Positions 1 through 64,000 of a stretch of 64,000 nt of DNA are shown in pieces. A program made the position numbers and the translations under genes. The stretch's first letter is position 1. The number at the start of each line of letters is the position of its first letter. Below the pieces are notes generated by a model, which ran no database searches, was not told the origin of the DNA, and saw only the letters and a list, made by a program, of their open reading frames with translations. The stretch is from Aliiroseovarius sediminilitoris (GTDB lineage Bacteria; Pseudomonadota; Alphaproteobacteria; Rhodobacterales; Rhodobacteraceae), in contig NZ_FOJB01000001.1 of assembly GCF_900109955.1 (NCBI RefSeq), positions 1,674,001 to 1,738,000 of the forward strand, read 5' to 3'.

Positions 1-121
1 AACATGGGTGGATGCTCCTGTATCCCGGACCGGGAATTGAACCGCCAGCTTTTCGGTCAGCGGCGAAAACCGTCTGTCTCTTTGCCTGACATCTTTCCCC
101 GCAGGTGGCGGAACAAGACCT

Positions 122-487
122 TTATTCGGCGGCCTTCTTCACCTGGTCCGCGTCGTCCGTCGAACAAAACAACTCGTAAATCACTTCCAGAATGCGCCGC
201 GGGCGTTCATCGGTCAGCGAATAAAAGATCGTCTTGCCCTCGCGGCGCGGGGTCACAAGCCCTTCAAGACGCAAGCGTGCAAGTTGCTGCGACACGGCTG
301 CTTGGCGCGCATGTAAAAGGTGTTCCAACTCGGTCACGGATTTTTCGCCGGTGACTAGATGGCACAGGATCATAAGCCGCCCTTCGTGGCTGATCGCCTT
401 CAGAAGGGTCGAGGCGTCGCAGGCGCTGGCCATCATCTTGTCCAGCTCGTCGCTCGTCATGTCCTCGCGGATGACAGGCAATGCCAT
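122..487 (-). CDS. soxR: SoxR, ArsR-family sulfur-responsive repressor
   Basis: A 121-residue winged-helix repressor of the ArsR/SmtB family, transcribed away from soxV together with soxS. The HTH region (TELEHLLHARQAAVSQQLAR, residues 52-71) is canonical. Cys42 (in ILCHL) and Cys108 (in ELFC) sit where the persulfide-sensing repressors SqrR/BigR carry their two reactive cysteines, so a per- or polysulfide switch is likely; this is inferred from the family. The frame is open further upstream, but the ATG at 487 is preceded by GAGGA at good spacing and the extra 59 residues look non-coding. Expected to repress the sox genes without reduced sulfur; candidate operators are the ATTC-N8-GAAT palindromes listed separately. 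Confidence 0.9.
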   Translation of the reverse strand: MALPVIREDMTSDELDKMMASACDASTLLKAISHEGRLMILCHLVTGEKSVTELEHLLHARQAAVSQQLARLRLEGLVTPRREGKTIFYSLTDERPRRILEVIYELFCSTDDADQVKKAAE

Positions 488-620
488 GTGGGTGTCCTCT
501 TCGTTGATACCGCTTTCGCTGTCATATAGACGTATCGCGGTTAATGCAATCTGACTGCATGAACCATGTTTGCATCGTGGTTGCGCGGGAACATCGGGCC
601 ATTCCGTTGCCGCTGTCGGA

Positions 621-1019
621 TCAGTTGGCGATCGGTGCCGGGGCTGGGTAGGTCGTCTTTTCACTCAACATCCGATCCAGCAACCCCCAGAAAAAATCCT
701 CGCCCGGATAGCCCTGTATTCGCGCAAGTTCCTTCCCGTCTTCGATCAGCAGAAAGGTGGGTGTAAACATGACAGGGCGGTCCAGCACGATGCCCAGACT
801 GGCCGGACCGTCCGTTTTTCGAAGATCATGAAGTTGCACCTTACGCAGCGGTGCGAACTGGCCTTCGGGGGTCTTGGGATAGATTGCCCCAAGCTCACGT
901 TCCCATTTTGCACACCATGGGCAGCCGGGTTCTTCGACCATGACCAGTTCTGCCGCAAGGGCAGGCGGCGCAAAGAAGCCCAGTAACATGGCTGTCAGGA
1001 CAGCACGAAGACGCGACAT
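621..1019 (-). CDS. soxS: SoxS, periplasmic thioredoxin
   Basis: A 132-residue protein with an N-terminal signal peptide (about residues 1-22, ending in ALAA) and a thioredoxin-fold active site GCPWC near residue 33. In Paracoccus SoxS is a periplasmic thiol-disulfide protein, supplied with electrons by SoxV, that reactivates the SoxYZ carrier. It lies just upstream of soxR on the same strand and is divergent from soxV, the classical soxRS/soxV arrangement. An AGGGG ribosome site precedes the ATG. The last 10-15 residues are proline/alanine rich and probably disordered. Confidence 0.9.
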   Translation of the reverse strand: MSRLRAVLTAMLLGFFAPPALAAELVMVEEPGCPWCAKWERELGAIYPKTPEGQFAPLRKVQLHDLRKTDGPASLGIVLDRPVMFTPTFLLIEDGKELARIQGYPGEDFFWGLLDRMLSEKTTYPAPAPIAN

Positions 1020-1102
1020 GATTTGCCCCTGTGTCGGGAAAAGGTTGACCTTGTTTCAATACAACAACTAATTTGAATATGTCCTGATTTCAAGGAATGG
1101 TC

Positions 1103-1840
1103 ATGCTCGACATCTCATTTGCTGGTGCAGCGCTTGCCGGGGTGTTGTCTTTCTTCACGCCGTGCATTCTGCCGATGGTGCCGTTTTACCTAAGTTACAT
1201 GGCCGGTATCTCGATGAACGAGTTGACGGGCGAGGGCAGGATCAGTCAGGGCGCGCAACGACGGCTTGTTGTGTCCGCGATCGCCTTTGCGTTCGGTGTG
1301 ACGACGATTTTCATCCTGTTGGGGCTTGGAGCGACGGCGCTGGGGTCGGCATTTGCACGATATAAAGAACCGCTGAGTTATGTCGGGGCGGCGATCCTGT
1401 TGGCGTTTGGCCTGCATTTCCTGGGTGTCGTCAAGATCCCGTTTCTGTATCGCGAGGCGCGACTGGAAAGCACCGCTGCCCCCAGCACCCTGATCGGGGC
1501 CTATCTGATGGGGCTGGCCTTTGGCTTTGGCTGGACGCCCTGCGTCGGGCCAGCCCTTGCCTCGATCCTGATGATCGCATCGGGGATGGGCGACGTGTGG
1601 CGCGGGGCATCGCTGCTGGCGGTTTATGGGCTGGCAATGACCACGCCGTTCGTGATTGCGGCGTTGTTTGCGCGACCGTTTCTGGCGTGGGCCGGACGCA
1701 ACCGGAAATATCTGCCCTGGGTCGAGCGGGCGATGGGGGGCATGCTTGTGGTATTCGCGATTCTGATCGCGACCAACAGCGTGAATGTCATTGGGCAGCT
1801 GATGTTGGAATGGATGCCGTGGTTTGGCAATGTGGGTTAG
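1103..1840 (+). CDS. soxV: SoxV, CcdA-like membrane thiol transporter
   Basis: A 245-residue, six-helix inner-membrane protein of the CcdA/DsbD-core family that passes electrons from cytoplasmic thioredoxin to periplasmic SoxS/SoxW. The two family cysteines are visible in the symmetric motifs FFTPCILPMVP (N-terminal) and GWTPCVGPAL (middle). Two in-frame ATGs exist at 1097 and 1103; AAGGA at 1092-1096 abuts the first, so the second, six bases downstream, is the better start. In Paracoccus soxW follows soxV, but here soxX does and soxW is displaced to after soxD. First gene of the rightward sox transcription unit. Confidence 0.9.
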   Translation: MLDISFAGAALAGVLSFFTPCILPMVPFYLSYMAGISMNELTGEGRISQGAQRRLVVSAIAFAFGVTTIFILLGLGATALGSAFARYKEPLSYVGAAILLAFGLHFLGVVKIPFLYREARLESTAAPSTLIGAYLMGLAFGFGWTPCVGPALASILMIASGMGDVWRGASLLAVYGLAMTTPFVIAALFARPFLAWAGRNRKYLPWVERAMGGMLVVFAILIATNSVNVIGQLMLEWMPWFGNVG

Positions 1841-1939
1841 AATGGTCATTAAAGCGATTGTTTTCTTGGAGGGTTCACACGCAACGACAAGGTGCAGCCT
1901 GCAAAAAAAAACACCTGAACTTATGGTAGGATTTATAAG

Positions 1940-1959
1940 AAATTCAAAAATTAGAATTT
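1940..1959. promoter_or_regulatory. ATTC-N8-GAAT operator upstream of soxX
   Basis: A perfect 6+6 bp inverted repeat, AAATTC then 8 bases then GAATTT, in AT-rich DNA 70 bp before the soxX start. The same layout recurs at 11301-11320 and 11957-11976. ATTC-N8-GAAT resembles the palindrome reported for SqrR-type persulfide-responsive ArsR repressors, so SoxR is the likely ligand. The repeat is seen directly; assignment to SoxR is inference. Confidence 0.7.
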
Positions 1960-2029
1960 GATGTTGCGCAAATTACTTAGCATGTTACCTTAGCACATAG
2001 TTGTGCACACAACGGTCATGGGAGGTATC

Positions 2030-2500
2030 ATGAAGCGGACAACGATCACGCTTGTCGCTCTGCTTGCAGGGCTCGGAATGGCAAACGCCGAAACGGTCGC
2101 GCCTGCGGATGTCAAGTTTGAAGAAGGGGCGATTGCCCAGTCTTTGACGGGCGTCGCCGGCAATCCGATGGAAGGCGCCAAAGTCGTATCGACAAAATCA
2201 CTGGGCAACTGTGTTGCCTGCCACGAAATCACTGATCTGGCTGACGTGCCGTTCCATGGTGAGGTTGGTCCGCTGCTTGACGGCGCTGGCGACCGCTGGA
2301 GCGAGGCGGAACTGCGCGGCATCGTGGCGAATGCCAAGATGATGTTCGAAGATTCGATGATGCCGTCTTTCTACAAGACAGATGGATTTACACGTCTGGG
2401 CAACGCCTATACCGGCAAGGCCCACCAGGGCGAGGTTGAACCGCTGTTGTCAGCGCAGCAGATCGAAGATGTTGTCGCCTATCTGATGACGCTGAAATAA
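2030..2500 (+). CDS. soxX: SoxX, monoheme cytochrome c
   Basis: 156 residues with a Sec signal peptide (cleavage after about residue 20, GMANA) and one heme-c site CVACH (Cys61, Cys64, His65). The distal Met ligand is probably Met111 in MPSFY. SoxX pairs with SoxA to form the heterodimer that oxidatively couples thiosulfate or sulfide to SoxY. An earlier in-frame start exists at 2003, but GGGAGG directly precedes the ATG at 2030 and the signal peptide begins there (MKRTTIT). First of the core soxXYZABCD genes, with a candidate SoxR operator upstream. Confidence 0.95.
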   Translation: MKRTTITLVALLAGLGMANAETVAPADVKFEEGAIAQSLTGVAGNPMEGAKVVSTKSLGNCVACHEITDLADVPFHGEVGPLLDGAGDRWSEAELRGIVANAKMMFEDSMMPSFYKTDGFTRLGNAYTGKAHQGEVEPLLSAQQIEDVVAYLMTLK

Positions 2501-2538
2501 GCGCACAGATCGGCAAACCCTATCTACAGGAGACACAG

Positions 2539-2955
2539 ATGAAATTCACACGACGTGATGCTCTGGTGCTTGGTCTCGGCGCAACCGCCGTCGCCATGTT
2601 GCCGATGCGCGCCGCCGCCGCTGCGGAAGACGCGATTGCCGCCTTTACCGGCGGTGCTGAGATGGGCGAGGGTGGTGTCACCCTGACCGCCCCGGAGATC
2701 GCCGAGAACGGTAATACTGTACCGGTGTCGGTTGATGCGCCCGGTGCGGAATCCATCATTCTGCTGGCCGCTGGCAATCCGACCCCCAACGTTGCCCAGT
2801 TTAACTTCGGCGAAGCGGCTGGCAGTCAGGCGGCTTCGACCCGGATGCGTCTGGCGGGCACGCAGGACGTGATCGCCATCGCCAAAATGCCCGATGGAAG
2901 CTTTGTGAAAGCGTCATCGACGGTAAAAGTCACTATCGGCGGCTGCGGCGGCTAA
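2539..2955 (+). CDS. soxY: SoxY, sulfur-carrier subunit
   Basis: 138 residues. The N-terminus (TRRDALVLGLG) is a Tat signal, consistent with export as a folded SoxYZ complex. The protein ends in the diagnostic GGCGG swinging arm; Cys136 carries the thiosulfate-derived adduct that SoxB and SoxCD process. An AGGAG ribosome site lies upstream, and soxZ starts 18 bases after the stop. Length and motifs are normal for the family. Confidence 0.97.
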   Translation: MKFTRRDALVLGLGATAVAMLPMRAAAAAEDAIAAFTGGAEMGEGGVTLTAPEIAENGNTVPVSVDAPGAESIILLAAGNPTPNVAQFNFGEAAGSQAASTRMRLAGTQDVIAIAKMPDGSFVKASSTVKVTIGGCGG

Positions 2956-2973
2956 TCAGAGGAGCTTGAAGAC

Positions 2974-3303
2974 ATGGCAAAAGGTGTAAAACCCCGCGTA
3001 AAAGTCCCCAAGTCGGCAAGTGCCGGCGAAGTGGTGACATTGAAGACCCTGATCAGCCACAAGATGGAATCGGGTCAGCGCAAAGATGGCGACGGCAATT
3101 TGATCCCGCGGTCGATTATCAATCGCTTCACGTGCGAGTTGAACGGCAAGATGGTTATTGACGTGAAGCTTGAACCTGCGATCTCGACCAACCCGTATTT
3201 TGAATTCGATGCCAAGGTCGATGAGGCCGGCGAGTTCAAGTTTACTTGGTATGACGATGATGGCTCTGTCTATGAAGAAACAAAGCCAATCGCGGTCGGC
3301 TGA
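2974..3303 (+). CDS. soxZ: SoxZ, sulfur-carrier partner of SoxY
   Basis: 109 residues without a signal peptide of its own, as expected for a protein carried to the periplasm by the Tat-exported SoxY. The immunoglobulin-like beta fold of the family is recognisable in the conserved KTLISHKMESGQRKD segment and the C-terminal FTWYDDDGS strand. SoxZ shields and positions the SoxY cysteine arm. A GAGGAG ribosome site precedes the start, and the gene sits between soxY and soxA with short spacers, indicating one transcript. Confidence 0.96.
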   Translation: MAKGVKPRVKVPKSASAGEVVTLKTLISHKMESGQRKDGDGNLIPRSIINRFTCELNGKMVIDVKLEPAISTNPYFEFDAKVDEAGEFKFTWYDDDGSVYEETKPIAVG

Positions 3304-3330
3304 GCACGGCGCAAGGGAGGAGTAACAATA

Positions 3331-4182
3331 ATGAAAAAACTTCACGGCATTGCAGCATTGATCGCTGCCGCGTTCACCGGGGCGACGATCGCCACAGCGG
3401 ATGAAAACGCTGAACTGATCATCAATGGCGATATCGAGATCGTCACCAAAACCACGGCGCCCGCGCATCTGTCGGATGCGCTGGACGAAGTGATGTCTGG
3501 TTGGCGGTTCCGGTCAGATCAGACACAAACCATGCAAATGGATGATTTCGACAACCCCGGCATGTTGGGCGTCGAAAACGGGGCCGAGATATGGGCCACC
3601 GCAGACGGATCGGAAGGCAAGTCCTGTGCCGATTGTCATGGCGCACCCGAGGAGATGGCGGGCGTAAAGGCCGTGTATCCCAAGTGGAACGAAGAGGCCG
3701 GTGAAGTGCGTACACTTCAGATGCAGGTCAATGATTGTCGCGAAAACCGTATGGGGGCTGAGCCTTGGGGCTATGACAACAGCGCTGCCATCGACGTCGA
3801 GGCGCTTCTGGCGTCCGTCTCGCGCGGGATGCCTGTCAATGTCGCCATTGATGGCCCAGCGCAGGCCACGTGGGAAAAAGGCAAGGAAATCTATTACACA
3901 CGCTATGGCCAGTTGGAACTGAGCTGCGCGAACTGCCATGAAAACAACTATGGCAACATGATCCGCGCTGACCACCTGAGCCAAGGCCAGATCAACGGGT
4001 TTCCGACCTATCGCTTGAAAAACACCAAGCTGAACGGGTCGCATTCGCGCTTCAAGGGCTGCATTCGTGACACCCGCGCCGAAACGTTCAGCACAGGATC
4101 GCCCGAGTTCGTGGCGCTTGAGCTTTATGTCGCTTCGCGTGGCAATGGCCTGTCGGTCGAAGGGCCGTCAGTCCGCAACTAA
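3331..4182 (+). CDS. soxA: SoxA, diheme cytochrome c
   Basis: 283 residues with a signal peptide (about 1-23) and two heme sites: CADCH (Cys99, Cys102, His103) and CANCH (Cys199, Cys202, His203). Cys136 (NDC) and Cys244 (FKGC) are placed as the axial cysteine ligands; the latter corresponds to the family's active-site cysteine persulfide. Two intact hemes make this the diheme SoxA type. With SoxX it forms L-cysteine S-thiosulfotransferase, joining substrate to SoxY. A strong hairpin terminator-like element follows the gene. Confidence 0.96.
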   Translation: MKKLHGIAALIAAAFTGATIATADENAELIINGDIEIVTKTTAPAHLSDALDEVMSGWRFRSDQTQTMQMDDFDNPGMLGVENGAEIWATADGSEGKSCADCHGAPEEMAGVKAVYPKWNEEAGEVRTLQMQVNDCRENRMGAEPWGYDNSAAIDVEALLASVSRGMPVNVAIDGPAQATWEKGKEIYYTRYGQLELSCANCHENNYGNMIRADHLSQGQINGFPTYRLKNTKLNGSHSRFKGCIRDTRAETFSTGSPEFVALELYVASRGNGLSVEGPSVRN

Positions 4183-4190
4183 GTCTTTCG

Positions 4191-4223
4191 CCCCGTCCGG
4201 GTTCATCCGGGCGGGGTTTCTTT
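4191..4223 (+). terminator. Rho-independent-type hairpin after soxA
   Basis: A 10-bp stem (4191-4200 pairing with 4207-4216, one G-T wobble) with a six-base loop, followed by TTTCTTT. It lies 8 bp after the soxA stop and 70 bp before soxB, so it may terminate or attenuate the operon and thereby set XYZA above BCD. Confidence 0.75.
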
Positions 4224-4293
4224 ATGTCAATATATTCAAAGCACTGCATGGATCGCGCGTGTTCAGGTGCTGACGAACAAAGGGAAACCGCTC

Positions 4294-5991
4294 ATGATCT
4301 CTCGCCGCGACTTTCTTCAGGTCTCGATGGCTGCCTCGGCGCTTTATGGCACGTCGGGTTTTGGTAACTGGGCGCGACTGGCTGCGCAGCAGGCGCTGAC
4401 ACAGGATGATCTTCTGAAGTTCGACACGTTTGGCAATGTCAGCCTAATCCATATCACCGACATTCATGCGCAACTGAAACCGATCTATTTCCGCGAGCCC
4501 GAGATCAATATTGGCGTAGGTGCTGCCAAAGGGCAGATGCCGCATGTGACCGGCGCGGCGTTCCGTCGCGCTTACGGTATCGAAGATGGATCACCGTCTG
4601 CTTACGCCCTGACCTATAACGACTTTGCCGCGTTGGCACAGACTTATGGGCGTGTCGGCGGGATGGATCGTGTGGCCACGGTGGTCAACGCCATTCGCGC
4701 CGAACGTCCCGACGCGTTGCTGCTGGATGGGGGCGACACCTGGCACGGGTCTTACACCTGCTATCACACCGAAGGGCAGGACGTGGTCAACGTAATGAAC
4801 GCGCTGAAACCCGATGCGATGACGTTCCATTGGGAATTCACGCTGGGATCGGACCGCGTGAACGAGATTGTCGACGGGCTGCCCTTTGCTGCCCTCGGCC
4901 AGAACATTTTCGATGCTGAGTGGGACGAACCCGCCGAACTGTTCAAACCCTACAAGTTCTTTGAACGTGGCGGGGTCAAAGTTGCCGTGATCGGTCAGGC
5001 CTTCCCTTATATGCCCATCGCCAATCCCGGCTGGATGTTCCCCGAATACTCGTTCGGTATTCGCGACGAGAACATGCAGGCGATGGTGGACGAGGTGCGC
5101 GCGGCAGGGGCCGAACTGGTTGTGGTGCTCAGCCATAACGGCTTTGACGTGGACAAGAAAATGGCCAGCAAAGTCAAAGGGATCGACGTGATCCTGTCGG
5201 GCCACACCCATGACGCGCTACCCGAACCGGTGCAGGTGGAACAAACCTTCATCATCGCGTCAGGGTCGAACTCGAAATTCGTCAGCCGCGTCGATCTGGA
5301 TGTGCGGGATGGCAAGATGATGGGGATCCGTCACAAGCTGATCCCGATCTTCGCCGACGTGATCACACCGGATGCTACTATCACCCAACTGATTGACGAA
5401 CAGCGCGCGCCCTTCAAGACCGAGTTGGAAGAGGTGATTGGGACCACCGACACGCTTTTGTATCGTCGCGGCAATTTCAACGGATCGTGGGATGACCTGA
5501 TCTGCGATGCGCTGATCAACGAACGCGAAGCCGACATCGCCATGTCGCCCGGCGTGCGTTGGGGGCCGTCGATCCTGCCGGGGCAGGAGATCACGCGCGA
5601 GGATATCTGGAACGTCACCTCGATGACTTACGGCAAAGCATACCGCACTGAAATGACGGGCGAGTTCATTCACACGATCCTTGAGGATGTTGCCGACAAT
5701 CTGTTCAACCCCGATCCCTACTACCAGCAGGGCGGTGACATGGTGCGGATCGGTGGCATGGGCTACCGCATCGATATCACCAAGCCACAGGGTGACCGGA
5801 TCACCGAAATGACGCTGTTGAAAACCGGCGAGACGATTGATCCGGCCAAAACCTATGTGGTCGCTGGCTGGGCATCGGTGAACGAAGGCACCGAAGGCCC
5901 GCAGATATGGGACGTGGTCGAAAGCCACATCAAGAAGCAAGGCACCATCAGGCTGGACCCGAACAATTCAGTTGCAGTGGTCGGCGCCTGA
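4294..5991 (+). CDS. soxB: SoxB, dimanganese sulfate thioesterase
   Basis: 565 residues of the metallophosphatase/5'-nucleotidase superfamily. SoxB hydrolyses the terminal sulfate from SoxY-bound S-thiosulfonate. It starts with a Tat signal (SRRDFLQVSMAAS), followed by the metal-binding signatures HITDIHAQ (Asp56, His58), DGGDTWHGS, SHNGFDVDKK and SGHTHD, then the C-terminal nucleotidase-like domain. A GTG at 4267 is in frame, but the ATG at 4294 follows an AAGGGA site and gives the Tat signal at the N-terminus. Length matches the family. Confidence 0.97.
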   Translation: MISRRDFLQVSMAASALYGTSGFGNWARLAAQQALTQDDLLKFDTFGNVSLIHITDIHAQLKPIYFREPEINIGVGAAKGQMPHVTGAAFRRAYGIEDGSPSAYALTYNDFAALAQTYGRVGGMDRVATVVNAIRAERPDALLLDGGDTWHGSYTCYHTEGQDVVNVMNALKPDAMTFHWEFTLGSDRVNEIVDGLPFAALGQNIFDAEWDEPAELFKPYKFFERGGVKVAVIGQAFPYMPIANPGWMFPEYSFGIRDENMQAMVDEVRAAGAELVVVLSHNGFDVDKKMASKVKGIDVILSGHTHDALPEPVQVEQTFIIASGSNSKFVSRVDLDVRDGKMMGIRHKLIPIFADVITPDATITQLIDEQRAPFKTELEEVIGTTDTLLYRRGNFNGSWDDLICDALINEREADIAMSPGVRWGPSILPGQEITREDIWNVTSMTYGKAYRTEMTGEFIHTILEDVADNLFNPDPYYQQGGDMVRIGGMGYRIDITKPQGDRITEMTLLKTGETIDPAKTYVVAGWASVNEGTEGPQIWDVVESHIKKQGTIRLDPNNSVAVVGA

Positions 5992-6085
5992 TCCATCACG
6001 GCTTGGGGCTACACGGTTCCGAGCCATTTTTCTGGCCTATTCATGTGCATAGGCGAATGTCGAGATGTTAGAGGAGAGATGCCAA

Positions 6086-7366
6086 ATGAGTGACAGCTCT
6101 ACGAAATCGGGCACATCCCGTCGCGCGTTCCTGAAAGGGGCTGCCGCAACCGGGGCGGCGATTGGGGCCGCGGGGACTGCACGCGCCGAGGGTGATCCGC
6201 TGATCACCGAAGTGCAGGACTGGGCCACCGGTCTGGGCGACGGAGTGGATGCGACGCCCTATGGTCTGCCGATTGAATTCGAAAACGATGTGATCCGCCG
6301 CAATGTAGAGTGGCTGACGGCAGACACGATCTCGTCGATCAACTTCACGCCTATTCACGCGCTGGATGGGACGATCACCCCGCAGGGCTGTGCATTCGAA
6401 CGTCACCACTCGGGCGCGATCAGCCTTCGCAAAGAAGATTATCGCCTGATGATCAACGGGATGGTCGATACGCCGCTGGTCTTCACCTATGCCGATCTTG
6501 AGCGTTTCCCCCGCGTTGCGCGCACCTTCTTTCTGGAATGCGCGGCCAACACCGGCATGGAGTGGGCAGGCGCGCAATTGAACGGGGCGCAATACACTCA
6601 TGGCATGATCCACAACATGGAATATACCGGCGTGACCCTGCGCACCCTGTTGGAAGAAGCCGGGCTGGGTGCGGCTGGCGATCTGGCGGGTAAATGGATC
6701 TATGTGGAAGGCGCGGATGCTTCGTCCAACGGTCGCTCGATCCCGATTGAGAAAGCGCTGGACGACTGCATGATTGCTTTCAAAGCCAACGGCGAAGCAC
6801 TGCGGATGGAGCATGGCTATCCCGTGCGGCTTGTCGTGCCCGGTTGGGAAGGCAACATGTGGGTCAAATGGTTGCGCCGGATCGAGGTGTTGGACAAACC
6901 GGTGGAAAGCCGGGAAGAAACCTCAAAATACACTGACACACTGGCTGACGGCACCTCGCGCAAGTGGACCTGGGCAATGGACGCCAAGTCGATCATCACC
7001 AGCCCCAGCCCGCAAAAGCCGATCACGCACGGCAAGGGGCCGCTGGTCATCACCGGGCTTGCGTGGTCGGGCAACGGCGCGATCACGGCGGTCGATGTGT
7101 CGCTGGATGGCGGCCTCACGTGGCAAGAGGCTCGGTTGGCCGAACCCGGCAAGCCCATGGCACTGAGCCGCTTCTATCTGGAGATCGACTGGGACGGGTC
7201 CGAGATGTTCCTGCAATCGAGGGCGATGGACGATACCGGATATGTCCAGCCAACCAAAACGCAACTGCGCGAGGTGCGTGGGTTGAACTCGATCTATCAC
7301 AACAATGGTATCCAGACCTGGCATGTCAATGCGAACGGGGAGGCGAACAATGTCGAAGTTTCCTGA
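6086..7366 (+). CDS. soxC: SoxC, molybdenum sulfur dehydrogenase subunit
   Basis: 426 residues of the sulfite-oxidase family. The Tat signal contains SRRAFLKGAAATG. The molybdopterin domain holds the molybdenum-ligand cysteine Cys152 in FFLECAANTG, followed by the dimerisation domain. SoxC with SoxD oxidises the SoxY-bound sulfane sulfur, releasing six electrons, so the organism should oxidise thiosulfate fully to sulfate without sulfur globules. GAGGAGA eight bases before the ATG supports this start over one at 6065. soxD begins inside its 3' end. Confidence 0.96.
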   Translation: MSDSSTKSGTSRRAFLKGAAATGAAIGAAGTARAEGDPLITEVQDWATGLGDGVDATPYGLPIEFENDVIRRNVEWLTADTISSINFTPIHALDGTITPQGCAFERHHSGAISLRKEDYRLMINGMVDTPLVFTYADLERFPRVARTFFLECAANTGMEWAGAQLNGAQYTHGMIHNMEYTGVTLRTLLEEAGLGAAGDLAGKWIYVEGADASSNGRSIPIEKALDDCMIAFKANGEALRMEHGYPVRLVVPGWEGNMWVKWLRRIEVLDKPVESREETSKYTDTLADGTSRKWTWAMDAKSIITSPSPQKPITHGKGPLVITGLAWSGNGAITAVDVSLDGGLTWQEARLAEPGKPMALSRFYLEIDWDGSEMFLQSRAMDDTGYVQPTKTQLREVRGLNSIYHNNGIQTWHVNANGEANNVEVS

Positions 7367-8399
7367 ATTCTTAATGGCGACCGCCATTGTCGCCCTGACC
7401 GCCGCGCCCGCGATGGCGGAAAAGCTGGGCTTGGGACGCGCGGCAACCGCCGATGAAGTGGCAGCGTGGGATCTGGATGTGTTCCCGGATGGGTCAAACC
7501 TGCCGGAAGGCTCGGGCGACGTCTTGACCGGAGAGACCTTGTTTTCAGAAAACTGCGCGTCTTGCCATGGTGAATTCGCCGAAGGTGTGGGCAACTGGCC
7601 GAAATTGGCAGGCGGCGAAGATACCCTGGCGGATGAAGACCCGTTGAAGACGGTGGGGTCTTACTGGCCTTACCTGTCGACCACATTTGATTATGTGCGC
7701 CGCTCCATGCCGTTCGGTTCCGCGCAAACGCTGTCGGATGACGATGTCTATGCGATTGTCGCGTATATTCTTTATTCGAACTACCTGGTGGAAGACGATT
7801 TCACCTTGTCGAAAGAAACGTTTACAGACGTGACAATGCCCAATGCGGACGGGTTCATTGTCGATGACCGGCCCGAGACCGAGTATGGCAAATTTACCGA
7901 ACGCTGCATGAGCGATTGCAAATCCGGCCCGGTTGAGATCACGCGCAACGTGGTCTTCAAGGGCGATCCGAATGCGGGTGCTGACGGCGGCGAGGTGGAA
8001 ACCACAGCCCCCGCCGCAACGGACGAGGCCCAAGCCCCTGCTGCCGAAGAGGCAGCGCCCATGGCTGTCGCCTTTGATGCCGATCTTGCCGCCGATGGCG
8101 AGAAGGTCTTCAAAAAATGCAAGGCCTGCCACAAGGTGGGCGAGGGCGCGAAAAACGGCGTTGGACCTGTTCTGAACGGAGTCTGGGGTCGGACCGCCGG
8201 AACCGTCGAAGGGTTTAAGTACTCCAAACCGATGATGGCAGCCGGCGAAAGCGGGTTGGTCTGGGACACAGAGACGCTTTCGGGCTATCTGGCCAACCCG
8301 CGCAATTATCTGAAGGGCAACAAGATGACATTTGCGGGCTTGAAAAAGGACGCGGATATCGAGGCAATCCTCGAATTTTTGAAGTCAAACAGTCAATAG
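7350..8399 (+). CDS. soxD: SoxD, diheme cytochrome c subunit
   Basis: 349 residues with a signal peptide (1-23, ending AMA) and two heme-c domains: CASCH (Cys69, Cys72, His73) and CKACH (Cys257, Cys260, His261). An Ala/Glu/Pro-rich linker at about residues 210-245 separates the domains. It accepts electrons from SoxC and passes them to the respiratory chain. The ATG is inside soxC (17-base overlap) with GGGAGG upstream, consistent with translational coupling. A strong terminator follows. This is the two-heme SoxD form typical of alphaproteobacteria. Confidence 0.95.
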   Translation: MSKFPEFLMATAIVALTAAPAMAEKLGLGRAATADEVAAWDLDVFPDGSNLPEGSGDVLTGETLFSENCASCHGEFAEGVGNWPKLAGGEDTLADEDPLKTVGSYWPYLSTTFDYVRRSMPFGSAQTLSDDDVYAIVAYILYSNYLVEDDFTLSKETFTDVTMPNADGFIVDDRPETEYGKFTERCMSDCKSGPVEITRNVVFKGDPNAGADGGEVETTAPAATDEAQAPAAEEAAPMAVAFDADLAADGEKVFKKCKACHKVGEGAKNGVGPVLNGVWGRTAGTVEGFKYSKPMMAAGESGLVWDTETLSGYLANPRNYLKGNKMTFAGLKKDADIEAILEFLKSNSQ

Positions 8400-8417
8400 G
8401 ATGCCCATCCCCAACCT

Positions 8418-8450
8418 GGGCACCGTCGGAATGCGGCGGTGCCCTTTTTT
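8418..8450 (+). terminator. Intrinsic terminator after soxD
   Basis: GGGCACCG (8418-8425) pairs with CGGTGCCC (8437-8444), and six T residues follow directly. Located 18 bp after the soxD stop; it separates soxV-D from soxWEF. Confidence 0.9.
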
Positions 8451-8562
8451 GGGTGAATGTTGGTAGGGTCAGAGAGCTGTGCTAGGCTGAGCATAGGGCC
8501 GTCGGCCTTGTCACGCAGGCGTTTGGCGGCATGAAAGGTGCATGAACCATCAGGAGGGTCCG

Positions 8563-9150
8563 ATGCGCATACGATCAATTTTCCTTGGTGTTGTGAGCCT
8601 GTTTTGGGCGACATATGTGACGGCTGCCGAGTTGGGCGATGATGGATTGCACAAACAGCCCTGGTTCACCGACAGCTTCCTTGAAATGGCCGATGATCTG
8701 GCCGAAGCCGGTGCGGATGGCAAAGACCTTCTGATCCTGATCGAACAACAGGGTTGTCCCTATTGTCGTGAGCTGCACGAGGTCAATTTTACCCGCCAGC
8801 AAATCGTGGACCACCTGAAGGAATACTACATGGTGGTGCAGTTGAATCTGTTCGGGGCGCGTGAAGTTGTCGATTTCGATGGTGAGGCATTGGAGGAACG
8901 CGCTCTTGCGGTCAAATGGGGTGTCAATTTCACACCGACCGTTGTGATTTTCCCCTCGGATGCGTCTGACACGAGCACTGCCCGCGCCGCCGAAGCCTTT
9001 CGGATGCCCGGCTATTTCAAGCCGTTCCACTTTCTGAAATCGTTGGAGTTTGTGACGACCGATGCCTATCAGGACCAAGTGTTCCAACGCTATCTTCAGG
9101 ACATTTTTCAACGAATGGAAGAAAAGGGCGAAACGCCTGACGTGTGGTGA
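8563..9150 (+). CDS. soxW: SoxW-type periplasmic thioredoxin
   Basis: 195 residues with a signal peptide (1-22) and a thioredoxin-like active site GCPYC followed by RELHEVNF, characteristic of SoxW. The cis-proline loop is NFTPTVVIF. It is expected to receive electrons from SoxV and help keep Sox cysteines and heme sites reduced. AGGAGGG precedes the ATG at 8563. In Paracoccus soxW follows soxV; here it sits after soxD and its stop nearly touches the next cytochrome frame, so it is probably co-transcribed with soxE and soxF. Confidence 0.85.
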   Translation: MRIRSIFLGVVSLFWATYVTAAELGDDGLHKQPWFTDSFLEMADDLAEAGADGKDLLILIEQQGCPYCRELHEVNFTRQQIVDHLKEYYMVVQLNLFGAREVVDFDGEALEERALAVKWGVNFTPTVVIFPSDASDTSTARAAEAFRMPGYFKPFHFLKSLEFVTTDAYQDQVFQRYLQDIFQRMEEKGETPDVW

Positions 9151-9182
9151 TCGGCACGCGCGGCCATTGCACGCAAAATGGT

Positions 9183-9941
9183 ATGAAGAAGAATATTCAG
9201 AGGGTTGTTCCAGCGCGTTACAGATTTTGCACGCTTTGGAAACGGCGCGTCACGCTCGGCCTTGCCGCCATGATTTTCGCGGCGACCTCTGCTTTTTCAA
9301 ACGAGATCGGAGACGCCGAAAAAGGCGAGGCGGTGTTCCGCGAATGCTCAGAATGCCATTCGGTCGGACAAGGCGCGAAAAACCGGGTTGGTCCACACTT
9401 GAACGGCATTTTCGGGCGACGAGCGGCGGGGGTTGACGGGTTTGACTATTCCAACGGTCTGACCCGCATGGGCAAAGATGGGTTGGTCTGGAACTTTGAT
9501 CTGCTGGATCGTTATGTTCAAAACCCCAAGGCGTTCGCGTCCGACACGCGCATGGCGTACAAGGGGTTGAAGGACGCCGGTCAACGGTCTGATTTGCTGT
9601 CGTTTTTGCGAAGATACTCGGATGATCCCAGCAACATTCCGGAAGCTGCACCCACCGCTGCGGGCACGGATCACTCGGTCGATGCGGCCATCCTCGCCAT
9701 TCAGGGCGACCCGGATTATGGCGCATACCTGTCGTCGGAATGCACATCTTGCCACCAGCTCAGCGGTAACAACGACGGCATTCCGGGCATCATTGGCTGG
9801 CCTGCCGAAGATTTCGTGGTTGCGATGCACGCGTATAAGGACAAGTTTCGCCCTCATCCCGTGATGCAGATGATGGCCGGTCGCCTGTCCAATGAAGAGA
9901 TCGCCGCCCTGGCTGCCTATTTCGAAGCTGCCCGGCCATGA
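9183..9941 (+). CDS. soxE: SoxE-like diheme cytochrome c
   Basis: 252 residues with a long basic N-terminus, a hydrophobic signal segment (about 22-39) and two heme-c sites: CSECH (Cys55, Cys58, His59) and CTSCH (Cys187, Cys190, His191). The two domains are a class-I cytochrome and a smaller cytochrome joined by a Pro/Ala linker. It ends 75 bases before soxF. In Paracoccus SoxE-SoxF resembles flavocytochrome c sulfide dehydrogenase, with SoxE the electron acceptor. The start is uncertain: the ATG at 9183 lacks a good ribosome site, and a GTG at 9144 overlapping the soxW stop is an alternative. Confidence 0.8.
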   Translation: MKKNIQRVVPARYRFCTLWKRRVTLGLAAMIFAATSAFSNEIGDAEKGEAVFRECSECHSVGQGAKNRVGPHLNGIFGRRAAGVDGFDYSNGLTRMGKDGLVWNFDLLDRYVQNPKAFASDTRMAYKGLKDAGQRSDLLSFLRRYSDDPSNIPEAAPTAAGTDHSVDAAILAIQGDPDYGAYLSSECTSCHQLSGNNDGIPGIIGWPAEDFVVAMHAYKDKFRPHPVMQMMAGRLSNEEIAALAAYFEAARP

Positions 9942-10015
9942 GCGGGCAGGCCGGAACTGGTCAGCCCAATGCAAACGGTGCGCGCGGACTTCGCACCAAA
10001 CCCGGAGGAATTCCT

Positions 10016-11290
10016 ATGCAACTGAACAGACGTCTTTTCATGGGCGGCGCGGCGGCGGGGGCTGCTGCGGCCAGCTTGGCGGCTCCGATGGCACATGCCT
10101 CGAACCACGGTAAGCCCAAGGTCGTGGTGATCGGTGGCGGCGCTGGCGGTGCGACCGCGGCGCGTTACATCGCCAAGGACAGCAAGGGCGAGATCGATGT
10201 GACGCTGGTCGAGCCCACGCGCAGTTATTACACCTGCTTCTTCTCGAACCTGTATCTGGCGGGGTTTCGAAAGCTGAGTTCGATCGCGCACAGCTATGGC
10301 AAATTGGCGTCCGATTTCGGGGTCAACGTGGTTCATGACTGGGCGGTCGGGATCGACCGCGCGGCACGCACCGTCACGCTGGCAGGTGGGGCGACGCTGC
10401 CTTATGACCGCCTGATCCTGTCGCCCGGCATTGATTTTGTCGATGGCACGGTCGAGGGCTGGGATGTCACCCAGCAAAACAAGATGCCCCATGCCTACAA
10501 GGCCGGGTCGCAATCCGAACTTTTGAAAGCGCAGATCGAGGCGATGCCCGAAGGCGGCACCTTCGCCATGGTGGCGCCACCCAACCCGTTCCGCTGCCCT
10601 CCGGGGCCGTATGAGCGGATCTCGATGGTGGCGCATATTCTGAAGGCGAAGAACCCGACCGCCAAGATCATCATCGCCGACCCGAAAGACAAATTCTCTA
10701 AAATGGCGCTGTTTCAGGAAGGTTGGGGGGATCTTTACAGCGGAATGATCGACTGGATCGGATCGGATTTCGGAGGCGGAAACGTGTCGGTCAATCCCGA
10801 TGAAATGGCGCTGACCATAGACGGCGAAAAAACCAAGGTCGATGTGTGCAACGTGATCCCCGCCATGAAGGCCGGGCGCATTTGCGAGATTGCAGGTATC
10901 ACCGATGGCAATTGGGCGCCAGTGAACCCGCACACAATGCAAAGCCGTGTGGATGAAAACATCCATGTGCTGGGGGATGCCAGCCAGCAGGGCGACATGC
11001 CCAAGTCCGGCTTCGCTGCCAACAGTCAGGCGAAAGTGGCCGCGATGGCGGTGCGTGCTGCGCTGACCGGGTCCAAGCTGTTCCCGGCCAAGTTCACCAA
11101 CACTTGCTGGTCGTTGATCGACACAGACAACGGCGTGAAGGTTGGCGCGAGCTACGAGGCGACGGATGAAAAGATCGCCAAGGTGGACGGGTTTATCAGC
11201 CAGACCGGCGAGGATTCCGAACTGCGCAAAGCAACCTATGAGGAAAGCATCGGCTGGTATGCCGGGATCACCGCGGACATGTTCGGATGA
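10016..11290 (+). CDS. soxF: SoxF, flavocytochrome c sulfide dehydrogenase flavoprotein
   Basis: 424 residues. A Tat signal (NRRLFMGGAAAG) precedes an FAD/NAD-type Rossmann motif VVVIGGGAGGATAARY. Cys74 in YYTCFFSNLY matches the FccB cysteine that binds flavin covalently, and FRCPPGPYERI holds another conserved cysteine. It oxidises sulfide and in Paracoccus enhances thiosulfate oxidation. GGAGGA upstream selects the ATG at 10016 over an earlier in-frame start inside soxE. It follows its likely partner cytochrome directly. Confidence 0.92.
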   Translation: MQLNRRLFMGGAAAGAAAASLAAPMAHASNHGKPKVVVIGGGAGGATAARYIAKDSKGEIDVTLVEPTRSYYTCFFSNLYLAGFRKLSSIAHSYGKLASDFGVNVVHDWAVGIDRAARTVTLAGGATLPYDRLILSPGIDFVDGTVEGWDVTQQNKMPHAYKAGSQSELLKAQIEAMPEGGTFAMVAPPNPFRCPPGPYERISMVAHILKAKNPTAKIIIADPKDKFSKMALFQEGWGDLYSGMIDWIGSDFGGGNVSVNPDEMALTIDGEKTKVDVCNVIPAMKAGRICEIAGITDGNWAPVNPHTMQSRVDENIHVLGDASQQGDMPKSGFAANSQAKVAAMAVRAALTGSKLFPAKFTNTCWSLIDTDNGVKVGASYEATDEKIAKVDGFISQTGEDSELRKATYEESIGWYAGITADMFG

Positions 11291-11300
11291 CCTGTTGATA

Positions 11301-11320
11301 ATATTCGCTTGATAGAATAT
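11301..11320. promoter_or_regulatory. ATTC-N8-GAAT operator upstream of the DUF302 gene
   Basis: Perfect inverted repeat ATATTC, 8 bases, GAATAT, about 95 bp before the DUF302 start and just after soxF. Same architecture as the elements at 1940 and 11957, so probably bound by the same repressor, SoxR. Confidence 0.7.
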
Positions 11321-11334
11321 GTTTCAGTCAATGA

Positions 11335-11357
11335 CCGGGGCAGTTGTTTTGCCCCGG
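11335..11357 (+). terminator. GC-rich hairpin after soxF
   Basis: CCGGGGCA and TGCCCCGG form a perfect 8-bp stem around a seven-base loop. There is no T-run after it. It lies between the operator and the DUF302 start, so it could be a weak terminator of soxWEF or a leader hairpin. Confidence 0.4.
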
Positions 11358-11413
11358 CGCAATCTGCGGACGGGGCAGGGACCTTGCCCGCTGATCGTCA
11401 AGGAGTGCCTCTT

Positions 11414-11872
11414 ATGAAAAAGCTACTGACTCTTATTCTGTGTGCCGGCCTTTTCGCCGCGCCGGTCATGGCCGACAACCATGCCATGCAGGAAACCGAT
11501 CATGCGATCACCTATGCGTTCGAAGGCGAGTTCGATGACGCAACGTTCGCAGTGGAAACGGCCATTGTGGGAAAGGGGCTGGTAATCGACTATGTCAGCC
11601 GCACAGGCGCGATGCTTGAACGCACGAAGGGCGATGTCGGGTCTGACGTCAAAATCTATGACGCGGCTGACATCTTTTTGTTCTGCTCGGCTCAGATCAG
11701 CCGCGAGGTGATGGAACCTGACCCGATGAACATCGCCTTTTGCCCCTATGGCATCTTCGTCACCGATACGGATGGCGAAGTGCGTGTGGGCTATCGCAAG
11801 TATCCAGACGGTGACATGCAAAAGGTTCAGGCGCTTCTGGACGAAATCGTGCAAGACGCGGTTTCCGACTGA
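11414..11872 (+). CDS. DUF302 periplasmic protein
   Basis: 152 residues: a signal peptide (1-20, ending VMA) and a DUF302 domain. The domain sequence FLFCSAQISREVMEPDP followed by IAFCPYGIFV is characteristic. DUF302 proteins are common near sulfur-oxidation genes; their biochemical role is not established. AAGGAG eight bases before the ATG defines the start; an upstream open frame from 11309 is rejected because the signal peptide begins here. It has its own operator-like palindrome upstream and a terminator downstream, so it is probably a monocistronic SoxR-regulated gene. Confidence 0.8.
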   Translation: MKKLLTLILCAGLFAAPVMADNHAMQETDHAITYAFEGEFDDATFAVETAIVGKGLVIDYVSRTGAMLERTKGDVGSDVKIYDAADIFLFCSAQISREVMEPDPMNIAFCPYGIFVTDTDGEVRVGYRKYPDGDMQKVQALLDEIVQDAVSD

Positions 11873-11900
11873 GCCGTCGCAATTCCCTTGAAAAATCAAG

Positions 11901-11932
11901 CCCCGCGTGCCCGAATGGCAGGCGGGGTTTTT
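11901..11932 (+). terminator. Intrinsic terminator after DUF302 gene
   Basis: CCCCGC-g-TGCC pairs with GGCA-g-GCGGGG, followed by five T residues (11928-11932). It ends the DUF302 transcript before the yeeE promoter region. Confidence 0.85.
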
Positions 11933-11956
11933 GTTGACGTGGCGGAAGTCAGAAAA

Positions 11957-11976
11957 ACATTCAAAAAAACGAATGT
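11957..11976. promoter_or_regulatory. ATTC-N8-GAAT operator upstream of yeeE
   Basis: ACATTC, eight bases (mostly A), GAATGT: a perfect 6+6 inverted repeat 66 bp before the YeeE gene. Third member of the operator family in the sox region. Confidence 0.7.
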
Positions 11977-12041
11977 AACTCTTGTTCCAGTCACGGACTG
12001 AGCTTAACTTAACATGCGAACAGGACAGCTGTGAGGCGAAT

Positions 12042-12476
12042 ATGATCGAAACCGAATTTACACCCTGGGCCTCCGCGATCGGTGGGGCGCTGATTGGACT
12101 TGCATCCGTATTTCTGATGTGGGTGCGCGGGAACGTTTTTGGCGCGACCGGAATCCTGGCGGGGTTTCTGCAACCCAGCAGTTCGACCGACTGGTCGTGG
12201 CGCGCGGTCATCCTTGCGGGGATGCTGACCGGTCCTCTGGTCTTTCTGGCCGCAACGGGCGGCTTTCCGACGATCGAGGTGCCGGTTTCCACCCTGTCGA
12301 TGATCATCGGCGGGTTGATCGTTGGCGTCGGGGTCACTTATGGCTCGGGTTGCACATCGGGGCACGGAGTCTGCGGCATGGCGCGGTTTTCGACGCGGTC
12401 CATCGTCGCCACGCTGACTTTCATGGCAGGCACGGCGGTGATGGTGTTTCTGACCCGTCACGTCGTTGGTCTGTAG
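12042..12476 (+). CDS. YeeE/YedE-family sulfur transporter, first half
   Basis: 144 residues with about four membrane helices and the family signature YGSGCTSGHGVCG near residue 105. YeeE/YedE (TsuA, PmpA) proteins carry thiosulfate or related sulfur species; many alphaproteobacteria encode them as two half-size proteins, as here. GAGG lies just before the ATG. The second half follows after 12 bases. The palindromic operator upstream suggests induction by reduced sulfur together with sox. Confidence 0.85.
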   Translation: MIETEFTPWASAIGGALIGLASVFLMWVRGNVFGATGILAGFLQPSSSTDWSWRAVILAGMLTGPLVFLAATGGFPTIEVPVSTLSMIIGGLIVGVGVTYGSGCTSGHGVCGMARFSTRSIVATLTFMAGTAVMVFLTRHVVGL

Positions 12477-12488
12477 CAGGAGCGCAGG

Positions 12489-12932
12489 ATGAAACTTTTA
12501 CTGACATATCTGGCAGGCGTCGTCTTTGGGCTGGGGATTGCGATCTCGGGCATGGCGAACCCGGCCAAGGTTCTGAACTTCTTTGATGTCTTTGGAACCT
12601 GGGATCCAAGCCTTGCCTTTGTGATGGGGGCCGCACTCCTGGTGACGGCACCTGGCTACATGCTCGTCTTCAAACGCCCCAAGCCCGCCTTTGCCGAAGG
12701 CTTCAAGCTGCCCGGCACAAAGTTGGTTGACCGAAAACTGGTGCTGGGGTCGTTCACCTTTGGTCTTGGGTGGGGGCTGTCTGGCTTTTGTCCCGGTGCG
12801 GCACTGCCCGTGATCTCGACCGGCAACCCTGCGGTTCTGATATTCACCGCCTCCCTGATTGCGGGCATGCTTTTGGCCCGCTGGATGATTGCAAACTCAG
12901 CCCGGCGGCAGGACGCCGCGCAGGCCAACTGA
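12489..12932 (+). CDS. YeeE/YedE-family sulfur transporter, second half
   Basis: 147 residues, about four membrane helices. It contains GLGIAISGMANPAKVLNFFD near the start and LGWGLSGFCPGAALP in the middle, the second-half counterparts of the YeeE cysteine motifs; the cysteine in GFCPG is placed to relay sulfur through the membrane. It pairs with the upstream half-transporter. Downstream are a persulfide-dioxygenase-like enzyme and a sulfurtransferase, suggesting imported sulfane sulfur is handed to them. Confidence 0.85.
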   Translation: MKLLLTYLAGVVFGLGIAISGMANPAKVLNFFDVFGTWDPSLAFVMGAALLVTAPGYMLVFKRPKPAFAEGFKLPGTKLVDRKLVLGSFTFGLGWGLSGFCPGAALPVISTGNPAVLIFTASLIAGMLLARWMIANSARRQDAAQAN

Positions 12933-12977
12933 CAATTGGGTGCCAATCGCACCTGCACAGACAGGAAAGGACATGTC

Positions 12978-13865
12978 ATGAGCGACTATCCCGTCAACAC
13001 GTCCCTCAAACCCGAGGTGAAAGCCTTTTTCGAGGAGGAGTCGAACACGATCTCCTATGTGGTCAAAGACCCGGCGTCAAAAGCCTGTGCGGTGATCGAC
13101 AGTGTCATGGACATTGACTATGCCGCCGGTCGGATCACCCATGACCATGCGGACCAGATCATTGCCTTTATCAAAGCCGAAGGGCTAACGCTTGAGTGGC
13201 TGATCGAAACCCATGTCCATGCCGATCACTTGTCCGCCGCGCCCTATATTCAGGGCAAGTTGGGCGGCAAGATCGGCATCGGATCCAAGATCACCGTGGT
13301 GCAAGAAGTGTTCGGCAAAGTCTTCAACGAGGGCACCGAGTTCCAGCGTGACGGCAGCCAGTTTGACCGGCTGTTCGAGGAAGGCGATACCTACAAGATC
13401 GGCACGATGGATGCGTTCGTCATGCACACGCCCGGCCATACACCGGCCTGCATGGTGCATGTGATCGGTGATGCGGCCTTTGTGGGCGACACACTTTTCA
13501 TGCCCGACGGGGGTTCAGCACGCGCCGACTTCCCGGGCGGCGACGCGGGCGAACTTTACGATTCCATTCAGAAGGTTCTGGCCCTCCCCGATGAAACCCG
13601 GCTATTCATGTGCCACGATTACGGGCCGAACGGGCGCGATATTCAGTGGGAAACCAGTGTGGCGGATGAGAAAGCGCACAACATCCATGTGGGTGGCGGC
13701 AAAACCAAAGAGGAATTCGTGAAATTCCGCACCGAGCGTGATGCGCAACTTGCCATGCCGCGGCTGATCATCCCGTCGCTTCAGGTCAATATGCGGGCAG
13801 GTGACATGCCGCCCGCAGATGAAGATGGGAAGACCTTCCTGAAAGTGCCCGTGAACACGCTTTGA
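12978..13865 (+). CDS. MBL-fold hydrolase, persulfide-dioxygenase-like
   Basis: 295-residue metallo-beta-lactamase-fold protein. The metal motif THVHADH (His79, His81, Asp83, His84) is complete, and HTPGHTPACM and FVGDTLFMPD supply the further metal ligands. It resembles ETHE1/BlhA-type enzymes that oxidise glutathione persulfide to sulfite. The ATG at 12978 follows GGAAAGGA. It lies between the yeeE pair and a BLH sulfurtransferase, the usual arrangement in H2S-detoxification loci controlled by BigR/SqrR repressors. The substrate is inferred, not visible in the sequence. Confidence 0.8.
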   Translation: MSDYPVNTSLKPEVKAFFEEESNTISYVVKDPASKACAVIDSVMDIDYAAGRITHDHADQIIAFIKAEGLTLEWLIETHVHADHLSAAPYIQGKLGGKIGIGSKITVVQEVFGKVFNEGTEFQRDGSQFDRLFEEGDTYKIGTMDAFVMHTPGHTPACMVHVIGDAAFVGDTLFMPDGGSARADFPGGDAGELYDSIQKVLALPDETRLFMCHDYGPNGRDIQWETSVADEKAHNIHVGGGKTKEEFVKFRTERDAQLAMPRLIIPSLQVNMRAGDMPPADEDGKTFLKVPVNTL

Positions 13866-13889
13866 GATGACGCTTGGAAAGGCAGTGAC

Positions 13890-14225
13890 ATGCAGATGAA
13901 GAAACTCGACGATAAGGTGACGGTCGCGCCGCAGATCACCGCAAATGACATTCCCGCCATCAAGGCTGCCGGATTCACCGTGGTGATATGCAACCGCCCC
14001 GATGGGGAAGAACCGGGTCAGCCCGCTTGGGCCGAGATCAGTGCTGCTGCCGAAGCCGCAGGGCTGGCCACGTCTTTCCTGCCCATGTCGAACCGTGAAG
14101 ACGCCTTTGCCGTCATGGCCGAGTTTCAACGCGTGGTGGACGAGGCGCCGGGCCCGGTCTTCGCCTATTGCCGCACCGGCACACGCAGCGAGATTTTGTG
14201 GATGACCGCGCAAGCCAACGCTTGA
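13890..14225 (+). CDS. BLH-type sulfurtransferase (TIGR01244/DUF442)
   Basis: 111 residues with a phosphatase/rhodanese-like active-site loop CRTGTRS; Cys94 is the presumed persulfide carrier. The family (BLH, DUF442) is found alone or fused to the MBL persulfide dioxygenase; here it immediately follows that gene with a 24-base spacer. It probably transfers sulfane sulfur between glutathione or the YeeE import route and the dioxygenase. An alternative start six bases downstream exists. Confidence 0.8.
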   Translation: MQMKKLDDKVTVAPQITANDIPAIKAAGFTVVICNRPDGEEPGQPAWAEISAAAEAAGLATSFLPMSNREDAFAVMAEFQRVVDEAPGPVFAYCRTGTRSEILWMTAQANA

Positions 14226-14267
14226 CCCTTGCAGGGGTAAGTCTCTCGAATACTTAGGAAAAAGCTC

Positions 14268-16049
14268 ATGGATAAAGAGCAAAAAATGGTGGCGCGCGGC
14301 GCTGCCCTCAGACGCTATGTGCCCATTCTGGACTGGGGTGCCCGCTATGACAATACGGCGCTGACCTCGGATCTGGTGGCGGCGGTGATTGTCACGATCA
14401 TGCTGATCCCGCAATCACTGGCCTATGCGCTGTTGGCAGGTTTGCCGGCCGAGATGGGGCTTTACGCCTCGATCCTGCCACTGCTGGCCTATGCGATCTT
14501 CGGCACATCGCGCGCCTTGGCGGTGGGTCCGGTGGCAGTGATCAGCCTGATGACCGCAGCGGCCGTGGGCAATCTTGGCTTGGACAACCCGGCGGATTAT
14601 GCCGCCGCCGCGATCACGCTGGCGTTTTTGTCGGGGCTAATCCTTATGATCATGGGCGTGTTCCGGCTGGGCTTTCTGGCGAATTTTCTAAGCCACCCGG
14701 TGATCGCGGGGTTCATCACGGCCTCGGGCCTGTTGATTGCCACCAGCCAGTTGAAACATATTCTTGGGATTGACGCGTATGGTCATTCGCTCTTTGACCT
14801 GATCGGCTCGCTTTTCGCCCATATCACGCAGACCAACCTGTTTACATTCGTGATTGGGACCGCCTCGGTTGCCTTTCTGTTTTGGGTGCGCAAGGGATTG
14901 AAACCTTTGCTTCTTTTGCTTGGACTTGGCCCGCGAATGGCCGACATACTGGCAAAAGCCGGACCTGTTGGCGCGGTGGCGGTGACGACCCTGATCAGTT
15001 GGGGGTTCGATCTGCAATCAAAGGGTGTCGCCATCGTGGGCGACGTGCCGCAGGGTCTGCCGCCATTGACGTTTCCCCGTTTCGATGCCGACCTTTGGAC
15101 CAGTCTGCTTGGCTCGGCTCTGCTGATCTCGATCATTGGATTTGTGGAAAGCATCTCGGTCGCGCAAACGTTGGCCACCAAGAAGCGCCAGCGCATCGTG
15201 CCGGATCAGGAACTTGTCGGATTGGGCGCGTCCAACATTGCGGCGGCCATGTCGGGCGGCTATCCGGTCACGGGTGGGTTTGCGCGGTCGGTGGTGAATT
15301 TCGACGCTGGTGCGGAAACCCCCGCAGCAGGTGCGTTCACCGCGGTCGGCATCGCGGGGGCCGCGCTGTTCCTGACGCCGCTTCTGTTCTTCCTTCCCAA
15401 GGCCACGTTGGCCGCCACGATCATTGTCGCGGTCCTGAGCCTTGTTGATTTCCACATCCTCAAGGCCACTTGGGATTACCATCGCGCCGATTTTACGGCG
15501 GTTCTGGCAACCATCCTGCTGACCCTTGGATTCGGTGTGGAAATCGGTGTGTCGGCCGGGGTGATCCTGTCGATTGTGCTTTACCTCTACAAAACTTCGC
15601 GTCCCCATATCGCCGAGGTCGGACTGGTTCCCGGCACGCAGCATTTTCGCAACATCAACCGCCACAAGGTGCTGACCCACCCGGAACTGGTGACGCTTCG
15701 ACTGGATGAAAACCTCTATTTCGCCAACGCGCGGTATATCGAAGACTACCTGCTGGCCCGTGTCGCGAAAGGCGGCATCAAGCATGTGGTGCTGATGTGT
15801 TCGGCGGTGAACGAGATTGACCTGTCCGCGTTGGAGACACTGGAAGACCTGAACCGGCAACTGGGCGACGCTGGCATCACGCTCAGCTTGTCCGAAGTCA
15901 AAGGCCCGGTCATGGACCGTCTGATGCGGACCCGTTTTGTTGAGAACCTGACCGGCTGTGTTTATCTGACCCAGTTCGCGGCTATGCAGGCGCTGGGACC
16001 GGTCGATGGGGCAGTTCCGATCTGTGCAGGGCCGGGCGACGCTGCGTAA
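14268..16049 (+). CDS. SulP-family anion permease with STAS domain
   Basis: 593 residues. The membrane domain (about residues 20-430) starts with the SulP signature region around IPQSLAYALLAGLPAEMGLY. A cytoplasmic STAS domain follows (about 450-575; it contains VVLMCSAVNEIDLSALETLE). SulP proteins carry sulfate, bicarbonate or other anions. Position at the end of the sulfur locus suggests export of the sulfate product or sulfite/sulfate exchange, but direction and substrate cannot be read from sequence. AGGA lies nine bases upstream of the ATG. Confidence 0.85.
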   Translation: MDKEQKMVARGAALRRYVPILDWGARYDNTALTSDLVAAVIVTIMLIPQSLAYALLAGLPAEMGLYASILPLLAYAIFGTSRALAVGPVAVISLMTAAAVGNLGLDNPADYAAAAITLAFLSGLILMIMGVFRLGFLANFLSHPVIAGFITASGLLIATSQLKHILGIDAYGHSLFDLIGSLFAHITQTNLFTFVIGTASVAFLFWVRKGLKPLLLLLGLGPRMADILAKAGPVGAVAVTTLISWGFDLQSKGVAIVGDVPQGLPPLTFPRFDADLWTSLLGSALLISIIGFVESISVAQTLATKKRQRIVPDQELVGLGASNIAAAMSGGYPVTGGFARSVVNFDAGAETPAAGAFTAVGIAGAALFLTPLLFFLPKATLAATIIVAVLSLVDFHILKATWDYHRADFTAVLATILLTLGFGVEIGVSAGVILSIVLYLYKTSRPHIAEVGLVPGTQHFRNINRHKVLTHPELVTLRLDENLYFANARYIEDYLLARVAKGGIKHVVLMCSAVNEIDLSALETLEDLNRQLGDAGITLSLSEVKGPVMDRLMRTRFVENLTGCVYLTQFAAMQALGPVDGAVPICAGPGDAA

Positions 16050-16129
16050 CGTTGATCGCCTGTCGGGATTTATTGAACGATTGTGCAATTCTTGCTATGC
16101 CGCCTCATGCCATGAGCGGAGGACTTGCC

Positions 16130-16897
16130 ATGCAGATCACTGAAAACACTGTTGCCATCGTCACGGGGGGGGCGTCCGGGTTGGGCGGCGCGGTCGCTGA
16201 GGCCTTGTCGAACGCAGGTGCAAATGTTGGTATCTTCGACCTGAACGAAGAGGCCGGACAAAGGAAGGCCAAGGACATCGGCGGTGCTTTTGCAAAAGTG
16301 GACGTGTCTGATGCGGCATCGGTTGCTGAGGGGTTCAAGACGCTGCGTGCAGCGCTTGGGCAGGAACGAATAATGGTGAATTGCGCCGGCATCGCGCCTG
16401 CTTCGAAAACCCAGTCCAAAGGCGAACCCCATGATCCCGGCCTTTTTGCGAAAACCATCGGCGTGAACCTGATCGGCACCTTCAACTGCGCGAGCCAATC
16501 GGCGGCAGGCATGGCACTGGCCGACCCCGTCACGGACGATGGTGAACGCGGCGTGATCGTCAACACGGCGTCCATCGCCGCATTTGACGGGCAGATTGGA
16601 CAACTGGCCTATGCTGCGTCGAAAGGCGGCGTTGTGGGCATGACCCTGCCCATGGCACGCGATCTGATGCGCGATGGCATCCGCGTGATGACCATCGCAC
16701 CGGGCATCTTCAAGACCCCCATGGTCGCCGGTCTGCCACAAGAGGTGCAGGACAGCCTCGGCGCGCAAGTTCCGTTCCCTTCGCGCCTTGGCGACCCGGC
16801 TGAATACGCCGCCATGGTGCGACACATCGTTGAAAACGGCATGTTGAACGGCGAGGTGATCCGGCTGGATGGTGCGATCCGCATGGCGCCGCGGTAG
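16130..16897 (+). CDS. Short-chain dehydrogenase, type-2 hydroxyacyl-CoA dehydrogenase-like
   Basis: 255 residues. The NAD-binding motif VTGGASGLGGAVAEAL, NCAGIAPASK, Ser in NTASIAAFDG and catalytic YAASKGG are all present. Overall it resembles 17-beta-HSD10/3-hydroxyacyl-CoA dehydrogenase type 2. GGAGGA upstream fixes the ATG at 16130, although the frame is open from 16052. It is the last rightward gene before the minus-strand complex-I-like operon. It has no obvious role in sulfur oxidation; fatty-acid or branched amino-acid degradation is the likely role. Confidence 0.8.
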   Translation: MQITENTVAIVTGGASGLGGAVAEALSNAGANVGIFDLNEEAGQRKAKDIGGAFAKVDVSDAASVAEGFKTLRAALGQERIMVNCAGIAPASKTQSKGEPHDPGLFAKTIGVNLIGTFNCASQSAAGMALADPVTDDGERGVIVNTASIAAFDGQIGQLAYAASKGGVVGMTLPMARDLMRDGIRVMTIAPGIFKTPMVAGLPQEVQDSLGAQVPFPSRLGDPAEYAAMVRHIVENGMLNGEVIRLDGAIRMAPR

Positions 16898-17226
16898 GTC
16901 ACATGAGGTTCGAAGCTCGCATTTGACCGTCTCGCCGATGCCGCAGGCCGCACCACCAGCGCATGTGATTGCACCAAAGGCGACACCCGATACAGGATTT
17001 GCGGTTGAGCGAACACCAGCGGGATGGATTCTTAACACCGATTTTTCAGGCAAAGCGTGATTTGCCCATCATTTGTCCGCGTTTTCATGGGGCGGTTTTG
17101 TGCTGAAATGTGCGATCGTCGGTCTGATGCCGCTCGCACAAAGCATGAATTCAACTGAAAACGCACTTCGCACGACAAGCATTTGCCTGGGCCCACCACT
17201 CGACCGGACCCTAAATCTGCCTTCTG
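16898..17226. other. Convergent intergenic region, no gene seen
   Basis: About 330 bp between the rightward SDR and the leftward nuoN-like gene. Short open frames on both strands have no ribosome sites or recognisable content. No clear intrinsic terminator was found. It is the left junction of the Nuo-like operon with the sox region, and base composition becomes more GC-rich beyond it. Confidence 0.5.
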
Positions 17227-18582
17227 TCAGGGAAGCAGAATACCCGCCAGCACGCCAAGGCCCAGTGTCGCCGCTGCCGTGGCCGCAAGTACCATCGCAA
17301 GCAGGGGCATGATCGGCCCCGCCACGGCGTCATCGGAAGCGCGATACAAGGGCACCACCATGCGCAGGTAAACCCCGAGCGCGAGGACGGAGTTCAGGAT
17401 CCCGACGATGGCGAGCCACAGGTAGCCTGCCTCGACCGCCGCCATGAACAGATAGACCTTGCCGACAAAGCCGAAAAGCGGCGGAATCCCGGTGAGCGAC
17501 AACAGAAACACGACCATCGCCACCCCGAGCCAGGGGCGGGATCGCCCGACGCCTCGCAGATCGTCAAGCGTCCGCCCTGTCGCCATCACGACGGCGAATG
17601 CGCCGAGGTTCATCGCCACATAGGCCGCCGCGAATACCAGGATGGCGGGAACCGCGATGGGGCTGACGCCGAGCGCCACGACGCCCATCAGGATGTATCC
17701 CGACTGCGCCACAGAGGAATAGGCGATCAGCCGCACCAGGTTGGTCTGCACCAATGCCGCAAGATAGCCGTAGGTCATCGTCGCCGCCGAGATCAGCGCC
17801 AGCGCGAACGGCCAGACGGACTCGCGCGGGAGGTCGCGCAGCACCTGGGCGAAGGCGAAGAAGGCCGCCATTTTGGTGACGACCGACAGATAGGCCGCGA
17901 CCGAGACCGGCGCGCCGTCATAGGCGTCCGGCGCCCAGAAATGGAACGGCACCAGCGATGCCTTGTAGCCAAGGCCCACGATCACCGCGATCAGTCCCGC
18001 AATGGTCACGAGTGTCTGGCCGCGCAACTGGTCGAGTTCGGAGAACAGCGTCGATCCGGCACCGCCAAACCAGAAGGTCAGCCCGTAGATCATTACCGAT
18101 CCGGTGACTGCGCCAAAGACGAGGTATTTCATCCCCGCCTCGGTGGCCGCGTCGTCGCGCGGATAGCTCACCAGAGCGAAAGACCCCAGCCCGGTCAGCA
18201 CCACGCCGATGACGACCACCATCATGTCGCCCGCCCCCGACAGCATCAGCGCGCCCAGCGTGACCAGCACGATAAGGGAATAGACGCTGCCCTCGCGGTC
18301 GCGCCCGGCGATCTCGGACCGTGCCATCAGCAGCGCCAGCGCCGTGCCGGGAAGCAGGATCAACTTGGCCCATCCGGCGATTGTGTCGATCCGGTATGTG
18401 CCGCCGAACACGGTGGTGTCGGCATCGAGCACCGCAAATGTCAGCGTCGTGGACGCGGCCAGCGCCAGAAGCCCGATCGCCAGCACCAACCGCGCCGCCC
18501 GGGCCATTTCGGCCACGATCATCAGCATGGCGGCACCGGCCAGCAGCAGCTCGGGGGCGAGAAAGGACAGGTCGCGCAGCAT
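17227..18582 (-). CDS. NuoN-like antiporter-type subunit
   Basis: 451 residues with about 13-14 membrane helices. It belongs to the Mrp-antiporter-like subunits of complex I, recognisable by GLGYKASLVPFHFWAPDAYDG (broken-helix lysine region) and IAYSSVAQSGYILMG. It is the last gene of the nuoA-BD-HJKLMN operon and starts with a one-base overlap with nuoM. Length is close to typical NuoN. Symbols are left blank because the operon is not a standard nuo set and may not be an NADH dehydrogenase. Confidence 0.88.
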   Translation of the reverse strand: MLRDLSFLAPELLLAGAAMLMIVAEMARAARLVLAIGLLALAASTTLTFAVLDADTTVFGGTYRIDTIAGWAKLILLPGTALALLMARSEIAGRDREGSVYSLIVLVTLGALMLSGAGDMMVVVIGVVLTGLGSFALVSYPRDDAATEAGMKYLVFGAVTGSVMIYGLTFWFGGAGSTLFSELDQLRGQTLVTIAGLIAVIVGLGYKASLVPFHFWAPDAYDGAPVSVAAYLSVVTKMAAFFAFAQVLRDLPRESVWPFALALISAATMTYGYLAALVQTNLVRLIAYSSVAQSGYILMGVVALGVSPIAVPAILVFAAAYVAMNLGAFAVVMATGRTLDDLRGVGRSRPWLGVAMVVFLLSLTGIPPLFGFVGKVYLFMAAVEAGYLWLAIVGILNSVLALGVYLRMVVPLYRASDDAVAGPIMPLLAMVLAATAAATLGLGVLAGILLP

Positions 18583-20042
18583 CAGTTGGCCAAGCTCGTC
18601 ATGGTGGTGTGGATGATGTCAATCAGCCAGCCGGGTGCCACGCCAACCAGAATCGTCAGGATCAGAAGCGGCACCACAACCAGTTTCTCGCGCCGGTCCA
18701 GATCGGGCATGTCGGCCCACTTGTCGTTGGCCTCTCCCAGAAACACCGCCGCGATGGCGCGCAGATAAAGCGCCGCCGTCACCACGATGGCCAGAACCGC
18801 GACAATGGCCCAGGGTGCTGCGTTGAGCGTGGCCAGGAAGACCTGGAACTCGGCCGGGAAATGCGCCAGACCCGGCAGGCCAAGCGAGGCGAAGGCCGAC
18901 AGGATGAACGCCCAGCCCAACCATGGCACGCGGCCCAGAAGCCCACCGAAATCGGTCATCTCGCGGCTATGCGCCCGGTCCTGCAACATGCCGACCAGAA
19001 AGAACAGCGCGCCTGTCACCAGCCCGTGACTGACCATCTGCAAAGTCGCGCCGTCGAGCCCGATGGTTCGGATGCGCGGATCGCTTGCCAGTGCCGCCAC
19101 CGCGACGCCGATCACGACGTAACCCATGTGGTTGACCGAGGTGTAGGCGATCATCTTTTTCAGGTCCGTCTGCGCCAGCGCCGCGAAGGCGCCGTAAAGC
19201 GCGCTGACCACCCCGAAAACCAGGATCACCTGACCGGCCAGCACAAAAGCCTCGGGCGTCATCTGCCATGCAAAGCGCACCAGCCCGTAGGTGCCGAATT
19301 TCAGCATCACGCCCGCCAGGATCACACTGCCCGCTGTGGGGGCCTGAACATGTGCCGCCGGTAGCCATGTGTGCACCGGAAAGGCCGGAATTTTGACTGC
19401 GAAGGTAAACAACATCGCAATAAGGGCCAGCATCGCCGCCAGCCCGGTCAGCGGCGGTGCGTCGATCCAGACCCGCATGTCAAACGAGCCACTGCCCAGA
19501 TACAGCCCGATGATCGCCAGCAGCAACGGCAGAGACCCCAGCAGCGTATAGAGGAAGAACATCAGCGCGGCGCGCTGGCGGTCCTCATAGCCCCAGCCGG
19601 CGATCATGAAATACATGCCGACCAGTGAAACCTCGAAGAAGACGTAGAACAACAGCCCGTCCAGCGCCATGAAAGTGCCGAGCGCGGCGGTCTCCAGCAT
19701 CAGCATCAGCACGACATAGCTGGCCGCACGTTGGCCGATCCGCGCCGAATAGATCGCCGACAGCAGGAACAGCAGCGAAGTGAGCAGCACAAGCGGCAGG
19801 CTCAGCCCATCCAACCCAAGCCGATAGGCTGCGCCGATGGCGGGGATCCAGGCGATTTCCTCGATTTGCGCGAATCCGCTGGGGACAATACCGCGCGACC
19901 AGATCGCCAGCGTGATCAGAAAAACGGTCCCGGTTGCCGCGATGGACACCCCATGCGCGGTTCTTGCGGACCGGTCTGGCAGGGCCATAAGGACAAGACC
20001 CGACAGGATCGGCAAGAAGGTGGCGATGGTCAGAAGCGGCAT
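18582..20042 (-). CDS. NuoM-like antiporter-type subunit
   Basis: 486 residues, about 14 helices. The family glutamate (FFEVSLVGMYFMI) and lysine (FAVKIPAFPVHTWLPAAHVQ) are present, and KMIAYTSVNHMGYV is typical NuoM, so proton-pumping residues are retained. The frame extends far upstream without a stop, but the ATG at 20042 follows AAGGA and gives the normal hydrophobic N-terminus (MPLLTIATFLPIL). An 11-base spacer separates it from nuoL. Confidence 0.9.
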   Translation of the reverse strand: MPLLTIATFLPILSGLVLMALPDRSARTAHGVSIAATGTVFLITLAIWSRGIVPSGFAQIEEIAWIPAIGAAYRLGLDGLSLPLVLLTSLLFLLSAIYSARIGQRAASYVVLMLMLETAALGTFMALDGLLFYVFFEVSLVGMYFMIAGWGYEDRQRAALMFFLYTLLGSLPLLLAIIGLYLGSGSFDMRVWIDAPPLTGLAAMLALIAMLFTFAVKIPAFPVHTWLPAAHVQAPTAGSVILAGVMLKFGTYGLVRFAWQMTPEAFVLAGQVILVFGVVSALYGAFAALAQTDLKKMIAYTSVNHMGYVVIGVAVAALASDPRIRTIGLDGATLQMVSHGLVTGALFFLVGMLQDRAHSREMTDFGGLLGRVPWLGWAFILSAFASLGLPGLAHFPAEFQVFLATLNAAPWAIVAVLAIVVTAALYLRAIAAVFLGEANDKWADMPDLDRREKLVVVPLLILTILVGVAPGWLIDIIHTTMTSLAN

Positions 20043-20053
20043 AAATTCGATCC

Positions 20054-21871
20054 TTAGAGAAAGAGCGGAGCGGCGAGAAGAACGCCAACGACAACGGCAA
20101 TACCGGCGAAGGTCAACGCCATTTCGCGGTGGATGAAGCCGCTTTGCAGGCGGCGCGCGCGGGCAGCCAGCGCGATCGTGCGGTCCACAAAACCGAAAAT
20201 TGTACCGTTGATAATGTCGTGGTCGGTGCGAAGGGCATTGCGACCGACAGACAGACTGTACCGGCCTATCGCGAGAACGCCAGCAAAGAGCCACCGCTCC
20301 AAACGTTCGCATGCGGCGGCCAGCGCCAGTGCGGGGCGGGCCACCAGCGCGTCCATGCCGCCCCCGACCGCAAAGCCGTTTTGCGCCGGGGCCAGCAGTG
20401 GGCCGAGCAGTCGGGCGGGAGGCAGCGCCCAGCCAAGCGCCAGCCCGCCAAGGCCCACGGCCAATCCCATCGCCGGGATGATCCATGAGGGCTCGGGCAG
20501 TTCCGCGCCCAACATCGTCTCAAGCGGTTTGAACCCGAAGCCGAGCGTCACGGCGAGCGTGACCAGAACCCCCATGCCGACTGCCATGTAAGGCACCGCG
20601 TCTTGGGCCTTGCCGGCCGCGCCGGACCACAGCACACGCAGCGCCCGGGCCATGTAGGCCCCGGTCAGCACCGACCCGGCCAGCGCCAGCGGCAGCAGCC
20701 AGACCGCAGACGGGCTGTCGAGCGCGGCAGCGAGGATAGCATCCTTCGAGACATAAGCGGCCATCGGCGGCAGCCCTGCCAGCGCCAGTGCCGCCAGCGC
20801 GAAGCCCGCGAAGATACCGGGGCGGGCGCGTCCGGCACCGGCCAGCGCGTCTAGATCGGTGCGCTCGCGGTCATGCTGGAACACGCCCGCGCCAAGAAAC
20901 AGCGAGGATTTGATCGCGGCATGGGCGATCAGGTGCAAAAGGGCTGCCACCGGTGCACCGGCGCCGAGCGCCACGAGCATCAGCCCGTACTGGCTGGCGG
21001 TGGAGGCCGCGAGCAGGCGCTTGAGGTCACGCGCGGCCAGCGCCATCAGCCCAGCCACGAGGGCGGTGATCCCGCCGACGACACCCACAGCCAGCAACGC
21101 GCCACCCGGCAGCATCGGTGCCGCGCGGATCAGAAGGATCGCACCTGCCGCCACCAGCGTCGCCGAATGCAAGAGCGCTGAGACCGGCGTCGGCCCGGCC
21201 ATGGCCCGCATCAGCCAGTCCTGCATCGGCACCTGCGCCGATTTCCCCATCGCGGCGAACAGCAGCAGAAGTCCGGCGATCAGCGCCGGTGTGCCGGTGG
21301 TGGCAAGGGTGGCGGAAATCTCGGAGGTTCCGGCCACGCCGATCAGCAGGAAGGCGGCGAGATACAGCCCCAGATCGGCGGTGCGGGTGTATAGAAACGC
21401 CCGCATGGCCGCAGCCGGAACGCCCGCGCGACCATACCAGAAGCCGATCAGCAGGTAGGAGGAAAAGCCGATCATCTCCCACGCCGCCAGAAGCGTGATC
21501 CAGTCGCCCGACAGCACCAGAAGCTGCATCGCGGCGACGAACATCAGCATGGTACCGAAAAAGCGGATCTTTTCGGGATCGCGGGCCATGTAGCCAGCGG
21601 CATAGGTCAGCACCATCGCGGCGACCGTGGCCACAACCAGCGACAGCGTTGCCGTCAACGGGCTGGCCAACAGCCGGATCGGAAGGTCTGGCAGGAAGGG
21701 CAGCGAGGCCATGACGTCTGTGCCATCCATGGCTCCGGCGAACAGCCCGAGCGCCCCGGCAAGCCCCAACCCTGCGCCCGCCAGCGCGATTGCGGCTGGC
21801 AGCCGCCGGAGCACGAAGACCGCAAGCCCGGCACCCAGCGGGGCCAGAAGCGTGAGCGCCAGCCAGTTCAT
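20054..21871 (-). CDS. NuoL-like antiporter-type subunit
   Basis: 605 residues. The essential glutamate (AAWEMIGFSSYLLIGFWY) and broken-helix lysine (GKSAQVPMQDWLMRAMAGP) are conserved, as is SALLHSATLVAAG. The C-terminus (about 530-605) retains the amphipathic lateral-helix/final-TM region that runs along the membrane arm in true NuoL, which distinguishes it from simple Mrp subunits. It overlaps nuoK by four bases. Likely the distal pump of the arm. Confidence 0.9.
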   Translation of the reverse strand: MNWLALTLLAPLGAGLAVFVLRRLPAAIALAGAGLGLAGALGLFAGAMDGTDVMASLPFLPDLPIRLLASPLTATLSLVVATVAAMVLTYAAGYMARDPEKIRFFGTMLMFVAAMQLLVLSGDWITLLAAWEMIGFSSYLLIGFWYGRAGVPAAAMRAFLYTRTADLGLYLAAFLLIGVAGTSEISATLATTGTPALIAGLLLLFAAMGKSAQVPMQDWLMRAMAGPTPVSALLHSATLVAAGAILLIRAAPMLPGGALLAVGVVGGITALVAGLMALAARDLKRLLAASTASQYGLMLVALGAGAPVAALLHLIAHAAIKSSLFLGAGVFQHDRERTDLDALAGAGRARPGIFAGFALAALALAGLPPMAAYVSKDAILAAALDSPSAVWLLPLALAGSVLTGAYMARALRVLWSGAAGKAQDAVPYMAVGMGVLVTLAVTLGFGFKPLETMLGAELPEPSWIIPAMGLAVGLGGLALGWALPPARLLGPLLAPAQNGFAVGGGMDALVARPALALAAACERLERWLFAGVLAIGRYSLSVGRNALRTDHDIINGTIFGFVDRTIALAARARRLQSGFIHREMALTFAGIAVVVGVLLAAPLFL

Positions 21872-22179
21872 CCCTTGAGCTCCCGCGCTTCTTCCATCTC
21901 GACCGATCCGCGCGACCGGAACCGGGCGATGGCGATGCCAAAGCCCACCGCCATTTCGACGGCCATCACCGCCATGACGATCAGCACGAACATCTTGGCC
22001 GCCGTCACATCGGGGTGCAGATAGCGCCAGAAGGCGACCATGTTCACCAAGGCGGCGGCAAGCACCAGTTCGACCCCCATTATGATCATCACCAGATTGG
22101 TCTGGCTCAGTGCGCCATAAAGGCCGACGCCAAACAGCGCCGCACCGACGCTGAGTGCAATCATGAGTTCGGGGATCAT
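21868..22179 (-). CDS. NuoK-like subunit
   Basis: 103 residues, three helices. Both membrane glutamates of NuoK are retained: Glu37 in MGVELVL and Glu75 in MAVEMAVGF. Its four-base overlaps with nuoJ (upstream) and nuoL (downstream) show translational coupling. Conservation of these glutamates argues that the arm still conducts protons. C-terminal tail (after about residue 86) is charged and slightly longer than usual. Confidence 0.9.
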   Translation of the reverse strand: MIPELMIALSVGAALFGVGLYGALSQTNLVMIIMGVELVLAAALVNMVAFWRYLHPDVTAAKMFVLIVMAVMAVEMAVGFGIAIARFRSRGSVEMEEARELKG

Positions 22180-22694
22180 CTCTTATCCTCTTGTCGCGGG
22201 GCGATGGCCACCATTGTCGCGGCGATCATCGCCGTCAGGATCATCAGCGCTGCGCTTTCGAAGACGAACATCGAGCGGCCCAGGATCTCGCGACCCAGCA
22301 TCCGCGCCTGTTCGTCTGCACCCGGCACATCGGGCACCGGCCCCTGCCATCCAGCGGTCCAGATCACCGCCAGCGCCGCCCCCAGCCCGATGCCTCCGGC
22401 CCAGAGCGACAGGCGTTTCTGGTGGGACATGTCCATCTTTCCCATGCCGCCGGGATCCATCATGAACATGACCATGAAGATCGCCATGACGCTCATCTCG
22501 GTGGCCATCATCATGATCTGGAGAACGCCCAGAAATTCAGCTTGCATGACCAGGAACATCGCTCCGATGGCGGTCTGGCTGAACAGCAACGCAATGGCTG
22601 AACGCACCATGGAATGTGTGCGGAATACGACGACGCCGAACCAGATCGCGGCAATACCGAAGAAGGCGAGGAAAAAGGCGGCGGCAAGGCTCAT
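22176..22694 (-). CDS. NuoJ-like subunit with methionine-dense segment
   Basis: 172 residues, about five helices, in the NuoJ position. The usual NuoJ third-helix sequence (GAIMVLFLFV-like) is replaced by a stretch with twelve Met between residues 61 and 89, running into a short Gly/Met/His loop (GGMGKMDMSHQ). Such Met spacing is typical of copper- or silver-contacting segments, which matches the metal-binding domains in the fused subunit; this is inference. The start at 22694 overlaps the nuoH stop (ATGA). The longer open frame upstream is a shadow of nuoH. Confidence 0.85.
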   Translation of the reverse strand: MSLAAAFFLAFFGIAAIWFGVVVFRTHSMVRSAIALLFSQTAIGAMFLVMQAEFLGVLQIMMMATEMSVMAIFMVMFMMDPGGMGKMDMSHQKRLSLWAGGIGLGAALAVIWTAGWQGPVPDVPGADEQARMLGREILGRSMFVFESAALMILTAMIAATMVAIAPRQEDKR

Positions 22695-23590
22695 ATCGGC
22701 ACCACCAGGGCGATGACGCCAACCAGGAAGATATTGGCCAGCGCCAGCGAAATGCCGAGTTTCCAACTGACGGCCAGATACCGTGCCTCGCGCAGGCGCG
22801 GCAGGTGGCGGCCTCCCAGCAGCATCGCCGCAATCACCACCAGCGTCTTGAGCGCCGTCCAGGCCCAGCCCGGCAGCCACGGACCAAGCCAGCCGCCGAG
22901 ATAAAAGGTGACGGTGGCGCTGGCAAGCGCCACGACGATCACCAGCCGCGCCAGCCTGAAAATCGCCAGCCGCGCGCCGGTGTATTCGGCCTCGACCCCG
23001 CTGGCCAGATCGCCGCCGCCCGTGGGCAGGTCGATCGGTGGCAGCCACGCCACGCCCATTGCCGCGATCACGAACAGGACGAAGCCAATGGGCTGATAGG
23101 CGACGTTCCACAACGCCGCCTGCGACAACACGATCTGGGTGGTGGACAGCGACTCGGCGCGCATCGCGACCGCCGTGATCGGCATCACGATCAGCATCGC
23201 ATAGGCAACGAACTGACCCAGGAACCGCCAGCCCGCGATCATGCCATAGGCCCCGTTCGGCCCCCAGCCGGCCATGATCAGTGCCACCAGCACATAGGCC
23301 AACGCGGCGTTGAGGAACAGCGCGCCGATGGCCAGATCGGTGATGATCAGTTCTGGTGCCATCGGGATCACCGCCACCGACAAAAGTCCCGCAATCAGCA
23401 GCAGCACCGGCCCGGCCTCGTAAAACAGCCGGTCGGGCGTGCGCGGCAGGATCTGTTCGCGGCCAAGCAGCGCCAGCGCCGAGATGGCAGGGCGCGTCAG
23501 ACTGAACCGCCCGTGGACCGCCCAGCCCTCAAGCACCGCTACCGCGTAACAACCGATGGCAAGCGCCAGAAGGATGGCGGCGATGGTCAT
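22691..23590 (-). CDS. NuoH/HycD-like membrane subunit
   Basis: 299 residues, about eight helices, shorter than respiratory NuoH and closer in size to hydrogenase HycD/EchB-type subunits. The conserved loop SGVEAEYTGARLA retains the acidic residues of the NuoH E-channel region. It anchors the hydrophilic B/D module to the membrane arm. Four-base overlaps on both sides (ATGA with the BD fusion and with nuoJ). The frame remains open upstream to 24229 only as a shadow of the fusion gene. Confidence 0.87.
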   Translation of the reverse strand: MTIAAILLALAIGCYAVAVLEGWAVHGRFSLTRPAISALALLGREQILPRTPDRLFYEAGPVLLLIAGLLSVAVIPMAPELIITDLAIGALFLNAALAYVLVALIMAGWGPNGAYGMIAGWRFLGQFVAYAMLIVMPITAVAMRAESLSTTQIVLSQAALWNVAYQPIGFVLFVIAAMGVAWLPPIDLPTGGGDLASGVEAEYTGARLAIFRLARLVIVVALASATVTFYLGGWLGPWLPGWAWTALKTLVVIAAMLLGGRHLPRLREARYLAVSWKLGISLALANIFLVGVIALVVPI

Positions 23591-25737
23591 GCGCCGGTCC
23601 CCCAGGGATCGAGGTCGAGAGAACCGACAGCGGTCAGTGCCTCGGCCAATTCCATCTGGTCCGTCATCGCCCCGACAAGCCCGGCAAGCGCCGCGAAAGG
23701 CGTCGTCAGATACAGCGTTTCGACCGCACCGCCCTTCAGCTTCAGATGCAGCGTGGCGGGGCCGCGCGGGGTTTCGACCGTTGCCATGCCGTGCCCGTCC
23801 GGCATCAGTGGCGTGGGTGGGACGGGCAGGGCGATGGCCCCGATGCGCGCAATCAAATCGAGGCTTTGCCCGATTTCGTCCCCGCGCTGCGACAGCCGCG
23901 CCCAGGCGTCGCCCTCGGATTGGGTTATCGGCTGAAAGCCGAGCGCGGCATAGGCCTCGTCCTTTTCCCGTGCATCCGTGACGATACCCGAGGCGCGCGC
24001 GACGGGACCGCCGATGCCCTCGGCTCCGGATCGACTGATCCGTCCGATATTGGCCAGCCTCTCGCGGAGGAGCGGCGTGCGGCGCAGCCGGTCTGCAAAC
24101 GCGCGGATCGCCGGGGCACGGCGTGCGACTTCGCCCGGATCGGCCATGCGCAACCCTTGATGAAGAGCGCCAGCACGGCGTTCCAGCCACACGAGCCCGG
24201 TCTGTCGGGCAAGCCCGGCGAGCCAGCACAAATGGCTGGCGACACGTTCGCGTTCAACAGCGGCGACGCGGGCTGCGGTATCGCTTGGCGAGGGCGTGCG
24301 CCCCCCAGCGGTTTCAAGCGCCCGACAGGCAAGTTCGCGCAAGACCACAGGAGAGAGCGGTGAAAGTGCGGCGAGCCGGTCGGGCAACTCTGCCGCCAAA
24401 AAGCCCGGTGCGAGTGCGACCGCGCCGAGGCTTGCCGCCTCGGCTCGCGCCACACTGTCGCCGTCAAGCGTGAGCATCAGCCCAAGACCACTCGGAAGTC
24501 CCGGAAAGAACGGGCCGTATGGCGCGTCGATCCATTCCATGACCAATCCGTCCGGGCTGACGGGCTTGCCTTCGGTCAGAGCGGCCATGGACATGAAATG
24601 CGGCTCGATCCCGGGAATGTCGGGTGCGGGCCCGTGACCGCCGTGACCGCCGTGACCGCCGTGACCCTGCTCTCCACCCTGTTCGTCGGCACCGGTATGT
24701 CCCGTGTGATCCCCGGTGTCGGCCTGCGGCACCAGGTTCATACCGCATTTCGGGCAGGAACCGGGGGTGTCCGAGATCACTTCGGGGTGCATCGGGCAGG
24801 TGTAGGTTTCGGTCGCCGCCTGCGACTTGGGCTTGTGGTGGCCGTGGTCATCTTGACCGCGATGTTGGTGATGACGGTGATCCCCGGTGTCGGCCTGCGG
24901 CACCAGGTTCATGCCGCATTTCGGGCAGGAACCGGGGGTGTCCGAGATCACTTCGGGATGCATCGGGCAGGTGTAGGTCGCAAGACCTGCGGAGGTATGG
25001 GTGGCGTGTGTGGAATGGTTGGATTTTTCGGCTTGCGCTGGATGCTCAGGCGATTTTTCATGGCCTTCATGGCCTTCATGGCCTTCATGGCCTTCATGGC
25101 CTTCATGGCCTTCATGGCCTTCATGGCCTTCATGGCCTTCATGGCCTTCATGGCCTTCATGGCCTTCATGGCCTTCATGGCCTTCATGGCCCGTCTTGTT
25201 CGATCCCGACACTGCACGCTCGACCAGGAACATCCCGCATTTGGGGCATTTTCCGGGCTCGTCCGACACCACTTCGGGGTGCATCGGGCAGGTATATTCG
25301 ATCCGTGTCGTCAGTGCAGGAGCGGTGAAATCCGTGACCTTCTGCGCAAAGGCGCCGGAGACGAAGGCGTGGCGGAGATCGGCAAGACCGGCGGCCAATC
25401 CGTCCTGCGACAACGCGCCGATCGCGTCCGGTTCGGGCAGGGCGGGGATCTCACCGGCACCCAACGCGAGGATCGCGCGGGGCCGGGGCATCTGCGCCCA
25501 GACAACGCAGGCGGCGTCGCGCAGCGCGGGCGGCAGCGGCCCGGCAATCAGCAACACATTCGCGTGGCGCGGGGTATCGGCGCGGTGAAGTCCGGCAGCG
25601 GCAAGATCCAGCCCAAGCGCCTGCGCGACATCGGGGCCCGGCACCACAAAGGCGCACAGATCCCGCGCCATCGCCTGCGCGATCAGTCCACGAAAACCCG
25701 TCATCCTGCCTTCGCGTGCTCCGGACAAAATCTTCAT
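23587..25737 (-). CDS. NuoB-like/heavy-metal-binding/NuoD-like fusion protein
   Basis: 716 residues. (1) Residues about 20-130 resemble NuoB: ANVLLIAGPLP and MPRPRAILALGAG align with NuoB's DVLIVAGT and MPEPRWVISMGSC, but the cluster-N2 cysteines are absent. (2) Three heavy-metal-binding domains, YTCPMHPEV then CPKCGM, at about 148-172, 255-280 and 312-337. (3) Fifteen consecutive Gly-His-Glu triplets at 183-227 and further His-rich linkers (up to about 370). (4) Residues about 395-716 resemble NuoD: ERERVASHLCWLAGLARQ, LANIGRISRSGAEG, RASGIVTDAREKDEAY and a final GSLDLD, but the GPQHPAAHG and HRGTEK quinone-site motifs are missing. The ATG at 25737 overlaps the nuoA stop. No NuoC, I or diaphorase genes are present. 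It may be a metal-responsive, non-redox connector of a complex-I-type membrane arm. Confidence 0.85.
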   Translation of the reverse strand: MKILSGAREGRMTGFRGLIAQAMARDLCAFVVPGPDVAQALGLDLAAAGLHRADTPRHANVLLIAGPLPPALRDAACVVWAQMPRPRAILALGAGEIPALPEPDAIGALSQDGLAAGLADLRHAFVSGAFAQKVTDFTAPALTTRIEYTCPMHPEVVSDEPGKCPKCGMFLVERAVSGSNKTGHEGHEGHEGHEGHEGHEGHEGHEGHEGHEGHEGHEGHEGHEGHEKSPEHPAQAEKSNHSTHATHTSAGLATYTCPMHPEVISDTPGSCPKCGMNLVPQADTGDHRHHQHRGQDDHGHHKPKSQAATETYTCPMHPEVISDTPGSCPKCGMNLVPQADTGDHTGHTGADEQGGEQGHGGHGGHGGHGPAPDIPGIEPHFMSMAALTEGKPVSPDGLVMEWIDAPYGPFFPGLPSGLGLMLTLDGDSVARAEAASLGAVALAPGFLAAELPDRLAALSPLSPVVLRELACRALETAGGRTPSPSDTAARVAAVERERVASHLCWLAGLARQTGLVWLERRAGALHQGLRMADPGEVARRAPAIRAFADRLRRTPLLRERLANIGRISRSGAEGIGGPVARASGIVTDAREKDEAYAALGFQPITQSEGDAWARLSQRGDEIGQSLDLIARIGAIALPVPPTPLMPDGHGMATVETPRGPATLHLKLKGGAVETLYLTTPFAALAGLVGAMTDQMELAEALTAVGSLDLDPWGTGA
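24706..24978. repeat. Two 102-bp near-identical direct repeats (HMBD 2 and 3)
   Basis: Segments 24706-24807 and 24877-24978, 171 bp apart, differ at only a few bases. Each encodes one heavy-metal-binding domain plus the following PQADTGDH. The near-identity at silent positions indicates a recent internal duplication inside the fusion gene. A nearby run of GTGACCGCC units at about 24634-24666 encodes His-Gly-Gly repeats. Confidence 0.9.
25057..25191. repeat. 15 exact tandem copies of a 9-bp unit
   Basis: TTCATGGCC repeated without change fifteen times on the plus strand; on the coding minus strand it reads GGC CAT GAA, giving (Gly-His-Glu)15 in the fusion protein. The 9-bp unit keeps frame, so copy number can change by slippage without destroying the gene. 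Confidence 0.97.
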
Positions 25738-26096
25738 TGCCGCCTCAACGCGCCCTGGGACCAGCCATAGAGCAGCCCAAGGAACAAAACCGCCAGGAAA
25801 ACGCCCATGTCGAGAAGGGCGACCAACCCTTCTTCGCGGTAGACCACCGCCCATGGATACATGAATGCCATCTCCATGTCGAAGGCGAGAAACAATAATG
25901 CATAGCCGTAATATTTCGCGTGATAGCGCACCCAAACCGGATCACGCGACAATGTGCCGGCAGTGGCGGGCACGTCCTTGGCTGGTTCGGCTCGACTTGG
26001 GCCAATGACACGGGCCAGCGCATAGAGGCTCAGGACCAAGCCGACCGTGCCGACCGTCAGGCCGAAAAGAATAGCGTATTGGGCAAGCTCACTCAT
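25734..26096 (-). CDS. NuoA-like subunit
   Basis: 120 residues, three helices. The second helix keeps the acidic signature FLAFDMEMAFMYPWA (Asp73, Glu75), equivalent to FDLEVVFLFPWA of NuoA. The periplasm-facing loop that normally carries YECGFEP is replaced by a Pro/Ala-rich stretch without cysteine. The ATG at 26096 has a GGAG element about 13 bases upstream; longer upstream frames are not supported. It overlaps the fusion gene by four bases and is the promoter-proximal gene of the operon. Confidence 0.88.
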   Translation of the reverse strand: MSELAQYAILFGLTVGTVGLVLSLYALARVIGPSRAEPAKDVPATAGTLSRDPVWVRYHAKYYGYALLFLAFDMEMAFMYPWAVVYREEGLVALLDMGVFLAVLFLGLLYGWSQGALRRQ

Positions 26097-26574
26097 TTGT
26101 TTTTCGTAGCTCCTGCCGTGACTCGCTGAATGTACCGAAACATAGTCACGGCGACTTGGCATGACAACTGCACAACTGCGGTTTTGCACCGGAACCATGT
26201 CGGGCCGGACCGATCGCCTGCCGGGCATCGTGTCACAGGCCGTTGCCCCTGCGCGGCACACCGGCGTGGACATGCCGTTCGCATGGTCCGGGTAAGAACA
26301 AGTGCGCTGGCAGCAGGGCAGGAAAGCGGTTCCCATACCCCGGACCACGTTACGGTCGGAGCGGCCTGTATCCTGAGGGGGATGAGCACGCCGCTCGCCT
26401 CGATCTTCGGAAGCGCGTTTCATGTTGTCGTCCCGCTGTTGGCCGGCCGCCCCGGTTGTGCCGGTGGCAAAGCAACGGTAGGGGGCAAGGTGAGCAGACA
26501 GCACGTGACAGTGTTCCGCCGGGCGGATAGAACGAAAGAAGTTCGTCTTTTCAATTCCGACTGGAACCTCTCGC
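26097..26574. promoter_or_regulatory. Divergent control region between the Nuo-like operon and DUF6629
   Basis: About 480 bp with no supported gene; it must hold promoters for both directions. The only symmetric element noticed is GAAC-N7-GTTC at about 26530-26544, close to the DUF6629 side, which could be an operator. No FNR-type TTGAT-N4-ATCAA box or ATTC-N8-GAAT palindrome was seen. Confidence 0.4.
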
Positions 26575-27261
26575 ATGTGCCTTTCCCAGACTGTCAGCTT
26601 CACCGCCAGCGCCTTCCTTGTCACCGGTGGCACTTACGCAGTAGCGCGGGCCTGGGCGATCAACAAACGCTACCTTCCGGTGGCCCTGATGCCGGTCTTC
26701 GCCGGTCTCCAGCAGTTCATGGAAGGAAATGTCTGGTGGGGGGTGAACACCGGTGATCCGGGCACGACCCTGCTGGGCGCGCTTGGCTTCATCTTCTTCA
26801 CTTGGTTCATGTGGCCGTTCTGGATACCGCTGGCCAGTTGGGTGCTGGAACCGCCCGAAAGTCGTCGACGACCTTGGATGGCGGCGATGTCGGTCGCCGG
26901 GTTGGCGTTCGGCCTGGCACTCTACCTGCCGCATCTGGTGCGGCCCGACTGGGTTGAGGTAACGGTCAATCAGGATTCATTGGCCTATGAGGGCACGATG
27001 ATCCTCGACTACCTGATGCCACGCTGGATGACCTATGTGGTTTACCTGTTCCTGATCATCGCACCGCCTGCGATCTCGACCTATTACCACATGCGCTGGT
27101 TCGCGCTGACCATCGTCGCGGTGGTGGTCGTTGACATCCTGTTCCTGCGCTATGCCTATATTTCCTTCTTCTGCCTTCTTGCAGGGCTGGGGACGCTGCA
27201 TTTGATATACATCATCGTGCGGAACAAATGCGCGCGTGAATGCCCGGTGCTGTTCGCCTGA
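26575..27261 (+). CDS. DUF6629-family membrane protein
   Basis: 228 residues with about seven membrane helices, starting MCLSQTVSFTASAFLVTGG, the typical DUF6629 opening (MCFSAxxSF-like). GLQQFMEGNVWWG and YLFLIIAPPAIS are other family-like segments. Function unknown. It is divergent from the Nuo-like operon and could share its regulation. The last 135 bp of the gene are duplicated at 28031-28165. Ribosome site is weak. Confidence 0.75.
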   Translation: MCLSQTVSFTASAFLVTGGTYAVARAWAINKRYLPVALMPVFAGLQQFMEGNVWWGVNTGDPGTTLLGALGFIFFTWFMWPFWIPLASWVLEPPESRRRPWMAAMSVAGLAFGLALYLPHLVRPDWVEVTVNQDSLAYEGTMILDYLMPRWMTYVVYLFLIIAPPAISTYYHMRWFALTIVAVVVVDILFLRYAYISFFCLLAGLGTLHLIYIIVRNKCARECPVLFA

Positions 27262-27400
27262 AAACGGTCAAGGGCGCACGGGCGGTCGCGACCAGGGGAT
27301 GCCGCGCTGCGGCTTGTTGCGACTCGGGGGAGGGCGTAGGCTTGGCATGTGCGATGGGTTGGTGGGTGGCACTGCCCACCATAAATGGGGGATTTGCGTC

Positions 27401-27973
27401 ATGAGATATGGAGCGATTATTTGTGCGGCAGGGGTGTTTGCCGCTTCCGGTGCGCTGGCCGATACGGACTGGATGGGCACCATTCTGGCGGCAACAGAGA
27501 AGTATGCGGATGTCAACGTGGCTTTGGCCGAGGGCTTCTTTCCGGCGCCGCCGGGCGATTGCACGTCGGCCGCCGCCGAAGGTCTGCCGCCCGAAATGGG
27601 GAGCATGGGCATTCACTATATCCATCCCGGTTTGCTTGGTCTTGCGCCGCCGGGCGACGGTCGGGTGAACGGCTCAGGGATGAACACCGATTTTGCCAAA
27701 CCGTCAATCCTGCTCTACGAGCCGCAGACGGACGGGTCGCTTGTTCTGGTCGGGGTCGAGAACCTCATCTTCCAGGCGGCCTGGGCCGAAGCGGGCAACG
27801 AGAGCCCGCCGATGTTCCGCGATCAGCCTTGGGATACGATGGCGGACATGGGCGATACCGATGGCGATGAAGCCCATGGGTTCGAACCGCATTACGATCT
27901 GCATATCTGGACCCAGCGCGAGAACCCCCAAGGGATATACGCGCCGTTCAATCCAAACGTATCCTGCGGCTGA
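27401..27973 (+). CDS. Conserved secreted protein of unknown function
   Basis: 190 residues with a signal peptide (1-19, ending ALA). The C-terminal half has a conserved-looking acidic and aromatic sequence, HYDLHIWTQRENPQG followed by FNPNVSC. GGGGGA before the ATG at 27401 sets the start. I do not recognise a named domain. It lies between the intact DUF6629 gene and its duplicated fragment, in an area with other signs of rearrangement. Confidence 0.65.
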   Translation: MRYGAIICAAGVFAASGALADTDWMGTILAATEKYADVNVALAEGFFPAPPGDCTSAAAEGLPPEMGSMGIHYIHPGLLGLAPPGDGRVNGSGMNTDFAKPSILLYEPQTDGSLVLVGVENLIFQAAWAEAGNESPPMFRDQPWDTMADMGDTDGDEAHGFEPHYDLHIWTQRENPQGIYAPFNPNVSCG

Positions 27974-28030
27974 GATCCGGTCCCGCTGGCCGGGTGCGCG
28001 GGGCTTGTCTGGTCCCGCGTCCCGGAGGTC

Positions 28031-28165
28031 GTCGTTGAGATCCTGTTCCAGCGTCATGCCTATATTTCCTTCTTCTGCCTTCTTGCAGGGCGGGGAACGC
28101 TGCATTTGATATACATCATCGTGCGGAACAAATGCGCGCGCGATTTCCCGGTGCTGTTTGCCTGA
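28031..28165 (+). pseudogene. Duplicated 3' fragment of the DUF6629 gene
   Basis: This 135-bp segment matches 27127-27261 at a constant offset of 904 bases, with about ten substitutions and no indels, including the stop codon. It has no start or upstream part, so it is a remnant of a second copy or of a duplication that bracketed the secreted-protein gene. Confidence 0.9.
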
Positions 28166-28189
28166 CGGAAGGCGCTTTGACCGCCGGTT

Positions 28190-28531
28190 GACCGTCGGGC
28201 GTTCGGCATTCCTGGGCTTTCTGGCCAAGCGTCTGGGCAACCGCGCCGATGCAAAGATGTGCTTCAGGAATCCCAAGTCTGCGTCCGGGCGTGAAAGAAC
28301 CAACTGCACGTGGCAGAGCGCATGGATGCCTGGCTCTACGGGGTGCTGCGCTCGGCGCGCAACGACCATTGTCGTAAGGATGACCGCGCTTCGGTCGCGG
28401 CCGAACTCGACCTCAGGCCCGGCACCCTCAATGTCAGACTGCTTGGCTTTGCCGACTGTTCCTGCCCACCGGTTAGCCTCGTGCGCCCGGTCGACGGGAC
28501 GGATTGCGGGGGCCGCAGCCACGCCGACTGA
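28190..28531 (+). pseudogene. Frameshifted ECF sigma factor remnant
   Basis: Reads in two frames: first SAFLGFLAKRLGNRADAK (about 28202-28255), then ERMDAWLYGVLRSARNDHCRK (about 28316-28378) and VAAELDLRPGTLNVRL (about 28397-28444), ending with Cys-containing sequence. These match, in order, the intact ECF sigma factor at 50285-50911 (FLGFLIKRLGNRADAE, ERMDAWLYAILRSTLNDHYRK, VANDLGLTRNALGVRL). Frames are broken and about 60 residues between the second and third blocks are missing. Clearly a decayed paralogue. Confidence 0.85.
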
Positions 28532-28615
28532 TCTGCCGTTTGCGTAATGATGTCCTGAAAACCGCGTCTACCAGATGAAGGGCTTTCATGCCCGGCAACT
28601 CAGGGAGGAGTGCCC

Positions 28616-28996
28616 ATGATGACGTCACGATCCTCATGTTCCGGCCTCGACGCGATCGGGCCGGAATTTGACGAGGAATTCCGGAACATCCTTGATGCGC
28701 TGTTCTGTGCCTGCAATTCGGGATTGCAGGACACTGACACAAGTCTGCGTCGCGAATTGTTCCGGATGACAGAATTGGACGGACAGACCACCGCCCGGGC
28801 TGCGCGCGCGCTGGGTATCGGGATTTCGCAAGCGGAAGAGATGCTGGCTGCGACCCGGCGCGATATCACTGTGCTGATGGCTCTCGGGCTTTGCAAGCCG
28901 GTGTTTCCCGGGCCCGCAGATTCGCGCCACTCTCACGGCTGCCGGTGTGGAAATTCCACGATGGCGCGAGGGCACAAACCGCCGATGGCACCCTGA
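28616..28996 (+). CDS. Small helical protein paralogous to the one at 51004
   Basis: 126 residues. GGGAGGAG lies five to eight bases before ATG ATG, so the first or second Met is the start. The block CACNSGLQ...ARAARALGIGISQAEEML...TRRDI resembles CACAETLT...DAARALGIEPGDAAYLL...LREDV of the protein at 51004-51336. As there, it follows an ECF sigma gene (here a pseudogene). The pattern suggests a short helical, possibly HTH-like or sigma-partner protein; the function is unknown. The C-terminal 35 residues look unstructured and may be read-through. Confidence 0.6.
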   Translation: MMTSRSSCSGLDAIGPEFDEEFRNILDALFCACNSGLQDTDTSLRRELFRMTELDGQTTARAARALGIGISQAEEMLAATRRDITVLMALGLCKPVFPGPADSRHSHGCRCGNSTMARGHKPPMAP

Positions 28997-29393
28997 CCGG
29001 TCGCCCGCCGGGCGAAATCCGGGCACTGGGCCCTTCGGCTGTTGCCGGGCGGCGTGGTGAACCGGCGACCGCCTGCCACCCACGGCAACAAAATCGGTAA
29101 TGGTCCGCGCGACCGGACGTCCTTGTTGAGAGACAGGGCAGCTTGAGACCCGAGGCAGTGGCCCGCAAGTCAAAGAAAGACCAGAGATGATCACCCTAAG
29201 AGATCGTTCGGTCGCGCCAATGCGCCGCGTCCAGCGCGCAGGCGATACCGCGCAGCTGATGCCCCATTCCCGGCGCGCTTCTCACCGATGCGAAGAGCGT
29301 CGCGGCGGTGGCCGGTGCCGGACCGACCGTTGACCACGGGCACAAGACAAACAACGGCGGCGCGCAAGCCCGCCCACGGAAAAGGATAATGGA
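28997..29393. other. About 400 bp without a supported gene
   Basis: Short frames exist on both strands but none has a convincing ribosome site plus recognisable sequence. By analogy with 51329 onward a DUF3141 gene could once have followed here, but no trace of it was recognised. It presumably carries the promoter for the downstream heme-protein gene. Confidence 0.4.
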
Positions 29394-30785
29394 ATGACGC
29401 GTCAAACAACATATCTGGCCGCTTCGGCGGCGATCTTTTCCGGGCTTCTGGTGGCGGCCTGGGTTACACATGGGACCGGTATCGTAAGGGATGATCCCGA
29501 GCGCAACATCGTGATCCCCGGCGAGTTGGACAGCACCTTGCAGGTCAAGGTCGCCTATGACGGCGAGACGATCTGGTTCCGTTACCGCTGGCCGGTCGAA
29601 CGGCCTGCGATCTTCAATGACGTTCTGGTCTATCAGGATGGCAAGTGGGAAGCCCGCGGCGGCGAGTCGCTGGGCCCCAACCCCCAGTTCCTGACCGAGG
29701 ACCGGGTGGCGATGATGATCGACGACGGCTCTGTGCCGCTGTTTTCGCGCTACGGTGGCTACATCACGATCGGCGACGGGCTGACCACCTTCACCGGCAC
29801 GCCCGAGACCGACGAGGAGCGGACGAAATATCTGCCCTCGACGCGGACCGATCCAAACGATTTCGACACCGTCAGGCCCGAGAGCGATCTGGAAAAGCTG
29901 CGCGCGGCGGGTCAGTTCATCGACCTCTGGCAATGGCGATCAAGCCGGTCAAACCCGATCGGGTTGGGTGATGACGGGCTGATTGCCGAGGCCCGCGAGG
30001 GCGACACCGGCACCGGCCCCTATTCAACCAATTTCGACAAGGCCACCGGCCAGCCGAAGTATATGTTCGCCCCCGATGTCGCGGGCTATCGCGCACTGGC
30101 TTTCGACGATGTCGTTTCCGGAGAGGTAGGTTTCAACGACACCTACTATCTCACTGCGCAGACCGCCGTGCCGTTCGACCCTGATTTTGCATGGAAGAAC
30201 GGCGACACGATACCGCGTCGTTTCCTTCAACCGGAATCGGGTTCGCGTGGGGACGTCGTGCAACCGGCGGTGGCACGCTGGCGCAACGGGTTTTGGGATG
30301 TGACGTTGCAGCGCAAGATGGACACGGGCAACCCGCTCGACGACAAGATATTCCGCGACGGTGGCAGCTATGACGTGGCGTTCGCGGTATTCCGCAACGC
30401 CTCGACCATGCGCTGGCACTATATCTCTCTGCCGGTGTCGCTGGGACTGGGCGAACCCGCGCAAATTCAGGCCAAACGCTCTGAACCAGGCCAGCCGGAC
30501 TGGACCGGCCCCTGGACCGAGGTCGAGGTCTACTATCCCGGCCAAGTCACCTGGGGACGGTTGACTGACCCGCGCCAGCACCCCGGTGCAGACCGGGTCG
30601 CGGCACGCGTTCCTGCGGCCTACCAGCACAGCGAACGCCAGCTCGCGCTCTACGGGGTTGAAATGGAATTTGCCGATGAGATCCGCCGCCAATGGCTCTG
30701 GACCCTCGCAATGAGCCTGTCGCTGATCGTGGCCTTCGGCGTCGGCATGGTGCTGCTGTTCCGCCGTCCGGAGGACAGGGCATGA
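29394..30785 (+). CDS. Ethylbenzene-dehydrogenase-related heme-binding protein
   Basis: 463 residues. An N-terminal hydrophobic segment (about 8-27) acts as signal or anchor, a long periplasmic beta-rich domain follows, and a C-terminal helix (about 435-457) before a basic tail anchors it in the membrane. The domain resembles the gamma/EB_dh heme-b subunit of DMSO-reductase-type enzymes (VKVAYDGETIWFRYRWP near the start; WRNGFWDVTLQRKM and YDVAFAVFRNAST later). No molybdenum or Fe-S subunit is encoded nearby, so it is an orphan, probably an electron-transfer cytochrome b. The next gene begins at or just after its stop, suggesting a two-protein membrane unit. Confidence 0.7.
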   Translation: MTRQTTYLAASAAIFSGLLVAAWVTHGTGIVRDDPERNIVIPGELDSTLQVKVAYDGETIWFRYRWPVERPAIFNDVLVYQDGKWEARGGESLGPNPQFLTEDRVAMMIDDGSVPLFSRYGGYITIGDGLTTFTGTPETDEERTKYLPSTRTDPNDFDTVRPESDLEKLRAAGQFIDLWQWRSSRSNPIGLGDDGLIAEAREGDTGTGPYSTNFDKATGQPKYMFAPDVAGYRALAFDDVVSGEVGFNDTYYLTAQTAVPFDPDFAWKNGDTIPRRFLQPESGSRGDVVQPAVARWRNGFWDVTLQRKMDTGNPLDDKIFRDGGSYDVAFAVFRNASTMRWHYISLPVSLGLGEPAQIQAKRSEPGQPDWTGPWTEVEVYYPGQVTWGRLTDPRQHPGADRVAARVPAAYQHSERQLALYGVEMEFADEIRRQWLWTLAMSLSLIVAFGVGMVLLFRRPEDRA

Positions 30786-30835
30786 GCACATATTCCAAAA
30801 CACGTCACAGCACACGCGAACACGGGGAACCGAAC

Positions 30836-31534
30836 ATGAAACATGCAATTCAATATCGACCGGCCATCCAGATCGGTCTTGTCGCATCTGCGCTGCTGGC
30901 CCTCGGTGCTGGCGCAGCATTCGCCCATGGCGGTGGCGGCGGCGTCGAAATGGAGCTTGAAGGCGCGCCATCCTTCTCGATCCCTCCGGTCTACCACATT
31001 CTGGTGGTGCACTTCCCGATCGCGCTCTGGCTGACGGCGGCGCTGTTCATTTTCTTCCGTGTATTCTCGGATTCCCAGCTTGCGGTCCGGCTGCAAAAGT
31101 CGGTCTGGCCGCTGATCCTGCTGGGTTCGTTTGCCGGATTGGTGGCCTATGGGCTGGGGCTGTCGATCTACCCTTGGTCGGCAATTACCCAGTCGCCGCT
31201 GGGTCGCAACCACATTATGCTGGCGACCTGGACACTCAGCTACTGGACCGTGTTGGGCGTGCTTGGTTACCGCTATCGGCGCCACCTGTTCGAGGGCGCG
31301 CAGCGCTGGGTGACATTCGTGCTGACGCTGATTGGCGCGACGGTCGTGACCATTACCGGCACGCTGGGCGGATCGCTCAACGGTACGCCGTCGCTTGTGA
31401 CCAAGACCCTCGGCAAAGTGGGCTGGGAGGTTTACATGACCTTTTACCTGCCGACCTGGATGCTCTGGGCCTTTGGTCTGGGGGCGGTGGCGATTGTCAC
31501 GCTCGGGGTCCTGGGACGGCGCTCGCGTGCCTGA
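30836..31534 (+). CDS. DUF2231-type membrane protein
   Basis: 232 residues: signal-like segment (about 12-31), then a His/Gly cluster (AHGGGGG) and four membrane helices. PPVYHILVVHFPIALWL is the DUF2231 hallmark with histidines able to bind heme; HIMLATWTLSYW contains another. An in-frame ATG at 30782 overlaps the previous stop (ATGA) and would add 18 residues; 30836 is preferred because GGGGAA precedes it and it places the signal segment at the N-terminus. It probably forms a membrane partner for the upstream EB_dh-like heme protein. Confidence 0.7.
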   Translation: MKHAIQYRPAIQIGLVASALLALGAGAAFAHGGGGGVEMELEGAPSFSIPPVYHILVVHFPIALWLTAALFIFFRVFSDSQLAVRLQKSVWPLILLGSFAGLVAYGLGLSIYPWSAITQSPLGRNHIMLATWTLSYWTVLGVLGYRYRRHLFEGAQRWVTFVLTLIGATVVTITGTLGGSLNGTPSLVTKTLGKVGWEVYMTFYLPTWMLWAFGLGAVAIVTLGVLGRRSRA

Positions 31535-31818
31535 CGGCTGCGCTGACCGCCGGTGCGTCCGCCGCCCCGGCGAACCCAGACGACTTGGAACTCTATGACT
31601 GGTGGGTCTATCTCAGGCCCGCCAGCTTGCGCGTGTTAGATCATCCCTCCGCGGTCACGGCGCACCTCTGGGGCCAGTCCCGCTGCCTGTCGGATGCCGC
31701 AGCACCGGGGTGCAGGCCGGAGCGGTCGCTTGTGTCCGCGCCCAACCGGACCAGGTGGCACGAGCGGCGCGTCTTTGGCGGACCCTATCAGCTGGTTGTG
31801 GCCGAACGCCCGATCTGA
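31535..31818 (+). other. Possible small secreted protein frame without a clear start
   Basis: An open frame directly after the DUF2231 gene encodes a signal-peptide-like stretch (LTAALTAGASAAPANP) followed by ELYDWWVYLRPASL and a C-terminus VFGGPYQLVVAERP. Composition looks protein-like, but no ATG, GTG or TTG lies close to the predicted N-terminus in this frame. It may be a frameshifted or coupled gene, or a chance frame. Confidence 0.3.
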
Positions 31819-31934
31819 TGCCGGAATGGCAGAATACTGGTCATGCAGCCTGTAATGGAATGCGTCCGGCAACGTCTTCTATTTGAGCGCCACAGAGAAA
31901 CTCTCGGGCGTGAAACTGGAAGGAGGCACTGGAA

Positions 31935-32075
31935 ATGACCCTGATCCTTATCGCCCTGGCCCTTGCGACTCCCGCCCTTTGGGCTGTTGTCCAGGCGCAA
32001 TCCCGGGCCGTTCCGGCCCCACTGCCGATACGATCCGTTCCGGACCGCCAGAAGCCCATGAATTTGGCTTTCTGA
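31935..32075 (+). CDS. 46-residue hydrophobic small protein
   Basis: The ATG lies eight bases after AGGAGG. The product starts MTLILIALALATPALWAVV, a signal or single membrane helix, then a short Pro/Arg-rich tail ending PMNLAF. There is no recognised family. The strong ribosome site and its position directly before the EF-hand gene are the evidence; a translated leader is an alternative. Confidence 0.4.
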   Translation: MTLILIALALATPALWAVVQAQSRAVPAPLPIRSVPDRQKPMNLAF

Positions 32076-32118
32076 ACCCGGATCACTCACACAAACACAG
32101 AACAGGAGAACCATCACA

Positions 32119-32361
32119 ATGAAAACGACACGCATCATCTCACTCGCAGCTGCCGGATTCTTGGCCGTGACCGGTGCGGCCCTAGCTCACGAGATGGATA
32201 CCGATCAGGACGGGCTCTACACGCTGACCGAAATGCAAACCGAGTATGCCGAACTGACACAGAGCGACTACGACGCGCTTGACACCAACGCCGATGGCGC
32301 GATCGATGCCGACGAACTGGAAGCGGCAATCGCAAGTGGTGCATTGCCCGCGATGGAATAA
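32119..32361 (+). CDS. Small periplasmic EF-hand protein
   Basis: 80 residues: a signal peptide (1-23, ending ALA) and two EF-hand loops, DTDQDGLYTLTE and DTNADGAIDADE, each with canonical acidic spacing for calcium. Such small EF-hand proteins occur with periplasmic oxidoreductases and metal-resistance genes. AGGAG upstream. Probable Ca2+-binding accessory to the adjacent heme/membrane proteins, by context only. Confidence 0.8.
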   Translation: MKTTRIISLAAAGFLAVTGAALAHEMDTDQDGLYTLTEMQTEYAELTQSDYDALDTNADGAIDADELEAAIASGALPAME

Positions 32362-32523
32362 CGTCTGAACCACGGCGGGTCCGAGGGCGCGCCGTGGTTC
32401 GACACGCCCAAAAACCCAGGCAGAAGAATCTGGCCTATGAGGCAGATGTCGATGCAAGACCATCCCAAACGGCCATTGTGCCTGACCGGTCGCGCCTGAG
32501 CAGATCACGCGGGAAAGTTATAG

Positions 32524-33666
32524 ATGAACACCAAAATGGCTTTCACGATCGTCGGGGCAGGGCCTGCGGGCCTTGCTTGCGCGATCGTGCTCGCGCGTGG
32601 CGGTGCCAAGGTCGTGGTGCGTGAATGGAAGGACCGCGTCGGCCACCGCTTTCACGACGATTTTCAGGGCCTGGAAAACTGGTCCCGCGAGTCGGATGCG
32701 CTGGAGGACCTGGTGGCGGCCGGTATCGCCGCCGATTTCGAGCACCATCCCTTTGATCGGGGTATCGTCTTCGACCCCGCAGGGCGACAACACCGGGTGC
32801 GGGGGCGGCGAGCGCTGTTCTATCTTGTCCGCCGTGGCCCAGGCGAGGGAACGCTCGACAGCGCGCTTCTGGCCCAGGCCCGCGCCGCCGGAGTCGAGCT
32901 GCGTTTCGGCGATCGGGTCCACGATTTCAACGGTGCCGGAGTTCTTGCCGCGGGGCCGCGCGAGGCCGGGGTGATCGCAGCGGGTCATGTCTTCGAGACG
33001 GGTATGGCTGATGGTGCCTGGCTGGCGCTCGGACATGCCGTCGCACCAGCCGGTTACGCCTATCTGCTGGTGAAAAACGGGCGCGGCACTGTGGCGAGCT
33101 GCATGTTCACGCGCTTCCGCGATCAGGCCAGACATGTCAGGGCGGCCGAGGAATTCTTCCGAGTCCATGTCGGCCTTGAGATGCGCAATCCGCGCGCCTT
33201 CGGCGGCTACGGCAACATGCGCCTGCCACGGACGGCTAAACAGGGCGGTCATCCTGTGATTGGCGAGCACGCCGGGTTCCAGGACGCGCTTGCCGGGTTC
33301 GGGATGCGCTACGCCATCCACTCGGGCGTGCTGGCCGCACAAAGCCTGCTTTCAGGAGACGACTACACCGCCGTCTGGCAAGCGGAACTGGGGCCGGGGC
33401 TGAAGGCCGGGATCGCCAACCGCTGGATCTTCAACCTGGCGGGCGAGACGGGGATGCGGTTTGCCATTGGAAGTCTTGCAAATCGTGATGCAGGTGACCT
33501 GTTGCGCCGCGCCTACGACCTGACGCCGCTGAAGCGGCTGGCGCTGCCGATCGCGCGGCGGAGCTACAGCGCACCGCTTGCAGATCCAAGCTGTAGCCAC
33601 GAGGATTGCGATTGTGTTTGGTGCCGGCACGGCGACCACGGCGCCGCAGGTGAGGTCCAGACCTGA
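32524..33666 (+). CDS. FAD-dependent oxidoreductase (geranylgeranyl-reductase-like) with Cys/His tail
   Basis: 380 residues. The FAD-binding motif FTIVGAGPAGLACAIVLARGG is at the N-terminus, and HPVIGEHAGFQDALAGFGM is the typical second flavin-contact segment of the GG-reductase/PHBH-like group. Unusually, the C-terminus (about 357-373, CSHEDCDCVWCRHGDHG) is a dense Cys/His cluster able to hold a metal or Fe-S centre. Substrate unknown. It is preceded by the EF-hand gene and a gap of about 160 bp. Confidence 0.7.
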   Translation: MNTKMAFTIVGAGPAGLACAIVLARGGAKVVVREWKDRVGHRFHDDFQGLENWSRESDALEDLVAAGIAADFEHHPFDRGIVFDPAGRQHRVRGRRALFYLVRRGPGEGTLDSALLAQARAAGVELRFGDRVHDFNGAGVLAAGPREAGVIAAGHVFETGMADGAWLALGHAVAPAGYAYLLVKNGRGTVASCMFTRFRDQARHVRAAEEFFRVHVGLEMRNPRAFGGYGNMRLPRTAKQGGHPVIGEHAGFQDALAGFGMRYAIHSGVLAAQSLLSGDDYTAVWQAELGPGLKAGIANRWIFNLAGETGMRFAIGSLANRDAGDLLRRAYDLTPLKRLALPIARRSYSAPLADPSCSHEDCDCVWCRHGDHGAAGEVQT

Positions 33667-33705
33667 AGTTTCCGCGACACGGCCAGAGCATCAGGAGGAC
33701 CCGCC

Positions 33706-34080
33706 GTGAAACACGAACCGACCATCGCGACGGTCCTCGCCTGCACCCAGCCGCAAATGGGGGCGATCCCTGCCGACATGCTCTTGAACGAACGGCTGGG
33801 CGGTGCCGCCTGCTCAAGCATTGTTTTGGGCCGCGGTGGGATCGTCCTGATCGCACTGCCGCAGACGTTCATGGCTTCAACCGGGGCCGCTCTCTTGACC
33901 GCCAACACCGTCATGAAAAGGTGGCACGCCTCTCACGCTCGGATCCCTCCGCCGCGAGATTGTCGGACGGGGATGGCCAGCGCGCGTCGTGAACGCGGTG
34001 AGGCGTTTCAGGCCGGAATAGGGTATGACAGCGCAACATTTTCCAATCCTTATGGTCGGTTACGAGAAAAACCTGTTTAA
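33706..34080 (+). CDS. Unrecognised 124-residue frame
   Basis: A GTG start with AGGAGGACC upstream, encoding KHEPTIATVLACTQPQMGAI and then a sequence that loses protein-like character after about residue 70. It may be a real gene truncated by decay. No family recognised. Confidence 0.3.
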   Translation: MKHEPTIATVLACTQPQMGAIPADMLLNERLGGAACSSIVLGRGGIVLIALPQTFMASTGAALLTANTVMKRWHASHARIPPPRDCRTGMASARRERGEAFQAGIGYDSATFSNPYGRLREKPV

Positions 34081-35051
34081 CGGTGAATACCGAGGAAACG
34101 CATGTCCTCACCGCGACCTCTGGCAAGCACGACGGAATGAGGTGGCAACAGATCGAGAGTCAAAAGGGAAAATCGTTCTCTTATGCTTCCCCAGATGCGT
34201 TGCCTGCGCCATGACGATGACCCAAGCGCAAGCGTCGAAATCCATCTGCGTCTGCCGATGAGGAACACCGATCCGTTCCTTCTCCAGGTCGCGTCTAAGA
34301 GTGGTAAGCGTGGCAGCCTTGTTGCGACGGGATGGTTTCCCATTCTCGCACCTGTCGTCTATTTGCAGGTCAACGAGATCGCGAAAGTTTGCCAGACGGA
34401 CGGCATGTTCGGCCAGCCCATGACCCGACCGGGGTCCCGCTTGGTCAGCCCAGCATTGGGCATCGTTACGATCCTTTCGTCTGATCTGGACCCGTTTGGC
34501 ACCGAAAGGAAGTTTGGTGGTGGAGGCCATTTTCGTCTATTCTGTGCGCGCAATATGTCGTCGCAAAGGGGCAAATTCGGGAATGCTGGGGCGTGTTTCA
34601 GCATGGAAATATCTGACGCCTACAGTTGGTAGGCGCGCAAAGTAACCTGATAAAACAATGTTCTATCTCGTTCACGACCCTCAATGCTGGGTCGGGTGTG
34701 TTCATAATTTGAACCAATATGGTGATCGGAACCGGCTGCATCATCGGCGCAAATGGAACTGACATTATGACAAGCCCTGGCGAGTGTTCGAGGGAACACG
34801 TGATTGGGTTCATCAACGCGCATCGGGACCAGAAGGACTTTTGGCCTTTCCGACGCCTTCAGCAGGTCATGGCCATTCGTCCTGCGGGGCAGCGATCAGA
34901 GCTTTATGAGTTGGCGGTCGAACTTGGATAGCAGGTGCCAGTGTTTACGGACCGATCGCTATAATCGTTCCGGGGTGACGAATTTTTTTGCGATGCGCCG
35001 GATGCGCCGGATGCACCGGACGCGCCAAAGGTGCGCCGCACTGTCTTAATT
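34081..35051. other. Nearly 1 kb with no recognisable gene
   Basis: Overlapping frames on both strands are 70-150 codons and resemble no family; none has a convincing start. A short GATGCGCCG-type repeat occurs at about 34992-35020. Composition is less GC-rich than the flanks. It is most likely degenerate DNA at an old insertion or recombination point between the Nuo-like block and the patatin/saccharopine pair. Confidence 0.4.
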
Positions 35052-35954
35052 TTACGCCGACGCGGTCGCTTGGTCCTCTGGGCTGAGATCGAGCAGTGCC
35101 GCGATCTCAGTATATGCGCTGCGGATGGCTACGGTTCCCGCTGCGATGCAATGGCGCTTGAACTTGAACTCCAGCGTTCCGATCGTTTGGGAAAATTCGG
35201 GGCGGATCACCAGATCTGCCTGGGCGAAGCGCAACCGCGCATGTTGGTTCTGGCACACTTCGACAGACCGCAACATCGCCTGCACACCGTTTTGCGGACC
35301 GGTCGTGGTTTCACGTTGGCTGGGATCCACGGCAATCACAACCTCCGCACCGCTGGCACGCGCGATGTCAATAGGTGCGATGTCGGCGTAAGCCCCATCC
35401 ATCAGCACATGCGGATCATCGGTCAGGGGTGGCAATATCCCAGCAAGTGCCGCGCTTGCGTATACGTAATCCGCTGCGCGACCCTTGCCGTATACGACGC
35501 GTTCACCGGACAACATGTCGGTTGCACAGACGAAAACCGGCACGCGACCATCTTCCAGGTTCTTGCCTTGGGTCAGGTCGGACAGGACATTGCGGCCCCA
35601 TGTCTCGGTGCGCGCACCGGCCCCCCAACCGAAATACATGTCCCGTGCGGCAAGCAAAGCGGTCCGAAGCCCCCTCATCCTTGCGACCAGGCCCGGCAGG
35701 CGAAAGTCGGGCGTTGCCGGAAACCCGCTGGTATCCATACCAACCAGTTCGTCGTACCAATCATCATTCAGCGCATATGTGGCGCCGACGACCGCGCCCA
35801 TCGATACGCCCACGATGGCGCTGGGGACGTAGCCTCTGGCGACCAGCGCCTTGAGCACACCGGCATGCGACAAACCCCTTGCCCCGCCGCCGCTGAACAC
35901 AAGGGCGAAGGATTTATGGGCTCCGTCATTCGGTCTCATCCGGCCTGTCAACAT
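35052..35954 (-). CDS. Patatin-like phospholipase (RssA/NTE group)
   Basis: 300 residues. All catalytic elements are present: the oxyanion loop SGGGARG, nucleophile box GVSMG and the catalytic Asp in MDGAYAD. It is expected to be a cytoplasmic or membrane-associated Ser-Asp lipid acyl hydrolase. The ATG at 35954 follows GGAGG. It lies 199 bp downstream of the saccharopine-dehydrogenase-like gene on the same strand. The physiological substrate is unknown. Confidence 0.85.
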   Translation of the reverse strand: MLTGRMRPNDGAHKSFALVFSGGGARGLSHAGVLKALVARGYVPSAIVGVSMGAVVGATYALNDDWYDELVGMDTSGFPATPDFRLPGLVARMRGLRTALLAARDMYFGWGAGARTETWGRNVLSDLTQGKNLEDGRVPVFVCATDMLSGERVVYGKGRAADYVYASAALAGILPPLTDDPHVLMDGAYADIAPIDIARASGAEVVIAVDPSQRETTTGPQNGVQAMLRSVEVCQNQHARLRFAQADLVIRPEFSQTIGTLEFKFKRHCIAAGTVAIRSAYTEIAALLDLSPEDQATASA

Positions 35955-36153
35955 CGAGCCTCCGCTTTCAGGATCTTTTCCAGGTGCCTTGGGAATAGGC
36001 TTGATCTGTCCTGACCTGATCCAACCTCCTCGATGCCGAGACGCGACATCGGCAGAGTTGATATATAATCTGCGCCAAACGCGCTGCCACTCGTGAAGCC
36101 TGTTCTTGATCGATGTGTCATCGGTCGGTTTCCTTTGGTTTATCCCGCAAGGC

Positions 36154-37194
36154 TCAAATCGAACTGCGCTCGTTCACAAGACTACAGCCGATCTTTTCCA
36201 GCGATGGAAGTAACTCTTCAAGACTAACAATGTCGGATATTCCGACATGGCCGGTTCTTTGGGCGGCCTCGGCGGTCAGCAGTTTTTCTGCCACTTTTGC
36301 GGCCACCATGCCCGTTACCCGCGATTGGTTCTGACCGGCTAATTGTATCGTTCCGCTAGCGTGATCGGACCGTGCGCGTACGAACAGTCCCAAGGTGTCG
36401 TCGGACAGGCGCAATGCCTGAAGAATTGCTCTGAGGAAAGGTTGCGATACGCTCAGGATACCTGGGTATCTGACCAGCAAAGGTGCGATCGCAGGCAGCA
36501 TTCGCGTTGACCATTTCGGGACCAGTGCAAGGGCTGATGTTACAGTCTCCACCTGCAATTTCTGTTTCACTTTGTCCCGATCGACAAAATCGACCGGGAT
36601 GACGTAGCGACCGACGGCTGGCAATGGGGGAACGATGCTTTCGGCCCTGCTTGCCTCGACGCAACGTGCCAGTGTCCAGTCCATTGCTTCCACGCCGTGT
36701 GTTCCGACCAAGCCAAGCTGCAAGATCAGTTCCGCGACCTCCGTTTGGGGTACGTCATCTACGATGTGTTGCAACATGAGATTGCTCAGGCCCGGCGCAA
36801 GACCGACCTCGGTGACAAGCGCGACATGCGCGGCTTGGGCATCAGCCGATATACTGCCAATAGTCCGCATGACCGATACGCTGGCTGCAACCGAAATCAT
36901 GGATATTCTGTGATCAATGCAGGCGCGTGCGGCCGTTTCGGCACCAGCTTCGGTATTCAGAACAACAAGCGACGCCATCGGAAATACGGCATTGATGGAA
37001 GCGCGCGAGGTCAGGTCAATGTGCTGGGCGGTGACTCCCGATGCGAATGTGTCGGCAAGTGCTTTCGCTTTTTTCAGGGACCGGCCAGCCACGATGATCT
37101 GTGCTTCGGGCAGGTTCCTGTGCAGTTCGGTAACGATATGCGTTCCTACGGCACCGTAGCCGCCGACGATCAGGATTGTTTTTTCTTCCGGCAA
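36154..37194 (-). CDS. Saccharopine-dehydrogenase-family NAD(P)-binding protein
   Basis: 346 residues. The N-terminal Rossmann motif ILIVGGYGAVGTHIVTEL and VTEVGLAPGLSNL are typical of saccharopine-dehydrogenase-like reductases. The start is a TTG (37194) after an AAGG element; no ATG fits. The family includes trans-acting enoyl reductases and lysine-pathway enzymes, and no lysine genes are near, so lysine metabolism is unlikely. Probably transcribed leftward with the patatin-like gene. Confidence 0.7.
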   Translation of the reverse strand: MPEEKTILIVGGYGAVGTHIVTELHRNLPEAQIIVAGRSLKKAKALADTFASGVTAQHIDLTSRASINAVFPMASLVVLNTEAGAETAARACIDHRISMISVAASVSVMRTIGSISADAQAAHVALVTEVGLAPGLSNLMLQHIVDDVPQTEVAELILQLGLVGTHGVEAMDWTLARCVEASRAESIVPPLPAVGRYVIPVDFVDRDKVKQKLQVETVTSALALVPKWSTRMLPAIAPLLVRYPGILSVSQPFLRAILQALRLSDDTLGLFVRARSDHASGTIQLAGQNQSRVTGMVAAKVAEKLLTAEAAQRTGHVGISDIVSLEELLPSLEKIGCSLVNERSSI

Positions 37195-37519
37195 ATCTCA
37201 GCATCCTTTCCGGGGGGGATGGCCTGCTTAGGCACTTCTCTGGCCGCTTTTACGCGACGTTGGATACACCTGCTCATCATACCCCGACACATGAACTCAG
37301 ACGCAGCACGGTGCAAAACCTTACGGTGAAAGATGTTCCGGCACCCAAGATATACGTCGGGAAGGTTCGATCCGGCGACCATCCAAGCCGCATATTGGAT
37401 TGCCGGATGACCGTTTCCCACAAAATCTGTTGGTTGACGCTGTAACCTTTGGCGACAGGCAACGTCTATCACTCAAACGGTCGTTCCCGATCGCATGGAT
37501 GATTAGACAGGAGCCAAAC
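37195..37519. promoter_or_regulatory. Divergent region before the P1B ATPase
   Basis: About 325 bp between divergent genes. No gene is supported: the ATPase frame is open back to 37400, but its upstream part has no ribosome site. It should carry the promoter of the ATPase/arginine-deiminase run. I could not find a clear FNR, Crp or CueR-type operator by eye. Confidence 0.4.
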
Positions 37520-39904
37520 TTGAAAACACTGACCCTTGAGGTCCGCGGGCTGTTCGAGAAACTCGATCATCTCGCGGTCGAACGCCATTTGTCAGCCCTC
37601 GACGGGGTGCAACGCGCCGAGGCAAACCCTGCGTCGGCAAGCGTGACCGTGCACTACGATGAGACGGCGGTAGATGATGAGGCACTGCGCAGGACGATTG
37701 ACGCCTGCGGCTTCCATTGTGTCGGAGAACAGGTTCCAAACCATGTCGGTCAGCGGAACCAGATGGACCATGAAGGCCATGCAGCACAGGGCGGAAAAGC
37801 CCCTGCCGCCAAAGATGCGATGGCGCATGAGATGGGCCATGGTGGCGGCATGGAGATGGCCGACATGGTCCGCGACATGCGCAACCGTTTCTGGGTGGCG
37901 CTGCTTTTTACCATCCCGATCTTCATCTACTCGCCAATGGGCGGCATGTTCACGCCCCCGGCGCCGCCTTTCGGTCTCAGGCTGGACCTGTGGCTGTTCT
38001 TCCTCGGTAGTGCGGCGGTGCTCTGGCCAAGCTGGCCGTTTTTCGTGGCGGCGTGGCGGGCCTTGAAAAACGGCATCCTCAACATGGCGGTGCTGGTCGT
38101 GCTGTCGGTCGGCACCGGCTATGTGTTCAGCGTCGGCTCGACCTTCTTCTTTCCAGGTGTGCAATTCTACGAGGCGGTCGCGGTGCTGTTGGTCTTTATC
38201 CTGCTGGGCCACTGGTTGGAAATGCGGGCGCGGGCAGGGGCGTCTGCGGCAATCCGGGCACTGCTCGACCTTGCGCCGCCGAAGGCCATTGTGATCCGCG
38301 ACGGGCAAGAGGTCGAGGTGCCGACCTCCGAAGTGCTGGAAGGCGAAACGGTGGTGATCCGTCCCGGCAACAAGATCCCGGTGGATGGTGAGGTTTTGGA
38401 AGGATCGTCGCTGGTGGACGAGTCGATGCTGACGGGCGAGTCGATGCCGGTGAACAAGGCCGTGGGCGATACCGTTATCGGGGCCACGATCAACAAGAGC
38501 GGCACGTTCCGCTACCGCGCCACCAAGGTCGGTGCCGATACCGCTCTGGCGCAGATCGTCAAGCTGGTCCAAGAGGCGCAGAATTCCAAGGCACCGGCAC
38601 AGCTTCTGGCGGACCGTGCCTCGCAATGGCTGGTCCTCATCGCTATCGTGATCGGGCTGGCCACCTTCGCGGTCTGGTTCTGGTGGATCGGTTCGCCGCT
38701 GTTGTTCGCGCTGACGCTGACGATCACCGTTTTCGTCATCGCCTGCCCGGATGCGTTGGGTCTGGCCACCCCGATGGCGGTGATGGTCGGCACCGGGCTG
38801 GGGGCGCAGCACGGCATCCTGTTCAAGAATGCCGGGGCGCTTGAGGACGCGACGAAGCTTGACGTGATCGTCTTCGACAAGACCGGCACGCTGACGATGG
38901 GCGAACCGCGCGTTGTCGAACTCGTCGCGGCCGAGGGTCGCTCCGAGGACGACGCCCTGCGCGCAGCGGCTGCCGTTGATCGCGGCTCGGACCATCCTCT
39001 GGCGCTGGCGATCGTCAAACGTGCCGAGGGTCTCGATGTGCCGCAGATGACCGGGTTCGAGAACCTTGAAGGCCGCGGCGCGCGTGCCGAGATCGCGGGC
39101 GAGCCCGTGCTGGTTGGCAACCGACGGCTGATGGACGAGGAACGTATTGACCTTGGGGCCCTGACAGCAAAGGCCGAGCGTCTGAAGGGTGAAGGCCGCA
39201 CCGTGGTGCATGTGGCTCAGGCCGGGCGTGTGCTGGGCCTGATCGCCATTGCCGACGCGCCGCGCCCCAGCGCCAAGGCCGCCGTGGCCAAGCTGCGCGA
39301 ACGCGGGGTCGAGGTCGCGATGCTGACCGGCGACAACGAGGGCACCGCGCGGCGCATCGCGGGCGAGCTTGGCATCGACATGGTGCTGGCCGACGTGCTG
39401 CCGGGTCAGAAGGCCGACAAGGTCAAGGAACTTCAGGCCCAAGGCAAAAAGGTCGGAATGGTCGGTGACGGCGTCAACGACGCGCCCGCGCTGACCCAGG
39501 CCGATGTCGGCTTTGCCATCGGAGCGGGCACCGATGTGGCGATGGAAAGCGCCGATGTCGTGCTGATGAAAAGCGATCCCTACGATGTCGTGGGGGCGAT
39601 CGAATTGTCGCGCGCCACCCTGCGCAAGATGCACCAGAACCTGTTCTGGGCGGTGGCGTATAACGTTGTCGCGTTTCCGATGGCCGCGGGCGTGTTCTAT
39701 CCGCTGATCATCAGCCCCGCCGTGGCGGCGATTGCCATGTCGGGCAGCTCGGCGTTGGTCGCCGTCAATGCGCTTCTGCTCAAGCGGACGCGGCTGGAAG
39801 GGATCGGCGGCGGCCAAGGCAGCGCGGGTGGTCGGCGCGATCCGGTGGAACCTGAATCCATCCAGGCGTTGGGTTCCACAAGTCAAGCGCACCAAACACA
39901 TTGA
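37520..39904 (+). CDS. CopB-like P1B-type metal ATPase with CPD motif
   Basis: 794 residues from a TTG start that follows AGGAG; an ATG 21 bases upstream lacks a ribosome site. Order: a degenerate HMA-like domain (about 1-70) lacking CxxC, a His/Met-rich stretch (about 75-115), membrane helices, TGES, the phosphorylation site DKTGTLT (Asp453), GDGVND and eight helices overall. The last helix reads [12 protein letters not shown], like the MSxST-NA signature of P1B-3 (CopB) pumps. The ion-binding motif in helix 6 is CPD (Cys409-Pro-Asp411) instead of CPH or CPC; CAT to GAT is one base. Probably exports Cu or another soft metal. Confidence 0.82.
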
Positions 39905-39921
39905 ATGAAGGGGAGGCCACT

Positions 39922-41370
39922 ATGACCGATACATCAATAGACAAAAAACCCGACGGAGATGGGCTGGCGGCACGATTTCCCACCGCCTATTCGATCCTTT
40001 TCTTGCTGATCATTGTTGTTGCCGCTCTTACGTGGATCATTCCCGCAGGGCAGTACGACCGTGCGATGAATGACGAGGTCGGACGCGAGATTGCAGTGCC
40101 CGGCACCTATCAGACGGTCGAGGCAAATCCGCAGGGTTTCGTGGATGTCATGCTGGCACCCGTCGCGGGGTTCTACGACCCTGACAGCTATGCCGCCAAT
40201 GCCATCGACGTGGCGCTGTTCGTGCTGCTGCTGGGCGGTTTTCTGGGTGTGGTGAATGCAACCAAAGCAATCGATACGGGGATTCAGACGGCGATGGTGC
40301 GGCTGAAGGGTCGCGAGATATGGATGATCCCGATCCTCATGTCGCTTTTCGCCTTGGGCGGCACCACCTATGGGATGGCCGAGGAAACGCTTGCCTTCTA
40401 TGCCCTGCTGATCCCGGTCGTCATTGCCGCCGGTTACGATTCCGTGACCGGCGTGGCAATTATCCTGATCGGCGCGGGCATCGGCACGCTGGGATCGACC
40501 ATCAACCCCTTCGCCACCGTGATCGCCTCGAACGCGGCGGGTATTCCATTCACCCAAGGCATGGCCTTGCGGCTGGTCATCCTGTTGGGTGGCCTCGTGA
40601 TCTGTATCGCCTACGTCATGCGCTACGCTTCAAGGGTCAAGGCGGATCCGGTCCGGTCCGTCGTGGCCGGTCAACGCGACAGCGATCGCCAGTTTTTCCT
40701 GAACGACGCAGATGTGGACGTGATCGAACCGCAGCTGAGCGGCATCCAGAAACTGGTGCTTGTCCTGTTTTTCGCCACCTTTGCCGTAATGATCTGGGGT
40801 GTGTCGAGCCAGGGCTGGTGGATGGCCCGGATGGGCGCATTGTTCTTCGGTATGGCGATTGTCGTCGGGTTGGTCGCGCGGATGGGTGAAAAGAAGCTGA
40901 CCACGGCCTTTGTCGACGGCGCGAAGGATCTGCTGGGGGTCGCCCTTGTGATCGGACTGGCGCGTGGCATCGTGGTCATCATGGAGCAGGGTCTGATCGC
41001 CGACACCATCCTGAACAGCGCGGCCGACTCCCTGGGTGGCCTGCCGGAGATCGCGTTCATCAACCTGATGCTCTGGATCGAAATCGGTATGAGCTTTCTT
41101 GTGCCGTCCTCGTCGGGCCTGGCGGTTCTGTCGATGCCGATCCTTGCGCCTTTGGGCGACTTTGCAGGCGTTGGCCGCGACCTTGTGGTGACTGCCTATC
41201 AATCCGCAAGTGGTCTGGTGAACCTGATTACGCCCACATCCGCTGTGGTGATCGGCGGTCTGGCCATCGGACGCGTGTCGTTCGACCGATGGGTCGTCTT
41301 CGTCTGGCCATTGCTGCTGATCCTTGTCGTCTTCATCTCGGCGGGCATCAGTCTGGCCGCCATTCTCTGA
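39922..41370 (+). CDS. YfcC/ArcD-type arginine-ornithine or amino-acid transporter
   Basis: 482 residues, 12 or more helices, of the YfcC/C4-dicarboxylate-like superfamily that includes arginine/ornithine exchangers in arc operons. Conserved TYGMAEETLAFYALLIP and LITPTSAVVIGGLAIG are visible. GGGGAGG precedes the ATG at 39922; a TTG at 39901 touching the previous stop is less likely. Placement directly before arcA supports arginine uptake coupled to ornithine export. Confidence 0.82.
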   Translation: MTDTSIDKKPDGDGLAARFPTAYSILFLLIIVVAALTWIIPAGQYDRAMNDEVGREIAVPGTYQTVEANPQGFVDVMLAPVAGFYDPDSYAANAIDVALFVLLLGGFLGVVNATKAIDTGIQTAMVRLKGREIWMIPILMSLFALGGTTYGMAEETLAFYALLIPVVIAAGYDSVTGVAIILIGAGIGTLGSTINPFATVIASNAAGIPFTQGMALRLVILLGGLVICIAYVMRYASRVKADPVRSVVAGQRDSDRQFFLNDADVDVIEPQLSGIQKLVLVLFFATFAVMIWGVSSQGWWMARMGALFFGMAIVVGLVARMGEKKLTTAFVDGAKDLLGVALVIGLARGIVVIMEQGLIADTILNSAADSLGGLPEIAFINLMLWIEIGMSFLVPSSSGLAVLSMPILAPLGDFAGVGRDLVVTAYQSASGLVNLITPTSAVVIGGLAIGRVSFDRWVVFVWPLLLILVVFISAGISLAAIL

Positions 41371-41392
41371 TTGAAAAAAGGAGCTATCTCAG

Positions 41393-42619
41393 ATGTCTGA
41401 GCTGAAATTGGGTGTCCATTCGGAAACCGGGCAGTTGCGTCAGGTGATCGTATCGCCACCGGGTCTTGCCCACCGTCGCCTGACCCCAGACAATTGTGCG
41501 GATCTGCTGTTTGACGATGTGTTCTGGGTCAAGCAGGCGATTAAGGACCATGCCGTCTTTGCCGACATTATGCGTGGCGAGGGGATCGAAGTGCTGGACG
41601 CCATGGCGCTGCTTGCCCAGACGCTGGACATACCGCAAGGGCGCGCCTGGGTGCTCGATCATCGGATCACCCGCAACGATGTGGGCGTGGGGATGCGGGA
41701 CGATCTGCGCGCCTGGATGGAGGAGTTGCCGGGCGAAAATCTGGCCCGCTTCCTGGTCGGCGGGATCACTGTGAATGATCTGCCCTTCACCCCGTCCGGC
41801 ATGTTCGGCAGCTACCTTGGTCAGCACGGCTTCATCCTGCCGCCCTTGCCCAATTTCATTTTCACCCGCGACAACTCCGCCTGGGTCTATGGCGGGGTCA
41901 CACTGAACCCGATGTACTGGCAGGCGCGGCGGCCTGAAACGCTGCTCATGGCCGCCGTTTATCGGTTTCACCCCAAGTTTACGGGTGCGCGTGTCTGGTT
42001 CGGCGATCCGACGCGTGAATTCGGAGCCGCGACGCTGGAAGGTGGCGACATCATGCCCATCGGCCATGGGGTCGTGATGGTCGGCATGGGCGAACGCTCG
42101 TCCCCGCAGGCGGTGGGCCAGTTGGCCGAAGCCCTGTTCATGGGGGGCGATGTGACGCGCGTCATCGCCTGCCAGATGCCCCGGTCGCGCGCGGCGATGC
42201 ATCTGGACACGGTCTTCACTCATTGCGGCAATGATGTCGTGACCACGTTCAAGGAGGTGGCCGACGCCATCACCTGCTACGACCTGCGCCCCGGACCGGG
42301 AAACGCCCCTCTCGATATTCGCCGTGACGCCCGCCACCTGTTCGAGATCACCGCCGAGATACTGGGGGTCAAGAAACTGCATCTTGTCCCGACGGGGGGC
42401 AGCGATCTGGCCGAGCAATCGCGCGAGCAGTGGAACGACGGCAACAACGTGCTGGCGCTGCGCCCCGGCGTGGTGGTCGGCTATGACCGCAACGATGACA
42501 CCAACGCCGCGCTGAAAGACGCCGGGATCGAAGTGCTGGCCATTCCCGGTGCCGAGCTTGGCCGGGGCAGGGGCGGCAGTCATTGCATGAGCTGCCCGAC
42601 CATCCGCGACGCAATCTGA
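41393..42619 (+). CDS. arcA: Arginine deiminase
   Basis: 408 residues, the normal length. It hydrolyses arginine to citrulline and ammonia. Family motifs are clear: [24 protein letters not shown] and the C-terminal [13 protein letters not shown] with the nucleophilic cysteine. AAAGGAG precedes the ATG. First enzyme of the arcA-arcB-arcC series, which makes ATP from arginine without oxygen and raises cytoplasmic pH. Confidence 0.96.
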
Positions 42620-42633
42620 CAAAAGGAAAACCC

Positions 42634-43635
42634 ATGTCATATAATCTGCGAAACCGCCACTTCCTGACGTTGCGGGACTTCAGCCCGCAGGAAATCGGCT
42701 TCTTGCTGAAACTGTCTGCCGATCTCAAGGCGGCCAAATATGGCGGCTATGAGGTGCCGCGCCTGACCGGAAAGGAAATCGCGCTGATCTTTGAAAAGGA
42801 CAGCACCCGAACCCGCGTCGGGTTCGAGGTGGCGGCCCATGATCAGGGCGCGCATGTCACCTATCTGGGGCCGTCGGGATCGCATCTGGGCAAGAAGGAA
42901 ACCGTAAAGGACACCGCCCGCGTGCTGGGCCGGGTCTATGATGCCATCGAATATCGCGGGTTTGGTCATCCGATCGTCGAGACGCTGGCCCAGTATGCAG
43001 GCGTGCCGGTCTATAATGGCCTCACGGACGAATTTCACCCGACCCAGATCCTAGCTGATTTTCTGACCATGTCCGAGCATTCGGACAAACCGCTGGGTCA
43101 GGTCGCCTATGCGTTTCTGGGCGATGCGGGCAACAACATGGGCGACAGCCTGTTGATCGGCGGGGCCAAGATGGGCATGGATGTGCGTCTGTGTGCACCA
43201 AAATCGCTCTGGCCCGAACAGGCCATTCGGGACGAGGCGCAAGAGATCGCCAGAAAGACCGGTGCGCGCATCACCATCACAGAGGATGTGTCCAAGGCCG
43301 TGAAAGACGCCGATTTTATCTACACCGATGTCTGGCTGTCGATGGGCGAATCCAAGGATAAATGGGAGGAGCGTATCCGCCAACTCCTGCCCTATCAGGT
43401 CAATGCCGACGTGATGGCGCAAACCGGCAATCCACAGACCAAATTCATGCATTGCCTGCCTGCCTTCCACAATGCCGACACCGAGGTTGGTGCCGAGATC
43501 GCCGAACATTTCGACATTACCGCGATGGAAGTGACCGAAGAGGTGTTCGAAAGTCCCGCCTCCATCGTGTTCGATCAGGCGGAAAACAGGTTGCACACGA
43601 TCAAGGCGGTGCTTGTCGCCACGTTGGGGAACTAG
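42634..43635 (+). CDS. arcB: Catabolic ornithine carbamoyltransferase
   Basis: 333 residues. The carbamoyl-phosphate loop [24 protein letters not shown] and the ornithine-site MHCLPAFHN are all present. The insert [19 protein letters not shown] is typical. In the arc operon it phosphorolyses citrulline to ornithine and carbamoyl phosphate. AAAAGGA precedes the ATG at 42634; an earlier in-frame start inside arcA is rejected. Confidence 0.95.
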
Positions 43636-43637
43636 AC

Positions 43638-44576
43638 GTGCTGGTGGTCGCAGCATTGGGGGGCAATGCCCTGTTGCAGCGGGGCGAACCCCTGACGGCA
43701 GACAATCAGCGCGCCAACGTCCGCGCGGCCTCTGCGGCGCTCGCGGATGTGGTGCGCGCCGGACACCGGCTGGTGGTGACACACGGCAACGGACCACAGG
43801 TCGGGCTTCTGGCGCTTCAGGGCGCGGCCTACAAGCCTGATGAGGCATTCCCGCTTGACGTGCTGGGGGCCGAAACCGGTGGGATGATCGGCTATATGAT
43901 CGAACAGGAGCTTGAGAATGCGCTGGACCATGCGCACCCGGTGGCCACGCTGCTGACGCAGGTGGTTGTCGATGCCGACGATCCGGCGTTTCAGGCGCCC
44001 ACCAAGTTCATCGGCCCGGTCTATGCGCGCGACGAGGCCGAAACACGCGCCGCCGCCGCCGGTTGGACCATCGCGCAGGACGGGGACAAATGGCGGCGCG
44101 TGGTCCCCTCGCCAAAGCCGCAGGATATCCCAGACTTGCGCGTGCTGCGCCTGCTGCTGGATCAGGGTGTGATCGTGATCTGCACCGGCGGTGGCGGTAT
44201 TCCGGTGTTGCGTTTGCCTGACGGCAGTATGACCGGGATCGAGGCGGTGATCGACAAGGATGCCGCCAGTGCGCTGCTGGCGCGGCGGCTGGGGGCTGAT
44301 GCGCTGCTTCTGCTGACCGACGTGGACGCGGCATACCGCGACTTCGGCACCGATCACGCAGCCCCGATCCGTCGGCTGACGCCAGAGGCAGCGCGTGCGC
44401 TGGACTTGCCTGAGGGGTCGATGGGTCCCAAGATGGCGGCGGCGGCCGATTTCGCCGACGGGGGCGGCCTTGCCGGGATCGGCCGCCTCAAGGATGCGCT
44501 GGCGTTGCTGGATGGAGCCGCCGGGACGCAGGTTCGTGTGTCACCATCAACACCAGAAAAAGGAGATTCTCAATGA
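43638..44576 (+). CDS. arcC: Carbamate kinase
   Basis: 312 residues from a GTG start two bases after the arcB stop. The N-terminal VVAALGGNALLQRGEPLTAD and VTHGNGPQVGLLALQ are hallmark sequences of carbamate kinase; CTGGGGIPV and VIDKDAASALLA form the ATP/substrate region. It makes ATP from carbamoyl phosphate, completing the pathway. The long frame upstream is a shadow of arcB. The next gene starts four bases before its stop. Confidence 0.94.
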   Translation: MLVVAALGGNALLQRGEPLTADNQRANVRAASAALADVVRAGHRLVVTHGNGPQVGLLALQGAAYKPDEAFPLDVLGAETGGMIGYMIEQELENALDHAHPVATLLTQVVVDADDPAFQAPTKFIGPVYARDEAETRAAAAGWTIAQDGDKWRRVVPSPKPQDIPDLRVLRLLLDQGVIVICTGGGGIPVLRLPDGSMTGIEAVIDKDAASALLARRLGADALLLLTDVDAAYRDFGTDHAAPIRRLTPEAARALDLPEGSMGPKMAAAADFADGGGLAGIGRLKDALALLDGAAGTQVRVSPSTPEKGDSQ

Positions 44577-45343
44577 AACGTCTTGCAGACAAAGTCGCCC
44601 TGATTACCGGGGGTGCAGCGGGTATCGGTCTGGAAACCGCGCGGCTCTTTCTCAGCCAAGGTGCCAAGGTGGCGGTCGTGGATCTCAAGGAGAGTGATCT
44701 GTCGGATGCCGCAAAGGATCTTGGCGAATCCGGCGATGTGCTGACAATCGCGGCGGATGTTTCCCTGGTCGAGGATTGCAAACGATACGTTGCGCAGACG
44801 ATCGAGGAATTCGGGCGCATTGACGTGTTCTTCAACAACGCCGGGATCGAAGGCAAGGTCGCGCCGCTTGTCGATCAGAAGATCGAGGATTTCGACCGCG
44901 TGATGGCGGTCAACGTGCGCGGTCCTTTTCTTGGGTTGCAACATGTCCTGCCTGTGATGATCGGGCAGAACGCGGGCAGCGTCATCAACATGTCGTCGAT
45001 TGCCGGCCTGAAGGGCAGCCCGAACGTCGCGCCTTATATCACGTCGAAACATGCCGTCGTCGGTTTGACGCGCGCCGCTGCGATTGAGGTCGCGGGCTAC
45101 AATGTGCGCGTCAACTCCGTGCATCCGTCGCCGGTCAATACCCGGATGATGCGGTCGTTGGAGGACGGCTTCAATCCGGGCCATGGCGATGAAGTGAAGC
45201 AACAGCTTTCGGATACGATCCCGCTGGGGCGATATGGCGAAAGCCTCGATATTGCCAACCTGGTCTTGTTCCTTGCCTCTGACGAATCCGCCTTCATCAC
45301 AGGCGCGCAATATCCCGTCGATGGCGGCATGGCTGCGGGTTGA
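44573..45343 (+). CDS. Short-chain dehydrogenase/reductase
   Basis: 256 residues. NAD(P) motif ITGGAAGIGLETARLF, NNAGIEG, Ser in NMSSIAGLKG and YITSKHA form a classical SDR with the Tyr-x3-Lys pair. It is coupled to arcC by an ATGA-type overlap, so it is expressed with the arginine deiminase operon; a role in disposing of reducing power under oxygen limitation is possible but inferred. AAAGGAG precedes the start. A 17-bp perfect hairpin follows. Confidence 0.82.
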   Translation: MKRLADKVALITGGAAGIGLETARLFLSQGAKVAVVDLKESDLSDAAKDLGESGDVLTIAADVSLVEDCKRYVAQTIEEFGRIDVFFNNAGIEGKVAPLVDQKIEDFDRVMAVNVRGPFLGLQHVLPVMIGQNAGSVINMSSIAGLKGSPNVAPYITSKHAVVGLTRAAAIEVAGYNVRVNSVHPSPVNTRMMRSLEDGFNPGHGDEVKQQLSDTIPLGRYGESLDIANLVLFLASDESAFITGAQYPVDGGMAAG

Positions 45344-45378
45344 TTCAACGGGCAGGGGGTGCAACCCCTTCGCCCAAA

Positions 45379-45419
45379 GCGTTCGACCTGATCCCTGTGA
45401 CCGGGATCAGGTCGAACGC
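45379..45419. terminator. 17-bp perfect inverted repeat between convergent genes
   Basis: GCGTTCGACCTGATCCC (45379-45395) is exactly complementary to 45403-45419 around a seven-base loop. It lies 36 bp after the SDR stop and 55 bp before the end of the leftward GAPDH gene. It most likely acts as a bidirectional terminator; no T-run follows directly, so an operator or structural element is possible. Confidence 0.65.
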
Positions 45420-45473
45420 CACGCGACATTTGTATCTTTTGGGTGACGCGCCAAAAAACAGTGCGTCAGGTTC

Positions 45474-46529
45474 TTAGCGGGTCAGCGTTTCGGCTGTGAA
45501 TGCACCGACCCCAAGTGCTGTGTTCGTGCGCGCAATCGATGCGGATCCGTCTGACTCGGCTTCGGTCAAGGCGCGGATCGCGTCGATGGTCTCGGGGATC
45601 ACAATCGCCTGGTTGTCGACCATGTAGGCATAGAACAGCTCGTCACCCTCGACCTTGAGCATGTCTTCCCACAAAGCCACTTCGTAAAGGCTGTCGTTCG
45701 GGCGACCAAGATCCGCCATCATTTCCTTGACCGTGTTGATCGCACTCAGCCCGTCGGCCATTCGGATCAGCGCGATGCGGGATGACGCACGGAACGCCGC
45801 CAGAACTTCGTCCTTCGAGGCCTTTCGCGGCATGCGAACCGACCAGTAATGCAGATGCGCAAGGGTCTGGGGCACTTTGACCGCCATCGTGATCACGTCA
45901 AGATCAGGATCGACGCTTTGTGCATCCGGGCCTTGATGGCTGGGAATTTCAGGCTCGGGAACGAGGGTGTTCATGATACCCCCCAAATGACTTTCCCAGG
46001 GGTCGGTGGCACGTCTGAGCAGCGTCCCGCGCGCGGAGACAAGAAGCCCGGCCTGCTTCAGCGCGGAAAGTGTGCGAACGATCGAGGTCGTGTTGCAGGA
46101 TACGACCCGGGTGCTGTCGCGCCCGACTGCGCTGGTATAATTTGCTTCCGCGACGAAGGAATGGCCGGTCACGGCGTGTTTTTCCCCTCCATGAACGATG
46201 AAGCGGATACCCTTTTTACGATAGGTATCGACATTGCGTGCGGCAATCTTTTTCGGTGTGCAATCAATCACGATGTCGGCTGCGGCAAGCATGTCGTCCA
46301 GTCCGCCAGCCAGTTCCAGCCCTGCGTCTTGCATTGCGGGCGCTCGTTCCGGGTCGGCGGCGTAGAGGGCAAAACCCTTGGTGGCAGGCATCCGTGCGCG
46401 CCAGTCGGCGACCACATCTGCCACGCCGATCAGGTCCATGTCTGTCTGCACGGCCACCGCGTCTGCGACACGTTTGCCGATCACGCCGTATCCGTTCACG
46501 GCCACCTTGATATGTCTCATGCCAGTCAT
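45474..46529 (-). CDS. Type II (archaeal-type) glyceraldehyde-3-phosphate dehydrogenase
   Basis: 351 residues. N-terminal VAVNGYGVIGKRVADAV, FIVHGGEKHAV and catalytic Cys145 in VVSCNTTSIVRTL match archaeal type II GAPDH (SCNTTG), not the usual bacterial GapA. It probably oxidises glyceraldehyde-3-phosphate with NAD(P). GGGAG seven bases before the ATG at 46529 sets the start; the first four bases overlap the end of the cyclopropane synthase gene, so the two are co-translated. The family is uncommon in alphaproteobacteria, suggesting transfer. Confidence 0.85.
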   Translation of the reverse strand: MTGMRHIKVAVNGYGVIGKRVADAVAVQTDMDLIGVADVVADWRARMPATKGFALYAADPERAPAMQDAGLELAGGLDDMLAAADIVIDCTPKKIAARNVDTYRKKGIRFIVHGGEKHAVTGHSFVAEANYTSAVGRDSTRVVSCNTTSIVRTLSALKQAGLLVSARGTLLRRATDPWESHLGGIMNTLVPEPEIPSHQGPDAQSVDPDLDVITMAVKVPQTLAHLHYWSVRMPRKASKDEVLAAFRASSRIALIRMADGLSAINTVKEMMADLGRPNDSLYEVALWEDMLKVEGDELFYAYMVDNQAIVIPETIDAIRALTEAESDGSASIARTNTALGVGAFTAETLTR

Positions 46530-47866
46530 CTCGTTCTCCCAGTTTGGTTGCCAGTCGACTTGACGTTCAAACGCCGATGTGACCTGGCTTCGGCAATGTA
46601 GGCTCGCGTCAGCGGAACGGTGTCGCGGCGTTTGGCAAGCTGGATCTGGAACACCATCAACCGACCATTCCGGAACGCCGTTTCGCAGGCGGCCAGATAG
46701 AACTCCCACATGCGGCAGAACCGTTCGTCATAGAGCCTGCGCGCGCTCTCACGTTCGGCAGCGAAGCGTTCGGACCAGTGTCGCAGGGTCTGTGCATAAT
46801 GCAAGCGCAGGATCTCGACATCTGTGACCCACAGCCCGGACCGTTCCGCCGCAGCAATGGTTGCGGACAGTGGCGCAAGATAGCCACCGGGGAAGATGTA
46901 TTTACGGATCCACGGGTCGCTGCCACCAGCGGGCGCCATCGTGCCGATCGCATGCACAAGAGCTACGCCATCGGGCTTCAGAACCCTTTGGAGCGTGTTG
47001 AAATAATCATCGAAGCCGCTGTGCCCGACATGCTCCAACATGCCAACTGACACGACCCGGTCATATCGGCCCCGTTCTTCGCGATAGTCGCGCTGTTCGA
47101 AGGCGACCCGGTCGGACAGACCGGATTGCGTTGCGCGGGCGCGCGCGGCGGCAATCTGTTCCGCCGACAGGCTCAGGCCGGTTACGTGGGCTTGATGTTG
47201 TTGAGCAAGGTCCAGTGCCAGACCGCCCCAGCCCGACCCGATGTCAAGAACGTCGAGGCCGGGCCGCAACAGCAGTTTTGCCGCGATGTGCCGTTTTTTG
47301 AGGTCTTGCGCTTCGTCCAGAGTTTCGTTTCCCGTTGCGAAATAGGCGCAGGAATATTGTCGGTCTGCGTCAAGAAACAGATCATAGAGCTTGGTCGAGA
47401 GGTCATAGTGATGCGCCACGTTCGAACGGGCGCGGTTGATCGGATTGTGGTGCAGTCTGCGACTCAGCAACCTGTCCAGCCACCGCCGGAGCCTTTTCCC
47501 GGGCATCAGGTCAAGGGTATCAATGTCGGTTGTACAGATCATGAGAAGGTCGCGCAGGCTGCCCGTCTCAATGCGGAGCGTTCCGTCCATATATGCCTCG
47601 CCAAGCGCAAGGCTCGGGTTTGCCAGCAATCGCGCCGGCAATCCGACATCATCCAAACGGACCGAAACGGTCGGGCCGCCACCGGGGCCAAAGCACCATT
47701 TCTCGCCATTGGGATCGAACACGGTCAGACGACCGTTTTGAATGAGGCGGTGAAGCGATTTGGCGAGCAACCACATGGTTGCACGCCTTGGCGCAAAACT
47801 CTGGTGCCGCATTTGGCCGTCGTGCAGGTCAAGGCTTTCATCTGTGGAGGATTCACTATCGGACAT
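46526..47866 (-). CDS. cfa: Cyclopropane-fatty-acyl-phospholipid synthase
   Basis: 446 residues. An N-terminal lipid-binding region (LALGEAYMDGTLRIE) precedes a SAM methyltransferase domain with VLDIGSGWGGLALDLA, SVGMLEHVG and the family's HYDLSTKLYDLFLD and YSCAYF motifs. It adds a methylene to unsaturated acyl chains, a membrane response to stress or stationary phase. Followed by and coupled to the type II GAPDH gene. Confidence 0.9.
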   Translation of the reverse strand: MSDSESSTDESLDLHDGQMRHQSFAPRRATMWLLAKSLHRLIQNGRLTVFDPNGEKWCFGPGGGPTVSVRLDDVGLPARLLANPSLALGEAYMDGTLRIETGSLRDLLMICTTDIDTLDLMPGKRLRRWLDRLLSRRLHHNPINRARSNVAHHYDLSTKLYDLFLDADRQYSCAYFATGNETLDEAQDLKKRHIAAKLLLRPGLDVLDIGSGWGGLALDLAQQHQAHVTGLSLSAEQIAAARARATQSGLSDRVAFEQRDYREERGRYDRVVSVGMLEHVGHSGFDDYFNTLQRVLKPDGVALVHAIGTMAPAGGSDPWIRKYIFPGGYLAPLSATIAAAERSGLWVTDVEILRLHYAQTLRHWSERFAAERESARRLYDERFCRMWEFYLAACETAFRNGRLMVFQIQLAKRRDTVPLTRAYIAEARSHRRLNVKSTGNQTGRTR

Positions 47867-48125
47867 GTGCTGACTCCGGGCTTGTGTTGATCAGGAAAGC
47901 GCATCAGGCGCCCCCGCTCACTTGAAACAGACGACAGATGCCGAGGTTCATTACAGGGCCGTGTTGTGGTGGGTGGCATCTGAAGCCAGATGAACTGCGT
48001 TCAGATGCACTTCGTCCGAAATGGGTGGCGCTCCTGAATTTTGCAGTCATTGTCGTCCGTGGGCGGTGACTGCGAACGCGACGGCAGTCAAAATGTGGGC
48101 GATCGTTCGTTGTTCTGTTTGTCCT

Positions 48126-48782
48126 TCAAACTTCGGTGGCGTCCGCCGGGGATTCTCGCCGCGCACGGGCTTTTTCGGCGGCGTCGCAGTGGCAGTCAAG
48201 AAAGCCATGGACCGGGCAGGTCAGGCACATTTGCTGCAACCGTGTTTTCAACGCCTGCCGACCCCGGTGAAGGCGAACGGTGATATTGTTCAACGTGATC
48301 CCGAGGTCTTCGGCAACCGCGGCGCGCGGTTGTTCCAGAAGATCCACGCGCCAGATCACTTCGGCATATTCCGGTCTGAGTGTTGGCAACAGTTTGTAGA
48401 GGCAATTGCATATTGCCTCATCGAGTTCTTCGTCAAAACCGATGTGTACGGCGTCAAGGTCGTTCGGAGCCATGACCACCTCGCTTCGACGCTGCCGCGA
48501 TAACCCGCGACCATAGTCTGCAATCGAAGACGCAAGTACTTGGCTGAGCCATCCGCGAACGGCACGCAAATCACGAATTTGCACGGAGCGGTCGATGGCC
48601 CGCAACATGAACGATTGCAGTACATCTTCGGCGGCCTGCGGGTCGCCCAGTCTCCGACGCAGGAAATTCAGGATCTGCTGGCGGCCTTCCACCAACGCGC
48701 AACGGACGGCGGCGTCCGCAGCCTTGGCAGCAACGTCAGGCCGCTCTGCTGTAGACAATCTGTCTTTCTTTTCATATCGCAT
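48126..48782 (-). CDS. ECF-type sigma factor with Cys-rich C-terminus
   Basis: 218 residues. Region 2 (FLRRRLGDPQAAEDVLQSFMLRA) and region 4 (VAEDLGITLNNITVRLHRGRQAL) are recognisable. The C-terminus carries CLTCPVHGFLDCHC, a potential metal-binding or redox-sensing tail instead of a separate anti-sigma gene. The ATG at 48782 has GAGGTG upstream; a longer frame to 48911 is unsupported. It is related to the sigma factor at 50285. Target promoters are unknown. Confidence 0.82.
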   Translation of the reverse strand: MRYEKKDRLSTAERPDVAAKAADAAVRCALVEGRQQILNFLRRRLGDPQAAEDVLQSFMLRAIDRSVQIRDLRAVRGWLSQVLASSIADYGRGLSRQRRSEVVMAPNDLDAVHIGFDEELDEAICNCLYKLLPTLRPEYAEVIWRVDLLEQPRAAVAEDLGITLNNITVRLHRGRQALKTRLQQMCLTCPVHGFLDCHCDAAEKARARRESPADATEV

Positions 48783-49164
48783 CAGACACCTCTGTAGGAT
48801 AAGACGTCGAATGCTTGGGAATGTTACATCGTCGGGGTGAAATGCCAACCGGGGCGGTCTGCTGGTCTCGTGGTATATCTGCGCACCCTCGACCTCTGGG
48901 CGCGTCGGCAATCAGTCGTCTGTCTTGAGATATGTAAGATTTCGGCTGACGCAACGTCCTGTTACTTCGCCCATCCGAGCCCATCGGATCGTCGCAAAGG
49001 CTCCGTTGCGCGTTACGCATGGTGTTGGCAATGTGTTGGCAATCGCTGTTTGGAATTGGCCAGCGATCATCAAATACGAGATAAAGCAGTCATTCGTCGC
49101 TGAGTTGGCAAGCCGGAAGATTTCCGCGGTTCGTGCCGGTTCCGACCTGAATAAGGAAATCCCG
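48783..49164. promoter_or_regulatory. Divergent region between sigma factor and EamA gene
   Basis: About 380 bp. The transporter frame is open through much of it, but the sequence before 49165 lacks membrane character and a ribosome site. It is presumed to carry divergent promoters. No obvious symmetric operator noticed. Confidence 0.4.
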
Positions 49165-50055
49165 ATGTCGCCGACAACAATAACAAAGATCGTTCTGGCC
49201 ATGTTCCTGTGGGCGGTTTGCTTTCCGCTGATCACGGCAGGGCTGCAATATTCGCCACATTTGACCTTTGCGACAATGCGGGCGGTTCTGGCCGGAGCCG
49301 CCTTGGTGCTTGTTGCAGTCTTGCTGGGCCGCCCGTTTCCGCGTGGTTGGCGCATATGGGCAACGCTGGGTGTCGTTGGCCTTGGCGCGACAAGTCTGGG
49401 TTTCCTGGGCATGTTTCATGCGGCAGAATTTGTATCTCCCGGTCTTGCCACAGTCATCGCCAACGCTCAGCCGCTGCTTGCGTCAATGCTGGGCGTTGCG
49501 TGGCTTGGCGAGCGATTGCCGAAAATTGGTTGGGCAGGGCTTTTGATCGGGTTCGCGGGAATACTTGTGATTGCCTTGCCGCAACTGGCCGACGGAGGGC
49601 GAGACGGGTCAGCGATCGGCTTTGCCTATATCGTTTTGGCAGCGGTGGGAGTGACGGTCAGCAACGTGGCGATCAAATCCATCGCTGGCGAAGTTGACGG
49701 ACTGTTCGCGATGGGCTTTCAGTTGCTGATCGGCAGCCTGCCTCTCGCGGTTGCGTCCTTCGTTCTTGAAGACCAGACTGCCATCCAATGGACGCCGGTT
49801 TTTGTAATGTCTCTGCTGGGTCTCGCCTTGTTTGGCTCTGCGTTGGTTTACTGGCTGTGGTTCTCGGTATTGGAAGAAGTCGAACTGAACCGGGCGATCG
49901 TGTTCAGCTTTCTTGTTCCGATCTTCGGTCTCACGATCGGGGCGCTGTTCTTTAACGAGCGCCTTACTGTGATGCAGCTTTCCGGAATATCATTGGTCAT
50001 TCTGGGCATTGTGTTCGTCAACCTCAGAGGCAGATTGCAAAGCCAACACAGCTAG
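49165..50055 (+). CDS. EamA/DMT-family transporter
   Basis: 296 residues with ten membrane helices in two EamA repeats (first about 5-135, second about 150-290). The typical ends of each repeat, LGERLPKIGWAGLLIGFAGI and NERLTVMQLSGISLVILGI, are present. AAGGAAA before the ATG at 49165. Probably exports a metabolite or amino acid; substrate not predictable. Lies between two sigma-factor genes. Confidence 0.85.
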   Translation: MSPTTITKIVLAMFLWAVCFPLITAGLQYSPHLTFATMRAVLAGAALVLVAVLLGRPFPRGWRIWATLGVVGLGATSLGFLGMFHAAEFVSPGLATVIANAQPLLASMLGVAWLGERLPKIGWAGLLIGFAGILVIALPQLADGGRDGSAIGFAYIVLAAVGVTVSNVAIKSIAGEVDGLFAMGFQLLIGSLPLAVASFVLEDQTAIQWTPVFVMSLLGLALFGSALVYWLWFSVLEEVELNRAIVFSFLVPIFGLTIGALFFNERLTVMQLSGISLVILGIVFVNLRGRLQSQHS

Positions 50056-50284
50056 ATCGGCAAAAGCTGTGCGATAGATCAATTGGTTGAGCGAACAGGC
50101 CATCGTTTGTGTCGTCGGAATCATCTCTCTGCCAAACGGACGAGTGCCGATTGATTTGCTGTTCAGAAGGACGAGCGTTGAGGCAAGTTATTTCACATAA
50201 ATAATGCGTGCACATTGAACATACAGGAGATAATCACCAGTCTAATTGTGCTGCAAATCGAGACTATGGAAAGGCTGGCAAGTC

Positions 50285-50911
50285 ATGGTTCCGCAAGATA
50301 CCGGCAATCCGGAAAATCCCGACGGCTCGCCGGAACGTGCATTGTTGGACGGGCGCGGTGCGTTTCTGGGGTTTCTGATCAAACGACTTGGCAATCGGGC
50401 AGATGCAGAGGATGTCCTGCAAGATTTCTGCATCCGCGTGCTGAACCGCAAGGATCAACTCCGCGACGTTGAACGAATGGATGCTTGGCTCTATGCGATT
50501 CTGCGGTCCACGTTGAACGACCATTACCGCAAGGGCACACGGCGCGGACGACTGGCGGCCGCGGTGGCTCGCGAACCGGAAGAATGGATAGCCGATGCGC
50601 CGACGCAGATGGCGCGGCTTTGCACCTGCCACGGTGGACTGATTTCCGAATTGCGCCCGGCGGATTCGGAATTGATCCGGCGCATTGACTTCGGCGAAGA
50701 GGATCGCGAAAGCGTGGCGAACGACCTTGGGTTGACCCGCAACGCTCTTGGCGTTCGATTGCACCGCGCGCGCACGGCTCTGCGCGAGGCGCTGACAAAC
50801 CATTGCGGTGCATGCTGCCAGAATGACCGCGACGATTGTTTCTGTCCGCCTCAAGGTTGCGAGAATGAAGAGCACGAGACTGATTGCGAGGCGGAGCCGC
50901 CGCAGTCCTGA
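50285..50911 (+). CDS. ECF-type sigma factor with Cys-rich C-terminus
   Basis: 208 residues: region 2 (FLGFLIKRLGNRADAEDVLQDF, shown in part) and region 4 (VANDLGLTRNALGVRLHRAR). The C-terminus contains CGACCQNDRDDCFCPPQGC and an acidic tail, a second Cys-rich sigma like that at 48126. A decayed copy is at 28190-28531. The ATG at 50285 has AAGG about 11 bases upstream. The next gene encodes a 110-residue protein with a paralogue next to the decayed copy, so sigma factor and small protein form a module. Confidence 0.82.
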   Translation: MVPQDTGNPENPDGSPERALLDGRGAFLGFLIKRLGNRADAEDVLQDFCIRVLNRKDQLRDVERMDAWLYAILRSTLNDHYRKGTRRGRLAAAVAREPEEWIADAPTQMARLCTCHGGLISELRPADSELIRRIDFGEEDRESVANDLGLTRNALGVRLHRARTALREALTNHCGACCQNDRDDCFCPPQGCENEEHETDCEAEPPQS

Positions 50912-51003
50912 TCGTCATGCGGTCGGTCTTGTAATGTTTTGCCCCAACCGCCGTCTTCTTCTGTGACTGCCCCAAGGGGCATTGCAGCGGGAGTGTTCGG
51001 CAC

Positions 51004-51336
51004 ATGCCAAAGATCACAACAAATGATAATGCGAGAGCAACGGAACGACCGTCGCGCGATATCGGCGTTCCAGCGTTCATGTCGCGGATGACCTGCGCAT
51101 GTGCAGAGACTCTGACGCGCGCAAACGCCCCGCTGGCACAGGCGGTGTTCCATCATGTGGAAGTGTTGAAGCAACCCCCAACGGATGCTGCGCGCGCACT
51201 GGGCATCGAGCCTGGCGATGCGGCCTATCTTCTGACCGGTTTACGCGAGGATGTCGCAAAGGACCTCGTGCTATTGTTGGATGCGAAGCGCCAGTCCGAA
51301 GAAACCTCTGGAAAGAAGGAAATCAGCGATGAATAA
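51004..51336 (+). CDS. Small helical protein, likely sigma-factor partner
   Basis: 110 residues. CACAETLTRANAPLAQ followed by DAARALGIEPGDAAYLLTGL is shared with the protein at 28616. Helical, with an HTH-like pattern; no named domain recognised. GGGAG upstream. Its end overlaps the DUF3141 start by eight bases, linking sigma factor, small protein and hydrolase into one operon. Could be an adaptor or anti-sigma analogue; this is inference from order alone. Confidence 0.65.
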   Translation: MPKITTNDNARATERPSRDIGVPAFMSRMTCACAETLTRANAPLAQAVFHHVEVLKQPPTDAARALGIEPGDAAYLLTGLREDVAKDLVLLLDAKRQSEETSGKKEISDE

Positions 51337-53095
51337 GCGCCTGCGTCTTACGACAGTCAAACCCGATCATCCCGCTGCACCCGTCGCTGTCATTGCAAAG
51401 ACGGGCGCAAACACACCCTATTCCCAAGACGCGTTTGAGCGCTGGGTGCTGTTCCTCGATACGCTGCGCGAGCGCGCGGACAACATGATCGCGCATGAAC
51501 GGCAGGGCATGCCGCCGCTTCTGGATTTCGACTACGAGCTGCTTCTTGATGCGCGCACCTTTGACCGGCCAGCCAATTATGCCCTGCTCAGGATCACGCG
51601 GGCGGGCGACGATTGTTGGGAAGATTGTGTGGACGAGGCAAAGGCGCCGGTGATCGTCATCGACCCGCGCGCCGGCCATGGCCCCGGCATTGGCGGCTTC
51701 AAGCACGACAGCGAGGTTGGCATGGCGATGCATGAGGGCCATCCTGTCTATTTCGTGATCTTTTTCCCTGAGCCCGTGCCCGGCCAGACCCTGGCCGATG
51801 TGCACCATGCCCTGCGCGACTTCGTGTCCGAGGTCGTCCGACGTCACCCGAAGACGCCGCCCGTGCTCTATGGCAATTGCCAGGCCGGCTGGGCGGCCAC
51901 ACTTCTGGCCGCGGATTGCGACGGGCTGACCGGACCGGTTGTGCTGAACGGCTCGCCGCTCAGCTACTGGTCGGGCGAGGCGGAATCCAGCCCGATGCGG
52001 ATGCTTGGTGCGCTGACTGGCGGGTCGTGGGCTGCACACATGGTCGCCGATCTGGGGGACGGGCGGTTCGACGGCGCGTGGCTGGCGCAGAATTTCGAGA
52101 CCCTGCAACCCGAAAAAGCGATCTGGGAGAAATACGCGAACCTCTTTGTCCATGCCGATACCGAGCGCGAGCGGTTCCTTGACTTCGAACGCTGGTGGAA
52201 TGGCTACTATACGCTCAGCCGCGAAGAAATTCTGGGCATCACGCAAAACCTCTTCATCGGCAACCGGCTGGAACAGGGCGAGATGGAGTTGGACGCGCAT
52301 TGCACCATCGACCTGAGGCGGATCAGCAATCCAATCATCGTCTTCGCCTCGGAAGGCGACAACATCACGCCGCCACAGCAGGCATTGGGGTGGATCGCGC
52401 GGCTCTATCCCGACACCGATGCGCTCAAGGCCGCCGGGCAGCGCATCGTCTACATGACACATGAACATGTCGGGCACCTGGGCATCTTCGTGTCGGGGTC
52501 CGTCGCGCGACTTCAACATCGGGCGATCCTGGAAAGCCTGGACGCGGTCGAGGCGCTCGCACCCGGCCTTTATGAGATGGTGATCGACAAATCTTCCGAT
52601 GGTCCGACGCGCAAGACCGACGATTTCAAGCTGCGCTTCGAGCCGCGCGAAGTCCATGATCTTGGCATTGTCTCAGACGATGCGGCGCTGGCGCAGGTGG
52701 CCCAGATGTCGCGGATCAATGAAGCCGTCTATTCGACTTTTGTCAGCCCATGGCTCAGAGCTGCAACATCCCCGGCCAGCGCCGACACGCTGCGTGCCCT
52801 GCATCCCATGCGATGGACCAGAACGATGTTTTCCGAACGGGTGAACCCATGGATGGCCCTGATTAAATCCGCAGCCGATACGGTGCGCGAAAATCGGGAG
52901 CCTTTGCCGGACGACGAACCCGCAATCCTTGCGGAACGCGTGCTGTTGGCGCAGACGGGCGCGGTTCTGGGCGCCTGGCGCAAAGGGCGCGATGCGTGGG
53001 TCACACAGGTCTTTGGTGCGATGTACGGCAATTTCCCTTTCGCCACCTCCACCACACAGGCGGGCCAACCGACCGCCACATCAAAAAAGGAATGA
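51329..53095 (+). CDS. DUF3141 / PHA-synthase-like alpha/beta hydrolase
   Basis: 588 residues. The central alpha/beta-hydrolase region contains VIDPRAGHGPGIGGFKHDSE, YGNCQAGWA (a G-x-C-x-G nucleophile elbow with Cys, as in PHA synthases), FASEGDNITPPQQAL (Asp) and THEHVGHLGIF (His). The C-terminal third is DUF3141-specific. Possibly polyhydroxyalkanoate or acyl-thioester metabolism; exact reaction unknown. AAGGAAA precedes the ATG. Followed by a tiny His-rich membrane protein and a FabI-like reductase. Confidence 0.75.
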   Translation: MNKRLRLTTVKPDHPAAPVAVIAKTGANTPYSQDAFERWVLFLDTLRERADNMIAHERQGMPPLLDFDYELLLDARTFDRPANYALLRITRAGDDCWEDCVDEAKAPVIVIDPRAGHGPGIGGFKHDSEVGMAMHEGHPVYFVIFFPEPVPGQTLADVHHALRDFVSEVVRRHPKTPPVLYGNCQAGWAATLLAADCDGLTGPVVLNGSPLSYWSGEAESSPMRMLGALTGGSWAAHMVADLGDGRFDGAWLAQNFETLQPEKAIWEKYANLFVHADTERERFLDFERWWNGYYTLSREEILGITQNLFIGNRLEQGEMELDAHCTIDLRRISNPIIVFASEGDNITPPQQALGWIARLYPDTDALKAAGQRIVYMTHEHVGHLGIFVSGSVARLQHRAILESLDAVEALAPGLYEMVIDKSSDGPTRKTDDFKLRFEPREVHDLGIVSDDAALAQVAQMSRINEAVYSTFVSPWLRAATSPASADTLRALHPMRWTRTMFSERVNPWMALIKSAADTVRENREPLPDDEPAILAERVLLAQTGAVLGAWRKGRDAWVTQVFGAMYGNFPFATSTTQAGQPTATSKKE

Positions 53096-53100
53096 CGACT

Positions 53101-53277
53101 ATGAATTGGCTTATTGAAAACTGGGTCATCGTCCTCTTGTTGGGCGGAATGGCAGCGATGCACCTTTTCGGGCACGGTCACGGCGGCCATAAGCATGGCG
53201 GCAAGTCGAACAAGCAAAAAAGTGCGCGCGACGAGAAACCGGACGCCGACACCAGCGCGCCATCGGAAGATGCCTGA
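53101..53277 (+). CDS. 58-residue His-rich membrane protein (DUF2933-like)
   Basis: One membrane helix (WVIVLLLGGMAAMHLF) followed by GHGHGGHKHGG and a charged tail. It resembles the end of DUF2933 proteins, which sit near copper-resistance genes. AAGGA ten bases before the ATG. It overlaps the FabI-like gene by eight bases. The histidine cluster suggests metal binding at the membrane surface. Confidence 0.7.
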   Translation: MNWLIENWVIVLLLGGMAAMHLFGHGHGGHKHGGKSNKQKSARDEKPDADTSAPSEDA

Positions 53278-54115
53278 CTTTCCCGAATGCTGCGATCCGG
53301 CGGAACTGCTGGATCTGTCCGGTCGGAAGGGCTTGGTCATCGGCATCGCGAATGATCGCAGCCTGGCATGGCCTGCCGCGATGCATTTCCGACAGGCCGG
53401 AGCCGAACTTGCCATAACTTACGTCGATGAACGGACAAGACCTTACGTGGCACCCTTGGCGTCGCGGCTTGACGCGCCGATCGTCTTGCCCTGTGACGTC
53501 AATGTTCCACGCGAACTCGATGCCGTTTTCGATACGATTGCCAGACGTTGGGGGCGGTTGGATTTCATTCTTCATGCAGTGGGCAGTGTTCCACCCGCCG
53601 ACCTTCACGGTCGCCTGACCGATTGCTCGGCCGAGGGGTTTTCAAAAGCAATGGCCGTTTCGGTTCATTCGCTGATCCGCATGGCGCATCTTGCTGAACC
53701 CCTGATGACCGACGGCGGCAGCCTGATCACCCTTAGCTATCTGGGTGGTGAGCGTGTGGTTGAGAATTACAATGTGATGGGACCGGTGAAGGCAGCACTT
53801 GAAGCTACCGTTCGCTATCTCGCGCATGAACTCGGCCCGGCGAACATCCGCGTCAATGCCATTTCGGCGGGACCGGTCCAGACCCGGGCGGCGTCGGGAT
53901 TGACCGGCTTTGCGAGTCTTCTGGACGCGACCGCACGCGCCGCCCCCTTGCGCCGCAATATCGAAGCCGACGAGGTCGGTCGTGCGGCATTGCTCTTTGC
54001 CAGCGACTATACCAGCGGCATCACGGGCGAGGTGCTGCATGTCGATGCGGGTGTCCATGTCGAAAGCCCCGTTCGTGCGGCAGGAAAAAACACCAAGTCG
54101 GAGGATGCGCGATGA
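53270..54115 (+). CDS. FabI-like enoyl-ACP reductase
   Basis: 281 residues of the divergent SDR (FabI) type: [20 protein letters not shown] in place of the normal NAD loop, [41 protein letters not shown] (Tyr-x6-Lys pattern) and [17 protein letters not shown]. It probably reduces enoyl-ACP or a related enoyl thioester. The start sits inside the upstream stop region and the end overlaps the Rieske gene. A second, non-housekeeping FabI is plausible given this context. Confidence 0.82.
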
Positions 54116-54711
54116 CCGTTACCAAAGATGACCATGATCCGTTGCCCGCGTCGGAGCGGCGCGATTTCCTGTATTACGCAACCGCGTCCACAGGCGCGGT
54201 TGCTGTCGGCGCCGCAGTCTGGCCGTTGATCAATTCGATGAACCCTTCAGCCGACGTAACCGCTGCCGGAACCGTCCGGGTTGACCTGTCCGGCGTCGAA
54301 CCCGGACAGCGGATTACCGTCAAGTGGCAGGGGCGCCCGGTCTTTGTCTGGCGCAGGACCCCGGCGGCGATCACGGCCGCGCGCGCGGTTGATCTTGTCG
54401 ATCTTGTCGACCCCATAGACAGTGCGCGTGAAAACCCGAACCAGGCAGGCGACACCCCCGCGCGGGACGAAAACCGCACGGCGGATGCGGCTGGCGAATG
54501 GTTGATCGTGATCGGTGTCTGCACCCATCTCGGCTGCATCCCACTGGGTCAGGATGGGTCGGCGGTTGGCGAATTTGGTGGTTGGTACTGCCCGTGCCAT
54601 GGATCGCACTACGATATGTCTGGCCGTATCCGAAAGGGACCTGCGCCACGCAACCTCGATATTCCGCCTTATGATCTGGGTGAGGATCTGCAACTCGTGA
54701 TCGGCACCTGA
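54112..54711 (+). CDS. Rieske [2Fe-2S] protein, PetA-like, without cytochrome b/c1
   Basis: 199 residues. Twin-arginine-like N-terminus ([19 protein letters not shown]) forms the membrane anchor; the cluster motifs CTHLGC and CPCHGSHYD are intact. It matches ubiquinol-cytochrome c reductase Rieske subunits in length and layout, yet no petB or petC is adjacent. It may substitute for the housekeeping Rieske under stress or serve another quinol oxidase-type complex. An ATGA-type overlap couples it to the FabI-like gene. Confidence 0.85.
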
Positions 54712-54758
54712 TTGATGGATCGGTTCATAAACCCATTACTCGCGAAGGAAACCATGAC

Positions 54759-55454
54759 ATGCAAGCCAAGGATATCATGACAACATCCGTGATCTCTGCC
54801 CAGCAGGACGGAAAGGTCGAGGACGCGGTTCGATTGATGCTGGATCATCACGTCAGCGCCCTGCCAGTTCTTGACGCCGAAGGCGATCTGAAGGGGCTTA
54901 TCAGCGAAGGCGACCTGATGCGACGTGTGCGCAGGCTTGACGGTCCACGCCGATCCTGGTGGCTCGAAGTGCTGGGCGGTTGGGGTGACTCCGCCCAGGA
55001 TTTCGTCAAGCTGAGAAGTCACCGTATCGAAGATGTGATGACCCGCGATGTCGTATCAGTCGGGGAATCCACTCCGGTTGCCGAGATTGCGCGTCTTCTG
55101 GAAAAGCACCGGATCAAACGGGTTCCCGTGCTGCATGACGGGCGCGTGGTGGGGATTGTCAGCCGCGCCAACCTGCTCCATGCCCTGTCGACCATTTCGG
55201 AAGGGACACTGCGCAAGCCGACCGAGGACGATCGCGTGTTGCGCACGAAAATAGATGTGTCCCTGAAGGAGGTGCCCGGTGCGGCGGTCAACCTGATCAA
55301 CTACACCGTCGACAAGGGCCATGTCGCCGTCTGGGGCGTCGCAGATAGCGATTTCGAAGAGAACGCAATTCGCGTCGCGGTCGAGAACGTGCCAGGTGTG
55401 CGCAGTGTCGAGATCAAGATGGGCCGACTGCCGGCATGGTCCTATGGTATATAA
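54759..55454 (+). CDS. CBS-pair plus BON domain protein
   Basis: 231 residues: CBS 1 (about 7-60, KDIMTTSVISAQQDG), CBS 2 (about 92-145, VEDVMTRDVVSV-like with VMTRDVVSVGEST) and a C-terminal BON domain (about 155-225, with GHVAVWGVADSDFEENA). Such proteins are cytoplasmic nucleotide sensors common in stress islands of proteobacteria. A ribosome site is present upstream (GAAGGAA). Probably the end of the DUF3141-FabI-Rieske transcript. Confidence 0.85.
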   Translation: MQAKDIMTTSVISAQQDGKVEDAVRLMLDHHVSALPVLDAEGDLKGLISEGDLMRRVRRLDGPRRSWWLEVLGGWGDSAQDFVKLRSHRIEDVMTRDVVSVGESTPVAEIARLLEKHRIKRVPVLHDGRVVGIVSRANLLHALSTISEGTLRKPTEDDRVLRTKIDVSLKEVPGAAVNLINYTVDKGHVAVWGVADSDFEENAIRVAVENVPGVRSVEIKMGRLPAWSYGI

Positions 55455-55800
55455 GGGGCGCTGACTGACGCCTCCCCGAATGAGGACGGGCGTTGAAGTT
55501 ACCACGCAACCACTTACCAGCGTCAGACCGATCAGTCGATCCGGGTGTGGGTTCCGACCTGCTCCAAAGACTGACCGGTGCGGCATGAGGGACGCATAGG
55601 TCCAGCGGTTCGGGATGACCGTGTTCAAGGACTCGCCCCCGGCCTCCGTCAGCAGCCCGTTTGCCGTCCTGGCAGGCGATATCAGTCCTTCGGAACTTTT
55701 ATCCCAACGGTTTCTGGCCGAGCACATGGTGAGCCGCATTCGAAATTTCATGTTGGGTATCCTGGTCCTGTAAGGCTTTCAGACGACTGACGTCTACAGG
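55455..55800. other. Intergenic region with a possible 52-residue frame
   Basis: About 345 bp without a firm gene. A frame at 55615-55773 encodes MTVFKDSPPASVSSPFAVLA... ending with a hydrophobic tail, but has only a weak ribosome site and no recognised relative. It may be a remnant. The rest presumably holds the promoter for the Cys-rich small protein and following genes. Confidence 0.35.
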
Positions 55801-55826
55801 ATGAACGCAAACAAAAGGAGGTCCAG

Positions 55827-55994
55827 ATGGACAACCGTTCCAACTCCCAGACTCAAGACAAATCCGCCGAGAATTCGACGGGATGTTGCGGTGGCAAGTC
55901 CGAAGCGCAGCCGCAAACCAAGGCCGAGCCGCGCGTCACGGAAGCCGCCAGCGACAAACCGGCCAAGTCCGGCTGCTGTTGCGGCCAGAACTGA
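55827..55994 (+). CDS. 55-residue Cys-rich protein
   Basis: Preceded by a near-perfect ribosome site AAAGGAGG at 55814-55821. The product has a Ser/Asn/Gln-rich start, the motif GCCGG near residue 19, an Ala/Lys/Pro middle and the end SGCCCGQN; five cysteines in two clusters. No signal peptide. It could be a cytoplasmic metal (copper) scavenger, given the metal pumps and HMBD proteins around; the function is not known. Confidence 0.75.
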   Translation: MDNRSNSQTQDKSAENSTGCCGGKSEAQPQTKAEPRVTEAASDKPAKSGCCCGQN

Positions 55995-56108
55995 AGCCAG
56001 CCCGCGCAGGGCAAACGCCTTGCGCGGATGCGCGCCCATCCTGAACCGATATCCGCTGGCCGAGGTGTCGGCGCGACGCATCGAAAATCGAGATGAAAGG
56101 AACAAGCC

Positions 56109-56474
56109 ATGATGCCACTCATCTATTTCACTGCAATCGCAGCGATCCTTTTTCTGGCCCTGCGCATGACGTGCGGGGCCTGTGTCATGGGCGCGGAGAC
56201 CGGGACAGGGCGTGCGCGTCTGCCGATCATGCCGCTGGGATGGGCGCTGAGCCTGTTTCTGGTGCTGACATATCTGGTTTGCGTCATATTCGACCTGATC
56301 TTCCCCGGTTATGCGATGTACCAGACTTGGGCGGGCCTGCTGCCCGGTTTCGTGTGGCTGACCCCAACCGGCTTTCTTATCGGCCTGGCTGAGAGCTTTC
56401 TGTATGGCTGGTACGCCGCGCTGATCTTCGGCGGGCTCTTCAACGCCATCGCGAGCAACGGAGTTAAGGCATGA
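56109..56474 (+). CDS. DUF5676-type membrane protein
   Basis: 121 residues, three to four membrane helices. The C-terminal half (TYLVCVIFDLIFPGYAMYQ then LTPTGFLIGLAESFLYGWYA) is characteristic of DUF5676. N-terminal helix contains MTCGACVMGA with two closely spaced cysteines. AAAGGA upstream. It overlaps the MBL-fold gene by four bases. DUF5676 proteins often accompany copper ATPases and other stress-island genes. Confidence 0.75.
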   Translation: MMPLIYFTAIAAILFLALRMTCGACVMGAETGTGRARLPIMPLGWALSLFLVLTYLVCVIFDLIFPGYAMYQTWAGLLPGFVWLTPTGFLIGLAESFLYGWYAALIFGGLFNAIASNGVKA

Positions 56475-57853
56475 CACTGATCGCACGTCCGAAACTGCGC
56501 TTTCTCGGTGCTGCCGGAACCGTGACGGGATCGCGCTACCTGATCGAGGCCATGGGACAGCGCATTCTGGTCGATTGCGGCCTGTTCCAGGGTTTCAAGC
56601 AATTGCGCGCACGCAATCGAAAGCCGTTTCCGGTGCGTCCCGATACCATCGACACGGTGCTGTTGACGCATGCACATCTGGACCATTCGGGGTATCTGCC
56701 TGCGCTGATCCGGGCGGGGTTTCGTGGACGGGTTCATTGCACCGAGGCAACCGCCGAATTGTGCGGCCTTATCCTGCCCGACAGCGGACATATTCAGGAA
56801 GAAGAGGCGCGTTTTGCCGCTCGCAAGGGGTTCTCGAAACATAAGAACCCGAAACCGCTCTATACGCTCAAGGACGCACAGACGGCGTTGGAACGCCTTC
56901 AGACGCACGGCTTCGATCACAGGATCAACCTTGGCGATGGGATTGCGGCGCGGTTCATTCCGGCTGGACATCTTCTGGGCGCCGCCCAGATCCGACTTGA
57001 GATCGGCGACAGGGTTGTTCACTTCAGCGGCGATCTGGGGCATGATCCGGATCCGCTGATGCGACCGCCGACACCTTTTGGCGGGGCCGATGTGCTGGTC
57101 TGCGAATCCACATATGGCAATCGTTTACACCCCGACACCGACCCCGAGGCCGAACTGGCTCCGATCCTGAAACGCACATTCTCGCGCGGTGGCACGGTGC
57201 TGATCCCGTCTTTCGCGGTCGGGCGGGCGCAGGGGCTGATGCTGCATATCTCGCGGCTGATGCGGCGCGGTGACATCCCCTATGTTCCAGTGTATCTCAA
57301 CAGTCCGATGGCGGTGGATGCGACCGAAATCTATCACCGCCACCACACCGAGCATCACGTCAGCCGCGAAGACTGCAACGCGATGTTCGAGATTGCCAAG
57401 CGGGTGAACACGGTCGAGCAGTCGAAGGAACTGAACACGCGTCATGGCCCGATGATCATCGTGTCGGCCAGCGGGATGCTGACAGGCGGGCGTATCCTGC
57501 ACCATCTGGCCAGCTTTGGAGGGGACCCGCGCAACACCATCCTGCTGTCCGGCTTTCAGGCTGGCGGAACGCGCGGCGCTGCACTGGCCGGGGGTGCGCA
57601 AAGTCTGCGCATGTTTGGTCGGGACTTCCCGATCAACGCCGAAGTGGTTCAGCTTCAGTCCTTTTCCGGGCATGCCGATGCCGATGAGATCCTGCATTGG
57701 ATGTCTGCGGGTCCAGCCCCGGACATGACATATCTGACCCATGGGGAACCCACGGCGGCGGACACTCTGAGATTTCGTGTCGAACATGAGATTGGCCGCC
57801 CCGTGCGCGTGCCGGAGCACCTTGAATCTGTCTTTCTGGACCGCCCGCGATGA
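56471..57853 (+). CDS. MBL-fold RNA-processing exonuclease (beta-CASP family)
   Basis: 460 residues. Metallo-beta-lactamase motif THAHLDHSG, later SGDLGHDPDP, the beta-CASP segment with VYLNSPMAVDATEIY, SASGMLTGGRILHHL and the C-terminal FSGHADADEI. These are typical of YSH1/CPSF73-like nucleases widespread in bacterial stress islands. Substrate is presumably RNA. Start and stop overlap both neighbours by four bases, in an operon with an AMP-phosphorylase-like enzyme, consistent with RNA breakdown feeding nucleotide salvage. Confidence 0.88.
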   Translation: MTLIARPKLRFLGAAGTVTGSRYLIEAMGQRILVDCGLFQGFKQLRARNRKPFPVRPDTIDTVLLTHAHLDHSGYLPALIRAGFRGRVHCTEATAELCGLILPDSGHIQEEEARFAARKGFSKHKNPKPLYTLKDAQTALERLQTHGFDHRINLGDGIAARFIPAGHLLGAAQIRLEIGDRVVHFSGDLGHDPDPLMRPPTPFGGADVLVCESTYGNRLHPDTDPEAELAPILKRTFSRGGTVLIPSFAVGRAQGLMLHISRLMRRGDIPYVPVYLNSPMAVDATEIYHRHHTEHHVSREDCNAMFEIAKRVNTVEQSKELNTRHGPMIIVSASGMLTGGRILHHLASFGGDPRNTILLSGFQAGGTRGAALAGGAQSLRMFGRDFPINAEVVQLQSFSGHADADEILHWMSAGPAPDMTYLTHGEPTAADTLRFRVEHEIGRPVRVPEHLESVFLDRPR

Positions 57854-59358
57854 CTGATACGCTTGCTCTTATCCCCGCCGGTATCGACACTTACAGTCAA
57901 CCGATCGTTTATATGAATGAAGACTGCCATATTTGTCGCTCGGAAGGATTCGCCGCTCAGGCCCGCGTTCGGATCGATCTGGAGGGCCGCTGGATTATCG
58001 CGACCCTGAACGTCGTCGGTCGCGGGTCATGGCTTGGCGTAGACCAGGCGGCGCTATCCGCTTCCGCCTGGCAGGCGCTTGGCGCAAGGGAAGGGGACAA
58101 GGCCATGTTCTCGCACCCCGAACCGGCTGCTTCCGCGTCCGTGATCCGGGCGAAAGCCTATGGCGGCAGGTTGGATCAGGCGGGGTTTGCGGCAGTCGTC
58201 AGGGACACGCTCGACAATCGGTTGTCTGATCTTGACCTTGCAGCCTTCATCACCGCCTGCGCAGGCGATCGGCTGGACGAGGCCGAGACCGTGGCGCTGA
58301 CGCGTGCCATGAAAGATGCGGGGCAGACGCTCGACTGGGGTGAACGCACCGTTCTCGACAAGCACTGCGTCGGTGGTTTGCCGGGCAACCGGACGACCCC
58401 GATTGTCGTGGCTATCGTTGCGGCGGCGGGGCACCTGATCCCCAAGACGTCCAGCAGGGCGATCACGTCGCCGGCGGGCACGGCCGACACGATGGAGGTC
58501 ATGGCCCCGGTTGCGCTCGATGCCACCGCTTTGCGCCGGGTGGTCGAAGCCGAGGGCGGGTGCATCGTCTGGGGGGGCGGGCTTGCCCTCAGCCCCGCTG
58601 ACGATCATTTCATCCGTGTTGAACGCCCGCTGGATTTCGACTCGACCGGTCAACTGGTGGCAAGCGTGCTGTCCAAAAAGGCCGCAGCAGGTGCCACGCA
58701 TGTCCTGATCGACATGCCGGTTGGACCCACCGCCAAGGTGCGATCCATGGCGGCTGCGGAAGCCCTCGGTGCCCGGCTGTCGTCAGTGGGCAAGGCGATG
58801 GGTCTGAACCTGGCGCTGCATGTCAGCGACGGTGTGGCCCCCGTCGGGCGCGGCATCGGTCCGGCGCTGGAAGCCTTGGATGTGCTCGCGGTTCTGCGAC
58901 GGGCGCCAGGCGCACCTGTGGATCTGCGCGAACGGGCGCTGGATCTGGCCGGGCATCTTCTGGACCTCGCACCGGGCACCGTGGCGGGGCAGGGACGGGG
59001 CCGGGCGCAGGCGGTGCTGGACAGTGGTGCCGCTGAAGCCAAATTCCTGGCCATCTGCGCAGCGCAGGGTGGCTTCCGGGAACCGGGAACGGCGGCGCAA
59101 CGGATCGAGATTGACGCCCCGCACGCGGGCGTATTGATGGCCGTAGACAACCGCCGCATCGCCCGCATCGCCAAGTTGGCTGGCGCACCGCGCCAAAAAA
59201 GCGCAGGCATTCGATTGCTGACGCAGATCGGCGACCGGGTGGAGAAAGGTCAGCCGCTCTATGAGCTTCATGCCGAAACACCCGGCGAACTGGCATATGC
59301 CCTGTCCTATGCCGAATCCCAGACCGATGTAATCACGCTGTCCGAGAGTGTGCCATGA
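57850..59358 (+). CDS. AMP phosphorylase / thymidine phosphorylase-like enzyme
   Basis: 502 residues. An N-terminal domain of about 85 residues precedes the phosphorylase fold, as in archaeal AMP phosphorylase (DeoA_arch) rather than classical thymidine phosphorylase. VLDKHCVGGLPGNRTTPIVV, PKTSSRAITSPAGTADTMEV and GPTAKVRSM are phosphate/nucleoside-site motifs. Predicted reaction: NMP + phosphate to base + ribose-1,5-bisphosphate. Coupled by overlaps to an MBL nuclease and a PRPP synthase. No RubisCO or R15P isomerase gene is present in the window. Confidence 0.87.
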   Translation: MTDTLALIPAGIDTYSQPIVYMNEDCHICRSEGFAAQARVRIDLEGRWIIATLNVVGRGSWLGVDQAALSASAWQALGAREGDKAMFSHPEPAASASVIRAKAYGGRLDQAGFAAVVRDTLDNRLSDLDLAAFITACAGDRLDEAETVALTRAMKDAGQTLDWGERTVLDKHCVGGLPGNRTTPIVVAIVAAAGHLIPKTSSRAITSPAGTADTMEVMAPVALDATALRRVVEAEGGCIVWGGGLALSPADDHFIRVERPLDFDSTGQLVASVLSKKAAAGATHVLIDMPVGPTAKVRSMAAAEALGARLSSVGKAMGLNLALHVSDGVAPVGRGIGPALEALDVLAVLRRAPGAPVDLRERALDLAGHLLDLAPGTVAGQGRGRAQAVLDSGAAEAKFLAICAAQGGFREPGTAAQRIEIDAPHAGVLMAVDNRRIARIAKLAGAPRQKSAGIRLLTQIGDRVEKGQPLYELHAETPGELAYALSYAESQTDVITLSESVP

Positions 59359-60302
59359 TCCTTGTTCCGTTTCCCGAGATGAAGCCGCTGGCCGAAACTC
59401 TGGCCCCCGCGATGGGGGTCGATTTGCGACCGCTCGATTGGCACCATTTCCCCGATGGCGAGAGCCTGATGACCCTGCCAGCCGATCTGGACGGGGCTGA
59501 TGTGGCGCTGTTGGCAACCTTGCGCGATCCAGACCGTCTTGCCTTGCCCTTGCGCTTTGCCGCGGCGACCGCCCGCGAGATGGGCGCGCGCCGGGTCGGA
59601 TTGATTGCACCCTATCTCGGCTACATGCGGCAGGATCGTCGTTTCAAGGTCGGGCAGGCGGTCAGCGCGCCGATCTTCGCGCAATTCCTGGGCGAAAGTT
59701 TCGACTGGCTGGTGAGCATTGATCCCCATCTGCACCGCATCGCGCAACTGGACGATGTCTTCCCGATACCTGCAATCCGGGCAGTGTCCGCCCCGCTGCT
59801 TGCAGCATGGATCGTGGAAAATATTCCTGACGCCGTTCTGCTCGGCCCAGACAGCGAAAGCCAGCAATGGGTGGCCGAGGTCGCGGACCTGGCCGGACGG
59901 CCTTATGAAGTGCTGCGCAAGATCCGAACCGGCGACCGTCAGGTCGAGGTCAGCGTGCCGGACAATGCCTTGTTGCGGGCAGGTACGCCTGTGATACTGG
60001 ATGATATCGCTTCGTCTGGGCGGACACTGGTGCGCACCATCGAACGGTTGGTCTCGGCAGGCACCCGCGCGCCGGTGTGCCTGGTCATCCATGCGGTTTT
60101 TGCAGGATCGGCCCACGACGATATTCTGGCGGCCGGTGCCGCACGGATTGTCACAACCGATACGATTCCGCATCGGTCGAATTTCATCGGCGTGTCATCG
60201 CTTCTTGCCGAAACTATCCTGAAGATCACCAAGGGGGTTGACCTTCCGGCCACTGGAAGGAGCACGTTGAGCACCAGGGATTCGACAGGACGTAACGGAT
60301 GA
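59355..60302 (+). CDS. Ribose-phosphate pyrophosphokinase-like protein
   Basis: 315 residues. RRVGLIAPYLGYMRQDRRFK and the PRPP loop VILDDIASSGRTLV show a PRPP-synthase fold of the archaeal-like, short type. Housekeeping Prs usually has a different flexible-loop sequence, so this is probably a second enzyme. With the AMP-phosphorylase-like protein it may interconvert ribose phosphates and PRPP for salvage. It overlaps the upstream and downstream genes by four bases each. Confidence 0.85.
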   Translation: MILVPFPEMKPLAETLAPAMGVDLRPLDWHHFPDGESLMTLPADLDGADVALLATLRDPDRLALPLRFAAATAREMGARRVGLIAPYLGYMRQDRRFKVGQAVSAPIFAQFLGESFDWLVSIDPHLHRIAQLDDVFPIPAIRAVSAPLLAAWIVENIPDAVLLGPDSESQQWVAEVADLAGRPYEVLRKIRTGDRQVEVSVPDNALLRAGTPVILDDIASSGRTLVRTIERLVSAGTRAPVCLVIHAVFAGSAHDDILAAGAARIVTTDTIPHRSNFIGVSSLLAETILKITKGVDLPATGRSTLSTRDSTGRNG

Positions 60303-60724
60303 ACGCGAATATGAAAGCCAGCAGTCACGCGCCGCATGGTGTAAGCCCCTTCTTCATGGGGGGCGGACTTTTTCTTGTCTCGGCGCCAGTTCACCTAAGT
60401 GTCGAGCAAGATGTGTCCATCCTGATTTCGGCGCTGACCCTGGCTTTGATCGGCGGTGCCTACATTGGTTTTGCGGCACAACACATTTCACAGAAAGTCT
60501 TCTGGGGTGAACTTGCAGTGGCAATCGGGTTTGCGCTGGCAGCGCTTGCGGGTGTGATGTGGTGGCCGGCGATGATTGGGCTGGGCTTGATCGCTCATGC
60601 TGTTTGGGACATCCTGCATCATAATCGCAAATTCGGGGCAGATGTTCCAAGCTGGTACATATCGTTGTGCGCCGTGTTCGACGTCGCTGCCGGGCTATTC
60701 CTGCTTCTTCTATACGGGCTTTGA
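60299..60724 (+). CDS. Four-helix membrane protein of unknown function
   Basis: 141 residues, four membrane helices, start overlapping the PRPP-synthase stop (ATGA). HAVWDILHHNRKFGADVPSW near residue 100-120 gives a His cluster at a membrane edge. I do not recognise a named family with certainty; similar small membrane proteins occur in DUF6010-type groups. Ends 62 bp before the copper ATPase. Confidence 0.6.
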   Translation: MNANMKASSHAPHGVSPFFMGGGLFLVSAPVHLSVEQDVSILISALTLALIGGAYIGFAAQHISQKVFWGELAVAIGFALAALAGVMWWPAMIGLGLIAHAVWDILHHNRKFGADVPSWYISLCAVFDVAAGLFLLLLYGL

Positions 60725-60786
60725 CGCGTCTGGACGCGGCAACAGAAACTTCCGACTGAAATAAATAACATGTTCGAGGCAAACAT

Positions 60787-63186
60787 ATGAAACAGAAACT
60801 TCACTCTGCCGTTTCCGAAGACGGCATCATCTATACCTGTCCGATGCATCCCGAGGTGCGCGATACCAAACCCGGCGATTGCCCGAAATGCGGTATGCAC
60901 CTGGTGCCCGAGACCGAGGTCGCGGAGTCAAAGCATTCTCACGGCGGACACGATGCCTGCCATGGTCATGATCATGGCGCCCATGCACATGGCGCCCATG
61001 CACATGGCGCCGCCGCGAATGGCGAAAAGGGTGGGCGCTACGACACCGTCCCCGCTGGCCACTTGGGTGCGATCTATACCTGCCCGATGCACCCCGAGGT
61101 CCGCCAGCCGGAACCAGGTTCCTGTCCAATTTGCGGCATGGGGCTGGAACTGGAAAGTGCAACCATGATCGAAGAGGGACCGAACCCCGAACTGGTGGAT
61201 TTCACCCGCCGGTTCTGGGTCGGCACCGTGCTGACCATCCCGCTGCTTGTCCTGACGATGGCACCTTATGTGGGGTTCCCCGGCGTGCGCGAGATTTTTG
61301 GCGAACGCACGACGCTGTGGATCGAACTTGTGCTGGGCACGCCCGTTGTCCTTTGGAGCGGTTGGCCATTCATGGTGCGTGGCTGGAATTCTTTCCGGAC
61401 GTTGAACCTCAACATGTTCTCGCTCATCAGCATGGGTGTGATGGCGGCGTGGCTCTTCAGTATCGTCGCCGTTCTGGCTCCTGATATCTTCCCCGATGGC
61501 TTTCGCGATCCCGAAGGTAATGTCGGTGTCTATTTTGAGGCTGCGGCCGTGATCGTCACCCTTGTCCTGCTGGGGCAGGTGATGGAATTGCGTGCCCGCG
61601 AAGGCACCGGCAAGGCGATCCGTGCGCTGCTGGACATGGCGGCAAAAACAGCGCGTGTGATCCGCGATGACGGGACCGAAGAAGAAATCCCTCTGGAGGA
61701 GGTGCAAGTCGGCGATCGTCTGCGCGTGCGCCCAGGTGACAAGGTGCCGGTTGATGGCACCGTTGTGGATGGGCGCTCTTCGGTGGATGAAAGCATGATT
61801 TCGGGCGAGCCGGTTCCGGTCGAGAAGACCGAGGGCGACGCGCTCACGGGGGCGACGATCAACGGAACCGGCAGCCTGGTGATGGAGGCGACGCGGGTCG
61901 GGGCCGACACGATGCTGTCTCAGATTGTCGAGATGGTGGCGAACGCACAACGCTCGCGCGCGCCGATCCAGAAATATGCCGATAAGGTCGCGGGTTTCTT
62001 CGTGCCTGTGGTGATCGTGATCGCGATCCTGTCTTTCATCGCCTGGGCGAGTTGGGGGCCGGCACCTGCGCTGAGCTATGCCCTGATTTCAGCGGTGGCG
62101 GTGCTGATCATTGCCTGTCCGTGTGCGCTGGGTCTGGCCACGCCGATGTCGATCATGACGGCCACCGGCCGCGGTGCGCAGGCAGGCGTTCTGATCAAGA
62201 ATGCCGAGGCGCTGGAGCGGTTCGAGAAGGTCGATACCCTGATCGTGGACAAGACCGGCACCCTGACCGAAGGCAAGCCCCGACTTGTCGCGGTCTTGCC
62301 GGAACCGGGGCATGACGAGGCCGAGGTGCTGAGGCTGGCCGCTTCGCTTGAGCGTGGCTCGGAACACCCGCTGGCTGAAGCCATCGTGCGTGGCGCCGAA
62401 GATCGAAACGTGGACATGGCAAATGCCAGCGATTTCGAAGCGGTGACCGGCAAGGGCGTCAAAGGCGTGGTCGACGGACAAGCGGTGGCGCTGGGAAACC
62501 TCGCTTTGATCACCGACATGGGGCTTGAGGGTGGCGCGCTGACCGAAAAGGCCAACGCACGGCGCGACGAGGGCGAAACCGTGATGTTTGTCGTGCTGGA
62601 AGGCAAGATTGCCGGTTTGGTCAGCGTGGCCGACCCGGTCAAGGAAACGACGCCTGCCGCGCTGAAAGCGCTGCATGATCTGGGCTTTCGGATCATCATG
62701 GCCACCGGTGACAACGAACGCACGGCCAAGGCCATTGGCGCGCGGCTGGGGATCGACGAGATCCGCGCCGATGTGTTGCCCGAGGACAAGGCGCGGATCA
62801 TTCGCGATTTGCAGGATAAAGGCCGCAAGGTCGCCATGGCCGGTGATGGCGTCAACGACGCGCCCGCTCTGGCGCAGGCAGATGTTGGCATCGCGATGGG
62901 CACTGGCGCGGATGTGGCCATTGAAAGCGCGGGTTTCACGCTGATCAAAGGCAACCTTGACGGGATCGTGCGCGCGCGGCGCCTGTCGCGCGCCACCATG
63001 CGCAACATCCGTCAGAACCTGTTCTTTGCGCTGATTTACAACGCTTCAGGCGTGCCAGTGGCTGCGGGTGTGTTGTTTCCATTCTTCGGCATTCTGATCA
63101 GCCCGATGTTTGCTGCTTTCGCGATGAGCGCCTCGTCCATCTCGGTGGTGCTGAACGCGCTGCGACTGCGAGGTGCAAAAATATGA
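60787..63186 (+). CDS. Cu(+)-exporting P1B-1 ATPase with two HMBD domains
   Basis: 799 residues. Two N-terminal heavy-metal-binding domains: [21 protein letters not shown] (about 16-40) and [21 protein letters not shown] (about 97-120). A His-rich segment (about 50-75, including [11 protein letters not shown]) separates them. Ion motif CPC (Cys444-Pro-Cys446), phosphorylation Asp488 in DKTGTLT, GDGVND, and the final [16 protein letters not shown] signature of Cu(I) pumps. Exports cytoplasmic Cu(I) or Ag(I). Its HMBDs are of the same type as those in the NuoB/D fusion protein. The next gene overlaps by four bases. Confidence 0.93.
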
Positions 63187-63788
63187 GATTGAATGTCTTT
63201 CGGGCAGCGCTCTTTGCCTTTGGCCTTACCGTCACCGGAACAGCGGCAATCGCACACGAGTTCACCGCCGCGATTTTCGTGACCGGCGACAACCGCGAGT
63301 CGCGTCTCGCCGAGGCGGTCAACGGGTTTCTGCTCGCGGCAGACGAGCGCGACGGGCATCCAGCCGAAACATCCGATGGCCATCTTGGCGGGGTGGACGT
63401 GCAGGTTCTGCCACTGCCTGCCGAAGCCGCTGGTCGGGTCGTCGGATTGACCGGGTCACCGCAGTCGTCGCCTGATGTCCTGGTGGTGATGGGGTCAGAG
63501 ACGCTGACCTCCGCGACGCTTTCGGAGTTCGGATTCGACGGGGTTTTGATACATACAGGCGCGCTTCCCGACAATTGGGCAACTGAAGACGCCCCGGGCA
63601 GCTTTGCCGCGCGCTATCGCAGCGCATATGGCACCGCACCGACCGAGGCGGCGGCACAGGGATATAACGCTGCACGACGTTTGGATGCTGCGATCCGTCC
63701 GCTTGACGGGATTTCTCCGCGCAGGGCATTGGAAACCTCGCTTGCTGATACGGTGGACGGCATCAATTGGATGGAGGATACCCGATAA
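63183..63788 (+). CDS. Short periplasmic-binding-protein-like secreted protein
   Basis: 201 residues with a signal peptide (1-24, ending AIAHE). [32 protein letters not shown] resembles the first lobe of type-1 periplasmic binding proteins, and [26 protein letters not shown] the second, but it is about half the usual length. It overlaps the copper ATPase stop (ATGA), so it is co-expressed and may bind or chaperone metal in the periplasm. A collapsed paralogue of a larger sensor is possible. Confidence 0.7.
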
Positions 63789-64000
63789 CGGAAAACCGGT
63801 GTCAGTTTCCGATCTGGCGCCCAAAATTCTCAGCACAACCAGCTGGGTCGAAACCGGATGTCAAGCAGACCGCCCCCCTTCGTCAGATTGTCACGTGCTG
63901 CGCTGACACTTGCCTGAACGATGTCTTGGCCTGAACGCTCGTCTTCCTCTGTGACGGTCCCCAGTGCGTGATGAAACGCAGTAGCATCATGCAAGGGCCG
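63789..64000. other. Right end of window, no gene recognised
   Basis: About 210 bp after the last gene; no supported frame or clear terminator. A gene may begin beyond the window edge. Confidence 0.4.

Follow-up and report, generated by a model that had tools for sequence, protein, structure and literature searches.

A redox-free complex I-like operon of Aliiroseovarius sediminilitoris as a candidate proton-driven copper transporter

Gene content and the missing redox module

The window analysed here, a stretch of 64,000 nucleotides of the Aliiroseovarius sediminilitoris genome, carries on its minus strand (17227-26096) eight co-directional genes encoding NuoA, a fusion of NuoB and NuoD (BD), NuoH, NuoJ, NuoK, NuoL, NuoM and NuoN. 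All eight frames are open without internal stops, start with ATG and have a Pfam match above the cut-offs. Six of the seven junctions overlap by 1-4 bp, namely by 4 bp at each of the five junctions along A/BD/H/J/K/L and by 1 bp between M and N, and L and M are separated by 11 bp; the eight overlapping minus-strand genes of the preliminary description are thereby borne out, with this one gap. In the plasmid records examined, related genes are annotated as NADH-quinone oxidoreductase or complex I subunits, and metabolic reconstructions are therefore misled.

The NuoA-like subunit (120 aa; 25734..26096, minus strand, as for all operon features below) matches PF00507 (E=6.8e-26) and is followed by the BD fusion (716 aa; 23587..25737), in which a NuoB-like part, a metal-binding linker and a NuoD-like part are joined, with three matches to HMBD (PF19335) and one to Complex1_49kDa. 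The NuoB-like N-terminal domain (25300..25737) was matched in a profile search to MbhJ and NuoB chains in the PDB (best E=2.5e-6), and its match to a NuoB model is weak and below the cut-off (NF005012, E=0.00022). In our A3 alignment it lacks the cysteines of the N2 cluster: no Cys was found in this part in 40 of the 65 aligned copies, the maximum is three, and the BD frame of one related locus (L097) has zero Cys over its entire length. The linker (24613..25299) consists of three HMBD heavy-metal-binding domains with His-rich spacers, and includes a perfect tandem array, 15 repeats of 9 bp each, that encodes (GHE)n (25057..25191; Tandem Repeats Finder, 100% matches). Linkers of the relatives are usually His-rich as well, and the HMBD motif (CPMH/CRMH) is present in 57/65 copies; an exception is L121, with a linker of 40 residues and 2 His only. 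The NuoD-like C-terminal domain (23587..24612) is closest to Mbh alpha and NuoD chains (profile, best E=3.3e-20) and in the A1 alignment contains neither the quinone His/Tyr nor the NiFe Cys. An FMSM motif at its entry (24586..24597) is invariant in 48/48 and 46/46 aligned rows of two overlapping sets. Two peptide patterns served to collect the related loci, and since BD residue M400 is part of one of them, its invariance is partly by construction and is not relied on. The alignments confirm an earlier remark that the B/D part has lost its redox-site residues, since both the N2 cysteines and the quinone residues are missing.

With the E. coli proteins NuoC, E, F, G and I as queries, tblastn (E<=1e-3) returned no match in the window, and none of the five was found in 84 related loci, some of which are cut by contig ends. 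As a positive control, all five queries matched a separate canonical nuo operon in the same genome, and canonical NuoD was above the cut-off in 10/10 genomes searched, including that of A. sediminilitoris. The Fe-S wire and NADH module of respiratory complex I are thus absent from the operon, as the preliminary description had stated for these five genes. Supply of the missing redox genes in trans was considered and rejected; C, E, F, G and I belong to the separate canonical operon, and linkage of these genes elsewhere to the same transcription unit, which would have contradicted the early assignment, was not found. With the NADH module, the N2 cysteines and the quinone-loop residues of NuoH all missing, the early view that this is not a respiratory NADH dehydrogenase stands.

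Lost, kept and gained residues of the membrane arm

The row counts given below, such as 78/78, include near-identical copies (distinct rows: A 61, H 69, J 71, K 62, L 70, M 61, N 61), with L038 and L099 being one record. In the NuoH-like subunit (299 aa; 22691..23590; PF00146, E=4.6e-52), the quinone-loop residues are lost and the E-channel acids E157 and E241 are replaced by A/S and R, respectively, in all 78 relatives; some acids are retained, with D213 in 78/78 and E228 in 75/78. In the NuoJ-like subunit (172 aa; 22176..22694; PF00499, E=1e-20), the Tyr of helix 3 is likewise changed in 78/78, M63 standing in place of the residue aligned with E. coli Tyr59, which is Tyr in 37/37 canonical rows.

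The proton-channel residues are largely kept. The NuoK-like subunit (103 aa; 21868..22179; PF00420, E=4.7e-17) has Glu37 and Glu75, the NuoL-like antiporter subunit (605 aa; 20054..21871; Pfam match) keeps all six channel residues examined in 72/72 relatives, and the NuoM-like one (486 aa; 18582..20042; TIGR01972, 476 bits against a cut-off of 263.8) keeps E144, K234, K265, H322 and E407, though not K173, in 68/68; the alignments thus agree with the Glu and Glu/Lys motifs first reported for NuoK, NuoL and NuoM. The NuoN-like subunit (451 aa; 17227..18582; Pfam match) has Val/Leu at the position of the TM5 Glu, which is lost in 67/67 aligned relatives. Neither this loss nor that of the two NuoH acids was part of the preliminary description.

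The E-channel subunits A, H, J and K have gained methionines. Helix 3 of NuoJ (22458..22514) carries the run M61 M62 M63 E66 M67 M70 M74 M78 M79, and the corresponding pattern MMM..EM..M...M...MM, with its eight Met and the Glu, was found in 78/78 relatives (71 distinct) versus 0/37 canonical NuoJ; it is present also in L121, in which BD has almost no linker. A single Met-lined face of this helix was tried and rejected, the Met lying all round it (R=0.16, p=0.72). NuoA contains the motif D-M-E-M-A-F-M (25860..25880), in which the acids matching E. coli D79 and E81, kept in 71/71 rows, are interleaved with new M74, M76 and M79, which are Met in 71/71 relatives versus 0/8 canonical rows. New M132, M136 and M143 of NuoH (23162..23197), beside the lost E157 position, occur in 78, 78 and 77 of 78 relatives versus 0/9 canonical sequences, and helix 3 of NuoK (21952..21975) has, around E75, M69, M72 and M76, which are Met in 79, 79 and 75 of 79 relatives versus 2, 0 and 0 of 38. 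The Met content is 10.9% in NuoJ (9.6-15.2, n=78) versus 5.0% in its canonical counterparts (2.1-7.8, n=37) and 9.0% in NuoK (6.8-11.1, n=79) versus 3.0% (2.0-5.0, n=38), with ranges that do not overlap. Columns that are newly Met in >=95% of relatives number 22/704 in A/H/J/K versus 6/1542 in L/M/N (p=3e-7), and at >=80% they number 27 versus 16 (p=2e-5); among the 20 amino acids, the A/H/J/K to L/M/N ratio is highest for Met. NuoM by itself has 10 gained Met columns at the 80% level, which counts against a transporter reading.

Conservation, distribution and gene neighbourhood

The gene order is identical in 54/54 sources showing all eight genes, and dN/dS is 0.03-0.33; judged from the sequences, the operon is under purifying selection. 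Relatives occur in five bacterial phyla, with plasmids among the carriers. Within the family, BD had matches in 124/295 genomes, most among the matches listed covering the HMBD region only, and the NuoD-like part (A1) was therefore used as query afterwards. Both BD halves were found in at least 10 family genomes, including A. sediminilitoris; in two of these, G265 and G156, the halves are on different contigs. A class-wide search with A1, in which up to five candidates were scored per genome, recovered the own genome only (1/385 at E<=1e-20). Searches of a collection of mostly open-access papers brought up nothing on this module.

Copper genes flank 27/83 loci versus 1/34 random windows, a count that is biased, the copper queries having been drawn from the case loci as well as the window; the other 56/83 show no copper gene among those searched for, and among loci with >=8 kb of flank, many contigs being short, 20/43 have one. 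The window, L099 and a remnant locus (L039) are outside the 83-locus set, and a 77-locus set is additionally without L057, L060, L076, L088, L105 and L124. The window itself encodes two copper-type P1B ATPases on the plus strand, one 11 kb away (37400..39904; TIGR01511, 602.8 bits against a cut-off of 397) and one with two CPMHPEV motifs (60787..63186; 590.5 bits, same cut-off). In five of the nine actinobacterial records (L096, L097, L102, L122 and L131), nuoA is preceded at a distance of ~23-212 bp by an HMA (CopZ-type) gene, whose product in L097 is without the usual CxxC pair. A CsoR-type repressor gene precedes the HMA gene in L097 and nuoA in L092, and a YHS protein is encoded upstream in L121 and a DUF326 Cys-rich protein in L125. 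A DUF6629 membrane protein (26575..27261, plus strand; PF20334) is a recurrent neighbour, found in the flanks of 16/83 loci versus 0/34 controls. A CueR-type site was searched for in the window and none was located near the operon, nor was a shared upstream dyad seen among 20 loci inspected. The link to metals suspected at the outset is supported, and the copper-gene context, the invariant Met and the wide distribution now change how the operon is read.

Proposed function, alternatives and known systems

Since the operon has lost the electron-carrying parts of complex I, has gained metal-binding domains and a strictly conserved Met run at the place of the usual quinone energy input, and often has copper-resistance neighbours, it is probably a copper-handling machine, mobile, proton-powered and previously undescribed. 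More specifically, there is about an even chance that it is a redox-inactive branch of the complex I superfamily rebuilt as a pmf-driven transporter of a soft monovalent metal, for which Cu(I), perhaps also Ag(I), would be the likeliest substrate and export the likeliest direction. The lost redox and quinone sites, the invariant Met run, the kept L and M channel residues, the purifying selection, the plasmids and the copper-gene context are all properties of the sequences; the identity of the metal, its transport, the direction and the coupling are what we infer. In the proposed mechanism, the HMBD/His-rich linker of BD would collect cytosolic Cu(I), possibly delivered in some actinobacteria by a CopZ-type chaperone, and the ion would pass the FMSM motif into the former quinone cavity, and then cross the membrane along the Met of the former E-channel in NuoJ helix 3, NuoA, NuoK and NuoH. 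Protons running inward via the channels that L and M retain would provide the energy, analogous to Na+/H+ coupling through homologous subunits in Mrp. Several observations count against this reading: the 56/83 loci in which no copper gene was found, the Met lying all round NuoJ helix 3, the Met gained in NuoM, the short, His-poor linker of L121, the missing CxxC pair in L097, and the negative searches for a CueR-type site and a shared dyad. NuoH also retains some acids (D213, E228), and the acids of A and K could have proton conduction as their sole role.

The leading alternative, itself unlikely, is that metal gates a valve or signal for protons (or Na+): Cu(I) at BD and the Met run would open or close the L and M channels, and the metal itself would stay untransported. 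It agrees with the kept L/M channel residues and K/A acids, with the distribution of Met all round NuoJ helix 3, and with the concentration of most Met in this helix, a gating helix of complex I (PMC10212512); yet the new Met in A, H and K are more than a sensor requires, and a pure pmf leak under copper stress would presumably bring no obvious benefit. Less probable again is that the same machine imports copper or supplies it to membrane or periplasmic cuproenzymes, for which multicopper oxidase relatives in the flanks of 8/83 loci and cupredoxin relatives in 3/77 could speak. Against this, BD (by homology) and the CopZ-type proteins are expected to be cytosolic, and export-type ATPases are among the neighbours. 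A redox-driven pump, with Cu(I)/Cu(II) chemistry as the drive or with an electron input of the kind suspected for Ehr complexes, appears improbable: such complexes likewise lack NiFe ligands and are proposed to work with separate oxidoreductases (PMC6349859), but BD is without an Fe-S cysteine set (and L097 without any Cys in it), the quinone-loop residues of NuoH are gone from every relative, and the nearby heme and FAD proteins, proposed early on as a partner, recur little, relatives of the EB_dh-type heme protein being found in 1/83 flanks and of the FAD protein in 6/83. A functionless, decaying complex I duplicate, which Xanthobacter Py2 pXAUT01, carrying just A and the beginning of BD, might bring to mind, can be dismissed for the window copy, in view of a dN/dS opposite to relaxed selection, the order kept in every complete source, and invariant channel residues and gained Met.

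If the transporter reading is right, it would constitute a natural experiment showing that the membrane arm of complex I can be coupled, at the same entry point, to a process that is not redox chemistry. How the active site of complex I is coupled to distant proton channels is a long-standing question, and a redox-free complex with its redox input replaced and its L/M channel residues kept could reveal the roles of the E-channel and NuoJ helix 3. Compared with respiratory complex I (NDH-1), the operon has homologous NuoA, B, D, H, J, K, L, M and N with the L/M channel residues and A/K acids, but it differs in lacking C/E/F/G/I, the N2 ligands, the quinone site residues and the NuoN TM5 Glu, and in having a B-D fusion with metal-binding domains between its two parts, and new Met in the E-channel subunits. 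DabAB is a two-subunit transporter of DabA and DabB; with eight subunits including NuoH, J and K, the operon does not encode such a system, as had been stated before. The Mrp Na+(K+)/H+ antiporter is likewise a redox-free member of the superfamily, and it offers a precedent for the route suggested here: the proposed Na+ path leads via NuoJ-like and NuoK-like parts beside the H+ channels, through MrpA where it resembles NuoJ and close to MrpC, with GluTM5 of MrpD adjacent; the Na+ site is made of acids and His, and NuoH is absent (PMC7419157). The operon differs from it in the presence of NuoH and B/D-like parts, which depart from the MrpA-G composition and uphold the initial exclusion of an Mrp antiporter, and in the gained Met. 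NuoB/NuoD-type soluble subunits are shared by the operon, the group 4 [NiFe] hydrogenases (Mbh, FHL) and the Ehr complexes, and the NuoD-like part of the operon matches Mbh alpha best in the PDB; Ehr complexes have no NiFe ligands (PMC6349859), and a link to redox chemistry is suspected for them. These systems differ in their electron-feeding Fe-S proteins, whereas neither NuoI nor an N2-type Cys set was found here, and in a quick NuoH tree a single branch divides all 78 relatives from E. coli HycD/HyfC and from nine NuoH.

Energised copper transport in bacteria is carried out by P1B ATPases and by Cus-type pumps. With Cus and the P1B copper ATPases (CopA), the operon shares an HMBD-type motif, present in one copper ATPase of the window, Met, a Cu(I) ligand in CusB, and the gene neighbourhood; its membrane scaffold, however, is entirely different. 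A complex I without an electron chain, whose quinone site and E-channel would act as a Met conduit for Cu(I), might then form a class of its own among heavy-metal transporters, carried through five phyla by plasmids and copper islands, a proposal evenly balanced between right and wrong, and if true, it would add another kind of energised bacterial copper transporter to these two.

Gene content and loss of redox sites

The module (window 17227-26096, minus strand) comprises eight intact, densely packed genes, A-BD-H-J-K-L-M-N, each frame with a Pfam match, in which BD is a fusion of NuoB-like and NuoD-like parts joined by a metal-binding linker. What looks from its translations like a sox-type sulfur-oxidation cluster seems to sit upstream (window 1-13900). 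The window corresponds to C1:1674001-1738000 in an assembly of 3.41 Mb, and a canonical nuoD (572 bits) lies at C1:1396757 in the same assembly; the 20 kb surrounding this gene matched Escherichia coli A, B, CD, H, J, K and L and also C, E, F, G and I, the canonical M and N lying outside the stretch compared. Canonical NuoD scored above the cut-off in all ten module-bearing genomes of the family, this one included; the module thus supplements complex I and does not replace it.

The preliminary description had stated that the B/D part lacks redox-site residues, and the alignments bear this out. The NuoB-like part retains TPRHANVLLIAGPLP...AQMPRPRAILALG, and the N2 cysteine positions are not retained in its alignment; this part contains 0-3 cysteines, with zero in 40 of the 65 copies having both ends in one frame, and the BD frame of the related locus L097 has no cysteine whatsoever. 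The NuoD-like part retains its helices and the ETPRG motif, and in its alignment the quinone His/Tyr and the NiFe cysteines are missing. In NuoH, the quinone-loop residues E36/R37 are lost in 78/78 relatives (deleted or replaced according to the alignment), E157 has become A/S and E241 has become R, again in 78/78, and D63, R209, E216 and E218 are mostly lost too, with D213 and E228 retained. Judged from its residues, the module is redox-dead. In the annotation of four plasmid copies (L035-L038), several subunits are called NADH-quinone oxidoreductase; NADH-module genes were not found in these clusters. One genome that also has the module encodes a further NuoD-like protein (L142, G265:C15:22944-23765; 142 bits to TIGR01962, under the cut-off), which may belong to another complex-I-like system.

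Distribution, mobility and selection

Both BD halves were found in at least ten genomes, this one included, among the matches listed from the 295 same-family genomes drawn. A scan of 84,980 species genomes with the alignment of the NuoD-like part hit 114 stretches; a relative is encoded in 83 of these, and 80 were retained. This is a lower bound, because each hit had to contain at least one of a pair of short peptide patterns exactly. By titles and ranks, the relatives belong to Pseudomonadota (Alpha- and Gammaproteobacteria), Actinomycetota (mostly Rubrobacter), Bacteroidota, Balneolota and Deinococcota (one row). Plasmid copies with the same gene set were found in Paracoccus, Sulfitobacter, Nitratireductor and Rubrobacter, and two module-bearing plasmids were typed as conjugative. 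A quick NuoH tree, for which the program warns of long branches, separated the 78 relatives from 11 canonical/hydrogenase rows by a single branch (SH-aLRT 100), and identical NuoH sequences occur across different genera, e.g., Afipia and Mesorhizobium. The module thus looks like a separate lineage moving between hosts.

All eight genes were visible in 54 of 84 sources (the window, four plasmids and 79 other loci), and the single-strand order proposed in the preliminary description recurred identically in all 54. The BD frame was split or partial in 19 loci, by position mostly through contig-end cuts. Compared with two family orthologues (best local alignment, Nei-Gojobori; one dS, that of A at 1.85, close to saturation), dN/dS ranged from 0.025 to 0.159 among the membrane subunits and from 0.21 to 0.33 in BD. 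Decay of the module is rejected, given this constant order and dN/dS values of 0.025-0.33. A remnant with only a NuoA-like gene and approximately the first 110 BD residues lies on the Xanthobacter Py2 plasmid pXAUT01 (L039 14660-15351); its annotation reads Ni Fe-hydrogenase III large subunit-like, and a nearby gene is labelled bilirubin oxidase.

Beside the gene for the membrane protein DUF6629, a plus-strand frame (window 26243-26530, MSTPLASIFGS...) is possibly a remnant: by eye it resembles the beginning of a 387-aa frame without a Pfam match that accompanies the module in eight loci (e.g., L082 17523-18683). On the Sulfitobacter plasmid, a separate 267-aa protein (L036 1152-1955) matches Proton_antipo_M (PF00361) over the final two thirds of that domain and is encoded near DUF6629 and a patatin-like gene, away from the operon.

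Channel residues, methionines and the BD linker

The earlier claim that channel residues are retained holds for the residues it named. L keeps E144, R175, K229, H254, K342 and K399 (72/72), M keeps E144, K234, K265, H322 and E407 (68/68), A keeps D79 and E81 (71/71), and K keeps E36 (79/79) and E72 (75, with Asp in four). M K173 has given way to Met in 57 rows and to Thr in 11. In N, which adjoins the E-channel, E133 is replaced by Val/Leu in 67/67; the N lysines checked are retained except K217 in four.

According to the review PMC10212512, subunits A, J and K together with a portion of NuoH make up the E-channel, which is connected through rotation of NuoJ helix 3 with its π-bulge. In the module these subunits have acquired invariant Met. 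Against canonical rows, all from the window's own phylum, Met content is 10.9% versus 5.0% in NuoJ (78 vs 37 rows) and 9.0% versus 3.0% in NuoK (79 vs 38 rows), the ranges not overlapping. Columns with new Met in ≥95% of relatives number 22/704 in A, H, J and K (3, 4, 12 and 3) versus 6/1542 in L, M and N (0, 1 and 5, one of the five being the N start Met; p=3e-7); at the 80% level they number 27 versus 16, ten of the latter in M (p=2e-5). This 22:6 ratio is the highest among the 20 amino acids, followed by Glu (7:3), His and Asn (3:2), Ser (7:5) and Arg (11:8). Base composition does not account for the gain, since total Met is below canonical in L, M, N and H and about equal in A (canonical sets for L, M and N being small, 5-8 rows). 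In NuoJ helix 3, 78/78 rows (71 distinct) share eight new Met together with one new Glu, E66; a Tyr invariant in 37/37 canonical NuoJ is Met there, and the last Met aligns with a gap or Asp/Asn according to the alignment used. The NuoJ Met are not limited to a single helix face. In NuoA, the motif D-M-E-M-A-F-M surrounds the two retained acids.

The linker between the BD halves, spanning 40-368 residues among relatives, is usually His-rich, with the heavy-metal-binding domain (HMBD) motif CPMH/CRMH in 57/65 copies; seven of the eight others have 15-86 His, and the Trueperaceae copy (L121) has 40 residues with two His. The window linker holds three HMBD and a GHE array encoded by fifteen perfect 9-bp repeats (window 25057-25191), whose identical copies look like a recent expansion. 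Where the NuoD-like part begins, all aligned rows (48 and 46) share an FMSM motif.

Copper genes and a transport proposal

The flanks of 83 loci (656 kb) were set against 34 stretches of 20 kb drawn at random from three genomes of the family (680 kb). P1B ATPases occurred at 18 loci versus 1 control (p=0.012), and any searched copper gene occurred at 27/83 loci versus 1/34 controls (p=0.0003), or 20/43 versus 1/34 where the flank reached ≥8 kb; these p-values are only guides, since the controls come from one family, the queries from the window and case loci, and loci that are related do not count as independent observations. Singly, CopZ (14 vs 1), CsoR (9 vs 0) and multicopper oxidase (8 vs 0) were not significant at 0.05. 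The genes directly upstream are more telling: a CopZ-type HMA gene lies ~23-212 bp upstream of nuoA in 5/9 actinobacterial records, a CsoR-type repressor lies near nuoA in two, and a YHS protein (L121) or a DUF326 Cys-rich protein (L125) is encoded directly upstream. The L097 CsoR-type repressor bears the NCBIfam name copper sensor RicR (106.6 bits, under the cut-off of 175). On the Sulfitobacter plasmid, a copper-resistance multicopper oxidase above the cut-off lies beyond a transposase, beside genes annotated as copper resistance protein B and cupredoxin. The window itself has two copper-type P1B ATPases above the TIGR01511 cut-off, between which stands a set of frames whose translations look arginine-deiminase-like (39901-44576).

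The module is very probably copper- or silver-related, and transport is somewhat favored over gating. BD would collect cytosolic Cu(I), which would pass via the former quinone cavity into a Met-lined channel and then out, driven by protons entering via L and M. The export direction is the weakest step, and the continuous Met path is a prediction.

Mrp shows that a scaffold of this kind can exchange cations and protons without redox chemistry; for it, PMC7419157 proposes a Na+ path via the NuoJ-fold part of MrpA, past MrpC (the NuoK homologue), to the proton channel at MrpD GluTM5. In CusB, according to PMC6715271, Met serves as a Cu(I) ligand. The corresponding NuoJ/NuoK-type subunits of the module are Met-rich and the adjacent GluTM5, located in N, is lost; from these observations, the Mrp precedent and the CusB ligand, we propose Cu(I)/H+ transport.
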